Shown: positions 1 to 64,000 of the stretch, in pieces
Position numbering within the stretch: the stretch's first letter is position 1
Layout of the letters: each line of letters begins with the position of its first letter
DNA from: Aquilaria yunnanensis
Lineage: Eukaryota > Streptophyta > Magnoliopsida > Malvales > Thymelaeaceae
Length of the DNA: 64,000 bases
Direction of reading: 5' to 3'
Assembly (NCBI GenBank): GCA_039654915.1
Contig: CM077597.1
Span: forward strand, 23,782,001 to 23,846,000
Made by a program: the position numbers and the translations under genes
The notes under the pieces: generated by a model
What the model saw: the letters and a program-made list of their open reading frames with translations, nothing else
Told to the model about the DNA's origin: nothing
Databases searched by the model: none

Positions 1-89
1 GTGTTTGATTAGGGATTTTATACTTGTCGTAGGATAAGGAACCAAACACCCCAATGTGTAATCTAAAACAACAACATGAGAAGGGAATT
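1..89. other. Unassigned flank
   Basis: I see no gene or recognisable element in these bases. They precede the TG dinucleotide taken as the start of the copia LTR. Confidence 0.3.
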
Positions 90-657
90 TGTTGACTTTT
101 TCCCCCTCCATGTGGGGTTCATTTTGTTTTTTTTTTCCTTTTCTTTCTTTCTTTCTCTTCTTCTAGTATTCTTCTTGTTTTTTTTCCTTTAGTCTAATGT
201 TGCGGCTGGTGGTGTAGCAGAAATTGAAAATAGAGAAGGAATAGCTGGGTCCAAAAATTGTTGAAAATTGGATGGGAAGGGCGCACTGCTTTGGCTATAA
301 ATAGCCAGACCATTTCCTCCTTCAATCCATCCCAATAGCTTGCTCATTTATAAAGAGCAAAAGAAAAATTGTGAGAGAGAGAGATTATTTTTAAGGAGTG
401 AGAAAATAGTGAGATAATTTTTTGCGGTGTTTAGGAAACACATAAGTGTCACTATTTTGGATTTATCTCATATCTTTAGAATTTTTGTCTAGATAAGATT
501 CTTTCTTTGTAAGTCTACTATTTTATTAATAAAAGAAAATCTCAAAGTTTTGTCCAGTGGACATAGCCCTAAATTAAGAGTGAACAACGTAAAATTTTTT
601 ATGCCATTTTTACTAATTATCTTGCAGTTGGAATTATCACTCACTGTTTGATCCCAA
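90..657 (+). mobile_element. Ty1/copia 5' LTR (decayed)
   Basis: This stretch has the layout of a copia LTR. It starts with TGTTGACT, has a TATA box (ctataaatag, about 295-304) as a Pol II promoter, an AATAAA-type signal near 528, and a U5-like end just before a Met-tRNA primer site. No matching 3' LTR is in the window, so both boundaries are estimates. The terminal CA appears mutated (reads ccaata). Confidence 0.65.
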
Positions 658-661
658 TAAT

Positions 662-676
662 TGGTATCAGAACAAG
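662..676 (+). other. Copia primer binding site (initiator Met tRNA)
   Basis: The bases tggtatcagaacaag match the usual plant copia primer site, complementary to the 3' end of initiator methionine tRNA, with one change where GAGC is normal. It lies 5 bp after the inferred LTR end and about 130 bp before the gag start, as expected. Confidence 0.75.
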
Positions 677-802
677 ACCTAGTGTTTAAATCTACTTATT
701 GTATGCTCTGTGATTGCCGTTGAAATGTGGATCCTGCACATTATAAAATAAGTTAGGTTATTATTCACCATTTTTGCTTGATGTTGGGTATTTATTAACA
801 TC

Positions 803-1356
803 ATGGAGGTTAAGACCAGCAAGATAATTAGTTTGAATGGCTCAAATTACCACATATGGAGAAGCAAGATGACTGATCTCTTATATGGACAAAGATGTAC
901 TTACTTGTATTTGGTACAACCAAATCGGAGGACCGATTAGAAGAAGATTAGGCATTCAAGCATGAACAAGTATGTGGTTTCATCCAACAATTTGTCAAAA
1001 ATAATGTTTACAATCACATATCTGCAGAAACTCATGCACGGACACTGTAGAACAAGCTTGAAAAGCTGTACGCTTCAAAAACTAGCAACAACAAATTATT
1101 TTATTTGAAGAGATTGCTCCACGTGAAATATCAGGAAGGTGCTTCCATGGCAGATCATCTAAATGATCTGCAAGGAATTGTGGAACAATTATCCATGATG
1201 GGTATAAGGTTTGACAATGAGGTACTTGCTCTTATAATTCTGGCCTCATTACTAAATTCTTGGGAGACTTTAAGAATTTCACTTACAAATTTTGCACCAA
1301 ATGGTGTAGTAAATGTGGAACTGGAAATGAAAAGAACAAGTAGGAACTGGAAATGA
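803..1356 (+). pseudogene. Truncated copia gag (UBN2-type) pseudogene
   Basis: From the ATG at 803 the reading starts MEVKTSKIISLNGSNYHIWR, the N-terminal gag pattern of plant copia elements (DUF4219/UBN2 family). The frame breaks near 890-900, and in the continuing frame two stops sit where tryptophan is usual. The C-terminal part (about 1105-1356) is open and contains the conserved YQEGASMADHLNDLQ and WETLR motifs. Similarity stops near 1320, before the zinc knuckle, and protease, integrase and RT are absent. This is a dead 5' fragment. Confidence 0.75.
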
Positions 1357-2112
1357 AATGAACAAGTAGGAACTAAAAGGAACATATTTATAAAGAAACA
1401 AACAACATATATAAAAAAACGTATAGGAACTAATAAAAGGGAACAAAAAAAAAAGAATAAGAAATAGTAGTGTAAGAACAAACATAAAAATATTAAATAT
1501 ATTCTTTTACACTAAGTATATATTTTTCTAAGCTATGCACATGTAAAAAATAAAAAATTCAAACAAATTTTTATCAATTTTAATAAACTTATGCAAGTAT
1601 CTTTGTTCTTTTATTAGGTATATTTGTTCTTTTACCAGCTATGTCTATTTTTTTTATCAATTTTAATAAACAATTTTTTATTCTTGTTTTTTATTTGTTT
1701 CTATTCTTTTTTCAATTTCTATATGCTCTTTTTTTCATTGATGTGTGATCATTCCCAGTTCTTATATATGTAAAAAAAAAAAAATTCAGACAATTTTTTT
1801 TTTAAAAATATAAATCTAAAATATGGAAAAATTGGAATAAGCGTAACAAAAGAACAATAAAAACTAATAAAAAAAATAGAGAATATTCATAAAAGAAGAA
1901 ATATGCTAAAATGGAAATAAAAATCAATAAAAAAATAGATAAAACTGGTAAAAGAATAAAGGAGCACATTTGAGCCAGACTCATGGAAGACGTACTCTAT
2001 TTTTAAGGACTTTTTATAAGAAAAATTTGTTTACTATGATATACCTATTTTAGGTGTACCTTTATCTAAGGAGATCTAATTTTATCCACGAAAAAGTTGA
2101 CATCACTGTATG
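1357..2112. repeat. AT-rich DNA; left arm of a segmental duplication
   Basis: No gene is visible. From roughly 1590 to 2112 the sequence is alignable by eye, in the same orientation, with 40746-41242 (shared words include cctattttaggtgtac and tctaaggagatct). The duplicated block then continues on the far side of the Ogre at 26677, so the Ogre interrupts it. Confidence 0.7.
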
Positions 2113-2117
2113 CTTTC
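2113..2117. repeat. Ogre target site duplication, left copy (CTTTC)
   Basis: CTTTC directly precedes the TG of the 5' LTR and is repeated directly after the CA of the 3' LTR at 26677-26681. A 5-bp duplication is normal for Ty3/gypsy integration. The paralogous locus has a single CTTTC at 41243-41247. Confidence 0.9.
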
Positions 2118-2627
2118 TGTTGACATCCAATTTCGTCCGGCCATTAAAATAATTTAAAAAAAAAATTAAATAAAAAAAATTAATTAAAAAAATGTATCAT
2201 TATTATTATTGTTATTATTATTACTAAAATTTTTTTAATTAGTTTAAAATACATTTTTTTGTTTTGTTTTGTGAAGATTTGATATATGTGTGTATATGTG
2301 TATGTTTGAAAGAAAAAAAGAAAACTCCATAAAAATGACAAAATTAAAAAGTTTGAGATAAAAATGACAAAATTGAGAAGTTTCGGGCAAAATTGACAAA
2401 TTCTGAAAGTTCCAGGAGCTTTGGGCAATTTTTCGGGTCAATTTTAGGCCTAAACAGACGTTTCTGCCCAAATTAACAGAAAACGACAAAATTGTCAAAA
2501 TCAGAAGCTTCTGAAGCTTATCCAGAGCCTGAGAAACATAAAGGACTGAAATTGTCATTTTACCAATTTAAAAGATAAGTTTGAAATTTTTTATTAATTT
2601 ATCCATCAACAGTTCAGCCAAACTTTC

Positions 2628-2640
2628 TTTATAAATAGGC
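2628..2640 (+). promoter_or_regulatory. Ogre 5' LTR TATA box
   Basis: tttataaataggc is a strong plant TATA box about 510 bp into the LTR. The 3' LTR has the same box at 22898-22910, and the old Ogre-like LTR at 38959 has one about 660 bp from its start. Genomic RNA would be expected to start about 30 bp downstream. Confidence 0.75.
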
Positions 2641-3095
2641 CTCCAAATTTAGTGTTGAACGTATAAAAAAATAGACAGAAAGCTTAGAGCTCAGTTTTAT
2701 AAAAAAACAAATTACAGCCTTAGTCCCTGGTCCTCTTTTATTTTCCCAAAAAGTCTCAAAAGTTTCTCTTCTGACGTATAGACCATCTTCTTCCTCCGTT
2801 TTCTTTCTCTTTCTTCCTTCTCCTTCGCTGCCCGTCGCTCCACGCCGTCCCGCCGCCGCCCGTCGCTCCCCCACGCTGCCGTCGCGCCGTCCCCACGCCG
2901 TTACGCCGTCGACCGTCACTCTTCCCCGCCGTCGTGCCTCTCCCGCCGTCATCTTTTTTTCCTTTCTCCTTCCTCCACCGCCGTCGCTCCTCCCCACGCC
3001 GCCGTCGCTCCTGCCGGCCTGCGTCGCCGCGCCCTGCCGTCCCGTTCCGCCGTCACCGCCGTCCCCCCCTGCCCCTGGTCGCGCTACCGCCCCCT

Positions 3096-3121
3096 CCCCC
3101 CCCCCCCCCCCCCCCCCCCCC
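3096..3121 (+). repeat. Homopolymer C tract in LTR
   Basis: An uninterrupted run of 26 C lies at the end of a CCG/CGTC-rich block just downstream of the LTR promoter. The 3' LTR equivalent (23346-23367) has 22. The length difference fits slippage or sequencing uncertainty. The G-rich complement could form a quadruplex. Confidence 0.85.
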
Positions 3122-3289
3122 GCGACGCGTCGTGCTCTGTTTCTTTCCTGAGAATTCAAATTTTAATTTTAAAAGGGTAAACCCTTGTTTCACCCATCAT
3201 CTTTTCAATTTCTTTCACTTTAGTCACTGACTTTTTATTTTGTTCTTGCAGAATTGATTCCTAACCCTTTTAATTTTTACTTGTTTATT

Positions 3290-3990
3290 TATTTGTTTAT
3301 TATTGTTATTATTACTAACCCTTCTTTTTATTGTTATTATTATAACTAACTTACTAACCTTATTATTATTATGACTAACCTTATTATTATTTATTATTAT
3401 AACTAACTTACTAACCTTATTATTATTATTATTATGACTAACCTACTAACCTTATTATTGTTACCTCAACTAACTTACTAACTTTTATTTTTATTGTTAT
3501 TAACATCTAACTTTACTAACTTTGCTAACTTTTATTATTGTTGTTAATAATTAATTTAATTAACTTGGCTAACTTTTTATTATTGTTGTTAATTAATTAA
3601 TTTAATTAACTTGGCTAACTTTTTATTATTTTTGTTAATTAATTAATTTAATTAACTTGGCTAACTTTTTATTATTGTTGTTAATTAATTAATTTAATTA
3701 AACTTGGCTAACTTTTAATTTAATTAAAATTGACTAACTTTTATTATTGTTGTTAATTAATTAATTTAATTAAACTTGGCTAACTTTTTATTGTTGTTAA
3801 TTAATTAATTTAATTAAACTTGGCTAACGTTTAATTTAATTAAACTTGGCCAACTTTTATTATTGTTGTTAATTAATTAATTTAATTAAACTTGGCTAAC
3901 TTTTTATTGTTGTTAATTAATTAATTTAATTAAACTTGGCTAACTTTTATTATTGTTGTTAATTAATTTAATTAACTTAACTAACCTTTA
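3290..3990 (+). repeat. TTAATTAA-rich tandem repeats in LTR
   Basis: Units built from ttattgttgttaattaatt followed by taattaaacttggctaac are repeated about ten times with variable spacing. The same array in the 3' LTR (about 23520-24215) has a slightly different copy number. It is noncoding and accounts for part of the LTR length difference. Confidence 0.8.
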
Positions 3991-4425
3991 TTATTATTTA
4001 TTTTTAAAGTGGATGGCCAAAAACCCCACTTTATTATTATTAATTTTTCCTTTATTTGATTTATTTCATTTAATTCACCCTTACCCATAAATAAATAAAT
4101 AAAACCTAAAAGAAGATTCTTTTATAATTAATTATTAAAGCTAATAAAAATCATTTAAAAAAAACTAATTATTTTTATTTTGGAATACATGTTTTTATTA
4201 TTTCTTTAAAGATAACAAAGTTAACTTTTTATTCCTTTTTCTTAAAATTAATAAACAAGCATGATTAAATAGTACTAAAAATATACAAATCAACTTCTTT
4301 TTTTTAAAACATTTTTTAAAATAATGATATTTAAAATTTAAAATTCAAGAAAAATCCACTAAAATTATAATTAAAATAATTATAATTAATTAAATAATTA
4401 AAATTTAACAAAAATTAAAACTCCA

Positions 4426-6171
4426 TGACCAAATGATTCGCCAGGATCCATGGTTTGGAAATATTTTTTAATAAAGTATATAAATAAATTTTTCTTTATT
4501 AAAAATAAACACTTTGTACTAATATATTAATTATTTAATAAAATATAATTTTTTAGTTTTCTTTATTAATAAAAAGAATAAAAAGAGTAAAAATTTTAAG
4601 TTAATATTTTATTCAGTAATATTTTTACTTATTTCTTTCAAAATAATGAAAAGATATAACTTTTTGTTTCCTTTATAAAAATCTTAGTCAAAAATAATAA
4701 AAAATAAATAATAAAAAAAGTGAATTGAATTTCTCTTAAATATTTGAGACTTATTAATTAGATATATTTTCAGAGATCTAAATTAAAATTATTAAAAAAA
4801 ATCTTTCATCAAACAAAAAGAATATAAAAATAACAAATAAATATCAAGATTTTTATATACATGTAAATTTTTAAATAATCACTTTTGGTTAAATTTCTAT
4901 CAAAAACAAAACAAATAAATATCAAAACTTTTATATACATAAAATTTTAGTTTCTTTTCTTAAATAATCACTTTTGATTAATTCTTTTTTTTAAAAAAAA
5001 ATCAAAAATAAAATATTAAGATTTTTCTTTTATTTTAAAATATACATATAAATTTTTGGTTTTTTTAAATATACATAAAATTTTAATTAAAATAATTACT
5101 TTTTAGTTAATCTTTTACTCAAAACAAATTAAATAAATATTAAGACTTTTTCTTTTTGTTTAAAATATACATATAAATGTTTTGGTTTTCTTAATTAAAT
5201 AATTATTTCTAGTTAATCCTTTTTTTTAAAAACAAAAACAAACAAAATATTAAAACTTTTTTTTATATATATAAAATTTTTGTTTCTTTTATTAAATAAA
5301 TAAAATTTTGATTAAATAATTACTTTTTGTTCACTTTTTATCAGATAACATACTAAGACTTTTCTTTTATTTTTGAAATATATGTATAATTTTTTGGTTT
5401 ATTTGTTAAATAAAATCTTGGTTAAATAATTACTTTTTGGTTATCAAACCAACAGAATAAATGTCAACTCTTCAAATTTTCTTTAAAAAAATTCTTGATA
5501 TTAAATATTTTATTAAATAAAATTATTTTTCTTTTATAAATTGAATAATTATTTAAATAATAAATAACTTTCACTAAAAAAAAACTAAAAGAAAGATAAG
5601 AAAAAGATAAGAAAGATAAGAAAAAGATAAAAAAAGAAAAGAAAGAAAGAAAAGAAAGAAAAGAAAAAGAAAAGATAAAAAAAGAAAAGAAAGAAAGAAA
5701 AGAAAGAAAAGAAAAAGAAAAGAAAAGAAAAGAAAGAAAAGAAAGGAAAAATAAAACTAAAAGAAAGATAAAATCAATAAGAAAGAAAAGAAAGAAAGAA
5801 AAGAAAGAAAAGAAAAAAAAATATAAAGAAACAAAAATAAAATTTTTAGATTATTAATAAATCTAAAATTTTCATAAACAAAAGACTTACAAATTAGTAA
5901 TAATAAATTCCATAAAAATAATAATTATATAACTAACAATTAATTAAAGTAATTTCCATATCTGGATGATCCGGCAGGATCTACGATTTGGAAAATATTA
6001 ACTTTTTTAACTAAATAAATTAAATAAATATAAAGATAAAATCCATATTCATAATATGGATAAAATTGTTTAAAATTTCACCAAATTCCGTGTCCAAATG
6101 ACTCGGCAGAGTCCATGGTTCGGAATCAAATCTTCCGTGTCCAAATGACTCGGCAGAGTCCATTGTTCGGA
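4426..6171 (+). promoter_or_regulatory. Four copies of a conserved LTR box
   Basis: A roughly 32-bp box of the form tcca-gaatgatccggcagg followed by tccatggtttggaa recurs at about 4432-4463, 5958-5996, 6090-6123 and 6134-6171, embedded in otherwise very AT-rich sequence. Three diverged copies lie at matching places in the much older Ogre-like LTR (about 40450-40490, 40549-40585, 40637-40676). Conservation of these islands while the surrounding sequence has diverged suggests a function in the RNA leader or in transcription. What function is not known to me. Confidence 0.6.
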
Positions 6172-6445
6172 AGTATAAAATTCTATACAAATTAATTACC
6201 AAAAATCCACATCCGATTAATTCAGTCAAAAATTCTAGATTGAAAATTAACTGAAATTTATTTAAAAGCAAAGCGAAACAAAATTAAAATCAACTAAGGT
6301 ACCAATTTTTAGGCGTTTTAACAAAGTTGTTTTAATGTAACCGTACTCCCGAACCCCCGAACTCTCGCAGACCATATTTTAGGTAACCAATCGACCTAAA
6401 CATAAACAGATTGGTGGCGACTCCTGAAAACCCAACGTTGCCACA

Positions 6446-7066
6446 GCTTGGCGACTCCACTGGGGACTTCACGTTAGTGAGTCGAGCCTAAAGTTGATTT
6501 GTTTTGATTTACTTTGCTTATTATGTGGATTTATATGTTATATTTACTTATTCTAAACATGCATAATGCATTCACAATATGAAGCTCTATACCCGAGCTT
6601 TCTCAAATCGAACACAATTCTTTCTAAGCGGAATTGGTGTTGTTGTCCTTGTGAGGCCATGGTCTCCAAGCCTTCACCGGTTTCAAAGTAGCAAAGTAGT
6701 ATATTGCCTCCTAAGACGGTTAGTCTCTGCATGGGCCCACGAAAAGCTACGACTCGAATTAATCCATTCCTTACATTAACCCTAGAGGGTAAAGAATCGG
6801 GCCGTCACTATGATTTAGTGACGGGATTCGGGAACTATCCCTTGCCTTTTTGATAAACCACCTTCTGCATATAGAATCCCTTACTCTATCGTAGAACCAG
6901 CCATTAAGAATTTCCTATACTTCGGTTCCAATTTTCATAGGTTTTGCTTTATCTATATGTTTGTATAATCCTATGTGTTACCTTTTTACTAACTCTGCTT
7001 TTCCTTATTTTTCCGGCATAAACATTTCATCATTAAAGATAAATATTTGGTGAAAGAATTACTATC
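6446..7066 (+). other. Ogre leader with primer binding site
   Basis: The leader has no convincing gene. The PBS is tggcgactccactgggga at 6449-6466, three bases after the LTR. It is of the kind reported for Ogre elements (tRNA-Arg primer, from memory of the family). A decamer identical to its start, tggcgactcc, also lies 34 bp upstream inside the LTR end (6415-6424). The leader continues untranslated to the ORF1 ATG at 7067. Confidence 0.8.
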
Positions 7067-8761
7067 ATGGACGTTCTCGACTACCTTCCCACAATGGTTA
7101 ATGGATCATGGAACGACACGGTAGTAGAAACTCAGCCCGAGGCTATGGAATACTCCGAAACGGCCCAAAAGCTTCACGGAGATTCTCTGACGTCCCACTC
7201 TCACGTTCAGCTCAAAGACCAGCTATCAGTCCAGATAAATCAGAATGACATCACTGAATTATTACAAGTCTGGAATAGTTGGAACTCTGCAGATCGGGAA
7301 GCTTTTACAGCAAAGTATGGTCACATCGCTCGCCTACTAAAAGTTACCGTCGATGCATCACTTGTCCGGGCCCTAATACAATTTTGGGATCCATTTTATC
7401 GATGCTTTTCTTTCGACAAGATGGATCTGGTTCCAACCATTGAAGAATACAACAACCTATTGGGTTGGTCCTCCGATTATCCAATTGAGATGTATCAACA
7501 CGATAGAAGAACGGAGCCTCATCGAGCCCTGGCAAAATTACTGGATATGCCAGCTTCCAGTCTTCAAGCCAAGTTTGCAACAAAAGGATGTCGAAAATTT
7601 ATCAGTTGGATCGATTTAAAACAATTAAGCCACGTTCTCCCTCAGAAGGATCAACGACGCAAGCTTTTCGCCCTGGCAATATATGGCCTGGTAGTCTTCC
7701 CAAGAATTATCGGATTCATTGAAGGAGATGTCATCACACTATTTGAGCAAGTCTGCAACGCTCAAGTGAATCCGACCTCAGTAATATTATGTGAAACTAT
7801 CAGGGCATTAAACTGCTGTCGCCAAAGAGGGGGCAAATTCATGGGATGTTCACATCTTCTCTACATTTGGATCAAAAGCCACCTTCCTTGTGATAAGCAA
7901 CACTTCGGAAATCACTTTTCAAAGGACTTCATCCCAATCGAAGACTTTTTGAAAAGTGAAACCACTCTTCATGACAGCAAGGAAGCATGGGTTAACTACT
8001 TCAGGAACATCACTGAATTAGAAATTGAATGGAGAGCCCCCTGGTCTACCTCCACTCGCGTTGTCTACCGTTGCGGCAATTGCCCGTGGGTTCCTCTCTT
8101 AGGTATATGGGGAGGAACAAGTTATGCCCCAGCTCAAGTACGAAAACAATTTGGGTCCATGCAATTTATACCCATGACGCATAATCTGAGTAAGTTGGAA
8201 TTTTCACACGAAGATCCAAATTCAAATAAGCTCGTAATGGGTATTTCAGTTGCGTGGAAAAGACTTTTTATATTGAAGTCAGGGCCTATTATTTCTCCCA
8301 CTGCTTATTATGAATGGAGAAATAATCGGAAGGAAGGAATAGTCCTACCTGACGAGGTTATCAGAAAGTTGGCGAAAAGAGAATTGGAAAAAGAACTAGA
8401 GGAAGAAAAGGAGAAGAACAAGAGAATGCTCCTCGACATACAACAGCTTGGTCATAAAACACAACAACTTGAAGAGAAGATTGAATGCCAAAAACAAGTC
8501 ATCTCCCAATTGGTTGAGGAAACTGACCAAAAAGAGATGAGGGCAAGATATTAGGAAGATCAATATAGGATTTCTCAAGATCAATTGCAAACATTTTTGG
8601 TAGAAGTTAGAAAAGTTACAGAACAAGCCCAACTAATGGGCGAAGAAGCCAAGGAATTAGAAGAACTGAGCTGTCCTACTCCATCAGTAAATGTTCAAAG
8701 AATGATGGAGTTCATATCTAAGGCCAGAAAGCAGTATTGTACTTTGGGTCGTTTCTTTTAA
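7067..8761 (+). pseudogene. Ogre ORF1 (DUF7745-like), interrupted by one TAG
   Basis: This is the extra ORF upstream of gag that marks Ogre elements; its function is unknown. The frame is open for 495 codons, meets a TAG at 8552-8554, then stays open in the same frame to a TAA at 8759-8761, for a full length near 564 residues. The globular part (about residues 60-430) contains VRALIQFWDPFYRCFSF and PTIEEYNNLLGW, typical of the plant DUF7745-type family. The rest is a Glu/Lys-rich coiled coil (from about residue 430), which the stop truncates. A single transition from a glutamine codon would explain the stop. Confidence 0.8.
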
Positions 8762-8948
8762 ACAAACCTTTGCTGAATGTAATTGAGAAATTCCATTATA
8801 GTTCTTCTTTCACCAAGTATTTACAATATTCATGCATGCATCCATCACATCAATCATACACACATAGAATCTAATAAAATAAATATTCCTTTAAAAAGGT
8901 AAAATTGGACCTCAACACCGATATTCAACTCGACTCCAAACAAGATTA
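8762..8948 (+). other. ORF1-gag spacer
   Basis: This short noncoding spacer lies between the ORF1 stop and the gag ATG at 8949. No motif is recognised. Confidence 0.5.
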
Positions 8949-11045
8949 ATGGCAGAACAAGCCAAAGGACGTCTCATGGAGATGGAGTCCAAGATTGAAA
9001 GTATGTCAGAACAGATGAGACAATTGATGGAATTAATCAAAGGGAAAGCAACTCAAGTCCCCATCAAAGAAGTACAAGATCCCACTTATCCCCCGGGATT
9101 CACCCCGCAACGAGTCTCAGTCCAAGAAAACCTGTTTCAAGAATCAGGACCGTCTGCTAGTGTTCACCTGAAACAAGACACTGTACAGGAAGAGAAGAAG
9201 ACATTACCAAAAGATGAAGCAGAATCTCAAAAACTCGAGACAATAGAGAAAAGACTGAGAGCCATTGAAGGAGGCACTATATTCGGATCCCTTTCAGTGG
9301 ATGACCTCTGCTTAGTGCCAAATGTCGTAATCCCTTCGGACTTTAAAGTACCGGATTTCGTAAAATACGACGGAACGAGTGATCCCATCACTCACATCAC
9401 ACTGTTCCTAAGGAGACTACAACCACTCACAAAAGATGAAAAGGTGTGGATTGCACTTTTTCAGGAAAGTCTCACAAAATCAGCATTGCAGTGGTATCTA
9501 AGTCAAGGACCAAGAAACATCAAAACTTGGAATGACCTTGCTCAGGCCTTCATCGGCAACTATAAACATGTTATGGACTTGGCTCCGGATCGCCAAACTC
9601 TCCAAAACATGGAGAAGAAAAAGCCAGAAACATTCAAGGAATATGCCCAACGGTGGAGGGACTTAGCTGCACAAGTGCAGCCACCCATGACAGAAAGGGA
9701 AATGGTCACTTTGTTTGTCCAGACACTGAAGTACCCGTATTATGACAAACTTATTGGCAATGCGGCAACTAACTTCTCCGACGTAGTCATGTCTGGAGAA
9801 AGGATCCAGCACGGTATCAGGACCGGGAAGATTACTGAGTTCTTCAGTGATCCTATGAAAAGAGGAGGACCATCCAAAAGAAAAGATGAAGAAATACAAC
9901 AAATAGGGCGAGGAAGAGGGATTCCCCTCGTGGGTACTGTGGCCACCGGACCTCGCCTATCTTATCCTGCCAATAAGTCCAATTATTATCCTCCAAATAG
10001 GCCCAGTGATTTTCCTCCCAATAGGCCCAACAATTATCCTTTCAACAAGCCTAATCAGTTACGGCCACCCGTTCCGACTCCTCCACTGCCTGCACCAAGA
10101 CCAAGAGAAATTTTCGCACCAATTCCCATGACTTATACTGAGTTGTATCCAAAACTCATCGAGAGTCAACTTATTCGCCCAATTCCTACAAGGCCGCTGG
10201 AACCCCCATATCCAAGTTGGTATAACCCCAACATGAATTGCCCATATCATGATGGTGTTACAGGCCATGGCCTGGAAAATTGCATAGCATTAAAACGTAT
10301 AGTCCAACAATTAATTGAGTCAAAGTGGTTGGACTTTTCCGATGAACCAAACGTCACTCACAATCCATTGCCGTCTCATCAAGCAAAACCAATCAACATG
10401 ATAGAAGAATACCGGCCAATGAAAAAGTCAGTCAACGATATCATAACCCCTCTTAAGCATGTATATTCATGCCTTGTGAAAGAAGGGATTATCCTGGGAA
10501 AATCTTCTTTTGGACATGAAGAAGTCAAGGATGAGAAGTGGTGCAACTTTCATGACAGTAAGAGTCATTTTATCCAGGAATGCTCAGAATTTCGTGAAAG
10601 ACTACAAAGTCTCATTGATTCCTCTCAACTCATCGTTTTTATGTCAGATAAAGACGATGACATGAATGTGATCATTAAAGAACAAGATGCTATGCCAAGA
10701 CCACTAGTCATATCAATCTCAAAACCTACTCTTAAGCCTCTAAAAATTCAAGTCCCGAAGCCATTCCCATACAAATCAGACAAAACTGTTCCATGGAGCT
10801 ATGATTACACTTCTAACATCACATCAACTCCGTTAGAAGTTGGGATTATGACTAGAAGTGGTCGGTGCTATTCTCCGGAGGAAATGAACAAGCTCCAAAA
10901 AGATAAGAATGTCACAGACCCAACAAGTGGACCTCTTGATACAAATACATCCAAAGAGCAAGAGATGCCTCGAGCAGTGACAGACGAACAAGCTAATGAG
11001 TTTCTCAAACTCATAAAGCAAAGTGAGTACAGCATCGTTGAGTAA
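8949..11045 (+). CDS. gag: Ogre gag (capsid and nucleocapsid)
   Basis: Structural protein that packages element RNA in cytoplasmic particles. The 698-residue ORF starts with a short coiled coil. It then has the Retrotrans_gag domain (about residues 135-265, with KYDGTSDPITHITLFLRRL and WNDLAQAFIGNY), a Pro/Asn-rich linker, and two degenerate zinc knuckles near residues 430 (CPYH...GH...C) and 530 (WCNFHD...H...C). The TAA at 11043-11045 is followed in the same frame by the protease ORF with no gap. In Ogre elements gag and pro form one ORF, so the TAA is probably a nonsense mutation of a glutamine codon, though suppression of a natural stop cannot be excluded. Confidence 0.9.
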   Translation: MAEQAKGRLMEMESKIESMSEQMRQLMELIKGKATQVPIKEVQDPTYPPGFTPQRVSVQENLFQESGPSASVHLKQDTVQEEKKTLPKDEAESQKLETIEKRLRAIEGGTIFGSLSVDDLCLVPNVVIPSDFKVPDFVKYDGTSDPITHITLFLRRLQPLTKDEKVWIALFQESLTKSALQWYLSQGPRNIKTWNDLAQAFIGNYKHVMDLAPDRQTLQNMEKKKPETFKEYAQRWRDLAAQVQPPMTEREMVTLFVQTLKYPYYDKLIGNAATNFSDVVMSGERIQHGIRTGKITEFFSDPMKRGGPSKRKDEEIQQIGRGRGIPLVGTVATGPRLSYPANKSNYYPPNRPSDFPPNRPNNYPFNKPNQLRPPVPTPPLPAPRPREIFAPIPMTYTELYPKLIESQLIRPIPTRPLEPPYPSWYNPNMNCPYHDGVTGHGLENCIALKRIVQQLIESKWLDFSDEPNVTHNPLPSHQAKPINMIEEYRPMKKSVNDIITPLKHVYSCLVKEGIILGKSSFGHEEVKDEKWCNFHDSKSHFIQECSEFRERLQSLIDSSQLIVFMSDKDDDMNVIIKEQDAMPRPLVISISKPTLKPLKIQVPKPFPYKSDKTVPWSYDYTSNITSTPLEVGIMTRSGRCYSPEEMNKLQKDKNVTDPTSGPLDTNTSKEQEMPRAVTDEQANEFLKLIKQSEYSIVE

Positions 11046-12239
11046 TTGAACCGCCTACCAGCAAAAATTTCCATACTTTCATTGCTCTTAAGCTCTGATG
11101 CCCATCGAGAAGCTCTTCTCAAAGTCCTGAATAAGGCTTATGTTGAACAAGATATCTCCGTGAACAACTTTGACCACCTCGTCAACAACATCACGGCACA
11201 AAATCTCATCACATTCACTGACGATGAGATACCAGTAGAAGGAAGGGGTCACTCTAAGGCCCTACATATTTCGGTCAAATACAAAGATCGGATTATGGCT
11301 AGAGTTCTTATCGACAATGGGTCAGCTCTAAAGGTAATGCCACTCGAAACCTTACATAAGATCGGTTTAGACCCATCATACCTCAACAACAGTCATATTG
11401 TTGTTCGAGCGTTTGACGGAACGAAGAGAGATGTTGTTGGAGAAATAGAGCTACCAATAGGGATTGGTCCCTGTCTTTTCCACATCACATTCCAAGTCAT
11501 GGATATTTGTCCATCATATACCTGTCTGCTGGGAAGACCATGGATCCATATGGCCGGAGCAATTCCTTCTTCATTACATCAAAAAATGAAATTCATCATT
11601 GAAGGAAAGATAATCACAGTCTTTGCTGAAGAAGATATTCTGTTGTCAAGACCTGCGGATGCTCAATATGTCGAAGTCAATGAAAATATACCTGATTGCT
11701 CCTTCAGGTCTTTTGAGATTGTCAATGCTGCTTATGTCAGCGAATATGGAGAAGCACCCATTCCTAGCATCTCTAAAACAAGTCGCATGGTTGCCAAACT
11801 CATGATAAAAGGAGGATACTCACCGGGGTTAGGACTGGGACAAGATTTACAAGGAATCACAGAGCCATTGAAAATCACCACAAATGAAGGGAAATACGGC
11901 CTAGGCTTCACACCGACAAGACATGACAAAATGAAAGCAATAGCTGAAAAGAGAGAAAAGAGGATTGCACGATTAACAGGGCATCCTCTCCAGGAAAGAA
12001 ATCTGGATGTCCCAGAGATCACCGAAACGTTCGTGAGTGGTGGTTTGATTTCAAAAAATAACAATGAAGGCGCGCTGACCATCAACATCAACAAGTCTTT
12101 TGAAAGTCTTTCTATTCAAGCAATCATCAGCGATTCACCTGAAGATGAGGAGCTCATTCAACCTTGTGGCCCACGGGATGTGCTGAACAATTGGGAGGCG
12201 ATAGAACTGCCTGTTATAATCGAAACCTTTCCAAAGTAA
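11046..12239 (+). CDS. pro: Ogre protease region with G-patch
   Basis: This is the same-frame continuation of gag after the TAA at 11043. The retropepsin-like aspartic protease core is near residue 88 (VLIDNGSALKVMP, the DNGS variant seen in this lineage), with the closing part CLLGRPWIHMAGAIPSS. A G-patch motif follows near residues 245-290 (MIKGGYSPGLGLGQDLQG...YGLGF), a possible RNA-binding unit. The unspliced frame ends at TAA 12237-12239. Splicing of the intron at 12236-12419 would remove that stop and continue into pol. It has no ATG of its own at the start and depends on read-through from gag. Confidence 0.85.
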   Translation: MNRLPAKISILSLLLSSDAHREALLKVLNKAYVEQDISVNNFDHLVNNITAQNLITFTDDEIPVEGRGHSKALHISVKYKDRIMARVLIDNGSALKVMPLETLHKIGLDPSYLNNSHIVVRAFDGTKRDVVGEIELPIGIGPCLFHITFQVMDICPSYTCLLGRPWIHMAGAIPSSLHQKMKFIIEGKIITVFAEEDILLSRPADAQYVEVNENIPDCSFRSFEIVNAAYVSEYGEAPIPSISKTSRMVAKLMIKGGYSPGLGLGQDLQGITEPLKITTNEGKYGLGFTPTRHDKMKAIAEKREKRIARLTGHPLQERNLDVPEITETFVSGGLISKNNNEGALTININKSFESLSIQAIISDSPEDEELIQPCGPRDVLNNWEAIELPVIIETFPK

Positions 12240-12419
12240 TCCAATAGTAAAAACCTCCTAAAGAAAGGTTCAATCAATAGGGTGTAGTCTTTGTTTAAGT
12301 GAACCTTTTACTTATTGCTTTTTATTCCAATAAAGTTGTGATTTATGCACACTATAAATAAAGTACCAGTTTGCATCCATCTCATTCTTGCCATTTTTTT
12401 TTCTCTCTGAATAATGCAG
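12236..12419 (+). other. Putative Ogre intron between pro and pol (184 bp)
   Basis: A GT at 12236-12237 (context ccaaa|gtaatc) and an AG at 12418-12419 after a pyrimidine tract (ttttttttctctctgaataatgcag, about 12395-12419) flank an AT-rich segment. Removing it joins the split codon AA|A and carries the pro frame directly into the pol frame (...FPK|PETLFDDNKRM), deleting the pro stop. A small intron at this point is a known Ogre feature. The splice sites are inferred by frame and consensus. Confidence 0.75.
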
Positions 12420-15400
12420 ACCTGAAACTCTCTTTGATGACAATAAAAGAATGAACTTTGATAATCCTGTAAACACTACCGACTCGGATGACGAAGATCT
12501 TCAAATATCTCCTGAGCTATTAAAAATGATCGAGCGAGATGAAAAAGAAAGAGCAACAAGTCAAGAACCAACTGAGGCATTTAACTTGGGAGACAGTCAG
12601 AATGTAAAAGAAGTCAAGATTGGCACTCTATTCCCTCATGAAGAAAAAGAAGAATTAGTCCACTTATTGAAAGAATATGTGGATGTGTTTGCTTGGTCAT
12701 ACCAAGATATGCCTGGCTTAAGCTCAGACATAGTACTACACAAAATACCCTTGAAACCTGGGGCGAAGCCTGTCAGACAAAAGTTACGAAGATTACAGCC
12801 GGATCTAATCTTAAGAGTGAAAGATGAGATTCGAAAGCTGTGGGATGCAGGATTCCTTGGGGTCGCTGAATATACAGAATGGGTGGTTAACATTGTTCCG
12901 GTCGAAAAGAAAGAAAGTGGGAAACTAAGAGTTTGTCAGGACTACTGGCCATTGAACGAAGCCAGTCCTAAAGATAACTTCCCATTTCCTCACATTGATA
13001 CGCTGGTGGATAATACCGCAGGAAACTCCTATTTTTCCTTTATGGATGGCTTCTCTGGATACAATCAAATCAAACTTGATCCAAATGATATGATAAAAAC
13101 TGCCTTTATAACCCTTTGGGGTACCTTCTACTACAAGGTGATGCCTTTTGGGTTAAAGAATGCTGGTGCTACATATCAAAGAGCCATGGTTGCGTTATTC
13201 CATGACATGACGCATAAAGAAATTGAAGTATATGTAGACGACATGATCGCCAAAACTTTCACTGCTAGGGGGCATTTAAAAGTGTTAAGAAAACTATTCG
13301 ATAGACTTCGCAAATATCAACTGAAGTTGAATCCTGCCAAATGTATTTTTGGAGCCTCTTCAGGAAATTTATTGGGTTTCATGGTCAGCAAGGATGAGAT
13401 TCGAGTTGACCCGAGTAAAGTCAAAGCAATACAAAAAATGCAACCCCCAAAGACTCCAAAACAAGTAAGAAGTTTTCTGGGCAGAATCAACTTCATAGCA
13501 AGGTTCATTTCACAATTGACGTCCAAGTGTGAACCTCTTTTCAAATCACTGAAGAAGAACAATCCGATCGAGTGGAATAACGAATGCCAAGAAGCATTCG
13601 AGAAAATCAAGCAATATCTATCAAATCCACCAGTCTTGGTACCACCCCGATCTGGAGAATCGTTGATTCTATATTTATCCATACAGGATTCTTCATTAGG
13701 ATCTGTATTGGGTCAACGTGATGAGACAGGCAAGAAAGAGCATGCAATTTACTATTTGAGCAAGAAGCTTACCACATATGAAGCGAAATACTTAATAGTA
13801 GAAAAGTCCTGTTGTGCCCTTGCATGGGTAGCACATCGACTACGACACTACATGCTCAACAACACCACATTGCTAATCTCCAAGACTGATCCCATTAAGT
13901 ACATTTTTGAGAAACCAGCTTTATCAGGCAGGATCGCAAAATGGCAAATGCTGTTGTCTGAATACGACATACAGTATGTCACCCAAAAGGCTGTAAAAGG
14001 GAATGTGATTGCTGAATATCTGGCTGATAGAGCATTGGATGATTATGAGCCAATGAAAATGGAGTTTCCTGATGGAGATATAATGACGATAGAACAGGAA
14101 GTCTCTAAAGATGATGAAACATGGAAAATGGCATTCGATAGAGCATCTAATGCTTTGGGACAAGGGATTGGAGCCATACTTATCTCTCCAAGTGGAGAGC
14201 AATTCCCTCTCACAGCAAAAATTACATTTCCTTGTACCAACAATATAGTAGAGTATGAGGCATGTGCTATGGGACTCCAAATGGCACTGGAATTGAAAGT
14301 GCGAGATCTCCGAGTTTATGGGGATTTCGCATTAGTCATATATCAAATCAACGGAGAATGGGAGACAAGGGATTCAAAATTGATCCCTTACCAAAAGCTC
14401 ATACTAGACGTGGCTCGAAAATTCAACAGTATAAGCTTCCATCATCTTCCAAAGGAAGATAATCAAATACCGGATGCTTTAGCTACTTTGGCTGCTATGT
14501 ACAAGATCAGTGACCCCGAGCATACTCCTGTGTTCGAGATGAGAATAATAGATTCTCCAGCTTATTGCATGAGCATCGAAGAAGAATTGGATGGAAAGCC
14601 TTGGTATCACGATATCAAGAAATACCTCCAAGAAAGAGTATATCCACCAGAAGCATCAGAAAATGACAAGAAATTTCTACGAAGATTGTCAATGGGTTTT
14701 CTTTTAAACCTAGACATACTTTACAAGAAAACCCCAGACTCGATGCTACTTCGCTGTGTAGATACTCATGAAGCACGAAAGATCATGGAAAAAGTTCATT
14801 CTGGAATATGTGGAGCACACACTAGTGGTCATACCATGGCAAGACAAATAATGAGGGCTGGTTACTATTGGCTCACATTGGAAAGTGATTGCGTCAATCA
14901 CGTAAGAAAATGTCACAAATGCCAAATATATGCCAACAAGATCCAAGCTCCACCTGCTCCTCTTAATGTAACAGCAATACCTTGGCCTTTTGCCATGTGG
15001 GGAATCGATGTCATTGGAGCGATTACCCCTAAAGCTTCCAATGGTCACAAATTCATCCTAGTTGCAATTGACTACTTTACTAAATGGGTAGAAGCTGTGT
15101 CTTATGCAAGCGTAACTCAAAAGGTGGTATGCTGGTTCATTAAGAAAGAAATCATTTGTCGCTATGGACCGCCAGAGTGTATCATCTCAGACAATGCCAC
15201 GAACCTGAATAATGCAATGATGCAGACTTTGTGCCGGCAATTCAAAATCAAGCATCTCAATTCAGCACCTTATCGACCGATGATGAATGGTGCAGTAGAA
15301 GCGGCCAATAAAAATATCAAGAGAATTGTTGAAAAGATGATCGTCACTTACAAGGACTGGCATGAGATGTTACCTTTTGCACTACATGCTTATAGAACTT

Positions 15401-15849
15401 CTACCCGTACTTCTACTGGAGCAACACCTTTTTCTCTGGTATACGGTATGGAGGCTGTATTGCCCATCGAAGTTGAAATTCCTTCATTAAGGGTACTAAT
15501 GGATACTCAATTAAGAGAAGCAGAATGGGTCAAAGCTAGATACGAGCAATTAAATCTAATTGATGAAAGAAGAATGATAGCCCTCTGCCATGGGCAACTT
15601 TATCAAAGAAGGATGATTCGTGCTTACAACAAAAAGGTTCGCCCACGACAATTTCACGAAGGTGACATAGTGCTCAAGAAAATTTTACCCATGCAACATG
15701 ATTCAAGAGGAAAATGGACACCAAATTATGACGGGCCATATGTCGTGAAGAAAGCATTTTCAGGAGGGGCACTAATTCTGACAGAAATGGATGGACGAGA
15801 ATTATCGAAGCCAGTAAATTCGGATGCAGTAAAGAAATACTTTGCATAA
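12420..15849 (+). CDS. pol: Ogre pol: RT, RNaseH, second RNaseH, integrase
   Basis: This ORF is open over 1132 codons from the first ATG (12451), or from 12420 if spliced to pro. The domain order, with residues counted from 12451, is: RT about 145-340 with YVDD near 260; Ty3-type RNaseH about 365-500; archaeal-type second RNaseH about 555-690, with acidic positions in FDRASN, VEYEAC, YGDFAL and NQIPDAL; integrase HHCC finger about 782-830; DDE core with Asp near 851 (WGIDVIG), Asp near 912 (ISDNAT) and Glu near 948 (VEAANK); and a C-terminal GPYVV-type tail. There is no chromodomain, as expected for Tat/Ogre. Some family-conserved residues look altered (DYWPLN, FDRASN, GDFALV), so activity is uncertain. 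Confidence 0.95.
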
Positions 15850-16296
15850 TGAAGAAATTTTCAAACAGAAGGGGATAAGTGGATACAGGGTTACCAAAGT
15901 TTATTTGATCAAAGTTGTCAAAGAGAGCTTTCTTCCCTTACACTTTCATTATCTATCTGTACCCAAGATTTTCATATTACCCATAAATAAAAAGCCAATT
16001 TTCTTTAACTTACCTTAGATTCTCACGTTCAAAATGCTAAAGTCGCTTCTATCCAGTTCTTTTCCTTCAAATCTCACATTCCTACTAGCCTTAAGTGTGC
16101 AATAAATTATGACTTTTGAAGGAAGAATAGTAATAATTAAAACTTAGAAAAAAACAAAGACCGTAGATTACTTTGATAAGCTTTATGAATTAAAACAGGT
16201 AAGATTGAGGTCCTGCTTTGCGAGCGGCACAGAACATAGGCTAACAAAGAAGAAGGAGTAACAAATCTTTGGGAGATAGCCTTGGTGGTAGCCTGA
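15850..16296 (+). other. Post-integrase spacer
   Basis: This is noncoding sequence after the pol stop. I see no gene, terminator or repeat. The accessory region starts after it. Confidence 0.4.
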
Positions 16297-16617
16297 ATGA
16301 TCGCTTCAGAAGTCTTAACATGTCCATGTCAGCAAGAAAGAATCATACTCACGAATATCTCAACAGGGACAATTATCCAGAGAGGCATAAAGTACGAGGC
16401 GGACATTAAGGAAATTGAAGCCAAAATTCAAGAGCAAATCAAGGAAAGAAGATTTTTGAAAAGAGTTAGGCTTTTGAGACAATGGACAATAGCTGGAAAG
16501 CGAGACAATAGACAACAGCTGGAAAGCATAAAGAGATTCAATGATAGAAGACAATTACAAAAAGGATCCAGTAAAGCAAAGACATTAAGAACTTCCAAAA
16601 TAAAAAAGAACCATTAG
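16297..16617 (+). CDS. Hypothetical small basic ORF in Ogre accessory region
   Basis: This 106-codon ORF is not recognised. It is Lys/Arg/Glu/Gln-rich with a predicted helical middle (IKEIEAKIQEQIKERR). The DNA near 16478-16525 carries a short imperfect direct repeat (gacaatagctggaaagc and gacaacagctggaaagc). It may be chance, or a decayed remnant of an accessory or antisense-type ORF. Its position between integrase and the other accessory ORFs is the only supporting context. Confidence 0.25.
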   Translation: MIASEVLTCPCQQERIILTNISTGTIIQRGIKYEADIKEIEAKIQEQIKERRFLKRVRLLRQWTIAGKRDNRQQLESIKRFNDRRQLQKGSSKAKTLRTSKIKKNH

Positions 16618-17174
16618 TTACACATGCTCTACATTCATGCATTTCACATCATGCATGCATGGCATACAGAACAGGAATCAAATGGGAAGCACATCCACGG
16701 CACAGCTACAGCAGTATAAGCTGAGATCACAATGACATCAGCTCTTATCAATCTACCGCCGGATGCACAGCTGATATGTTGGACCTAGCCCCATCAGCAA
16801 TTCAAGGATAAAGTAGACAATATTGTCAAAAGCCTAGTATTCAATTCAATAGTCGAGGCTACACCTGGATGGACAGAATTGACGTCAGCTTAGCGGTATC
16901 CAAGATAAGAAATAACTATGGTCAAAGATAAGCGCGGATATCGAGAAATATTGTCGTCGAAAGCAGACAATGGATTCAATAATCAAGGACTGGATCAATG
17001 TCATGCCTGATGAGACATCAAAGATAAGAAATATCTATGATACCAAAATAAAGTAGGATCCACTTTTCCGGTTAAACGGCGGATACGGTACTCCGTGACT
17101 CTCAAGTCGGTTCTCTCAGTTGCCCATAATAACTGATTCCTTCACCCCTTCTTTCTTTTACTTCCTCCTAGAAA
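16618..17174 (+). promoter_or_regulatory. Upstream region of accessory ORF copy 1, with TGACGTCA
   Basis: No gene is seen here. A perfect palindromic bZIP core, TGACGTCA, is at 16880-16887, about 290 bp before the first accessory ORF. The last 90 bp (ggataCGGTACTCCGTGAC type) resemble the leader in front of copy 2 (about 17916-18010), marking the start of a tandemly duplicated unit. Unlike the other copies, I find no clear TATA box here. Confidence 0.4.
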
Positions 17175-17723
17175 ATGGATCCTACTTTTTCCGCCTTGCG
17201 AAAGTATTTCCCTTCTCTCCCAATGAACATCCTCAAAAAGATCTACCAAGTTCGCTGTGAACGATTAAGAGTTCTGATGCACAAAGGAATCCCTGAAGAT
17301 GTGCGGTGGTTAATCGAAGCCAAGGTTCGTCTGGCAGGTGAAATCCCAGAGGCATTTGTGTCTCACATGCCTGGTATAGGCAAAAGCTCTTATGCCAAAA
17401 AGCGAAGAGCGAAAAGGTTACAAGTCTGCCATAAATGTGGACGGTGGACTTGTAATACTAAATGTCGTTCTTTAGGGATGATCTCTGATAATCGAGAAGA
17501 TAAAATACGATTCATTAAGAATGGCCTGAGTAAGGATTCGTTGGATGATATCCAATTGACTCTTGAGACGCATTCTTGTGGATCTGTGCAACGTGAACTT
17601 CTTGGTTTATGGAGCATTTTTCATGAAGAACGAAACCGTTACAGTCCCGGGAATCTGACTGTAAATGACCCTGTTTGCCAGCTTGTAAGAAAACTGGATG
17701 GGAAGCAAATCCTCGACTCATAG
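17175..17723 (+). CDS. Cys-rich nucleic-acid-binding-like protein, copy 1 (open)
   Basis: This ORF of 182 residues is intact. Residues 66-84 carry a Gly/Ser lead-in, Tyr-Ala and a basic run (GIGKSSYAKKRRAKR), directly followed by a four-cysteine cluster C85-x2-C88-x4-C93-x3-C97. The same order of features is the hallmark of the small cysteine-rich nucleic-acid-binding proteins of carlaviruses (Carla_C4 family), which bind nucleic acid, can enter the nucleus and in some viruses act as symptom determinants or silencing suppressors. The cysteine spacing here is tighter than I recall for the viral family. The C-terminal half (about 125-182) is not recognised. The homology is an inference from motif order; an independent plant zinc-finger origin is possible. 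It is the first of three tandem copies. Confidence 0.6.
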   Translation: MDPTFSALRKYFPSLPMNILKKIYQVRCERLRVLMHKGIPEDVRWLIEAKVRLAGEIPEAFVSHMPGIGKSSYAKKRRAKRLQVCHKCGRWTCNTKCRSLGMISDNREDKIRFIKNGLSKDSLDDIQLTLETHSCGSVQRELLGLWSIFHEERNRYSPGNLTVNDPVCQLVRKLDGKQILDS

Positions 17724-17881
17724 AAGCCGTTAATGCCGTTACTGGACGTAAAACCAGTGGAAGATGTGAACCACAGTCACAATTACTGTACATACAGTTT
17801 GTTATATTTGGAAAAGTTTGCATTTTCTTTTGACAGATGTACATGCTCCCCTAAGTGTAATCGACACGTTATCCCTTTTAT

Positions 17882-17892
17882 CACTATAAATG
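17882..17892 (+). promoter_or_regulatory. TATA box of accessory unit 2
   Basis: cactataaatg lies about 120 bp before the copy 2 ATG, following a ttatcccttt stretch that is repeated ahead of unit 3 and, more loosely, ahead of the LOG gene. It is likely a stand-alone Pol II promoter inside the retrotransposon. Confidence 0.55.
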
Positions 17893-18011
17893 CGTGTTCT
17901 TCCTTCTGATTAACCAGCGGATAAGATACCCCGTGACTTCTAAAGTCGGTTATTTCAGTCTCCTACAATAACTGATTCATTTCCCTCTTCTCTCAAATTC
18001 TTCTCTCATCA

Positions 18012-18555
18012 ATGGATTCTACTCTTTCTGCACTGTGAAAATACTTTCCTTCCCTTCCAATAAAAGTCCTTAAAAAGATCTACCTTGCTATATGTGAAAT
18101 AATCAGAGTTTTTACACGCAAAGGCATTCCCGATAATGTGCAGTGGATAATTGAAGCTAAGGTCCGTTTGGCGGGTGAAGTTCCAGATGCATTTATGCCC
18201 CGCATGCCCGGTTTAGGTAAAAGCTGTTATGCCAAAAGGCGAAGAGCAAAGAGACTAGGCGTGTGTTATAAATGTGGGCGATGAAATTGTAATACTAAAT
18301 GTCGCTCTTTAGGATACATCTCCATAAATCGTGAAGATAAAAGAAAATTCATTAAGAATGGCCTGCGTAAGGAATCTCTGGAAGATATCTGAGAGACTCT
18401 TGAAACGCATTCTTGTGGAAAAGTGCAAGGTGATCGGTTTATGGATGACTTACCATAAAGAACGAAACCGTTACAGTCTTGGGAATGTGACTTTAAACGA
18501 CCCTGTTTGTCAGTTTGTAAGAAAACTGGATGGGAAGCAAATCCTCGACTTATAG
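18012..18555 (+). pseudogene. Cys-rich nucleic-acid-binding-like protein, copy 2 (broken)
   Basis: This is homologous to the ORF at 17175 over its whole length, with the same ends. It is disabled by TGA codons at 18036-18038 (codon 9), 18282-18284 (just after the zinc cluster begins) and 18390-18392, and by a 5-bp loss near 18430 that shifts the frame. The stops sit at Arg or Trp codon positions of the other copies, so they are explained by C-to-T or G-to-A transitions, as expected of methylated transposon DNA. The basic run and cysteine positions remain recognisable. Confidence 0.8.
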
Positions 18556-18703
18556 AAAGCATTGAAGCCATTACTGGACATAAATCAGTGGAAGATGAGA
18601 GCCACGGTCATGATTCCTGTACATATAAGCTGTCATTTGTCTTTTCTTTTGACAATAATGTACTTGCTTCTGTAAGTGTAATTAACGCATTATCCCTTTC
18701 ATC

Positions 18704-18714
18704 ACTATAAATAT
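18704..18714 (+). promoter_or_regulatory. TATA box of accessory unit 3
   Basis: actataaatat is preceded by the shared attatccctttcatc context and lies about 60 bp before the copy 3 ATG. Its spacing to the ATG allows a leader of about 30 nt. Confidence 0.55.
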
Positions 18715-18771
18715 GTGTTAGTTATTTTCGTTTCCTACAATCACTAATTTCTTTCTTTGCCTCCTTCATCA

Positions 18772-19320
18772 ATGGAGTCTTCTCTTTCCGCCTTACGAAA
18801 GTATTTTCCTTCCTTCCTAATAAATGTTCTTAAAAAGATTTATTAAGCTAGATGTGAACGATTCAGAGTATTTATGCACAAAGGCATTCCTGATAATGTG
18901 CGGTGGCTAATTGAAGCTAAGGTTCGTTCAGCTGGTGAAGTTCCAGAAGCGTTCTTTCCCCGTATGCCCGGCTTTGGTAAAAGCGCTTATGCCAAAAAAA
19001 GAAGAGCAAAGAGGCTAGGCGTTTGTCATAATTGTGGATGGTGGATTTGCGGCAATAAATGTCGTTCTCCAGGAGTGATCACCAGAAATCGTAATGATAG
19101 AATAAGATTCATTAATAATGGCTTGTGTAAGGAATCTCTAGAAGATATTCGAGAGGTTCTTGAAGCGCATTCTTGCGGAATAGTGCAATTTGAGGTTGTT
19201 GGATTATGGATAATTTTCCAAAAAGAACGAGATCGTTACAGTCTTGGGAATCTGACCCTAAATGACCCTGTTTGCCAGTTTGTGAGAAAGCTAGATGAGA
19301 TGCAAATCACCGATTCATAG
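18772..19320 (+). pseudogene. Cys-rich nucleic-acid-binding-like protein, copy 3 (one stop)
   Basis: This is the third tandem copy, the same length as copy 1, with a single TAA at codon 25 (18844-18846) where copy 1 has glutamine. The rest is open, retains GFGKSAYAKKRRAKR and all four cysteines, and could initiate at an internal Met (18874, 148 residues) that keeps the basic and zinc regions. The many amino-acid differences from copy 1 show that the triplication is not recent. It is followed at once by the 87-bp repeats that derive from the segment downstream of these ORFs. Confidence 0.75.
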
Positions 19321-19372
19321 AAAGCATTGAAGCCATTACTGGACGCAAAGCCAGTGGAAGACGAGGATCAAA

Positions 19373-19905
19373 GTCACGATTACTGTACGTGCTAGCTGTC
19401 GCTTTTGAAATTTTCCTCCCCTTTTGGTAATAATGTATCCACTCCTGACGTGAACCAAAGTCACGATTACTGTACGTGCTAGCTGTCGCTTTTGAAATTT
19501 TCCTCCCCTTTTGGTAATAATGTATCCACTCCTGACGTGAACCAAAGTCACGATTACTGTACGTGCTAGCTGTCGCTTTTAAAATTTTCCTCCCCTTTCG
19601 GCGATAATGTATCCACTCCTGACATGAGCTATAGTCACGATACTGTACATGCTAGCTGTCGCTTTTGAAATTTTCCTTCTCCTTTGGCAATAATGTACCC
19701 ACTCCTGACACGGACTACTGTATATAGCTGCCACTTTTGAAATTTTCCTTCTCTTCCAACAATCACGTACCTACTCCTGACGTAAGCTACAGTAGTGACT
19801 ACTGTACATGCTAGCAGCTATTTTGAAAATTTTCCTCCTCTTTTAACGATAGTGTACCCATACCTGACCAGAGTCGTACTCGTGACTATTGTGTATAGCT
19901 AGCAA
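19373..19905 (+). repeat. 87-bp tandem repeat array upstream of LOG
   Basis: The start gtcacgattactgta recurs at 19373, 19460, 19547 and (slightly changed) 19634, an 87-bp period, with two or three more degenerate units up to about 19900. Most units carry ctcctgacgtg or a close form (TGACG, at about 19445, 19532, 19778; decayed at 19619 and 19704), and the first three also carry tactgtacgtgc (ACGT core). One related unit occurs singly after accessory copy 1 (about 17765-17800) and copy 2 (about 18595-18625). TGACG/ACGT cores are binding sites of TGA-type bZIP factors, so the array may act as an enhancer of the LOG promoter. Confidence 0.75.
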
Positions 19906-19953
19906 TAATGTATCCATTCTTGAAAATAAAATTATTGCTTTATCTCTTCATCT

Positions 19954-19964
19954 CTATAAATATA
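19954..19964 (+). promoter_or_regulatory. TATA box of the LOG gene
   Basis: ctataaatata lies 31-41 bp before the LOG ATG at 19995, in the context ctttatctcttcatctctataaata, which resembles the cassettes before accessory copies 2 and 3. The leader would be very short. This TATA lies inside the upward extension of the LOG frame, which argues for the ATG at 19995 rather than 19908. Confidence 0.5.
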
Positions 19965-19994
19965 TCCTCTTTTCTCACAAGGGTAAGGATAGGA

Positions 19995-20624
19995 ATGGAG
20001 AAAACCCCAACTCGTAAATCCCAAAGTATTTGTGTATTTTCTGGGGCTTTTCCTGGAAAAGATGAAGAGTATTTAAAGGCAGCCAACCATTTGGGTAGAG
20101 TATTGGCTGAGCGAAAAATACATTTAGTTTATGGAGGAGGTAGTGTCGGATTAATGGGAGGTGTAGCATCAGCAGCATCTTTAGGAGGAAGTCAAGTTTT
20201 GGGCATCATCCCTGGACCTTTGAAATTTGTTTCTGGGGGCACGATTGGAGAAGAATTAGTGGTTAAAAATTTGCAAGAGCGTGTGTTACAAATGCTTTTA
20301 AATGCTGATGCTTTTATCGCTCTACCAGGTGGTTTTGGCACATTGGGAGAAGTCTTTCAAATTGCTTCCATGGCCCAACTTAATTTGCATAAGAAACCCA
20401 TTTGGCTTTTAAATGTTAACAATTTCTTTACAGGTCTGATAGCTTTTATGGATTATGCTATGCAGAAGAATTTCATATCAAGAGTGGCACGGCGAATCAT
20501 AATATCCGCAACAACTGCTGAAGAATTGCTAGATAAAATACAAGCTTTTGTTCCTGAACCAGATACAGCAATGATTCAGATAGACTGGACACGACAGTCT
20601 TTCCCGACCAGTTCACTCCCATAA
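19995..20624 (+). CDS. LOG-like: LOG-family cytokinin riboside 5'-monophosphate phosphoribohydrolase carried by Ogre
   Basis: LOG enzymes cleave ribose 5'-phosphate from cytokinin nucleotides, giving active free-base cytokinin in one cytosolic step. This ORF has 209 residues, the usual LOG length. It keeps the N-terminal Rossmann start (SICVFSGAFPGK), YGGGSVGLMGGVA (46-58), Arg96 at the position of the catalytic arginine, the signature PGGFGTLGE (111-119, Glu119) and LLNVNNFF...FMDYA. It is unbroken while neighbouring ORFs carry stops. Plant LOG genes have several introns and this copy has none, so it looks like a processed capture. It departs from canonical LOGs around Arg96 (LQERVLQM instead of the usual HQRKAEM), so activity needs testing. 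It lies in sense orientation, downstream of its own TATA box and the 87-bp array. Confidence 0.92.
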   Translation: MEKTPTRKSQSICVFSGAFPGKDEEYLKAANHLGRVLAERKIHLVYGGGSVGLMGGVASAASLGGSQVLGIIPGPLKFVSGGTIGEELVVKNLQERVLQMLLNADAFIALPGGFGTLGEVFQIASMAQLNLHKKPIWLLNVNNFFTGLIAFMDYAMQKNFISRVARRIIISATTAEELLDKIQAFVPEPDTAMIQIDWTRQSFPTSSLP

Positions 20625-21185
20625 TGGTCCTCTACTCACCCTGTTGAAGTATTGTGGAAGAAAGAAGCGATCTGATCCGTTTTTCTTGTCCTTTAGTTTT
20701 ATTATCAGCATTTTCTTTCGCGTTTCAGTTTTTCTTTTCAAGGAATTTCTTTTTTTATAAGATAGTTTCGTCCATGCTGATATTAAAACCATAGGACAAT
20801 GCCTTTAGGTTGGAATGGCTGAGTAAAGAGTAATTTTTGTTACTCTTGAGACGCATCCTATTAGGTCTACTAGGCATAACATTTTGGGGTAGTTAAGCTT
20901 TAACCTTATTCGGATGACATATCTCACAAGGGAATCTATATTTACTGAAGAAAATATTAGATGAACCTTGAATATTGATTCCAAACATCCGTTCCCTTTA
21001 CATAATTTGTCAGTGTTATTGTCATCATCAAGATTCACTCGTTTTATCGAAGCCTAATTCTTTGCGCTCGCCTATTATGAAAATTCACACTTTCGAAGAA
21101 AATTATTCCAATTTCAATTGCTTTCATATAAATTTCGCTCGAGGTCCTAAGGAAAGCTCCTTAGCCTCAAAATCAATTTTCATCA
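20625..21185 (+). other. LOG 3' flank
   Basis: This is noncoding and AT-rich. I see no ORF of interest and no match to other parts of the window. It leads into the 51/62-bp repeat array. Confidence 0.4.
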
Positions 21186-22290
21186 TCGGGGTTTTAAGGA
21201 TGGAACCTTTGCCTAAAAAATAATCAATTTTCATCATCGGAGTTTTAAGGATGGAACCTTTGCCTCGAAAATAATCAATTTTCATCGACGGGATTTTAAG
21301 GATGGAACCTTTGTCTCGAAAACAATCAACGGTAGGACTGCTCCTATCGTCGGGATTTTAAGGATGGAACCTTTGTCTCGAAAACAATCAACGGTAGGAC
21401 TGCTCCTATCGTCGGGGTTTTAAGGATGGAACCTTTGCCTCGAAAACAATCAACTTTCATCGTCGGGATTTTAAGGATGGAACCTTTGTCCCGAAAACAA
21501 TCAACGGTAGGACTGCTCCTATCGTTGGGGTTTTAAGGATGGAACCTTTGCCTCGAAAACAATCAATTTTCATCATCGGGATTTTAAGGATGGAACCTTT
21601 GTCTCGAAAACAATCAACGGTAGGACTGCTCCTATCGTCGGGGTTTTAAGGATGGAACCTTTGCCTCGAAAATAATCAATTTTTATCATCGGGGTTTTAA
21701 GGATGGAACCTTTGCCTCGAAAATAATCAATTTTCATCGTCGGGATTTTAAGGATGGAACCTTTGTCTCGAAAACAATCAACGGTAGGACTGCTCCTATC
21801 GTCGGGATTTTAAGGATGGAACCTTTGTCTCGAAAACAATCAACGGTAGGACTGCTCCTATCGTCGGGGTTTTAAGGATGGAACCTTTGCCTCGAAAACA
21901 ATCAATTTTCATCGTCGGGATTTTAAGGATGGAACCTTTGTCTCGAAAACAATCAACGGTAGGACTGCTCCTATCGTCGGGGTTTTAAGGATGGAACCTT
22001 TGCCTCGAAAACAATCAATTTTCTTTCAACGATAGACTGCTCCTATCACCGGGGTTTTAAGGATGGAACCTTTGCCTCGAAATCAATCAATTTTCCTTCA
22101 ACGGTAGGACTGCTCCTATCGTCGAGGTTTTAAGGATGGAACCTTTGCCTCGAAATTAATCAATTTTCATTCAACGGTAAGACTGCTCCTATCGTCGGGG
22201 TTTTAAGGATGGAACCTTTGCCTCGAAAACAATCAATTTTCCTTCAACGGTAGGACTCCTCCTATCGCCGAGGTTCTAAGGAGGATTCCT
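21186..22290 (+). repeat. 51/62-bp tandem repeats in Ogre 3' region
   Basis: There are about 18 units built on the core ttttaaggatggaacctttg. Two unit lengths alternate: 51 bp (ending caattttcatc) and 62 bp (with the insert caacggtaggactgctcctatc). Measured starts include 21192, 21243, 21294, 21356 and 21418. Variable tandem repeats just before the PPT are documented for the Tat/Ogre lineage and can seed satellite DNA. Confidence 0.9.
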
Positions 22291-22388
22291 TAACCTTACA
22301 ATTTAGGTGGCGAGAAGGTTCTCAATGCCTAGCTAAGCCGGACGAAATTTGGTAACGACTTTGCATACATCATGTCCCATGAAGCATG

Positions 22389-22402
22389 CAAAGGGGGGCA
22401 GC
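22389..22402 (+). other. Ogre polypurine tract
   Basis: caaaggggggcagc lies immediately before the TG of the 3' LTR and is the plus-strand primer site. The older element has the corresponding taaaggagggcagc at 38945-38958. Confidence 0.85.
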
Positions 22403-25400
22403 TGTTGACACCCAATTTCGTCCGGCCATTAAAATAATTTAAAAAAAATTAATTAAAAAAATGTATTATTATTATTATTGTTATTATTATTACTAAAATT
22501 TTTTTCATTAGTTTAAAATACATTTTTTTGTTTTGTTTTGGGAAGATTTGATATATGTGTGTATATGTGTATGTTTGAAAGAAAAAAAGAAAACTCCATA
22601 AAAATGACAAAATTAAAAAGTTTGAGATAAAAATGACAAAATTGAGAAGTTTCGGGCAAAATTGACAAATTCTGAAAGTTCCAGGAGCTTTGGGCAATTT
22701 TTCGCGTCAATTTTGGGCCTAAACGGACGTTTCTGGCCCAAATTAACAGAAAACGACAAAATTGTCAAAATCAGAAGCTTCTGAAGCTTATCCAGAGCCT
22801 GAGAAATGTAAAGGACTGAAATTGTCATTTTACCAATTTAAAAGATAAGTTTGAAATTTTTTATTAATTTATCCATCAACAGTTCAGCCAAACTTCCTCT
22901 ATAAATAGGCCTCCAAATTTAGTGCTGAACACAGAAAAAAATAGACAGAAAGCTTAGAGCTCCGTTTTAGAAAAAAAAACAATTACAGCCTTAGTCCCTG
23001 GTCCTCTTTCCTTTTATTAGAAAGTCCCAAAAGTTTCTGTTCTGACGTATAGACCATCTTCTTCCTCCGTTTTCTTTCTCTTTCTTCCTTCTCCTTCGCT
23101 GCCCGTCGCTCCACGCCGTCCCGCCGCCGCCCGTCGCTCCCCCACGCTGCCGTCGCGCCGTCCCCACGCCGTTACGCCGTCGACCGTCACTCTTCCCCGC
23201 CGTCGTGCCTCTCCCGCCGTCATCTTTTTTTCCTTTCTCCTTCCTCCACCGCCGTCGCTCCTGCCGTCCTGCGCCGCCGCGCCCTGCCGTCCCGTGCCGC
23301 CGTCGCCGCCGTCCCCCCCTGCCCCTGGTCGCGCTACCGCCCCGTCCCCCCCCCCCCCCCCCCCCCCGACGCGTCGTGCTCTGTTTCTTTCCTGAGAATT
23401 CAAATTTTAATTTTAAAAGGGTAAACCCTTGTTTCACCCATCATCTTTTTCAATTTCTTTCACTTTAGTCACTGACTTTTTATTTTGTTCTTGCAGAATT
23501 GATTCCTAACCCTTTTAATTTTTACTTGTTTATTTATTTGTTTATTATTGTTATTATTACTAACCCTTCTTTTTATTGTTATTATTATAACTAACTTACT
23601 AACCTTATTATTATTATGACTAACCTTATTATTATTTATTATTATAACTAACTTACTAACCTTATTATTATTATGACTAACCTTATTATTATTATTATTA
23701 TGACTAACCTACTAACCTTATTATTGTTACCTCAACTAACTTACTAACTTTTATTTTTATTGTTATTAACATCTAACTTTACTAACTTTGCTAACTTTTA
23801 TTATTGTTGTTAATAATTAATTTAATTAACTTGGCTAACTTTTTATTATTGTTGTTAATTAATTAATTTAATTAACTTGACTAACTTTTTATTATTTTTG
23901 TTAATTAATTAATTTAATTAACTTGGCTAACTTTTTATTATTGTTGTTAATTAATTAATTTAATTAAACTTGGCTAACTTTTAATTTAATTAAAATTGAC
24001 TAACTTTTATTATTGTTGTTAATTAATTAATTTAATTAAACTTGGCTAACTTTTTATTGTTGTTAATTAATTAATTTAATTAAACTTGGCTAACTTTTAT
24101 TATTGTTGTTAATTAATTAATTTAATTAAACTTGGCTAACTTTTTATTGTTGTTAATTAATTAATTTAATTAAACTTGGCTAACTTTTATTATTGTTGTT
24201 AATTAATTTAATTAACTTAACTAACCTTTATTATTATTTATTTTTAAAGTGGATGGCCAAAAAACCCCACTTTATTATTATTAATTTTTCCTTTATTTGA
24301 TTTATTTCATTTAATTCACCCTTACCCATAAATAAATAAATAAGACCTAAAAGAAGATTCTTTTATAATTAATTATTAAAGCTAATAAAAATCATTTAAA
24401 AAAAACTAATTATTTTTATTTTGGAATACATGTTTTTATTATTTCTTTAAAGATAACAAAGTTAACTTTTTATTCCTTTTTCTTAAAATTAATAAACAAG
24501 CATGATTAAATAGTACTAAAAATATACAAATCAACTTCTTTTTTTTAAAACATTTTTTAAAATAATGATATTTAAAATTTAAAATTCAAGAAAAATCCAA
24601 TAAAATTATAATTAAAATAATTATAATTAATTAAATAATTAAAATTTAACAAAAATTAAAACTCCATGACCAAATTATCCGCCAGGATCCATGGCTTGGA
24701 AATATTTTTTAATAAAGTATATAAATAAATTTTTCTTTATTAAAAATAAACACTTTGGACTAATATATTAATTATTTAATAAAATATAATTTTTTAGTTT
24801 TCTTTATTAATTTAAAGAATAAAAAGAGTAAAAATTTTGAGTTAATATTTTATTCAGTAATATTTTTACTTATTTCTTTCAAAATAATGAAAAGATATAA
24901 CTTTTTGTTTCCTTTATAAAAATCATAGTCAAAAATAATAAAAAATAAATAATAAAAAAAGTGAATTGAATTTCTCTTAAATATTTTAGACTTATTAATT
25001 AGATATATTTTCAGAGATATAAATTAAAATTATTAAAAAAAATCTTTCATAAAAAAAAAGAATATAAAAATAACAAATAAATATCAAGATTTTTATATAC
25101 ATGTAAATTTTTAAATAATCACTTTTGGTTAAATTTCTATAAAAAACAAAACAAATAAATATCAAAACTTTTATATACATAAAATTTTAGTTTCTTTTCT
25201 TAAATAATCACTTTTGATTAATTCTTTTTATTAAAAAAAATTAAAAAATAAAATATTAAGATTTTTCTTTTATTTTAAAATATACATATAAATTTGTGGT
25301 TTTTTTAAATATACATAAAATTTAATTAAAATAATTACTTTTTAGTTAATCTTTTACTCAAAACAAATTAAATAAATATTAAGACTTTTTCTTTTTGTTT

Positions 25401-26676
25401 AAAATATACATATAAATTTTTTGGTTTTCTTAATTAAATAATTATTTCTGGTTAATCCTTTTTTTTAAAAAACAAAAACAAACAAAATATTAAAACTTTT
25501 TTATATATATATAAAATTTTTTTTTCTTTTATTAAATAAATAAAATTTTGATTAAATAATTACTTTTTGTTCACTTTTTATCAGATAACATACTAAGACT
25601 TTTCTTTTATTTTTGAAATATATGTATAATTTTTTGGTTTATTTGTTAAATAAAATCTTGGTTAAATAATTACTTTTTGGTTATCAAACCAACAGAATAA
25701 ATGTCAACTCTTCAAATTTTCTTTCAAAAAATTCTTGATATTAAATATTTTATTAAATAAAATTATTTTTCTTTTATAAATTGAATAATTATTTAAATAA
25801 TAAATAACTTTCACTAAAAAAAAACTAAAAGAAAGATAAGAAAAAGATAAGAAAGATAAGAAAAAGATAAAAAAAGAAAAGAAAGAAAGTAAAGAAAGAA
25901 AAGAAAAAGAAAAGATAAAAAAAGAAAAGAAAGAAAGAAAAGAAAAAGAAAAGAAAAGAAAAGAAAGAAAAGAAAGGAAAAATAAAACTAAAAGAAAGAT
26001 AAAATCAATAAGAAAGAAAAGAAAGAAAGAAAAGAAAGAAAAGAAAAGAAAATATAAAGAAAAAAAAATAAAATTTTTAGATTATTAATAAATCTAAAAT
26101 TTTCATAAACAAAAGACTTACAAATTAGTAATAATAAATTCCATAAAAATAATAATTATATAACTAACAATTAATTAAAGTAATTTCCATATCTGGATGA
26201 TCCGGCAGGATCTACGGTTTGGAAAATATTAACTTTTTTAACTAAATAAATTAAATAAATATAAAGATAAAATCCATATTCATAATATGGATAAAATTGT
26301 TTAAAATTTCACCAAATTCCGTGTCCAAATGACTCGGCAGAGTCCATGGTTCGGAATCAAATCTTCCGTGTCCAAATGACTCGGCAGAGTCCATGGTTCG
26401 GAAGTATAAAATTCTATACAAATTAATTACCAAAAATCCACATCCGATTAATTTAGTTAAAAATTCTAGATTGAAAATTAACTGAAATTTATTTAAAAGC
26501 AAAGCGAAACAAAATTAAAATCAACTAAGGTACCAATTTTTGGGCGTTTTAACAAAGTTGTTTTAATGTAACCGTACTCCCGAACCCCCGAACTCTCGCA
26601 GACCATATTTTAGGTAACCAATCGACCTAAACATAAACAGATTGGTGGCGACTCCCGAAAACCCAACGTTGCCACA
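22403..26676 (+). repeat. Ogre 3' LTR
   Basis: This 4274-bp copy of the 5' LTR has the same internal order: TATA box 22898-22910, GC-rich block with a 22-C run at 23346-23367, TTAATTAA repeats, purine tract near 25815-26050, conserved boxes near 24661, 26187, 26320 and 26365. It differs from the 5' LTR by scattered substitutions and small indels, and ends in GCCACA at 26676. Confidence 0.95.
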
Positions 26677-26681
26677 CTTTC
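26677..26681. repeat. Ogre target site duplication, right copy (CTTTC)
   Basis: This is the exact match to 2113-2117 flanking the element. Confidence 0.9.
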
Positions 26682-28230
26682 AGATCCTTAGATTTATTTG
26701 TTGTTTGAGAGCTTCTAGTCTTCCTTCATTTCATGTGTTTTTTTTTCCAATAGTTTCAACATGTCCTATAATCTCTATACCATATTTAGATTTTATTTGC
26801 TTCATTTTGTGTTATTCAACAATAACCATATTTAGATTTTATTTATTACTTCTCAATGAAAGGGTCATCAACAGAAAGTTACAAGAAATAGAGTTCTCCT
26901 TAACAAATATATATGCACCAACAACATAAAGGTTGGATTCTGATGACCTCACTGTTGACATTCTCTTTCTCTTGCTTCTTTGCCTATGCGAGTAATATTC
27001 ATGTGAGATTCTGCCAACTTACCTCAAAGACTGATTGAAGTGATGGTGGGATATTCTGAGAATGCCTTGCACCAATAAGAATATTAGTCCTGGAGGAGGA
27101 CCTCTAAGGTAGATGATTACTTTTCTTGCACGAAAAGAAAACATATTGCGGGATGGATACAGGATACCGACATTGGTCTACACTAAGTAGCACGGAATTT
27201 CTTAGAGACAAGCTACAAAGTGAAGATCACAAAATTTCATATGGTAAATGCTGTCTTGAGATTATGCATCTTCCATCTTGAAAGATGGTTCGGCACAAAG
27301 CTTCCTGGAGTTCAGATTCTGTCACAAAATACTGCCAAGTACTGCCAAACTGAGAAGTAGACCTAAAGATTTGCAGGCTTCCAGAATTTCATATGAAGGA
27401 TCTACAGTACTATGTCTGTGTAGAAGCTGATGTAAATTAAATAAGTTGTACAGAATCCAACATGTATGAGTATATGACATGTGTGTAGAACTATTGACTT
27501 CTCGCTACTGATGTGTTAACTTTGAGAAAATAGGTATTTTTTATGCTTGGCCATTGCAGACTTGTTCCATGGGCTATTCATAAATTAGTTTGAATCATTT
27601 ACTCAGTTTCTGTGTTAGTTTTCATGGGACTTTGGCAAGTATTTGTATTTTAGCTGTCCTAAGTGATGTTTCACGGCAAAAGGACTGTCCAAATTTAAAG
27701 CTTGTCGAAAGTTGTCGGCTGCATAAAAATATTGAAAGGTGGGAAATTTGACAGAATTTCCTAATGGTCTATACCATTACTGAGATTGTTCCCAAGATCT
27801 GTCTACTGGCATTTCTTTCACTTTAGTTGCTATTTATATGTTTTCCCTGTTCTTGTCCCCACACTGTAATATGGGGGAGCTGCTGTCTAAACCAATTCGT
27901 CAAATCGCCAGTTAAATATCCCTAACCCATTTAAGCGGAGGAAGAATTTACAGTGATTCACCAATGTCAAACAAACCTCAATTCTCAAAATTCTGGTCTT
28001 TTGATAGACAAAATATGTGAATTGGGAGAGCTATTAAAACAGGTATTTTGTTTCTCACAAGTGCACCAACAATTATCTAAACCAATAAAATTTGCATTAG
28101 TGATTCTTGGGTGTACAAAAGGTGGGGAGTTAAAATGTATATTGACATAAACTGGCTACTCAATCCTTATTAGTTCAATAAGGATTACAAAACTCTTTTA
28201 GCCTGATGGGGTCAGAGGAGAAGGAATATA
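26682..28230. repeat. Segmental duplication arm A (no gene)
   Basis: In direct orientation it aligns by eye with 41248-42290, with indels (for example extra bases at 41721-41760 in the other copy). The short ORF at 27953-28150 is shared with 42084-42281, but nearly all differences are amino-acid changing, so it does not look like a constrained gene. Nothing else is recognised. Confidence 0.65.
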
Positions 28231-28237
28231 AATCTAG

Positions 28238-29756
28238 TCAAGAATTAATCTCTAATGTATTGGGGTCACAAAGTAAGTCATCAAGCTCAACCCAACTGTC
28301 CGGGTCAAACGTGCCGGTTTCTCCCAAACAAAGTTCTGCCCAGTAGTCATCAGTTGTGAGAGTGTCCTGTCCAGGGAGTTCACATCCCTGCAAAAGCATT
28401 TGATCATGGTGCTCAGTCTTGCTTGCAGGACAAGGAACTAGAAACCCTAACGGGTTATCTGCATCAACGACAGTAGACTGCACTTGCGCTTCAAAATCAA
28501 CAGAGGGAGGTAGAACTGGCATTTGAGTTTGGACATTTACAGCAGCTGGTTCCTGGACATTGAGTTCACTTCCCTGCAAAAGCATTTGATAATGGTGCTC
28601 ACTCTTGCTTGCAGGACAGGGAACTAGAAACCCTAACTGGTTATCTGCACCAACATCAGTAGACTGCACTTGCGCTTCAACATCAACAGAGCAAGGTTCT
28701 TCGGAAACAACAGCAGACAGTACTTCTTGAGGCTCCAGAGGGATGACGATTTTCTTACTAGCCTTGAGGCTTTTCTTGCTCAGCAAGGCTTCTCTGATTT
28801 CAGGCACTTCAACATCAACAGAGCAAGGTTCTTCGGAAACAACAGCAGACAGTACTTCTTGAGGCTCCAGAGGGATGGCGATTTTCTTACTAGCCTTGAG
28901 GCTTTTCTTGCTCAGCAAGGCTTCTCTGATTTCAGGCACTTCAACATCAACAGAGCAAGGTTCTTCGGAAACAACAGCAGACAGTACTTCTTGAGGCTCC
29001 AGAGGGATGGCGATTTTCTTACTAGCCTTGAGGCTTTTCTTGCTCGGCAAGGCTTCTCTGATTTCAGGCACTTCAGCGGCCTTTCTTTTCTTACTTGATG
29101 TCGAAGCAATCCTTCTGTTGCAGCGCAGCACACACAATACCAAATTGTTCGGCTGAATTCCACAATCAATCCAAGAAAAATCGATTAGCACTTAGGAACC
29201 CTAATCGCACAATTAATTCCCGCAGATTAGGAAAATCACCCAGAAAAAGACAAGATGAAAAAGAATAAATTCAACCCACCTGCGAATTTGGGAGCAAGAA
29301 GGGATCGAGGGTGTACTCCAACATGATCCAGCGACCCTCTTGCTCCGGCGGCCCGCCCTCGTACCGGAACCTCTTCTTCAGACCCAACGCCGTTTGACAG
29401 TCCCGAGGATCTTTCACTGCCGCACCCGCATCCTCAGCGTTCCAGCAACCCGACCCAACCCGCCGGTCAATTCTCGAACCTCTCACCGATTTCTTCTTCA
29501 ATTTGGTGAAGAAATAGAGATCTGGAAGTTCCTCATTCCCTTTCTTTTCTATCCCAGGCCACGAAAGCTCTTCATTCCATATCAACCATGGCTCTGTCTC
29601 GCCATACAAGTCGCGGTCCTTGACGAAGAAGTACGGATCGAAATACGATGAACCTTCCGCCACTCTTCTGCGGAGATAGTGGCCGAGTAGTTCGCTATCC
29701 GTGGGACGGAACCGGAGCCCCACTGGAAAAAACGCCGCCGTGGAGGACTCCATCAA
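28238..29756 (-). CDS. NAC domain transcription factor with C-terminal tandem repeats (2 exons)
   Basis: NAC proteins are plant-specific nuclear transcription factors. Exon 1 is 29756-29280 (159 residues) and holds the NAC domain: FPVGLRFRPTDSELLGHYL, then WLIWNEE, DLYFFTKLKKKS, GSGCWNAEDAG and GRWIMLEYTLD. Donor GT is at 29279-29278. Exon 2 is 29152-28238, after an AG acceptor (attcag), continuing in frame as PNNLVLCVLRCNRRIA, the end of the NAC domain. The intron is 127 bp and the protein about 463 residues. A basic stretch (SSKKRKA) could be a nuclear signal. The C-terminal half has three 44-residue repeats, then a second pair of about 50-residue repeats (AQVQST...LVPCPASK). The motifs fit a divergent NAC subgroup. 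The gene looks intact and a scrap of a second copy lies at 46069-46207. Confidence 0.88.
28673..29068 (-). repeat. Three 132-bp in-frame coding repeats in the NAC gene
   Basis: The unit tcaacatcaacagagcaagg begins at about 28677, 28809 and 28941, a 132-bp (44-codon) period. The three copies are almost identical: I see single differences such as atgacg/atggcg and ctcagc/ctcggc. The encoded unit starts VPEIREAL and ends CSVDVE. The strong identity points to recent expansion or ongoing homogenisation. Confidence 0.9.
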
Positions 29757-29861
29757 CGGTAAGAAACCTGCTCGAAAATCTTGAATTTCGGAAATCGGAA
29801 GTTACCTAGGTTTTCGGGGAGCTACTAAAAACTAGTAGCGCGCTTCAGAGGGCGGCGTCTG

Positions 29862-29871
29862 TTTATATAGG
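29862..29871 (-). promoter_or_regulatory. NAC gene TATA box
   Basis: On the minus strand it reads cctatataaac, about 105 bp upstream of the NAC ATG, giving room for a leader of about 75 nt. Confidence 0.55.
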
Positions 29872-29879
29872 CCTCTGAA

Positions 29880-31774
29880 AACTAGGGAAGTCATTCAAGG
29901 TTTTGTAAATTTCCAATAACGTCCTTAGTTTTTGATTTGGTAGAATTAAACCACTTCTTTACTAAAAGTCGTTTTCCAAAATGAGTTGTATAATGGATTT
30001 TCTTTTCATTGTCAAATATTTCAGTTTAAAATTGGAAAAATGGACACAAATCTGTTTTTTCAAGTATTCATGCAGGCATGAAATTTTAATGGAGTGATTG
30101 GGAACTTAATTTAAATAAACTGGCAATTGAAAATGTGGAATCAAAACTTTTGCTGCCCAAGAATAGTTAAAAACACTATTCCTTAAAACAAGAAGCCAAG
30201 CCCTGACCAGTTTGAACTTTGAAAGATACCATGTCATTTTGAAAATTCAAGCTTCCATGTATTCATAATTTTTTTAAAGAAAAAAGGAAAGAAGTTAAAA
30301 TGTGTAATATGTAATTTTTTTTGTCACCATTGCACCAACATAGCAGAAAACGTCAAGCAATCGGTAATATTAGCTTGTGTTGTGTGGGAAAATTTCTGAC
30401 TTTCAAAGATGTGCATTTGATAGTATTTGGAATTAAGGGAATAGTTTGTTAAGTGGAATTGTTTGTAAAATTAAAATCATAACAATTGTATTATAATTCA
30501 ATTTAAATTATTTATCACTTTCATTAATTATTCAAAAAAAAATCTCCATTATTCATAACTTCACACGAATTCTTAGGATTTATCCCAGGTACAGTAAAAA
30601 GCCAGAAAGTAATAAAGTTTTAAAACTTACAATATATCTCATGAACTTTAAAATATTTATTTTTTTTCCCTAAACTTCCAAAAATTACAAAACAATTGCT
30701 AAAAAAATTACAAATTTAATCCCTAAACTTTAAAAAAATTTAAAAAATAAAATAGTATGTAAGAATTACAAAGAGACTTTTGTGAAATCTACAAATATAC
30801 CCCAAAACTTTAAAAGTTTCCATTTTAGTTACTGTACTTAAAGTTTAACGAAATGCGTAAAATACCTCAAACAAACATAAAATTGTTAAAATCTTCATTC
30901 TTTGTGAGATAAGAACCAAACATAGGAAAAACACCATGGGTAATTCTTGCTGCTTAATAAAAAACTCTCGTCCTTCCATATAGTAATAAGAAGATATATA
31001 AATATTGATACATGTGCTACAGAAATTCATCTTCAAAGAGCCAGTTTAATTATAAGCATGCCAAAACATGCCCCAAAGATTGGCAAAACAATCCAATTGA
31101 CACTGGCTAAAGTATCGGGATAGCAAATATGTGCAATCTAAAGCTGCCTTTGCATTTGGAAGCAAATTTTGAGTCATTGGTAATTTCCAATGGCCAGTTT
31201 GAACTGTGAAAGATACCATGTCTTTTTGAAAATTCAAGTCTCCACTTAAATTTTTTTAAAGAAAAAAGGAAATAAGTTAAAATGTTTAATAAGTAATTTC
31301 TTTTTGTCACGTACCATTGCACCAACATAGCAGAAAACGTCAAGCAATCGGTACTAATAGCTTGTGCTGTGTGGGAAAATTTCTCTGACTTTCAAAGGTG
31401 GTATCAGTATCATTGTACTATCATGTGGATTTGATAGCACTTGGAATTAAGAGAATATTTGGTTAAGTGGGATTGTTTGCAAAATTAAAATCATAACAAT
31501 TCTATTTTGGTTTAACTTAAATTATTTGTCATTTTCATGCTTAAAAAAATCTCCATTATTCACAACTTTGAAGGAATTCTTAGGATTTTTTCCATGAAGA
31601 GTAAAAATCCACAAAGCAATAAAGTTTGAAAACTTAAACTATACATCATGAACTTTAAAATATTTATATATTTGTCCCTAAACTTCGAAAATTTACTGAA
31701 CAAATGCTAGAAAATTACATCTTTAGTCCCTAAGCTTTTAAAAAATTTCAAAAATAATATGTAAAAATTACAAA
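29880..31774. repeat. Intergenic DNA with an internal duplication (arm B)
   Basis: No gene is visible. About 30200-30760 and 31190-31770 are diverged direct copies of each other (shared words include gtttgaactttgaaagatac, cagaaaacgtcaagcaatcg and catgaactttaaaatattta). About 30990-31165 also matches 45810-45990 in the rearranged second copy. Bases 29880-30200 hold nothing recognised. Confidence 0.55.
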
Positions 31775-33920
31775 AAGGTTTCCTAGCACGTGTTACTCGA
31801 ATTTGAAGCAAATTTACAGATAAAATAACCTAAAATAAAATTACGAATGGTAAGAAATTTACAGATAATAAACTAAAATAAAATTACAAATAAATTTGCA
31901 TATAATAAACCATAAAAAAAGAACCTAAAATAAAATAAAATAATAGTAAAAATAACCTAAAATAAATTTACAAATAATAAACAATAACTTAAAATAAATT
32001 TACGCATAATAAACAATAACCTATTTCTCTAGCCCATATCTTTTATTTACCGGGACCATTTATCTAGCCTATTTCTTTTAGTTACACGGCTCATATCATA
32101 GGCCCATATCTTTTATTTATCCGTTTCGTTACTCCAAAAACCCTAGTCAACCTAACTTATTAAGTCACCACCGCCATCACCTGTCCACCTTCACCTCCAC
32201 CGCCAGTATGAGTCACGTTGTCCACCCTACCATGGCCTAGAGAAACAAACACATACAAAGAAAATCAAAATAATCTAGACAAATACGCACACAGAGAAAT
32301 AACTTACAAACACTTATAGAGAAATAAAATAACTTATAGAGAGAAACAAAAACTTACAAACACGTTTGGAATTGGTGGCGCGTGGATCTCACGCACCTAT
32401 AGAGTTAAATACCTAGTATACCATAGGTAAGCGGAACACGGTATGAATGTCTTTTATATTTTGTTATTTTACCAAGCAGTATACCTTGGTATACCACGAT
32501 ATTTCGCATATCGCTCATTTTTATGTACATTTTATCTGAAAACCATGATATACCGTAAATACCGCAAGATACGTATCGCAGTATTTTATTTTTCACGAAT
32601 ACGTGTGAGATATTTTTTTTGTCATTTTAAATCAAAATATCAAAAATATATAAAAAAATAAAAATATAATTAATACACATATCATAAAATAAATGTACTC
32701 TTATTCGTTTAGTTACTTTTCTTAGTTAACATAAAAATTTAATAGTTACTTTGAGCCACCTAAGAACTCAATTTGGTATTAGAAAATGTATTGTTATTAT
32801 TAGAGTATTTTTTTTTCTCTTATATCAATAAATTAATTTATTTATGAGTATTATTTATTTTGTTTTGTATATATAACATTTTTTATGTTTTTTTGTATTA
32901 AAAAAATAGCTTCTATCATATATATCTTATTTATATTTGATAAATTATGATGAGAAAAATTAGAATGCATATAAAATGTGTAAAAAAAATTATTGAATTT
33001 ATGTCATCTTAAAATAATATTCAAACATTTATTTTTTTATGAAAACGGTAATAGTATGCAGAGCGGTATATCATGTGGTATACCTTAAAAATGTGGAATG
33101 TGATATACCTAACGGTAACGGTATTTAACACCTTGCACACACCTGACTTCGGCTAAGTAACCATTGTCGAAAACCTTTGTTTGGCTCGCAATGAACCCAC
33201 TGATAGTTCTCCCAAACAAAAACTACCAATAAAATAACCAAAACCCTAGAAATCAAAAGGAAAATTTTGGGCTTCAAAACTTTAAAGCTCAATCTACAAA
33301 AATATGTTATGTTTTTTAAGAAACATCTTTAGAAAAAGTTAAAAGGAGAACAAAAAAGATAAAAACCATGTAAACAAAACAAAGTTTTAAGAGAAAAAAA
33401 AAATTGGACCGAAACTTTGAGACCACATATACAGAAAACCGTTGACTTTTTGAAGACGTGGCTTTAGAGAAAGTTAAAGAGCAGGAAACAAGGAATCTAA
33501 ACATGTAAACAAAAAAGAAATCTGGGAAAAAAAACTTCCAGCCATCACTGGCATCACCGGAAAACTCATTCGGCAGTGGTGCTGCCTCTTCAACCTAGAA
33601 TCCGGGGACTTTGTATCCTTGTGAGAAAGAGAAGAAGAAGAAGAAGAAGAAGAAGAAAAATGGACAAGATACAGGCGAAGGAGAGAAGGATGGAAGAAGA
33701 AAAGAATAGAAGAATAGAAGAAGATACTATAGAATGAAAAAACAACAGAAGAAGAAAAGAAAGAGAGAGAAAGACAAAAAGAGTGAGTGAGAGATAAGGA
33801 AAAGAAGAGGGAGAAATACATGAGAAGAGAATGAGTGTGTGGGTAGGATTTTATAATTAAAATAGGAAAAATCCCACTTCAGTCCCACATTTCCTATAGT
33901 TGTTTCAAAATGGTCTCTTG
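31775..33920. repeat. Segmental duplication arm C
   Basis: This corresponds in direct orientation to 42650-44090, interrupted here by the insertion at about 32400-33135. It contains a short (GAA)n tract near 33628-33657 that is longer in the other copy. ORFs on the minus strand here (33474-33821) are low-complexity Ser/Phe products of the purine-rich strand. No gene is supported. Confidence 0.6.
32398..33135. mobile_element. Non-autonomous TIR element (hAT-like)
   Basis: The ends read agagttaaatacc on the left and, inverted, ggtgttaaatacc on the right, with inner palindromic words built from ggtatacc. The corresponding position in the duplicate (around 43260) lacks the segment, so it is an insertion after the duplication. 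There is no coding capacity. The target duplication is unclear. Confidence 0.55.
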
Positions 33921-34059
33921 TTTTTCCTTATTTTCTTAAACAATATGCGAGTTTCTATTGTAGAGGTAACACAAAATGTTCCATAATCTAAAAAGGGAGG
34001 AAGAAAAGGTTTTTCTCCTCAAAATTTTTAACAATAAAAAAGTTCTCATTGTTCAAATG
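33921..34059. other. Unassigned junction
   Basis: A short A/G-rich stretch lies between duplication arm C and the old Ogre remnant. Nothing is recognised. Confidence 0.3.
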
Positions 34060-34112
34060 TAAGGTTGGACAAAATTTGGTAACGACTTTGTATGCATCAT
34101 GTTCCATGAAAC
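34060..34112 (+). mobile_element. Old Ogre-like element: end of internal region
   Basis: ggttggacaaaatttggtaa and cgactttgtatgcatcatg match the last bases before the PPT of the complete Ogre (about 22337-22385). The sequence is cut at 34112 by a hAT insertion and resumes at 38942 with the PPT. Confidence 0.75.
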
Positions 34113-37100
34113 CAGGGATGGCAATTGGGCGAGTCAGGTTAGATTTAGGTCAGGCCATTCAAGTTCAGGTGTAATTGAGTTAACATGTATTTGGGACCAA
34201 TTTGGGTTCAAGTTAGGCTATTTGGGTTTAGGTCTAAATTGCACAGAGCGGAAGCAGGAGTGAGGGCAGGAATAAGAGCGAGAGCGCGAATTCGTTAAAC
34301 TTAAAAAAAAATAGAGAATGGGAGCGGCTCGAAAGCGTTATATACAATGCAGACATAACAAGTAAATGAATATCCTACTATGACAAGATAATTCCATAAC
34401 ATGTAATAATAAGTATCAAACTCAAGTTAAAAAACTAGACCAAATTCGACGACTATCCTAGGAGTAGACAAAACAACTAATTATTTCTAGGTCTTTTACC
34501 ACAGGCTATTTCTTCTCTACACACTTGAGGCAAGTCAGATTGTACTTGATTGGAACCTGATATTTAGGAAGAAATCTGAGGATCATCATCTCTATAAAGA
34601 AATGTGTGATCTTTTCTATGAATTGCCTCCATGTCATTGTCTAGGATATCATCATATGTAAAATCATCTCAATCCTTATAAGATGATTCATAATCTTTTC
34701 TGTAACATGTCAATAATCTATTATTGTAGTGCACATATACCAATAATTTAGCTTGATCTGCATTCAACCTGTTTCTCTTCACATTATGAATATATGAGTA
34801 AGTGCTCCAAACTCTCTCAGCACATGAAGTATTAACACTTTAAAAGAGAACTTTGATCGCTAGATTATATAATTCAGGAGCAGCTACACCATACAAATTC
34901 CACCAAGCAATAGCACTCATCATTTTTCTATCTTCAATAGCTTGAGGTCGAGCAAATACTCCTTCATCACTTGTAAAGTCACTAAGCTGCTGACGAATTA
35001 ATGGCGTCTCTCTCAAATCATGAACTAGTCGATTAACCACATTCAAATAAGTTCCTAAAAATGTTATAGTAAATTATTATTATTAGTTATAATAGAAAAA
35101 ATAAACTATATGATGAATACATAACATAAATTTGACCAAAACAATTAGACATACCTTGCACAAATGGATTGGCATGAGGCTTGATCCTCCTCCTTCTACA
35201 AGGACCTAATTTTTGCATCCATGCTTGTGAGTAATAAAATGGAGTAAGTACATAAGCAAGTGTGTGCAACAACAAATTCATTTTTCTCTATCGTTCAAAA
35301 ACCAAATTTTCCACAGTTCTGTACAAAACAATGTCATTCTGTAAAACTTCTTCAATGGAACCTATTATATCTTCTATTCTTTGATATACCTTCACAACAA
35401 CTGCTTTATCAGAGTCATAAAAGCGAATCATGTTCCAAATTGGTTTTGTGACAGACACTATGAATTTCACTTGTCTCCAAAACTCATCATCCAGCACCAC
35501 TTTTTTAACTTGATCATGCTTCAAATTTGATCTAGAATTGCCTTTTTTAAGGTCTTCCTACTCCTCATTCAAAACCATGTTTATCAAAGCATTTTTCACT
35601 CCAAGAAGGCGATCTAATACCACATAATGATGGCCAAATCTGGTCTTTTTCACTTGAATCACATTAAATGCTGAAACAGTTCTGAAGATATGTAGCACAA
35701 AAGTATGATTCTTTGTATAGTTCATCACTCCTTTTGCCTTTTCATAACAATCATTTAAAAATGACAAGCTTGGATGAGATGACTTGGCAAGATCTTTCAT
35801 AAGAAGACTAAATGTATGAGCCACACAACCAGACCAAAGAATATGAGGATGCCTAGATTGAATGATATCTTCAGCAGCCTTATAATTAGAAGCATTATCT
35901 ATCAAAATTTGCACAACATTGTATGTCCCTATTGTTTCAATAGGTTTAACCAAAATATCAGCAATGAACTGAGCATTTTTCTCGTCACCTGAACAATCAA
36001 TAGCATTCAAGAATATAGCTCTTCCTCCTGAAATAGCCAAAACATTTATCAATGGTTGGTTTTTAATATTAGACCAACCATTTGAGACTATTGAAACTCC
36101 ATACTGAGGCCATTGTTTCTTAATAGGAATTAAAGTACGATCAATTTTCATCCTTTCTCTGTCAAGTAGGATGGTCCTTATTTTCTCATAATTTGGAGGC
36201 TTATATCCTTTAAGAGCTTCATTTATTGCTTTGACAATATCAATCCAAAATAGAGATCTTGCAGTATTAAAAGGGATTCCACAACCATAAAAATACCTGG
36301 CAATTATACCATAAGTTTCTTCTCTAGAAGATAACTTAAACAATTCTCCAATATGCTTTGTTCCATGTTCACGTACGCGTCGTGCTCATATCATGTGTTC
36401 GTGGAACAATAAGTAAATTAGGAAGAGGGGTCTTATAGGTGCTACCCCAAAAAGTTTTTGAGTCTCATCCTCTTCTTTTTTTCAGTTGGGCTCTTTCATG
36501 TTTTGTTATTTTATTGCAAATAGCATTCCTTTGAGGTCGTTGTCCAGGTAATAGTCCAATTAAATGAGCTTTTATACGAGAGTAGGTTCCCGTATAAGGT
36601 TCTAGTTTGCAGCCAAAATTACAGATCCACTTGTCCTTTTTTTCTCAATGTATGCCATATACGTTGTCAAAGGTGTAGAGCTCAATTCTTTACATTGGTC
36701 GTCAGTATCTCCAACTGAATCTTTTTTTGATTGCGAATATCCTCTTTGTTCATTGTAATTTTCTTCCATTGTAGCTACAAATAAAAATAAGAGTATTTAA
36801 TCAAGATGGAATAAGCCGAGAAATTATTGAAGAATTCATGCTCATGAGTTGCTTCATGTATGTGTGGGGAGAAATTGCCATAACACTTTAATAGCAACAA
36901 AAATTCCAAGATGGCATGGCTCGATGCAATTAGAATTACCGGAAAGATGATAATGAAGGAGGTGAGTGGGAGTACTGAATACTCGAGTTTCTTTCTTAAC
37001 TGCTCTTTTCGGCGATGTAATTGATTGAACTGAATTGATCAATGGGAACATAAGCAAGATATCTTATTGTTATCAAACAAAAATAGAGACTATACAGCCT

Positions 37101-38933
37101 ATTGCCTACCACGCACGAACAAACAGGTATCTTAATTTCAGCTTCATGAATCACGCAAAAACCGAGCCATGATTCTTCTTTCACGCAAAAACAGAGATCA
37201 TATAAGCTTGCCATGCTCAAACAAACAGAGACCATGTATTTCTTTATGGATCACGCAAAAAATACAGGATAAATTCTTCCATCACGCGCAAACAGAGGCC
37301 ATTGTTAATTGTTTCAGGAAATGACTCACCAGCAAGTGTTTGTTGATACGGTTGCCCATCCCCAATTTTTTGCTGCTGTTGAATTAATATGCTACATAGC
37401 TGCAGTTGCTGCTGCGGAACTGGAACTGCTTGGCAATGCCGCAACGGTGTCTTGTTTGCTCCTTTAACCTTGAATATCGAAATACGATTTGATTTTGAAG
37501 GCCAAATTTTTTTTTTTTTAAGGGTTTTTATCTCCGAGTCTATTACGTAAGAAGAAGAGACACAGAATAAAAAAACTGAACCGACAAATCACGAATTCAC
37601 GTCAGAACTTAAGAGCTAAAGTTGAAAATTTGACTACAGCTAAAATTCATGAATTCCAATTAACAGAGCACACTTTCACTTTTGTTAGAGCGCGAATTGA
37701 TGACGATTTCATGCTAAAAGCACGAAAACGCGCTCTGAAGTCTGGAGCGTTTATGGGGGAGGTGTTTTATGTAACTAAGGTTCAAGTTGATTTCGGGTTG
37801 AGTAAATTTCTAGTTTGGGTTGGGTTAGATTGGGTTTATTTGAGTTCAAGTCCAATTAGGTTGGGTTATCAGGTTTTAGACCAGATTTAAGTTGATTATT
37901 GAGTTTATTCGGTTCACTGATGCATAAGCCAAAATTGCTGAATCGATTCAGTTTTTTTGTTTAATTTTTATTAAAATTTAATTTAGCAAAACATAAAAAA
38001 TAATATAAAATGTATGATGATATATTAGTATATAATTTTTTTAATAAAATATTCCTTCTGTACCAAATTTTTTGCAATATTTAGTATTCAACAATTAATC
38101 TATGTTTTTTTTTTATTTTCAACATTTTAGTATATAAATAAAAAATCATTATATTAAATAATAAATAAAGACCTAGTGTTTCTAAATATATACTTTTTAA
38201 ATTTTTTTCTAACAAATAATACTCTCTCCATCTCATTTTCTTTGCTCTATTTAACTTTCTGACTAGTTTGACTTGAATTTATTTATATTATTGGTTGTTA
38301 AAAAAATTAAAAAAATATATATTTATAAACTATAGGTCTTGATTTATCATTCATATATAAAATTTTTTAGTTATATATTAAAATGTTGAAAATAAAAAAT
38401 CATAGATTAATTGCTGAAATATAAATAGTGCAAAGAATTTGGGACAGAATGAGTAATATGAATATATTCAATTCAAGCTATTCAAAAAGTTCAAATGTTT
38501 CAAAGACTATGGGATGGAAGGAGCATTGTACTCATTTCTAAAAACTAATTATCGAAATCTCTCTATCATCATTTCACTAATCATTTTTCATTATTTTCAC
38601 TCGCTCATTCTACAATCAAAACATACCAACACAATAGAAGAAACTTAGTAACATATGTTAAATCATAATTTTTTAAAGTATTTTTTATCATATATTTTAT
38701 GTTGATTTAAGTTAAAATCAGGGTCTTATCGGGTTTAGTCATTGGGTCATTTTGGGTTCGGGTCAAGTCAGACTCGGGTTTAGGTTTTCTCAAGTTTCAC
38801 TTTAATCAAGTTCGGGTTCAGGTCAGGTTGGGTTCAAGTCATTGAATTTTTTGGTCAAAATGGGTCAGGTCGAGCTTAGGCTCGGGTGGGTCAGGTTAGG
38901 TCTTCGAGTCGAGTCAAATTTTTTTGATACCTA
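34113..38933 (-). mobile_element. hAT transposon inserted in old Ogre remnant
   Basis: The element is 4821 bp and starts cagggatggcaattggg. Its other end, read inverted, is taggtatcaaa, a decayed version of the same terminus. Flanking 8-bp sequences catgaaac (34105-34112) and catgacac (38934-38941) differ by one base, matching the 8-bp hAT duplication. Subterminal DNA at both ends is full of gggttcaggtcaggt-type repeats. It encodes one decayed transposase on the minus strand. Confidence 0.85.
34560..36769 (-). pseudogene. hAT transposase (BED finger, DUF659, dimerisation region), broken
   Basis: Read on the minus strand from an ATG at 36769: a BED-type finger near 36630-36510 ([21 protein letters not shown]), then the DUF659 part of the RNaseH-like core at 36343-35558 (PQYGVSIVSNGWSN, AQFIADILVKPIETIG, WSGCVAHTFSLLMKDL). 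Next come the middle part at 35524-35288 (FWRQVKFIVSVTKPIWNMIR) and the C-terminal hAT dimerisation segment near 34960-34720 ([12 protein letters not shown]; after a stop, CAERVWSTYSYIHN). Stops and frameshifts separate these pieces, so the gene is inactive. The family is a DUF659-containing plant hAT. Confidence 0.85.
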
Positions 38934-38941
38934 CATGACAC

Positions 38942-40740
38942 ATGTAAAGGAGGGCAGCTGTTGATATCCAATTTTGTCTGAACACTAATTTTTGTTTAGT
39001 TTTAGGTTAGCCAAAAATAGTTTAGGGGGCATTTTTGTTTTTAAGGGCAATTTGGTCATCTTTTAGGATATTTAGGGTCACTTTGGTCATTTAGAGGTTA
39101 GGTAATTGATAGGATAAGATACATTTAGATTATTTCGTTATTTCATGTTATAAATCTTTTAGGAATTTAGAATGGTCATTTAGGGTGAAAGTAGGAATTA
39201 ATTTAGTTTAGATACTTATTTAGGGTCCTAAAGGTCTTTTGGGGTTAGTTTAGACAAAAGGGAAGAGTTTGGTTATGAATTGAAGGTTTTTAAAAAGTTC
39301 TAGGCAAAATTAGAGCTTTTGAGGCAAATTTGTCAATTCACAAAAAGTTTGAGGCAAATCTGACAAATTTATAAAAGTTGGGTAAATCTTTGAAACTTCC
39401 TAAAGGTCAGGGCTAATTTGATAATTCCTAGAAGTATTGTGCTAAATTGTAGTTTTGAATAAAGCTAGGGGCAAGATCAACAACTTAAGAGTTCTTTTAG
39501 ATTTGGACTAATACTTAGAACTGATTGCATCCTAACATATTTAAACCTCTACAAATTCTATTTTGCTAGGGTTTTTTTCTCAAAATTTGGCTGTTAATCA
39601 CTTTCATGACACTTGCACTATAAATAGGAGCCATTATACAAAAAAAAAAAAAATTGAAGAAATTCGCAATTCTAAGTTCCAGCCAGGAAAAGGTGAAACT
39701 ACAGCTTCAGCCCTTTGGTTTTTCGCTACTTAGCCCTTGAACCCTAATCTTCCCCGATTGCCGCCATTGCCCTTCAAGCCAAGCCCACCACTTCCAGTCG
39801 TTGTGCCACCATCACTGGTCTTCCCCACTAGCTGCCTAAGCCCCATCTCATGTCATGCCATTGCTCCCTAGTATCACCAATGACGGCCGACGCTAACAAC
39901 GAAAGGAGAAGGGGATCAAGCTTCATAACCATCGTGATTTCCTCTTCAATCCGCCCTTCCATGTGGTCACTACATCACCACCTAGCAGAGCTCCTCGGCA
40001 GCCATTTTTACCGTCCCGCCAATCATGCTAGTCGAAGCCAAAACCTTTTTGTGACTTGCAACCTAACTTGGATTCAACCCATCTGACCTAGTCAAATTTC
40101 TCTCTTGTGGTATAACTCCAATTTAGCCCCTAAATTTTGCATTTCAGTCACCCAAGTGATTAACATTCTTTTTTTTTTGGCAGAAAAGTCATCGACAATA
40201 TTGTATTTGTGTGTGTCTTTCTTTCTTTCTTTGCTTGCTTTATTTATTAAAGCCATGAATTAAATTGGTCACTAACATTAAGAGAGATTGCAGGTTTATG
40301 TTAGGTAATTATTTTTTTAATAGCTAATATAAGAATAAAATTTATTTAATTCACATAATGCATCTCAAAATCAATCTTACCCAAATTCAATTTCAGGTGA
40401 GTTTAGTAAAATCCTATGATAAATTTAGGATAATAATTAACAATAAATTTCAGTATCCATATTTGGGTAATCCGATAGCATCCATGGTTTGGATAATCAT
40501 TCAAAATCTTTTAGAAAATAATAATAATAAAGAATAATTTTAAAGATCCTTGTCTGAATGGTCCAACAGGGTCCATGTTTAGGAAACATTAAAGTGTACA
40601 CAAAATAAATAAAATCAAGCAGTAATATTTAAGAGTCCATATTCGAGTAATTTGAATCGAATCCATGGTTTGGAGAATTAATTAAAATAAAGCAAAACAA
40701 ATTTAAATCAAACAAATTTTAAGGCGTTATAATAAAAGAA
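38942..40740 (+). mobile_element. Old Ogre-like PPT and truncated LTR
   Basis: The PPT (taaaggagggcagc, 38945-38958) is followed by an LTR start at 38959 (tgttgatatccaattttg, compare tgttgacacccaatttcg at 22403). A TATA box (actataaatagg) is at about 39618-39629. Three diverged copies of the LTR box lie at about 40450, 40549 and 40637, and an aagcaaaacaaatt...aaggcgtt stretch matches the Ogre LTR near 6268-6315. The LTR end is missing; it joins the duplicated block at about 40740. The ORF at 39850-40086 is not a recognised gene. Confidence 0.75.
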
Positions 40741-40745
40741 TTAAT

Positions 40746-42290
40746 AAGGTTCTTTTATCAGTTGTATCTATTCTTTTATTAATTTTAATAAACTATATTT
40801 TTCTTCTTCTTCTTGTTTTTTTTTTTCTATTCTTTTTTCAATTTCTATATGTTCTTTTATTTATTGTTGTGCGTTCATTCCTAGTTCTTATATATGTAAA
40901 AAAAGAAAATAATTTAGATATAATTTTTTAAAAAAAAAACAAAAGTTTAAAATATGGAAAAATAGGAATAAGCTTAATAAAAGAACAAATAAAACTAATA
41001 AAAGAATAGAGAGTATTCAGAAAAGAAGGAATCTACTAAAAGAGCACATAAAAATCAATAAAAGAACAGAAAAACTTGGTAAAATAACAAATGTGCACAC
41101 GTGAGCCTCACGCAAGGCCTACTTTTTATTTTTAATTTTTATCAGAAAAATTTGTTTGCAATGGCATACCTATTTTAGGTGTACTTTTATCTAAGGAGAT
41201 CTTATTTTATCCATGAAAAAGTTGTCATCGCTTTAATTTATGCTTTCAGATCCTTGGATTTATTTGTTGTTTGAGGGCTTCTTCTTACTTCATCAGATTT
41301 TGTCAACTTACCCCAAAGACCTCCAGGGCAGATGATTACTTTTCTTGCAGGAAAAGAAAACGTAGTGAGGGATGGTTACTGACATTGGTCTACACTAAGT
41401 AGCATGGAATTTATAGAAGACTTATGATCATAGAGACAAGTTACAAAGCCAAATCACAAAATTTCATATGGCAATTACCGGACAGAATCAGAATTCATTA
41501 GTTCACAGCCAAACTGAGAAGCAGACCTTCGAGGGGTTGAGGTTGTCCCTCAAGGACTTCAGAAGCTCAACAACCTTTTAAACCAATAAGCTCTACAGAC
41601 TTGCAGGCTTGCAGAATTTCATGTGAAGGATGTGAAGTACTATGTTCTGTGTAGAAGCTGATGTAAATAAGTTCTACAGAAACCTATATGTATGAGTATA
41701 TGACTATGTGAGTTGGATTCCTAATATTTAATTAATTTGTATGGTTTCTGAACTTGTAGTTGTAGAACTATAGACTTCTCGCTAGTGATGGGTTGACTTT
41801 GAGAAAATAGGTAGTATTTTTTATGCTTGGCCATTGTAGACTTGTTCTATGGGCTATTCATAAATTAGTTTGAATCATTTACTTAGGTTTTGTGTTAGTT
41901 TTCATGGGACTTTGGCAAGTATTTGTATTTTAGCTGTCCTTAGTGACGTTAATTTCACGGCACTAGCACTGTCTAAATTTAAAGCTGCTGTCTAAACCAA
42001 TTCGTCGAATCGCCAGTTAAATATCGCTAACCCACCGTTGTACAAGGACTGATATCATTTAAGCGGAGGAAGAATTTATTACAGTGTTTCACCAATGTCA
42101 AACAAACCTCAATTCTCAAAATTCTGGTCTTCTGATAGACAAAATATGTGAATTGGTACAACTATTAAAACACTTATTTTGTTTTTTACAAGTGCACCAA
42201 CAATTATCTAAACCAATAAAATTTGCATTAGTGATTCTTGGATATACAAAAGCTGGGGATTTAAAATATATATTGACATGAACTCAATCC
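40746..42290. repeat. Second copy of duplication block with empty Ogre site
   Basis: It matches 1590-2117 followed directly by 26677-28170. At 41241-41250 the sequence reads tgctttcaga, with a single CTTTC (41243-41247) where the other locus has the 24.6-kb Ogre. No gene is supported. Confidence 0.75.
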
Positions 42291-42299
42291 TAGCTTATT

Positions 42300-42645
42300 A
42301 GTTCACGTTTTACCAGCAATTTAACTTTTACCAACGGCTTAAACCGTTAGTAGTTGACTATTAGTAATTTATCAACACATTTGATTGTTGGTAATTAACC
42401 AACTGTTAAGACCATTACTAATCACCAATGCATTTGACTGTTGGTGATTTACCAACAGTCAAAATCTTTGGTAACTACCATATAATTGTTGGTAATATTA
42501 CCAATGCTATAACCATTGGTAAATTTTCATGCTTTAAAAAAAATAAAGCAGTTTCCAACGAATTTGCATTGGAAACTGTTTTTTTTTTTCACAAAAATTA
42601 CATTGTTGTAGAAAACCAATTATTTATTTCACTCAAAAAAATTGG
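42300..42645. repeat. Palindrome-rich segment (accaacggtt family)
   Basis: There are many short inverted repeats on the theme taccaacggtt / aaccgttggta in variable forms. A related segment is at 45633-45770, and a scrap (ggcttaagccgtaccaac) at 44100-44117. These look like subterminal repeats of a DNA transposon now split by other insertions. Clean terminal repeats were not found. Confidence 0.45.
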
Positions 42646-42649
42646 AAAG

Positions 42650-44090
42650 GTTTCCTAGCAAGTGTTACTCGAATTTGAAGCAAATGCACAGATAAGAAAT
42701 AGCCTAAAATAAAATTACGAATGGTAAGAAATTTACAGATAATAAACTAAAATAAAATTACAAAAAATTTTGCAGACAATAAACAATAAAAAAATAACCT
42801 AAAATAAAATAAAAAAATAGTAAAAAATAACCTAAAAGAAATTACAGATAATAAACAATAACCTAAAATAAATTTACACATAATAAACAATAACCTATTT
42901 CTCTAGCCCATATCTTTTATTTACCTGGACCATTTATCTAGCCTATTTCTTTTAGTTACACGGCTCATATCATATGCCAATATCTTTTATTTACCCATCC
43001 TGTTGCTCTAAAAACCCTAGTCAACCTAACTTATTAAGTCATTGACGCAGTCACTGGTCCACCTTTACCTCCACCGCCAGTATGAGTCACGTTGTCCACC
43101 CTATCACGGCTGAGAGAAACAAACACTTACAGAGAAAAACAAAATAACCTAAAACAAACACGCACACATGTATAGAGAGAAATAACTTATAAACACTTAT
43201 AGAGAAACAAAATAACTTACAGAGAGAAAAAAAACTTACAAACACGTTTGGATTTGGTGATGCCATGCACCTTACTTCGGTTGAGCAGCCACCATCGACA
43301 ACCTTTGTTCGGCTTGCAACAAACCCGCCGACAATTCCTCCAAACGAAACCTACCAATAAAACAACAAAAACCTAGAAATCAAAAGCAAAATTTTGGGCT
43401 TCAAAATTTTGAAGCTCAATATACGGAAATCTGTTTTGTTTTTTTGGAAACATCTTTAGAAAATGTTAAAGAGGAGAACAAAAGAATAAAAACCATTTAA
43501 ACAAAACAAAGTTTTGAGAGAAAAAAAAATAATTGGGCCGAAACTTTGAAGTCACATATATGGAAAACTGTTGACTTTTTTAAGAAGTGGCTTTAGAGAA
43601 AATTAAGAGGAAGAAACGAGGAATCTAAACATGTAAACAAAAAAGAAATCTAGAAAAAGAACTTCAAGCCATCGTTGGGATCACTAGAAAACTTATCCAG
43701 CGGCGCCGCTGCCTTGTCAACCTAGAATCTAGAGAGTCTATATCTTTGTGAGAGAGAGAGGGAGAGGAGAAGAAGAAGAAGAAGAAGAAGAAGAAGAAGA
43801 AGAAGAAGAAGAAGAAGAAAGATGGACAAGATACAGGAGAAGGAAAGAAGGATGGAATGGAAGAAGAAAATAAGATAAAAAGAGAAGAAGATACTAGAGA
43901 AGGAGAAAATGATAGAAGAAGAAAAGAAAGAGGGGAAAAGACAAGGAGAGTGAGTGAGAGATAAGTAGAAGAGGAAGAAGTACGTAAGAAGAGAATACAT
44001 GTGTAGATAGGATTTTATAATTAAAATAGGAAAAATCTCACTTTAGTCCCACATTTTTTGTAGTTGTTTCAAAATGGTCTCCTATTTTCA
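42650..44090. repeat. Second copy of duplication arm C, with (GAA)n
   Basis: This aligns by eye with 31775-33920 without the insertion at 32398. It includes a (GAA)n microsatellite at about 43768-43818 (roughly 17 units). No gene is supported. Confidence 0.6.
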
Positions 44091-44117
44091 CTTTTGGATG
44101 GCTTAAGCCGTACCAAC

Positions 44118-45632
44118 TAGGGATGGCAAAATCGGACCCGACCTGATGACCTGGACCAACCCACCCGAACCCAAGACCGACCTGACCCGATTTGACCAAA
44201 AAAGTCAACGACCTGAACCCGACTGTGCCCAACCCGACATGAACCCGAACCCGATTAAAGGGAAACCCGAGAAAACCTGAACCCAAATGACCCAAACCCG
44301 AAATACCCGAATCCGAAATGACCCAAACCCGAAATGACCCAAACCGGAGACTGACCTGACCTAAACCCGAGATGACCTGATAACTAAACCCGATAATACT
44401 CGATTTTAACCCTAATCCTAAACCTTAACTTTCCTTTTTCATTATTTTTCATATTAAGTCAGTCCTAAATATGAAGGTTTCATGTTTAGTAACTTCCAGT
44501 TTTTGAGACTTTCATATTTAGTATGTCTTATATTTAGGAATGCTGACTTTCATTATTAGTAACTTCCATTTTTTTGGTACTTCCATATTTAGTAAGTATC
44601 ATATTTGGAGATGAGACTTTCATATTTAGTAGTTTCATTTCTTTTTTCAAGATATTCATGTTTAATAATTTTCATATTTTGAAAAAGGATTTCCATATTT
44701 AGTAACTTTTATTTTTTTAGGACTTCTATATATTACAAATATCTTATTTGGGGGAAAAACATCCATATTTAGTGAATCCCAAATTTAGATTTTTCCAACA
44801 GAAGTAATTTTTATATTTAGTAAGTTTAATGATCTTAATAGGCAATTATTAAAATTACAACATTCATCCCTAAACTTTTAAGTATAGTGCAATAAGGTAC
44901 CTAAATTTTAAAAAAATTTATTTTAGTCACTCATAATAATTACAACATAGATCCTGAAATTTTTGAAATCATTGCACTTTAACCAAAAAATTTTTAAATT
45001 TTACATTTTAGTCATTGATAATGAACTTGATTTGCATTTCGTTGTAATTTCAAAGAAAATTCATTGAAACATAAGCATAACAAAATTATCGTTGTGTATG
45101 TCTGAGTGATAACTGGGTGAAGATCTGAATAATCTGTACAATGATAGTTAAAGGGTATGGGTTTAGAAAAAAAATCAAATATTACTATAAATGTTAAATT
45201 ACTTAAATATGTACTAAACTATAATGAAGAAGATTTTTATGAATATTTTAATTAAATATACTAAAAAATGAAAAATTAAATCACATAAAAAATTGAATTA
45301 TTTGATTTAAATTTTAAAAAAAATTTGAATAGATTCAATCGTTTTGACTTTACACCAGTAACCTACATGAACACGAAGGTTGACCCGAATTTAACCCGAA
45401 AGTTGGCCTGAAGTTACCCGAGACTAAAATTACCTGACCTAAAGTGAACCTGAACCCAAATAAACCCGGCCCAGCCCAACCCGAACCCGAAATCAACTCA
45501 ACCTGAAATCAACCCGAACTCAAATGACCTGACCTGAACCCGACCTGGACCCGAATTCATGTTAACCCGAGTAGACCTGAACCTGAATGACCTGACCCAA
45601 ACCTGACCTGACCCACCCAACTGCCATTCCTA
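44118..45632. mobile_element. Non-autonomous hAT element, 1515 bp
   Basis: Terminal inverted repeats tagggatggca and (inverted) taggaatggca are flanked by exact 8-bp duplications gtaccaac at 44110-44117 and 45633-45640. Subterminal regions consist of gacctgacccgaacccga-like repeats at both ends. The middle has irregular ttccatatttagtaa repeats. There is no transposase. A second, decayed copy starts at 62923. Confidence 0.9.
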
Positions 45633-45640
45633 GTACCAAC

Positions 45641-46060
45641 GGTTGTTCGTGTTGATAATTATCAACGGTTTAAACCATTGGAAAGTTACCAATGGCCGTC
45701 GCCAATTATTTAGCATGTTGGTAATTACCAACGATCTGACCGTTGGTAAAATACATTTTGAAAAATCGCCAAACTTTAGTAGTATCCTTTCATATGGTTT
45801 GAATACATAGAAATATTGATACATGTGCCTAAGAAATTCATCTTCAAAGAACCAGTTTAATTAAGCATGCCAAAACATGCCTAAAAGATTTAGCACAACA
45901 ATCCAATTGACACTGCCTAAAGTACCAGGATGGCAAATATGAGCAATCAAAAGCTATGGCCTTTGCATTTGGAAGCCTGACGACGTCCAATTAATTTATA
46001 AATCGTCAACACAGGAACACAGGCACTTTTTTTTTTATTTTTATGTAGGTCATGATCGCA
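45641..46060. repeat. Remnant DNA: palindromic segment plus arm B copy
   Basis: Bases 45641-45775 carry the accaacggtt palindromes. About 45790-45990 matches the DNA at about 30960-31165, upstream of the NAC gene. The order of blocks differs from the first copy, so this locus has been rearranged. Confidence 0.55.
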
Positions 46061-46068
46061 TCTTTTTC

Positions 46069-46207
46069 GTTTGACAGTTCCGAGGATCTTCGGGCATGAT
46101 CCAGCTACCCTCTTGTTCCAACATGATCACCGGAACCTCTTCTTCAGACCTAACTTCGTTTGACAGTTCCAAGGATCTTTCACTGGCGCACCCGCATCTT
46201 TCACTGG
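46069..46207 (-). pseudogene. NAC gene fragment
   Basis: About 140 bp corresponds to the end of NAC exon 1 (29313-29440): the words catgatccagc, accctcttg, ggaacctcttcttcagacc and ggatctttcactg recur in the same order. A small internal duplication (gtttgacagttcc twice) and deletions have destroyed the frame. It is the remnant of the second NAC copy. Confidence 0.75.
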
Positions 46208-46580
46208 CTAGCTAGGTTTGGCCAAGCCATAATTAAAATGGGAGCCATCTAAGTGCTCACAAGAACCCAAAGGGAGCACTACTAGAAAAATGTCATTTAG
46301 CGACGGTAATCCGTCACTAATAGGTAGCGATGGTGAAACGTCGCTAAAGTTAGTGACGACTTACCATTGCTAATTTAGTGACGGTTAACCGTCACTAACA
46401 TTAGTGATGGTTAACCGTCACTAACATTAGTGACGGTTTGCCTTCGCTAAATTACTGATAGTTATGTGTCACTAAAGTTAGTGACGACTTACTGTCGCTA
46501 ATTTAGTGACGGTTATTCGTCACTAAAGTTAGCGACGTCTTGTCGTCGCTAATTTAATGACGGTTAGCCGTCGCTAAATT

Positions 46581-48936
46581 TAACAAAATCCAAAAAACAG
46601 TAATAGTTCTCATATGTTAGTCATTTTTTATGTTAAATTGTCATCTCCTTTAACATAAATATTTTTTTTGGAAATATATGTACTGTTGTTGATATGTGGA
46701 CCTTAAAGTCAGATAAAAGTTTAGTAGAGGGTTATGGGCCGCTACCTGACGTATTCAAGATGAAAGCAAATAAGTGGTGGGTAAGCTATTATTTTATTGA
46801 TATCTAATTAAATATTACTTTTTTATTATAAATAATAACAAATTTCATTATTTATTAAACTAATTTAATGCATATTTGTTCATGTAATTTTTTTCACTAC
46901 TTTATGAGTCATGGTTCATGTGGAATAGAAAAATCTTCATCTCTATTTAAGAAAAATAATCAATATAGTAAACATTTCCCAAAAAAAGGTATGAAGCACA
47001 TATTAATGTGGAATGGTGTACCAGGTCACAAATGTTAAAATATCTTTTTAAGTTCAATAATAAATGACCAAATAGAGTAAGAGTTATTATAGCTGAAAAT
47101 GTAACTGTTGATTCAAATTCTCACACAACATAAATTTTTTAAGTTGATATAATACAAATGTATTTAGATTGTAGATATTTTTTTCCTCACAATTTTTTTT
47201 TAAGATTATATGAATTTTATTTACGTTATAGAGATCCTTTTATCGAACAAGTTGTTGTATCTTTACCATTACAACAAACAATTTTGTTTAAAGAATCAGA
47301 ATAATAAAACAAAAATATTGATACAAAATGAATGCATGCGCATGCGCTAAATATCATTACACGTAGTTTAACTTCTGCAGACTTTTCAACACAATTAGTT
47401 TGTTGCTGCTATGTAACGACTGATATTCATCGCTAAAGTTTTACCGGGCTCTATGTGACAATTTACCGTTGCAAATGTAGTGACTGTTAAATGTCGCTAA
47501 AGTTAGTGACGGCTTACCTTCGCTAAATTAGTGATGCTTATGCGTCACTAAACTTAGTGACGGCTTAACGTCGTTAATTTAGTGACGGTTATACGTCACT
47601 AAATTTAGTGACGTCTTACCGTCGCTAATTTAGTGACAGTTATGCGTCACTAAATTTAGTGACAGCTTACCGTTGCTAATGTAGTAACGGTTATGCATCA
47701 CTAAATTTAGTGACGTCTTACCGTCACTAATTTAGTGAAGGTTAAACGTCACTAAATTTAACAAAATCCAAAAAACAGTAATAGTTCTCATATGTTAGTC
47801 ATTTTTTATGTTAAATTGTCATCTCCTTTAACATAAATATTTTTTTTGGAAATATATGTACTGTTGTTGATATGTGGACCTTAAAGTCAGATAAAAGTTT
47901 AGTAGAGGGTTATGGGCCGCTACCTGACGTATTCAAGATGAAAGCAAATAAGTGGTGGGTAAGCTATTATTTTATTGATATCTAATTAAATATTACTTTT
48001 TTATTATAAATAATAACAAATTTCATTATTTATTAAACTAATTTAATGCATATTTGTTCATGTAATTTTTTTCACTACTTTATGAGTCATGGTTCATGTG
48101 GAATAGAAAAATCTTCATCTCTATTTAAGAAAAATAATCAATATAGTAAACATTTCCCAAAAAAAGGTATGAAGCACATATTAATGTGGAATGGTGTACC
48201 AGGTCACAAATGTTAAAATATCTTTTTAAGTTCAATAATAAATGACCAAATAGAGTAAGAGTTATTATAGCTGAAAATGTAACTGTTGATTCAAATTCTC
48301 ACACAACATAAATTTTTTAAGTTGATATAATACAAATGTATTTAGATTGTAGATATTTTTTTCCTCACAATTTTTTTTTAAGATTATATGAATTTTATTT
48401 ACGTTATAGAGATCCTTTTATCGAACAAGTTGTTGTATCTTTACCATTACAACAAACAATTTTGTTTAAAGAATCAGAATAATAAAACAAAAATATTGAT
48501 ACAAAATGAATGCATGCGCATGCGCTAAATATCATTACACGTAGTTTAACTTCTGCAGACTTTTCAACACAATTAGTTTGTTGCTGCTATGTAACGACTG
48601 ATATTCATCGCTAAAGTTTTACCGGGCTCTATGTGACAATTTACCGTTGCAAATGTAGTGACTGTTAAATGTCGCTAAAGTTAGTGACGGCTTACCTTCG
48701 CTAAATTAGTGATGCTTATGCGTCACTAAACTTAGTGACGGCTTAACGTCGTTAATTTAGTGACGGTTATACGTCACTAAATTTAGTGACGTCTTACCGT
48801 CGCTAATTTAGTGACAGTTATGCGTCACTAAATTTAGTGACAGCTTACCGTTGCTAATGTAGTAACGGTTATGCATCACTAAATTTAGTGACGTCTTACC
48901 GTCACTAATTTAGTGAAGGTTAAACGTCACTAAATT
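46581..48936. repeat. 1178-bp tandem duplication inside the CACTA element
   Basis: taacaaaatccaaaa recurs at 46581, 47759 and 48937, exactly 1178 bp apart. All lines I compared between 46581-47758 and 47759-48936 agree base for base. The third occurrence begins a diverged, short copy. Confidence 0.9.
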
Positions 48937-49472
48937 TAACAAAATCCAAAAAAAATAGTAATAGTTCTTATGTGTTAGTCATTTTTTATGCTAAATTGTC
49001 ATATCATTTAACATAAATATATTTTTTGACTATATGTCCTGTAGTGGAGATATGAACCTTAAAGTCATATTAAAGTTTAGCTGCCTGACATTGGTAATTT
49101 AGTTATAGTTATCCGTGAATGTTTGACCGCGGTAATTTACCTCTGCTTAGCAGTCGCTAATAATTTATGTATTAATAACCTTCACTACTTTTCAATTATT
49201 TAATCTTTATAATGTGACCTCCAATTTTTGACATTTTATTTTACTTATTGTTTATGTTAAATCTAGTTCAATAAAACCAGTTATCGTTTTATATGTCACT
49301 TGTTTAATTGTATAATTATAATTTTTAATTTGATTAATTCAGGATACAAATCTTTAAATATTTTTTTAGTAATTAACAAATAATCTATTTAATGAAAATT
49401 AAATTAACGGACCATTAGTTTATTCAAGCATGAGCCTTAACCATTTATTACCATTTTATGATATTAAGACAA

Positions 49473-49555
49473 GTAGCGAGGGCGAGTAGTCGCTACTTCT
49501 AAGCGACTACTAGCCGTCGCTACTTCTAAGCGACTACTAGCCGTCGCTATGCATT
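49473..49555. repeat. 27-bp palindromic repeats
   Basis: ctaagcgactactagccgtc is repeated with a 27-bp period (starts near 49499 and 49526) after a related gagtagtcgctact. It is probably transposon subterminal sequence. Confidence 0.6.
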
Positions 49556-49971
49556 ATATTTCTTTCACCTCTAATGCAGGGTTTTCTTTCCTCTTTTCAG
49601 TCTCTGTGTGAAGCCTCCAGTCTTCGCACTGAGTTCTTCTATTTCCTCTCCATTTCAAACCTCTGCTCGCCTGCTCCAATTTTCTCTGCCTCTCTTTCCC
49701 CAGCCTAAATCGGCAGCTCTGCTCGAAAGCCGCAGTCGTTCATCCTCCCCTCCCGCAGCGAATCGATAGTTTGCTCTATTGCTACTCTACTACGTCGGCC
49801 CGAATCAAAGGTAATCGGTCTTCCCCACCCGTTGAAAGGCGCGACGATTATCTCCTGACTTAGGTAAATCTCTCTAACTTTCGGTGCACATCGATTTAGG
49901 GCTCGAATCATTTGTTCTAATTAGGGTATTCTTCATATGTATTCTTTTTTTTCCTTGGTTGTTCTTACCAG

Positions 49972-52758
49972 GTAAGTGATGAGGTAGAACGAGCTTTCGC
50001 AAAATTGGTTCCTCCTAGGCTTAATGGAAGGTACGATATCTAACTGCTTAAGTTTATAGTCTCTCTTTTAAACACTTATCCTGGTTCTTAGCAAGATTGG
50101 TTTTTTTTTTTCATATGGAACACAGCTAAAGAAACTATCCTTGCACCAGAAGTGGTTCCATAAAGTGTAGATAACACGTTGTGTTGATGTCTTGGTACTT
50201 CATCAAATTATTCTCTCTAGAAAACATGATCTTAGGAAGACCATCCAATGTATTTATAATGCCATTAGAGCTATAACAGTTTGTGGCATTAATCCTCACT
50301 TGAGGCACAGTTTGATTATGATGGAGCTTGGCTGCAGTATATGTCGGTGTTGCTTGATTTCAACACCTTGTTTTTGTATTAGGCTGTTAACGAATTTTCA
50401 GCTGATTTTATTGAATAGATCAAATTTCTTTTGGGATTTTCTTACTTTGAGAGAGATTCCTTAGCTTGATACAAATTACAAGCTATGGAGCTAAGAAGCT
50501 ATAAAATTGCATTCTTCTCTCTTGGTTCCATATATATTTGATTTCTCCTATGTGGCTTCTTAAATGGCTACACTTATTGACTTACTGAGAGCTAGAACAA
50601 GTGAATGTGGGCTTTTCAGAGGTAAGAGGCTTCTGTATCATGCTTCTGAAGCCGTAATTATTCTTATAGCCGTAATCTAGGAGAAGTTGCAACAAGTAAT
50701 ACAATAATTAAGGAACATACTATAAGCCTGTGTAAACTCGGATAAGATTATAAAAATCACTTGGTTTTGACATTGTTGGACGACAAAGTAAGAGAGGAAA
50801 TAATTTAAGGGAGCAGAGGTAAATGGCCCAAACGAGTTTCCCGGTCTACAGCAAATCTTATTAGAGCAGAAAAAATGATCTGAGAGAAGGGTGAGGAATA
50901 GAAGGGTGGTGAGGGAACTATACAGAACGGAATGTCAAAATTTGTGGAGGCAGCCTGTGAGTAAATAGAGATGCTCCTGGGTTGATTTATATCAAATGTT
51001 GAGATGGAGGGAGATATCTAATAAATGTAATTCAAGGAAGCTTCAATTCATGAGGCTAGGTTTATGTCAAATATTGAGATGATGGAGAGAGAGATGTAAC
51101 AAATTTAATTCAAGGAAGCTTCTATTCATGAGGCTATGTCTCTATCCTAGGGGCAATCAGACTTAATCCTTCCCAGAAGAGAGAGAGGGATAGAGAGAAA
51201 AAGAAAGAAAGGGGGTGGCGTGAGGGGAACCAAGAAATGGTAGAGTGGAAGAGGTGATTCAGATGCTAGAAACTCAAAAAGTGTGCAAGGTGATGAAGGA
51301 GAGTAGCATTCTATTATGTAGGAGATGGAGCTAAACTTAAGTGGCAGAAAGATGATAAAATCTCAAAACCTAAAAAAAAATGATAGATCTTCAGATTCTT
51401 AAGCCGACAAGGTAGTGACAGAGTTAAAGGTCCGAGAGAGTCTCCGACTCTCTATATGAGAAAGAGCCTGAAGAAGAATTTCAAGCACAAATGCGAAGCA
51501 ATTACCTAGAAGTATTATTTTCTAATCCTTGAAATAAAATAGCATTCATCATTCCTATTTATGGGCTTTTTTCTGGCTGACTTGTATTTTATTCAAATTT
51601 ATACGGTACAGTTCTCTGCTAAAAGGCATTTTTATCCCTTTTGTGTTGATTTCTTCTTATTTTGCTTAATGTCTGTCAAAGCTGTATATGATGTAGTAGG
51701 GTGAATAATCTTTTGTGGGTTATTTCAGGTCTTCTCCAAAATGAATTGAAGGCCCACATGGACAGAATTTGCAGCTGCAGATTAGGTCTAGGTTGGCTCT
51801 TCCCTTATTCACTGGAGGGAAGGTAGAAGGAGAGCAGGGTGCAGCTATCCATGTTGTTTTAGGTGATGCTACTACTGGGCATGTTGTAACCACTGGAGAA
51901 GAATCAAATGCAAAGCTTGACGTTGTTATGCTTGAAGGTGATTTTAATAATGATGACGATGAAGGATGGACACAAGAAGAGTTTGAAAGCCATGTGGTGA
52001 AGGAACGTGAAGGGAAAAGACCACTGTTGACTGGAGATTTAACAGTAACACTGAAGGAGGGAGTGGGAACATTTGGAGAACTGACCTTTACTGACAATTC
52101 AAGTTCGATACGAAGAAGAAAATTCAGGCTTGGCTTGAGGGTTGCGTCTGGATCTTGTGAAGGTGTACGTATATGCGAAGCAAAGACTGAAGCTTTTACT
52201 GTCAAAGATCACAGAGGAGAATGTAAGACAACTCTCCTGGTCCACATTTACTACTTGCTTTCCTGTATAATTTTTCATTCCAGGTGCATCAACTTTCTTT
52301 TTCCTTTACAGTGTACAAGAAGCACTATCCACAACTATTGAATGATGAAGTATGGCGGCAGGAGAAGATTGGAAAGGATGGGGCATTCCACAAGAAGCTA
52401 AATGTGGCTGGAATATTTACTGTTCTAAGATTTTCTGAGGCTGCTGGTCAGAGATCAACAAAAGTTGCGTAATGTGAGTGAAGGAATTTTATTCTCAGAT
52501 TACTGTTCTTCCTTAATTTTTGACCTTTTCTTTATGCATGTTTCATGATTGCAGACTCTTGGAGGTGGTATGTCAAATAAAATGTGGGATGCTCTTGTAG
52601 AGCATGCAAAGACCTGTGTCCTCAGTGGGAAGCTTTATGTGTACTACACTAATGATTCAAGAAATGTAGGTGTTGTTTTCAACAATGTTTATGAGCTAAA
52701 TGGACTCATTACAGGTGATCAGTATGCACCGGCTGATTCTCTTTCTGATAGTCAGAAG
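49972..52758 (+). pseudogene. CBP60-type calmodulin-binding protein pseudogene
   Basis: CBP60 proteins are plant nuclear DNA-binding, calmodulin-regulated factors of immune and hormone responses. Exons read: 49972-50030 (VSDEVERAFAKLVPPRLNGR), 51729-52222 ([20 protein letters not shown] through [18 protein letters not shown] end), 52312-52473 ([20 protein letters not shown]) and 52555-52758 ([19 protein letters not shown] through ADSLSDSQK). Splice sites are GT/AG with compatible phases. Defects: a TGA at 51742-51744 in the second exon, an extra base near 52425 shifting the frame, no recognisable first coding exons, and loss of everything after 52758. Bases 49560-49971 look like a plant 5' leader but hold no identified start. 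Confidence 0.88.
50031..51728 (+). other. Large intron of the CBP60 pseudogene
   Basis: Noncoding, 1698 bp. It includes a short direct duplication (atgttgagatg...gaagcttc at about 50995-51050 and 51068-51125). No inserted element is recognised. Confidence 0.5.
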
Positions 52759-55338
52759 GTGGGTCGAAATTGTCCTTTGCATTAACTTGTTTGACTATAA
52801 TTATTAACATTGTAGACATGCCAAAAATACATTGTGACACTATATGCATTCTAAATACCAATTGTAATGTTTATGATTTTTGGACGTGTTTGACGTTACA
52901 TTTGATTACTGGGAACAAGTTTTGTATTTGGGTTGTATGGAATAGACACGTATAGAGGATGATACATGCCACGGTTGTACTAAGTTAAAGTCAATGCTAG
53001 TTGACCTCTCACTAGCTACTATCACCATACTACAAAATATTCATGACCCAAATGGTTAGTAGGCCCACCTTTGCTTGGGAGAGAGAAACCCAAGCAAGGA
53101 ATGACCTAGGGGTCCCTTGCCAGATTTCCTTGTTGTACAAGGCAAATAAGTTTAGAGTTAGACTCTGACCATAAGTGCATACAACATATGGAAAACTAAC
53201 ATGTAGTGTATGCAAAATGTATATATGATAAACTAACAAATAAGTACCAAATAATCACTGTAGATTATTTGGCTTTTGCACAACATTATTTGCACATTAA
53301 TATTAAGATACTTAGTAAGGCATTCTAAAACAAACAAAACATAATAACAACACACATAATGGACCATTTGCACATAATTCCATACATGCATGAACCTTGC
53401 CCATTATCTATATGAGCATGACACAAGCTCTTATGGCATAGAGTATTATATAATGATCATCATATCAGCCTCTTTTGTGTATATAACTTCCCATACTTCT
53501 CACACAAGCAAGCAAGCAAACAAAAAAAAATAACCATTGGTCTATTTTTGTCCTTGAGCATGTATCCTTGCATTTTTCCTTGAGCATGTATCCTTGCATT
53601 TGCCCTTGAGCATGCATTCTTGCCTTTGCCCTTGAGCATGCATTCTTGCATTTGCCTTTGAGCTTGCCAGCTTCCGCTAGCTCAAAAATATTCCCTTATT
53701 GTATGCAGTGGGGTTGACCATATTTTGTGTAGGTCATAGTACCCATGGATGTGTCTTGCCTCTTCTTGGCCCCCTTGGCCCAATAGGCCCATGTGTGTGC
53801 TTCCTTGTGCCCCAAGTCATTTAATAGGTCTAAGTGCCGTTTGGGCCTTAGGGCTTTACCTTGGGCTCCCTCTTGTGGGTCATGCAAAGTGCAACCCAAG
53901 GCACATACGATAGCAAGGGCCCCGAGATGTGCCCATGTAGGACCCTAGGTGTGCATGGCCACGAGCCCATGAGCACATGCACACACACCGTTAGGCACAC
54001 CCTAGGTAGCTCATTAGGCACACACGATTGTGTGACCCCTTAGGTGCACCCCGTGTGCACTTTGTCATACCCAACTCACCATGTTTCTAGACACTCCAAA
54101 AATTCTCATGCACCTAAGCCCATGCCACACACGCACACACATATATCGAGCCCCTAAGCTCGATCACAGCACACGTACACCCCCCAAACCAGGGCACATA
54201 TCTCTTACGCTTGCCAAACCTTGAAGGTTCTGCCACACTTATCTACCAAGCACCAAAGGCTCAGTCCATACACTATTTTACATCCCATGCACCAAGGACA
54301 AAACTTATTGCCCAAATTAGGAGCTAGATCCGACCTTAGTGCCCTTAAGCCCTCTTTGGCTCTATTTGTCACCCCGTGCCCTTTTTGCCCCACCACTTAC
54401 TCTAGCTTTTACTAAGCTAAAGCATGAATCAAGATTTTTAAAGAGAGAAGGAGTATAACACCTTACCCTTGTGTAGGTCACCACTTTGCAAGCTTAAGTT
54501 TCAAGCACCACAAGTCCTTTTTTAGTCCACTTGGAGTCCCTTAACTATATAGTAAAATAACCATTTGAACAATTAACATTTTTTAGCCTAGGGGAAACAT
54601 TTTTTACTACACATAAATGAACCAAAATGACCTCCTCTCCTTGGTTGAAAATCTCAAACCAAAACTTATGTTAAAGCTCCACGATTTTCCTTCCTCTTAC
54701 CAAGCTTAACCTAAACATCCAAGGGTTTTTATGAGTAAGGTTGTTATTTAAAGAAGAGGAAACCTAGGTCTAGTGAAATAAAATTTCTGAATCAATAAAC
54801 AACCAAAACTTGTACTTCTATGAAGCTAAATCAAGGCTCCTAAGCTCTCCCTTGCAACATGTCTATCTTTCCTTTGATTTACCACTCAAATGCTCTCATT
54901 CTCTTGATTTTCTTTGGATTTTTGGTGAAGGCTAAATGGTTTGGAGGTGTTTTAGATGAAAGGATGAAATGAGGCAGAGAAGAGAGTCATTTTATGGAGT
55001 TGAGGATGTTTGTGGGGTGAAGATGGGTGAAGAAAGGATGGGGGGAACTAAAGTAGTAATGGTTAAATGCCTTACATGGTCTTTAGTGGTTTAGGACACT
55101 TATCTAAGGTGCATAGGGCAGCCTCTATGTTTTTTAGGCTACAGAATCTGCTTAAATCGGATCTTGCTTCATTCCCTAAAGTTTTTAAGAGGTACTTTGG
55201 GTGAAAGAGCCTTTTAAGCCTCATAACCTTTGGTTAAAAGAATGTAACCTCCATAAAACCCTTATAATTGGTTTTCTTTTAAAAAATAAATATCATTTGG
55301 CTTATCTCCAAAACCAACCAAGTCTTAAACTGTCATTG
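52759..55338. other. No gene; minisatellite at 53555-53658
   Basis: After the last CBP60 exon the sequence is unrecognised. Four units of 26 bp (tgagcatgcattcttgcatt core) lie at 53555, 53581, 53607 and 53633. About 53700-54420 is richer in G and C, with many gtgtgc/gcacac words. Short ORFs here have no recognisable domain. Confidence 0.5.
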
Positions 55339-56753
55339 TGTTGGGTTTCGGGAGCCAAACAGCGCAGCGGAATTTAACCGAAACCCTCCAGGATCCAAGT
55401 GAAACGGGGTAAACCGGGTGTTCGAAAATTTCATACCTAATTTTCGGTTGAGATCTCTCACTCAACTATAGAGTCGAATCACAAAACCTGAACAGTTGAC
55501 GTGTTCAGGCTCTCTATGGTATCCACACGAGCCTCTCGGGATCATCACGCTTCCACCACGTCCCAGCAGATGTGTTTCTCTTGCGTTCGCAGTGCTAGCT
55601 TGCGTCCTCCAAGGAATTGCAAGAGAAGAGTGCGGCTGTCCTTTTGGGAGGCTAGGGCAAGGAGACCTGCGAATTTCTCACTTAAAAGTTGTATTTATAG
55701 TGAGACTCAACTTCCAGGCCTAATGGGTTTCAAAGCCCTAATCCAATTAGGATTTAATTTCGGGCTTAATAATGGCTCAACTCTTTGGCCCATTATTAAT
55801 ACGAAATTAAAGTGAAACCATAACCAAATAATTAGCCCATGCACTCTAATGATCCAAATAGCTCTATGTGTGCGACCCAATAGGCTCTTGCCATGTTGGC
55901 AATGATCATAAATCACATTTATGATCATAAGCAATGAGCGGTGTCTAGCAACACATCATTGCTACCCAAGTGACAAGATTGTCGGTGAATCGACTAAACC
56001 TTTATGATCATCACCGATATATGCCATTATCCCTTTGTCCAAGATATCAAGACTAAGCACGAGACATGGAATGTGTCACTCTCGTATAGCCCAATCTTTG
56101 GTTTCTTGATTACCGAGTAGACTAACTTAAACTGATGACATTGATATCATATATCAACTCATCGGAGCATGGCCATGCATTTTCTAAGTCTCACTCTATC
56201 AAGGGGCACAAAGATATCACTCCCGTTACATAGTAGGGACAAATCCCATCTTGATCATACAAATCCCTCCGCATGATATGTGACATACCCAATGACCTCC
56301 TTCAAGTTCACTCAGTTGCGAGCAACAAAGGAAAGTATCAAAGTATGTGACTCACATGTAGGGAACCTTGATGATCTTAGGTCGAAGGACTACATATACC
56401 ATGATCACTATAAGAATCACTTATGACACTCATATAACGATCCATGAAGTGTTCTCATGGTGGGTCGGTCCAGTACACAAGTTCTCCAACTTATACCCAT
56501 ATGTAGACTACATATCTCATATTAGTCTCCACATATGCTAGTCATTATGTATTATTGCAACCCGCTCCACAATAATACTAGACTAGGGACGTTTAAGAAT
56601 ATCATTATTCTAGGGTTATAATTATGTTTATTACGTTACGCAGAAACAAAACAACAAACAAAATTGCTGGATTAATGCCTCAATAAAATATCATGACTTA
56701 ATGTGCAAAAATACAATCATCTCATGATTGGCTTTTTGGGCACAATACTAACA
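55339..56753 (-). mobile_element. Solo LTR, 1415 bp
   Basis: The sequence starts tgttgggtttcgg and ends acaatactaaca, flanked by CATTG at 55334-55338 and 56754-56758. On the minus strand it has a TATA box (ctataaatac, 55691-55700), so its transcriptional orientation is minus. No PBS or PPT or internal region adjoins either side, so it is a solo LTR left by recombination. Type not determined, probably copia. Confidence 0.8.
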
Positions 56754-56758
56754 CATTG

Positions 56759-57949
56759 AGCACAGTTGACCTACGTTTGACCCACTTGACTCAGGTTTGA
56801 CCAAGAAAAATTACCAAAATACCCTCATTAAAAGTCTTAAAGTTGTTCAATTTAACTCCAAACTTCACAAAATTTCACCAAATGGTTTCAAACATCATTT
56901 TTCACTTCCTTAAACCCATTTTGACCATGTTTTACCTATAAATTACCATTTTACTGTTCCTTGCTTCCTTAGCAGAAAAAAAAAGGCCAATCTTTGGTCA
57001 AATTAAGTTTACATTTCATTGAGGTGCTCATTTCACTTTTAAAAGCTCAATTTTATCTCTCTTGGTCACATTTTAACCTTTGACTTGCTAAATTATGACT
57101 TTTCCCCTAGTTGCGCTTATGGTCAATTTACTTTAGATTTTTAATCTTACAAACTTCAAGAACTATTTAACTCATTAAATTGAATTAAACCTAGCTTGCA
57201 AGTATAATCTAATCAAGGATCATGCAAATAAAATAAATTAATTACCTGATAAAATGAGGGTTAAAGGCTGTTGCAAGAAGAAAATTTGAGTAGAAAGAAT
57301 GGCTCTCATTAGGGTAGAACTGACAGGAACAAACCCGAGGCACGGAGCATTGAATGCAAATTGGGAAGGACCATATTTAAGAAGAAGGTCAAAAATGGAG
57401 TTTATGAGTAAGTCGACACTGGAGGTAGGATGATGCCTAGAACCTATTATTCTAATGACCTATGACCTTATTCTGTATAAGTGACATCAATTAAATGAAT
57501 GTTTTATACATTTCCCTTATCTATGATTAATGCTTATGAATTTGTGCCATAATCAATGAATTGACAAATATGAGGTCCTTAGTAAGAAACGAGGCCCTAA
57601 GGCAAGGTTAATGTAAGGGATCAAAAGAAGCCTTAGATGAAATGAATGAAGTCCAATAATGGCAACTAGGGTGACGACCTCGTGAATGAGGCTAACTAGA
57701 GGCCAAAAAGGTCATAAGGGCCATAACCCCAAGAAGTATCTGATGTTAAGCTAAAATGAAGGCCAAAATGGCCACATAAGTAAAGAACTAAAACAATGTT
57801 CAACCTACCCAAGTCTTCCAAACACTACGAAATTGAAAAGAAACCAACCATATCGAGCCTAGTGGCAAAAGTTAAACAATGGGCACAAAGAGATAATGAA
57901 GAAATTCATTAAAGACTATTAAATTTACGATAGAATCTTTACAAATTCC
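56759..57949. other. No gene recognised
   Basis: AT-rich intergenic DNA. I see no ORF, repeat or element that can be supported. Confidence 0.4.
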
Positions 57950-60890
57950 TCTTTATGACTACCTTCAAAATAACAAAAAAGAGCCATGAAATGGATTTTG
58001 GTGGGAAGGGCGATTTAGATGCTAGTGCCAAATTGAAGAAGGAACCCAAGGTAGATACGAGCGGGGAAACACAAATCATACGATGATTATGAGGGCTAGG
58101 GACCACTATTTTTGAGCTTATGGAAGTAGCGCATACTAACCCTAGTCGGGATGACACTTGTTAAAGTACCTTGCTTGATCTTCCCAAAGAACCGAAAATA
58201 ATATTTGTTTAAGAGAATTCAGTGGTGCTGATACTTAAAATTCATCTTTGAATGGCGCTTCCTCAATATTTGTGGCAATTAAACCACCATCAAATGGTGT
58301 CACCCCTACCTTGTCCTTATTCAGCTACATGTCAATGGCCAGACCCAACTCCACATAACTAGATAAGAATGATAAATGAAGGTTCATATGCTTCTGCTCG
58401 ACTTGAAGGTGACAGGAAAGAAAAGCCTTATAGAATTCCTCAAAGGCTTCTTTGCCAAGCCCTCTTTCCATCACTCTGGTGGCCAACCAAAGCTTGTTTA
58501 AGTGAGCGTTGGCCTTTTGGTGTGCCTCTTACAACTCCTGGATGGCTTTATCCACCATAATGGCCCTATGGAAAAAAGAGGGGCGCATCGTTCAACTTGA
58601 GTTGGCCTCGCCATAAGTAGCCATCGAAATCAAATTAAGGCTTTTCTCGAGGTCTAAAAGTTTTTTTATCACTAACCCCTATCCGGGCCAGTTAATGATT
58701 GGATCTCATCCTAATCCAACTTCTCCTTCTTCGTCGCCTTCTCAACGATTTCAGATACCTTATGGAGCTTCTGGCTCTACTCATTAATGAGCTTCTGCTG
58801 TTTCTTAAGTTCAACTTGGAAGTTTTTTACCTCCTTAGATGAGCCCTCCCGCCTAGACTTTTGCTCACCTAGCTCCTTGTTCATGGCAATGTTTGAGGAC
58901 TTTAGGTTGTCTGGCTAGGTATAAAGGGCCTTTATCTTCGCTTCATGAGTGGAGATCCTCTCACCGATGCCACAAGTAATGATGGCCTTTTGCAAATGAA
59001 AAGGATGACCGTAAGCTTGTGTAAGAATAAATGCATTAGCTAGAATAGAAGGTATATGTCAAGAAGTCCATTCCTGACATTCATTAGGTGGCCATCGTCC
59101 CTCTATAAAAATGGTCAAGGTGTTGTCGATCCCTAGCGGTCCTCAACACCTGCATGATACAATGGGTGATGTCAGTCTTGTCTTCTATGATTGACTCACT
59201 AATACCCACCACCCACTATGGGTCGAATACTTGGTCAAGCATTATCCCCTTACCTACCAACCATGCTTATACTTTTGACCCTTCCTTGGGAATATATTCT
59301 TCAATGTAAAGTGAAGGCCCAGCTCGCCAAGTGTAATAGGCCTTTTGCAAGTAAGCCTTTGTGCCTACCCCTTTGAGAGAGAGCCCACTAGCTAGGCCCT
59401 TCTATGGGATGGCCCCTCAACAGAAACAATGACAGGGGGAGGAGGAAGAGAAAGAAGGACTGTCGATACTTGAGATGAGATCACTACTGATAGAGGTTCA
59501 TTTTTCTTTGACTATTTTATGGGAGGAACTAGATGAATAGATCTGCAACCTTCACAAAATAATGTTAGATCGATGCCATTGAGAAATGAAAAATTGTCAA
59601 GGGAAAACGACACACCATTACTCTCGCCTTTAGGAGCTTTAGCTCCCTTGGTAGAAATTAAAGGGTGAGCCATTTTTCTAACCAATTGAGGGTCCTTTTC
59701 TAGAGAAGACTCATCCAGGTACACCACTATGGGCACTGCCTTTGAAGTGGGGGTCATAGAGATGCCCTTGATGGCTCCCGAGGCATGTATGGCCTCCACT
59801 GAGAGGAGTTGAAGCTTTCGGGCATTAGTGAGCTTATCAGCAATACTCATGCACCTTTGCATATACACCCAAGCACGGCCACCCATGTCTATATGACAGG
59901 AAAAAAGGTTAGAATCATATCAAGAAAAGAAATAGGCAATAAAAATGAGCATGAAACAAGCATAACCCCTAGAATCCCATGGACCTTATTGGGCCTTGGA
60001 GGCCACCTTAAAGGACTCTACTAACAAATCCTTTTTGCTAGGATACCATTCACAGGGGCTCTTTACATTAGTGCCCAACTGATCCTTGCCCATCGGAGGG
60101 TGGTCTTTGAAATATCTGTGTAGGGGATCGGGAATAATCCTGCATAGTTTTTGTTTTAAACCATGTAATACAACATATAAGAAGACCACGATAAGAGCTG
60201 TGCCTCTCAGAAGCTTCAAACAACGAGGGCCGCTTAACGAGGACTTGCTGTAGGGCCTCAATGAATGCACATAAAAAACTCCATTCCAGCTCTCTTAGAG
60301 TAAAGAAAAATTGATCCTTCTAATTCGTCAATGAACTTTCACCAAAAAAAAAAGAGGAATCACTTGTTACTTTCTCAGTTGATAAGGGCGATGGAGAACA
60401 GACATGAACCTTTCTTTATCTCTAGCATATAAAATTAGAGGAAAACCTCCAAGAGAGGTTCCACCATCTCTGCCTTGTAGGAGATGCTGAAGGCATTAAT
60501 GTGAGAAAAGGAATTAGGGGCAGCTGCGAAAGTGACACTTAGTAATATTCACAAAATCGCTCCATCAGAGGATGTGAGTGGAACTGAAGCTCAGCCTAGA
60601 GTTGCCCCACAAAGACCTTGAGAATGTTGATCTTAATGTCAGCCTTAGGATGGCCCTTATCCTTTATTGCTTTGTATTTCTTTAACATAGCCACAACCCC
60701 GTTGGGCCAGAAAAAACTCTTCAAATTTATGGCAAGAGTACCAGCAGTTAGGGATGTCGTTGCCTTCCTTATTATCGATAGATTGTGTGCAAAGGGCTTC
60801 TTAGAGAACCCCACCTCTATAATAGCTCTTTTGGCTAACTGGGGAATGTAACTAGTGGTAGCTTTTCTTGACGGTGACTTATGAGAGACA
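57950..60890 (-). pseudogene. Decayed retrotransposon ORF (putative gypsy-type domain, coiled coil)
   Basis: Several minus-strand pieces read as one decayed protein. Near 60890-60596 is SYIPQLAKRAIIEVGFSKKP. After a stop near 60590-60430 comes ELQFHSHPLMERFCEYY, a stop, and VSLSQL, the pattern of the plant 'putative gypsy type' transposon domain (Transposase_28-like). Then 60270-59986, 59886-59512, and a charged coiled coil near 58890-58740 (MNKELGEQKSRREGSSKEVK, KNFQVELKKQQKLINE). Stops and shifts throughout show it is dead. I did not find its LTRs. Confidence 0.5.
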
Positions 60891-62922
60891 ATCTAGAAAA
60901 ACCAGAGTAGATGAGGTAGGGCAGGACAAGCGAGCAACGGAAGGGAAACAAAAAATAGGTAGAAAAAGTATAACCCAGTCCACAATTGGAAGAACCAGTA
61001 AAAGAACCACCAAAGACAAACAATCAAAACCAAGAACATTAAAAAAAAAAGAGAGAAACCCATTACTTGATTGAAAAATTGTTGGATTATGAAACAAGTA
61101 TAGGAAATAAAGATCTTTGGAGAAAACACTATAAATGGACAACAGAAAAGCTTTCCACAGAAACAAGATTACCCAAAACTTGGCAAAAGCTTCGAACACA
61201 AGTGCTAAGAACTTGAAGGGGGCAAAGAAGAATAACAGTATCACACGGTAAAAGAAAAAGGTTAAAAACCCTAGCCTATTTATAAATGAAACAAATGTGA
61301 ATTACCTCCTTATAAACCGTTGTAATTATGGTCGAATATTTAAGCCAATGAAGGTTGGACATGTGGCATTACACATGTATTTGAAGACTCACACATGGTC
61401 ACTTCTCAGGAATGACATTAAATAGGTGTCGCTTCGATTCTTAAACAACCATTGTGCCCACCACATGTTACAAAGACATACAACTATCAACAACTTAGGG
61501 CAATATGATGACATGCTAGAAGGCATCTAGCGAAAGACATATAAAGTGGCGCTGTTTCAACTAAAGGAATCCCTTCGGGGCATCATGTCAAAGGGCAAGC
61601 ATAAAAAACCACCCATACGGTAACGCGTCAAAAGTAACAGACACTTAATGCAAATGACACCATACACCAATGCTTCCTGAAAAATGTAGGGTCCAAAACA
61701 ACATTTTTTAAAAGGGAGTTATTGATGCCATATAATCCTAAAATAGGTTACTAGTAAGAAGGCCCAAGGAACAAATAGAGAAGCTTGTGCCTAAAAATCC
61801 AAAAGGCCTAACATGAGATGAGATAAAGAGGAAACCCGATGAAGATGGTAATAGAATTCCCTTATTACGAGATTATTTCTACCTAAGAACAGCCTCGATG
61901 ATCTCTTTAACCATAACATAAAGGGACACTGGTCACAAATCTTGAGGTATGAAAGAACTTTTCACATTCTGCAGCTATTATCCTTTGCCAGAAACTGACT
62001 TGATAGTCGGAAGCTCTGATGTTGTCTTTAAATGCAAGGCCTCCAGTTCATCACCTTCAAAGCTCTAAAGCCAGTACACCTAGTCAAATTAATACTACTT
62101 TTGCTATCATTTTCCATTTTAAATTTTTTCTTGGGATATTGTATAGTATCAAAAGGTAAGATCTTAAAAATACATAAAAGTAATTATTAATTTTATTTAA
62201 AAAAATAGTTTTAATTGATAAAAAATTAATTGAAAGAAATTTATAAAAGCTACTTTCAAAAATGAAATACATTGCAAGTTCCTATTACTTTTTTTATAAT
62301 ATTTTGTTTGAATAATATAAATTAATTGTAAAGAAAACTTACCTAACGTTTTACTATAGGTTTAGGGATTTAGTTAATATTTATTGAACTTTTTACGTTA
62401 ATATTGGTTAAGGGTTGATAGAATAATGCATGAGCTACATTCAGGGCATAAATGCAAACATTGTTAGAGCAAAGCTGATGCAAAATAAAAGCACATGCAA
62501 TGATATAAAAAATTTTCCCACTATCAAATAGTAAATATTAACATTAGCAAGTTCTTTGCTCTTGACTTTTTCCAAAATTCTCTCCATCAGGACGGAACTC
62601 TCCCCATTATCTGGGGGCCATAGGCAAGAGGGAATAACATCTTCTTCTCGGCAAGTAACTTCAATGTCGTGGTAAGAGGGACTTCTCCGTCGGAGTCTTT
62701 GTTAAGTGAACATATTAATCTTTTCTTGTCCAATAAAGAGATGTAATGTGTGCATTCCACCACATTTTACCAAAAATGCCATTTTACGTCTATCTCATAC
62801 TCTTTGCCATTACGCCATTCATTTCACCACTATTAGATTAATAAGATTACCCTATTAGGTAATTAAGGTTTATAACTACACTTGTTGGGGAAAAAACTCC
62901 AGAAAAATTAGTCACCCACATT
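60891..62922. other. No gene; possible minus-strand promoter near 61280
   Basis: catttataaatagg on the minus strand at about 61275-61288 could be the TATA box of the decayed retrotransposon ORF to its left. Beyond it, to 62922, I recognise nothing. Confidence 0.3.
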
Positions 62923-64000
62923 TAGGGACGGCAAAATCTGACCCCACCTGATGACTTGGCCTAACTCACCCAAACCTAAGCCCGATCTGACCCAATTTGA
63001 AAAAAAAAAAGTCAACAACCTGAACCCAACTGTACCCAACCTGACCTAAACCCAAACTTGATTAAAAGCAAAACCCAAGAAAACCCCAACCCGAGATAAG
63101 CCGAGACTGAATTGACCCGAATCCAAAATGACCTAAACTCAAGATTGACCTAACCTGAACTTGAGATGACCTGATGACTAAACCTGACAAGACCCAATTT
63201 TAACATTCACCCTAAACTTTAACTTTCCTATTTCATTATCTTCCATATTTAGTAAGTCCTAAATATGGAGGTTTCCATATTTAGTAACTTTCATTTTTTT
63301 AGACTTTCATATTCAGTATGTCCCATGTTTAGGAATGGTAACTTCCGTAATTAGTAACTTCCATTTTTTCATACTTCTATATTCAATAAGTCTCATATTT
63401 GAAGAAAGGCTTCCATATTTCGTAGTTTCATTTTTTTAGACGTTTATGTTTGGTAATTCTCATATTTTGAGGGGATATTTTCTTACTTAGTAACTTCCAT
63501 TTTTTTGAGAACTTCTATATATTGCAAGTATCATATTAAGGGTAGAAACTTTTATATTTAGTAAGTCTTATATTTGCATTTTTCCAAAATAAGTAATTTT
63601 TATATTTAGTAATTTTAATTATCTTAATAGGAAATTGTTAAAGTTACAAAATTCATCCTTAAACTTTTAAGTATAGTGTAATATGGTACCTAAAATTTAA
63701 AAAATTTCATTTTAGTCACCACTAATAATTACAATATGAGTCCTTGAACTTTTGAAATATTTGCACTTTCACCTAATTTTTTTCAAATTTTATAGTTTAG
63801 TCTCTAATAGTGAACTTGATTTGCATTTCATTGAAATTTTAAAGAAAATTCATCAAAACATAAGCATAGTAAAATTATCATAGTATATGTCTGGGTGATA
63901 GCTGGATAAGGATCTGAATGACCTGTACAGTAATAGTTGAAGGATATGAGTTTAGAAAAATAATCAAGTATTACTAACAATGTTAAATTACCTAAATATG
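62923..64000. mobile_element. Second copy of the 1.5-kb hAT family (runs off window)
   Basis: It starts tagggacggcaaaatctgac and follows 44118-45210 throughout: gacctgaacccaa repeats, the catatttagtaagt middle part and the final ttaaattacctaaatatg. It diverges considerably and is cut by the window end. Confidence 0.8.

Follow-up and report, generated by a model that had tools for sequence, protein, structure and literature searches.

The window, by which we mean the whole 64,000-nucleotide stretch of Aquilaria yunnanensis DNA that was analysed, contains a complete Ogre-like LTR retrotransposon that carries a LOG-derived ORF. In the explanation that we prefer, and to which we give about an even chance of being right, this ORF is one of the accessory genes that an Ogre-like lineage carries and belongs to a single LOG-derived clade, which gained a C-terminal tail and then had its substrate pocket rewired. 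With the presumed recognition site for the hormone precursor changed, the ORF is unlikely to be simply a hormone gene and may benefit the element in some other way.

The host element and its accessory ORFs

The original prediction that a LOG-family ORF lies inside a complete Ogre-like element was confirmed by the LTRs, by a 5-bp target-site duplication (CTTTC) and by Pfam domains. The element occupies positions 2118-26676 (24,559 bp) and has LTRs of 4.3 kb, which were delimited by a blastn comparison of the window with itself and by inspection of their ends and flanks. The 5' LTR (2118-6445, + strand, as for all features of the element given below) is directly preceded by CTTTC, and the 3' LTR (22403-26676) is flanked by AAAGGGGGGCAGC on its left and by CTTTC on its right. 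Across the BLAST-matched part of the LTR pair (4214 aligned sites) the K2P divergence was 0.0151. Directly after the 5' LTR we read the primer binding site TGGCGACTCCACTGGGGAC (6449-6467), which we take to match the 3' end of plant tRNA-Arg. Downstream of it lie an ORF1 with likeness to DUF7745/plant mobile domain proteins (7067-8554, Pfam DUF7745, E = 5.2e-57), a gag ORF (8949-11045, Pfam Retrotrans_gag, E = 1.3e-11), a protease-region ORF with a G-patch (11046-12239, Pfam G-patch, E = 9.3e-10) and pol (12451-15849), comprising reverse transcriptase, RNase H, a second RNase H and integrase (Pfam RVT_1, RT_RNaseH, RVT_3, Integrase_H2C2 and rve). The second RNase H (RVT_3) precedes the integrase, and the size, LTRs, target-site duplication and domain order are those of Ogre/Tat elements. 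An ORF1 upstream of gag is a criterion of that lineage, and it is found here together with the presumed tRNA-Arg primer site. Ogre/Tat elements also have an intron between protease and reverse transcriptase; in the window, the ORFs of these two regions are in differing frames and separated by a gap of 211 bases (12240-12450). This gap, at the place expected of an Ogre intron, holds one copy of the TATA-like sequence CTATAAAT (at 12352). A tblastn search across the rest of the 64-kb window gave no second LOG and no other gag or reverse transcriptase match. Just outside the element, on the - strand at 28238-29756, are ORFs, one of them with a tandemly repeated protein segment; judged by eye, these resemble pieces of a NAC-type gene.

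Between the integrase and the LOG-derived ORF are three accessory ORFs in tandem, at a spacing of about 800 bp. Copy 1 (17175-17723) is open and encodes a 182-aa protein like viral cysteine-rich or nucleic-acid-binding proteins (hereafter CRP-like), scoring 31.3 bits for Viral_NABP (cut-off 23) and 26.8 bits for Carla_C4 (cut-off 20.9). It has a basic stretch followed by CX2CX4CX3C, and the four cysteines and several basic residues were invariant in a 14-row alignment. Copy 2 (18012-18560) is interrupted by stops and also changes frame; copy 3 (18772-19320) has a single stop at 18844, is open afterwards, and also scored above both Pfam cut-offs. These two Pfam families are those to which flexivirus cysteine-rich proteins belong. 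The stops that had been predicted in gag and in two accessory ORFs were all seen, that of gag lying in frame at 11043-11045, with the protease region next in the same frame. For copy 1 against copy 3 dN/dS was 0.21 (dS 0.85); comparing copy 2 with copy 1 and with copy 3 gave 0.17 and 0.20, respectively (first 90 codons), and frame-shifted controls gave 0.67 and 1.7. Because dN/dS between the copies is about 0.2, the accessory ORFs appear to have been under long protein constraint before the present copies broke. Copy 1 matched 266 database proteins, and Populus, Xanthoceras and Orobanche were the organisms named among the best 120 of these. Its basic stretch and zinc-finger cysteines are shared by the cysteine-rich proteins that carlaviruses, allexiviruses and mandariviruses encode; copy 1 differs from them in being retrotransposon-encoded, 182 aa long and one of three tandem copies. 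The accessible part of PMC12172455 describes such viral proteins as silencing suppressors, and one of them as a transcription factor causing hyperplasia.

Upstream of the LOG-derived ORF lies an array of approximately 87-bp repeats (19306-19892; repeat families D4, D5 and D7), the first of which begins within the last part of accessory copy 3. Part of the array resembles the sequence that flanks the accessory unit on its 3' side, and the array may have grown from that flank. Three of the window's four TGACGTRA sites are within it; an enrichment of TGACG in the array was discarded as a candidate signal, as the sites lie within copies of one repeat and are hence non-independent. A TATA-like CTATAAAT (19954-19961) lies 41 bases upstream of the LOG ATG. 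This sequence occurs once in each of the gaps between accessory and LOG ORFs (17884, 18705 and 19954) and also in the 3' LTR (22899), with 12 occurrences in the window against 6.1 expected, a count reached in 2 of 100 shuffles. Its placement in all three gaps, two of which are duplicates of each other, is suggestive. It is plausible that the LOG-derived ORF would be transcribed from an internal promoter of its own, made up of the repeat array and the TATA-like site. The interval between this ORF and the 3' LTR holds a minisatellite (21182-22303; repeat families D1 and D3).

Pocket and tail of the LOG-derived proteins

The LOG-derived ORF (19995-20624, + strand) encodes a 209-aa protein with the LOG Rossmann fold and matches to the family profile and is, as had been predicted, intronless and in sense orientation; it lies between the integrase and the 3' LTR. 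The PGGxGTxxE signature (here PGGFGTLGE) and the arginine at the catalytic position (within LQERV), both part of the original prediction, are present. In whole-length alignment the protein is 40-43% identical to six host LOGs, and it differs from plant LOGs (AtLOG3, At2g37210; AtLOG8, At5g11950) in its replaced prenyl site and in being borne by a retroelement. Against the NCBIfam equivalog NF058542 (cut-off 300 bits) it scored 99.3 bits; four host LOGs scored just 116-133 bits, and as these are also far under the cut-off, the shortfall was dropped as an argument against LOG function.

In the accessible part of a study of the C. glutamicum LOG (CgLOG, whose numbering we use; PMC4979012), Arg99 and Glu122 are proposed to be catalytic, and Met96, Lys100 and Glu121 constitute the adenine site. 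The prenyl site given there (Met96, His97, Lys100, Glu125 and Trp129) was inferred by superposition and is identical in AtLOG3, OsLOG and CpLOG, and alanine mutants at the AMP-binding and catalytic residues had nearly no activity left, except S19A. In the window protein the Arg99/Glu122 pair is retained, and the five prenyl-site residues are replaced by Leu, Gln, Val, Gln and Met, respectively, as is the adenine contact Glu121 by Gly. The claim of an intact cytokinin-activating LOG was thus supported as regards LOG family and catalytic pair, and lacked support at the five prenyl-site residues and Glu121 and in the missing C-terminal tail, which most listed relatives bear. As a cytokinin enzyme the window copy is probably weak or inactive.

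The pocket was then compared in an alignment of 118 family rows (including the window protein and P0008, and leaving out P0003, P0004 and P0050, the fused or double LOGs of Xanthoceras) and 120 host LOG rows. Among the family rows, Arg99 is retained in 114, Glu122 in 115 and Trp129 in 114, and position 96 is Met in 89 and Ile in 26. Lys100 is replaced by Met, Leu, Ile or Val in 117 of the 118, and Glu125 is replaced in 116, mostly by Gln (76) or His (35), whereas Arg99, Glu122, Lys100 and Glu125 are all retained in 120 of 120 host rows. At the level of aligned residues, the family combines a kept Arg/Glu pair with an altered pocket that has a hydrophobic residue at position 100 and mostly Gln or His at position 125. 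Mapped on the tree (see below), the loss of Lys100 takes one change and that of Glu125 takes one change, P0072, the first branch, being the sole keeper of both among 27 representatives. P0002, which is 91% identical to the window protein, has the same M96L, H97Q, E121G, E125Q and W129M, and has Leu at position 100.

The family also differs from plant LOGs in a C-terminal tail that most of its listed members carry. LxLxL was found within the last ten residues in 100 of the 121 listed family rows (a count that takes in the window protein), in 22 of the 27 representatives and in none of the 120 host rows. A stricter form, with LxLxL in the last 14 residues and three or more of the eight residues ahead of it basic, was present in 96 of the 121. 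In controls, LxLxL was seen in 154 of 20,000 shuffled proteins and in 0 of 5,029 ten-residue segments taken from elsewhere in the 27 representatives. In the structure model of P0023, residues 202-215 have a pLDDT below 50, as would a tail that behaves like a short linear motif. LxLxL is one of two EAR-type motifs according to the available text of PMC6479872, and interaction with TOPLESS is reported for a downy mildew effector and a smut effector (PMC7446885 and PMC8126959, in their accessible parts). The window copy, having no C-terminal LxLxL, is without an EAR motif (LxLxL or DLNxxP). The tail is likewise absent from P0002; P0105 stops ahead of it and P0054 within it, and altered forms are found in P0107 and P0070. 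P0072 has the tail together with the old pocket (Lys100/Glu125), and therefore the tail probably arose before the pocket change. With a looser tail motif the tree needs five changes, of which one gain and four losses is one reading.

The clade and the explanations weighed

Family rows were taken as the best 120 of 7,776 matches to the window protein, and host rows as the best 120 of 7,999 matches to AtLOG3/AtLOG8, so that both lists are chosen by likeness and may miss intermediates. Clade members named among the best 120 family matches come from Reevesia, Populus, Paulownia, Diplodiscus, Rehmannia and Parasponia, and Xanthoceras proteins are also in this list; Reevesia pubescens alone has at least 38 locus tags on 16 chromosomes among these 120. 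The tree took in 27 representatives of clusters formed from 117 rows, along with two Xanthoceras units (one LOG unit each from P0003 and P0050) and 23 host and two bacterial LOGs, with P0008 outside the clusters by length. A branch with support 99/90 set the 27 family representatives apart, a second branch (99/94) did so for the host LOGs, and under bacterial rooting the Xanthoceras LOG units were sister to the family representatives. The aligned units of the Xanthoceras sorbifolium proteins (P0003, P0004 and P0050) have the host-type Lys100/Glu125. These data support a single clade comprising the LOG-derived proteins of the window and of the named genera, multicopy and dispersed in Reevesia, and the clade kept its coding sequence, as seen at the protein level, while spreading.

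Three source sequences of at least 2 kb were of equal size for LOG and CRP-like matches (8723, 4511 and 2128), a number reached by none of 60 length shifts. Over all source sizes (120 LOG and 119 CRP-like sizes, from the best-listed rows) seven were shared, and 2 of 60 shifts reached seven. The co-occurrence is weak over all sizes and suggestive at 2 kb and above. From the element in the window, the scattered Reevesia loci, these shared source lengths and a printed report on Populus and Citrus (see below), we infer that the relatives outside the window also lie within elements. We consider it unlikely that an unrelated LOG gene became nested in the element, as the clade of this ORF is dispersed and the shared source sizes indicate the same neighbour elsewhere. 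When viral contigs were scanned with the window protein, two stretches fitted a pattern and neither encoded a relative; a scan with the family alignment gave 28 loci (L001-L028) of distant LOG relatives (23-39% identity), none near enough for a copy of the LOG-derived family.

In the preferred explanation, alignment and tree indicate that the clade acquired a flexible tail, basic and then LxLxL, and that the Lys100/Glu125 pair later gave way to a hydrophobic residue and mostly Gln or His, with the hydrolytic Arg/Glu pair staying. The family protein would be a LOG-type nucleotide phosphoribohydrolase with an altered preference for the N6 group, its tail would bring about nuclear entry and contact with the TOPLESS corepressor, and together with the neighbouring CRP-like zinc-finger protein it may render the host cell more permissive to the element. 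The window copy would be a derived form without the tail and with further pocket changes at positions 96, 97, 121 and 129. However, the sharing of source sizes by LOG and CRP-like matches is weak when all sizes are taken, and the tail-less window copy is the most deviant of the 27 rows, differing at 8 of the 75 near-invariant columns of the family alignment, which fits decay too. That the ORF of this sublineage is a functionless passenger under relaxed constraint, open merely through a young insertion, is doubtful as a whole, although for the window copy we take seriously the rival view that a gene altered earlier is now decaying. The LTR divergence of just 0.015, the stops in gag and two accessory copies, the missing tail, the changed near-invariant columns and an end branch of 0.63, the longest among the family rows, all point this way. 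Despite the long branch, however, the catalytic pair and 67 of the 75 columns are retained, and P0002 shares the pocket changes, which suggests that the sublineage multiplied while carrying them; P0002 may be a copy from the same genome.

The other readings overlap with these and with one another, and their probabilities are not to be added up to one. A special case of the preferred explanation, somewhat unlikely in our view, is a shifted specificity, in which cytokinin would still be released and the hydrophobic pocket would favour isopentenyl-type over hydroxylated precursors. It is consistent with the catalytic pair and Trp129 in most rows, with Met or Ile at position 96 and with the hydrophobic replacements of Lys100, but Lys100 doubles as an adenine contact in CgLOG (PMC4979012, accessible part), and the window copy has lost Trp129 and Glu121 as well. 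We regard as unlikely a more elaborate version, in which a captured hormone enzyme became a nuclear effector owned by the element; its hydrolase site would be re-aimed at another nucleotide, its NLS-EAR tail would recruit TOPLESS, an internal promoter would drive it and a CRP-like silencing suppressor would lie beside it, so that a mobile element which is not infectious would carry a cassette of two genes for manipulating its host. An ordinary intact LOG carried as cargo, which would make active cytokinin from the riboside monophosphate and push host cells to divide, is improbable. The LOG fold and family scores, PGGxGT, the hydrolytic pair kept family-wide and the widespread Trp129 speak for it, whereas the altered prenyl site and Glu121 of the window copy, the changes at Lys100 and Glu125 that set the family apart from the host LOGs, and the near inactivity of the CgLOG alanine mutants other than S19A speak against it. 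Very improbable is a scavenger of nucleotide signals, namely a SLOG-fold protein whose changed pocket would bind or split a nucleotide-derived immune or stress signal and not a cytokinin precursor.

Relation to known retrotransposons

The suggestion that LOG cargo is new to such elements was weakened by a printed report of a YgdH (LOG) domain in LTR elements of Citrus and Populus, there said to be "in line with" Steinbauerova et al. 2011 (PMC9289625). Like the window element, these Ty3/gypsy elements have LOG as an extra domain, and Populus proteins fall within the window clade. In its accessible part, however, the report gives the domain label alone, without pocket, tail, single origin or CRP-like partner, and describes the additional ORFs of plant Ty3/gypsy elements as mostly lacking known domains. 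Titles and opening abstract lines of the literature on LOG genes in retrotransposons or Ogre elements, a set mostly outside subscription papers, held nothing on the pocket, the tail or a CRP-like partner, and the main texts of Vicient and Casacuberta 2020 and Neumann et al. 2019 mention neither YgdH nor lysine decarboxylase. In the texts accessible to us, the LOG domain in such elements is therefore already known, and the changed pocket, the tail and the viral-type partner found no printed match.

The LOG-derived accessory ORF offers a readable history, with a single clade, a kept catalytic pair, a changed pocket, an added tail and a partner from a family of silencing suppressors. Should it act on the hormone, corepressor or nucleotide signals of the host, it would demonstrate that retrotransposons of plants carry genes for host manipulation as viruses do. 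Should it be merely a changed LOG, the family would provide a natural set of variants for the role of Lys100 and Glu125 in LOG specificity. A similar capture is described in the available text of PMC9289625 for Phalaenopsis elements of a sister group to Tat/Ogre, which are giant Tat-type elements with a host-type enzyme, an AlkB RNA demethylase, as an accessory ORF, and which have a tRNA-Arg primer binding site and dual RNase H as in the window element. They differ from it in the enzyme captured and in having Gag and Pol in one ORF.
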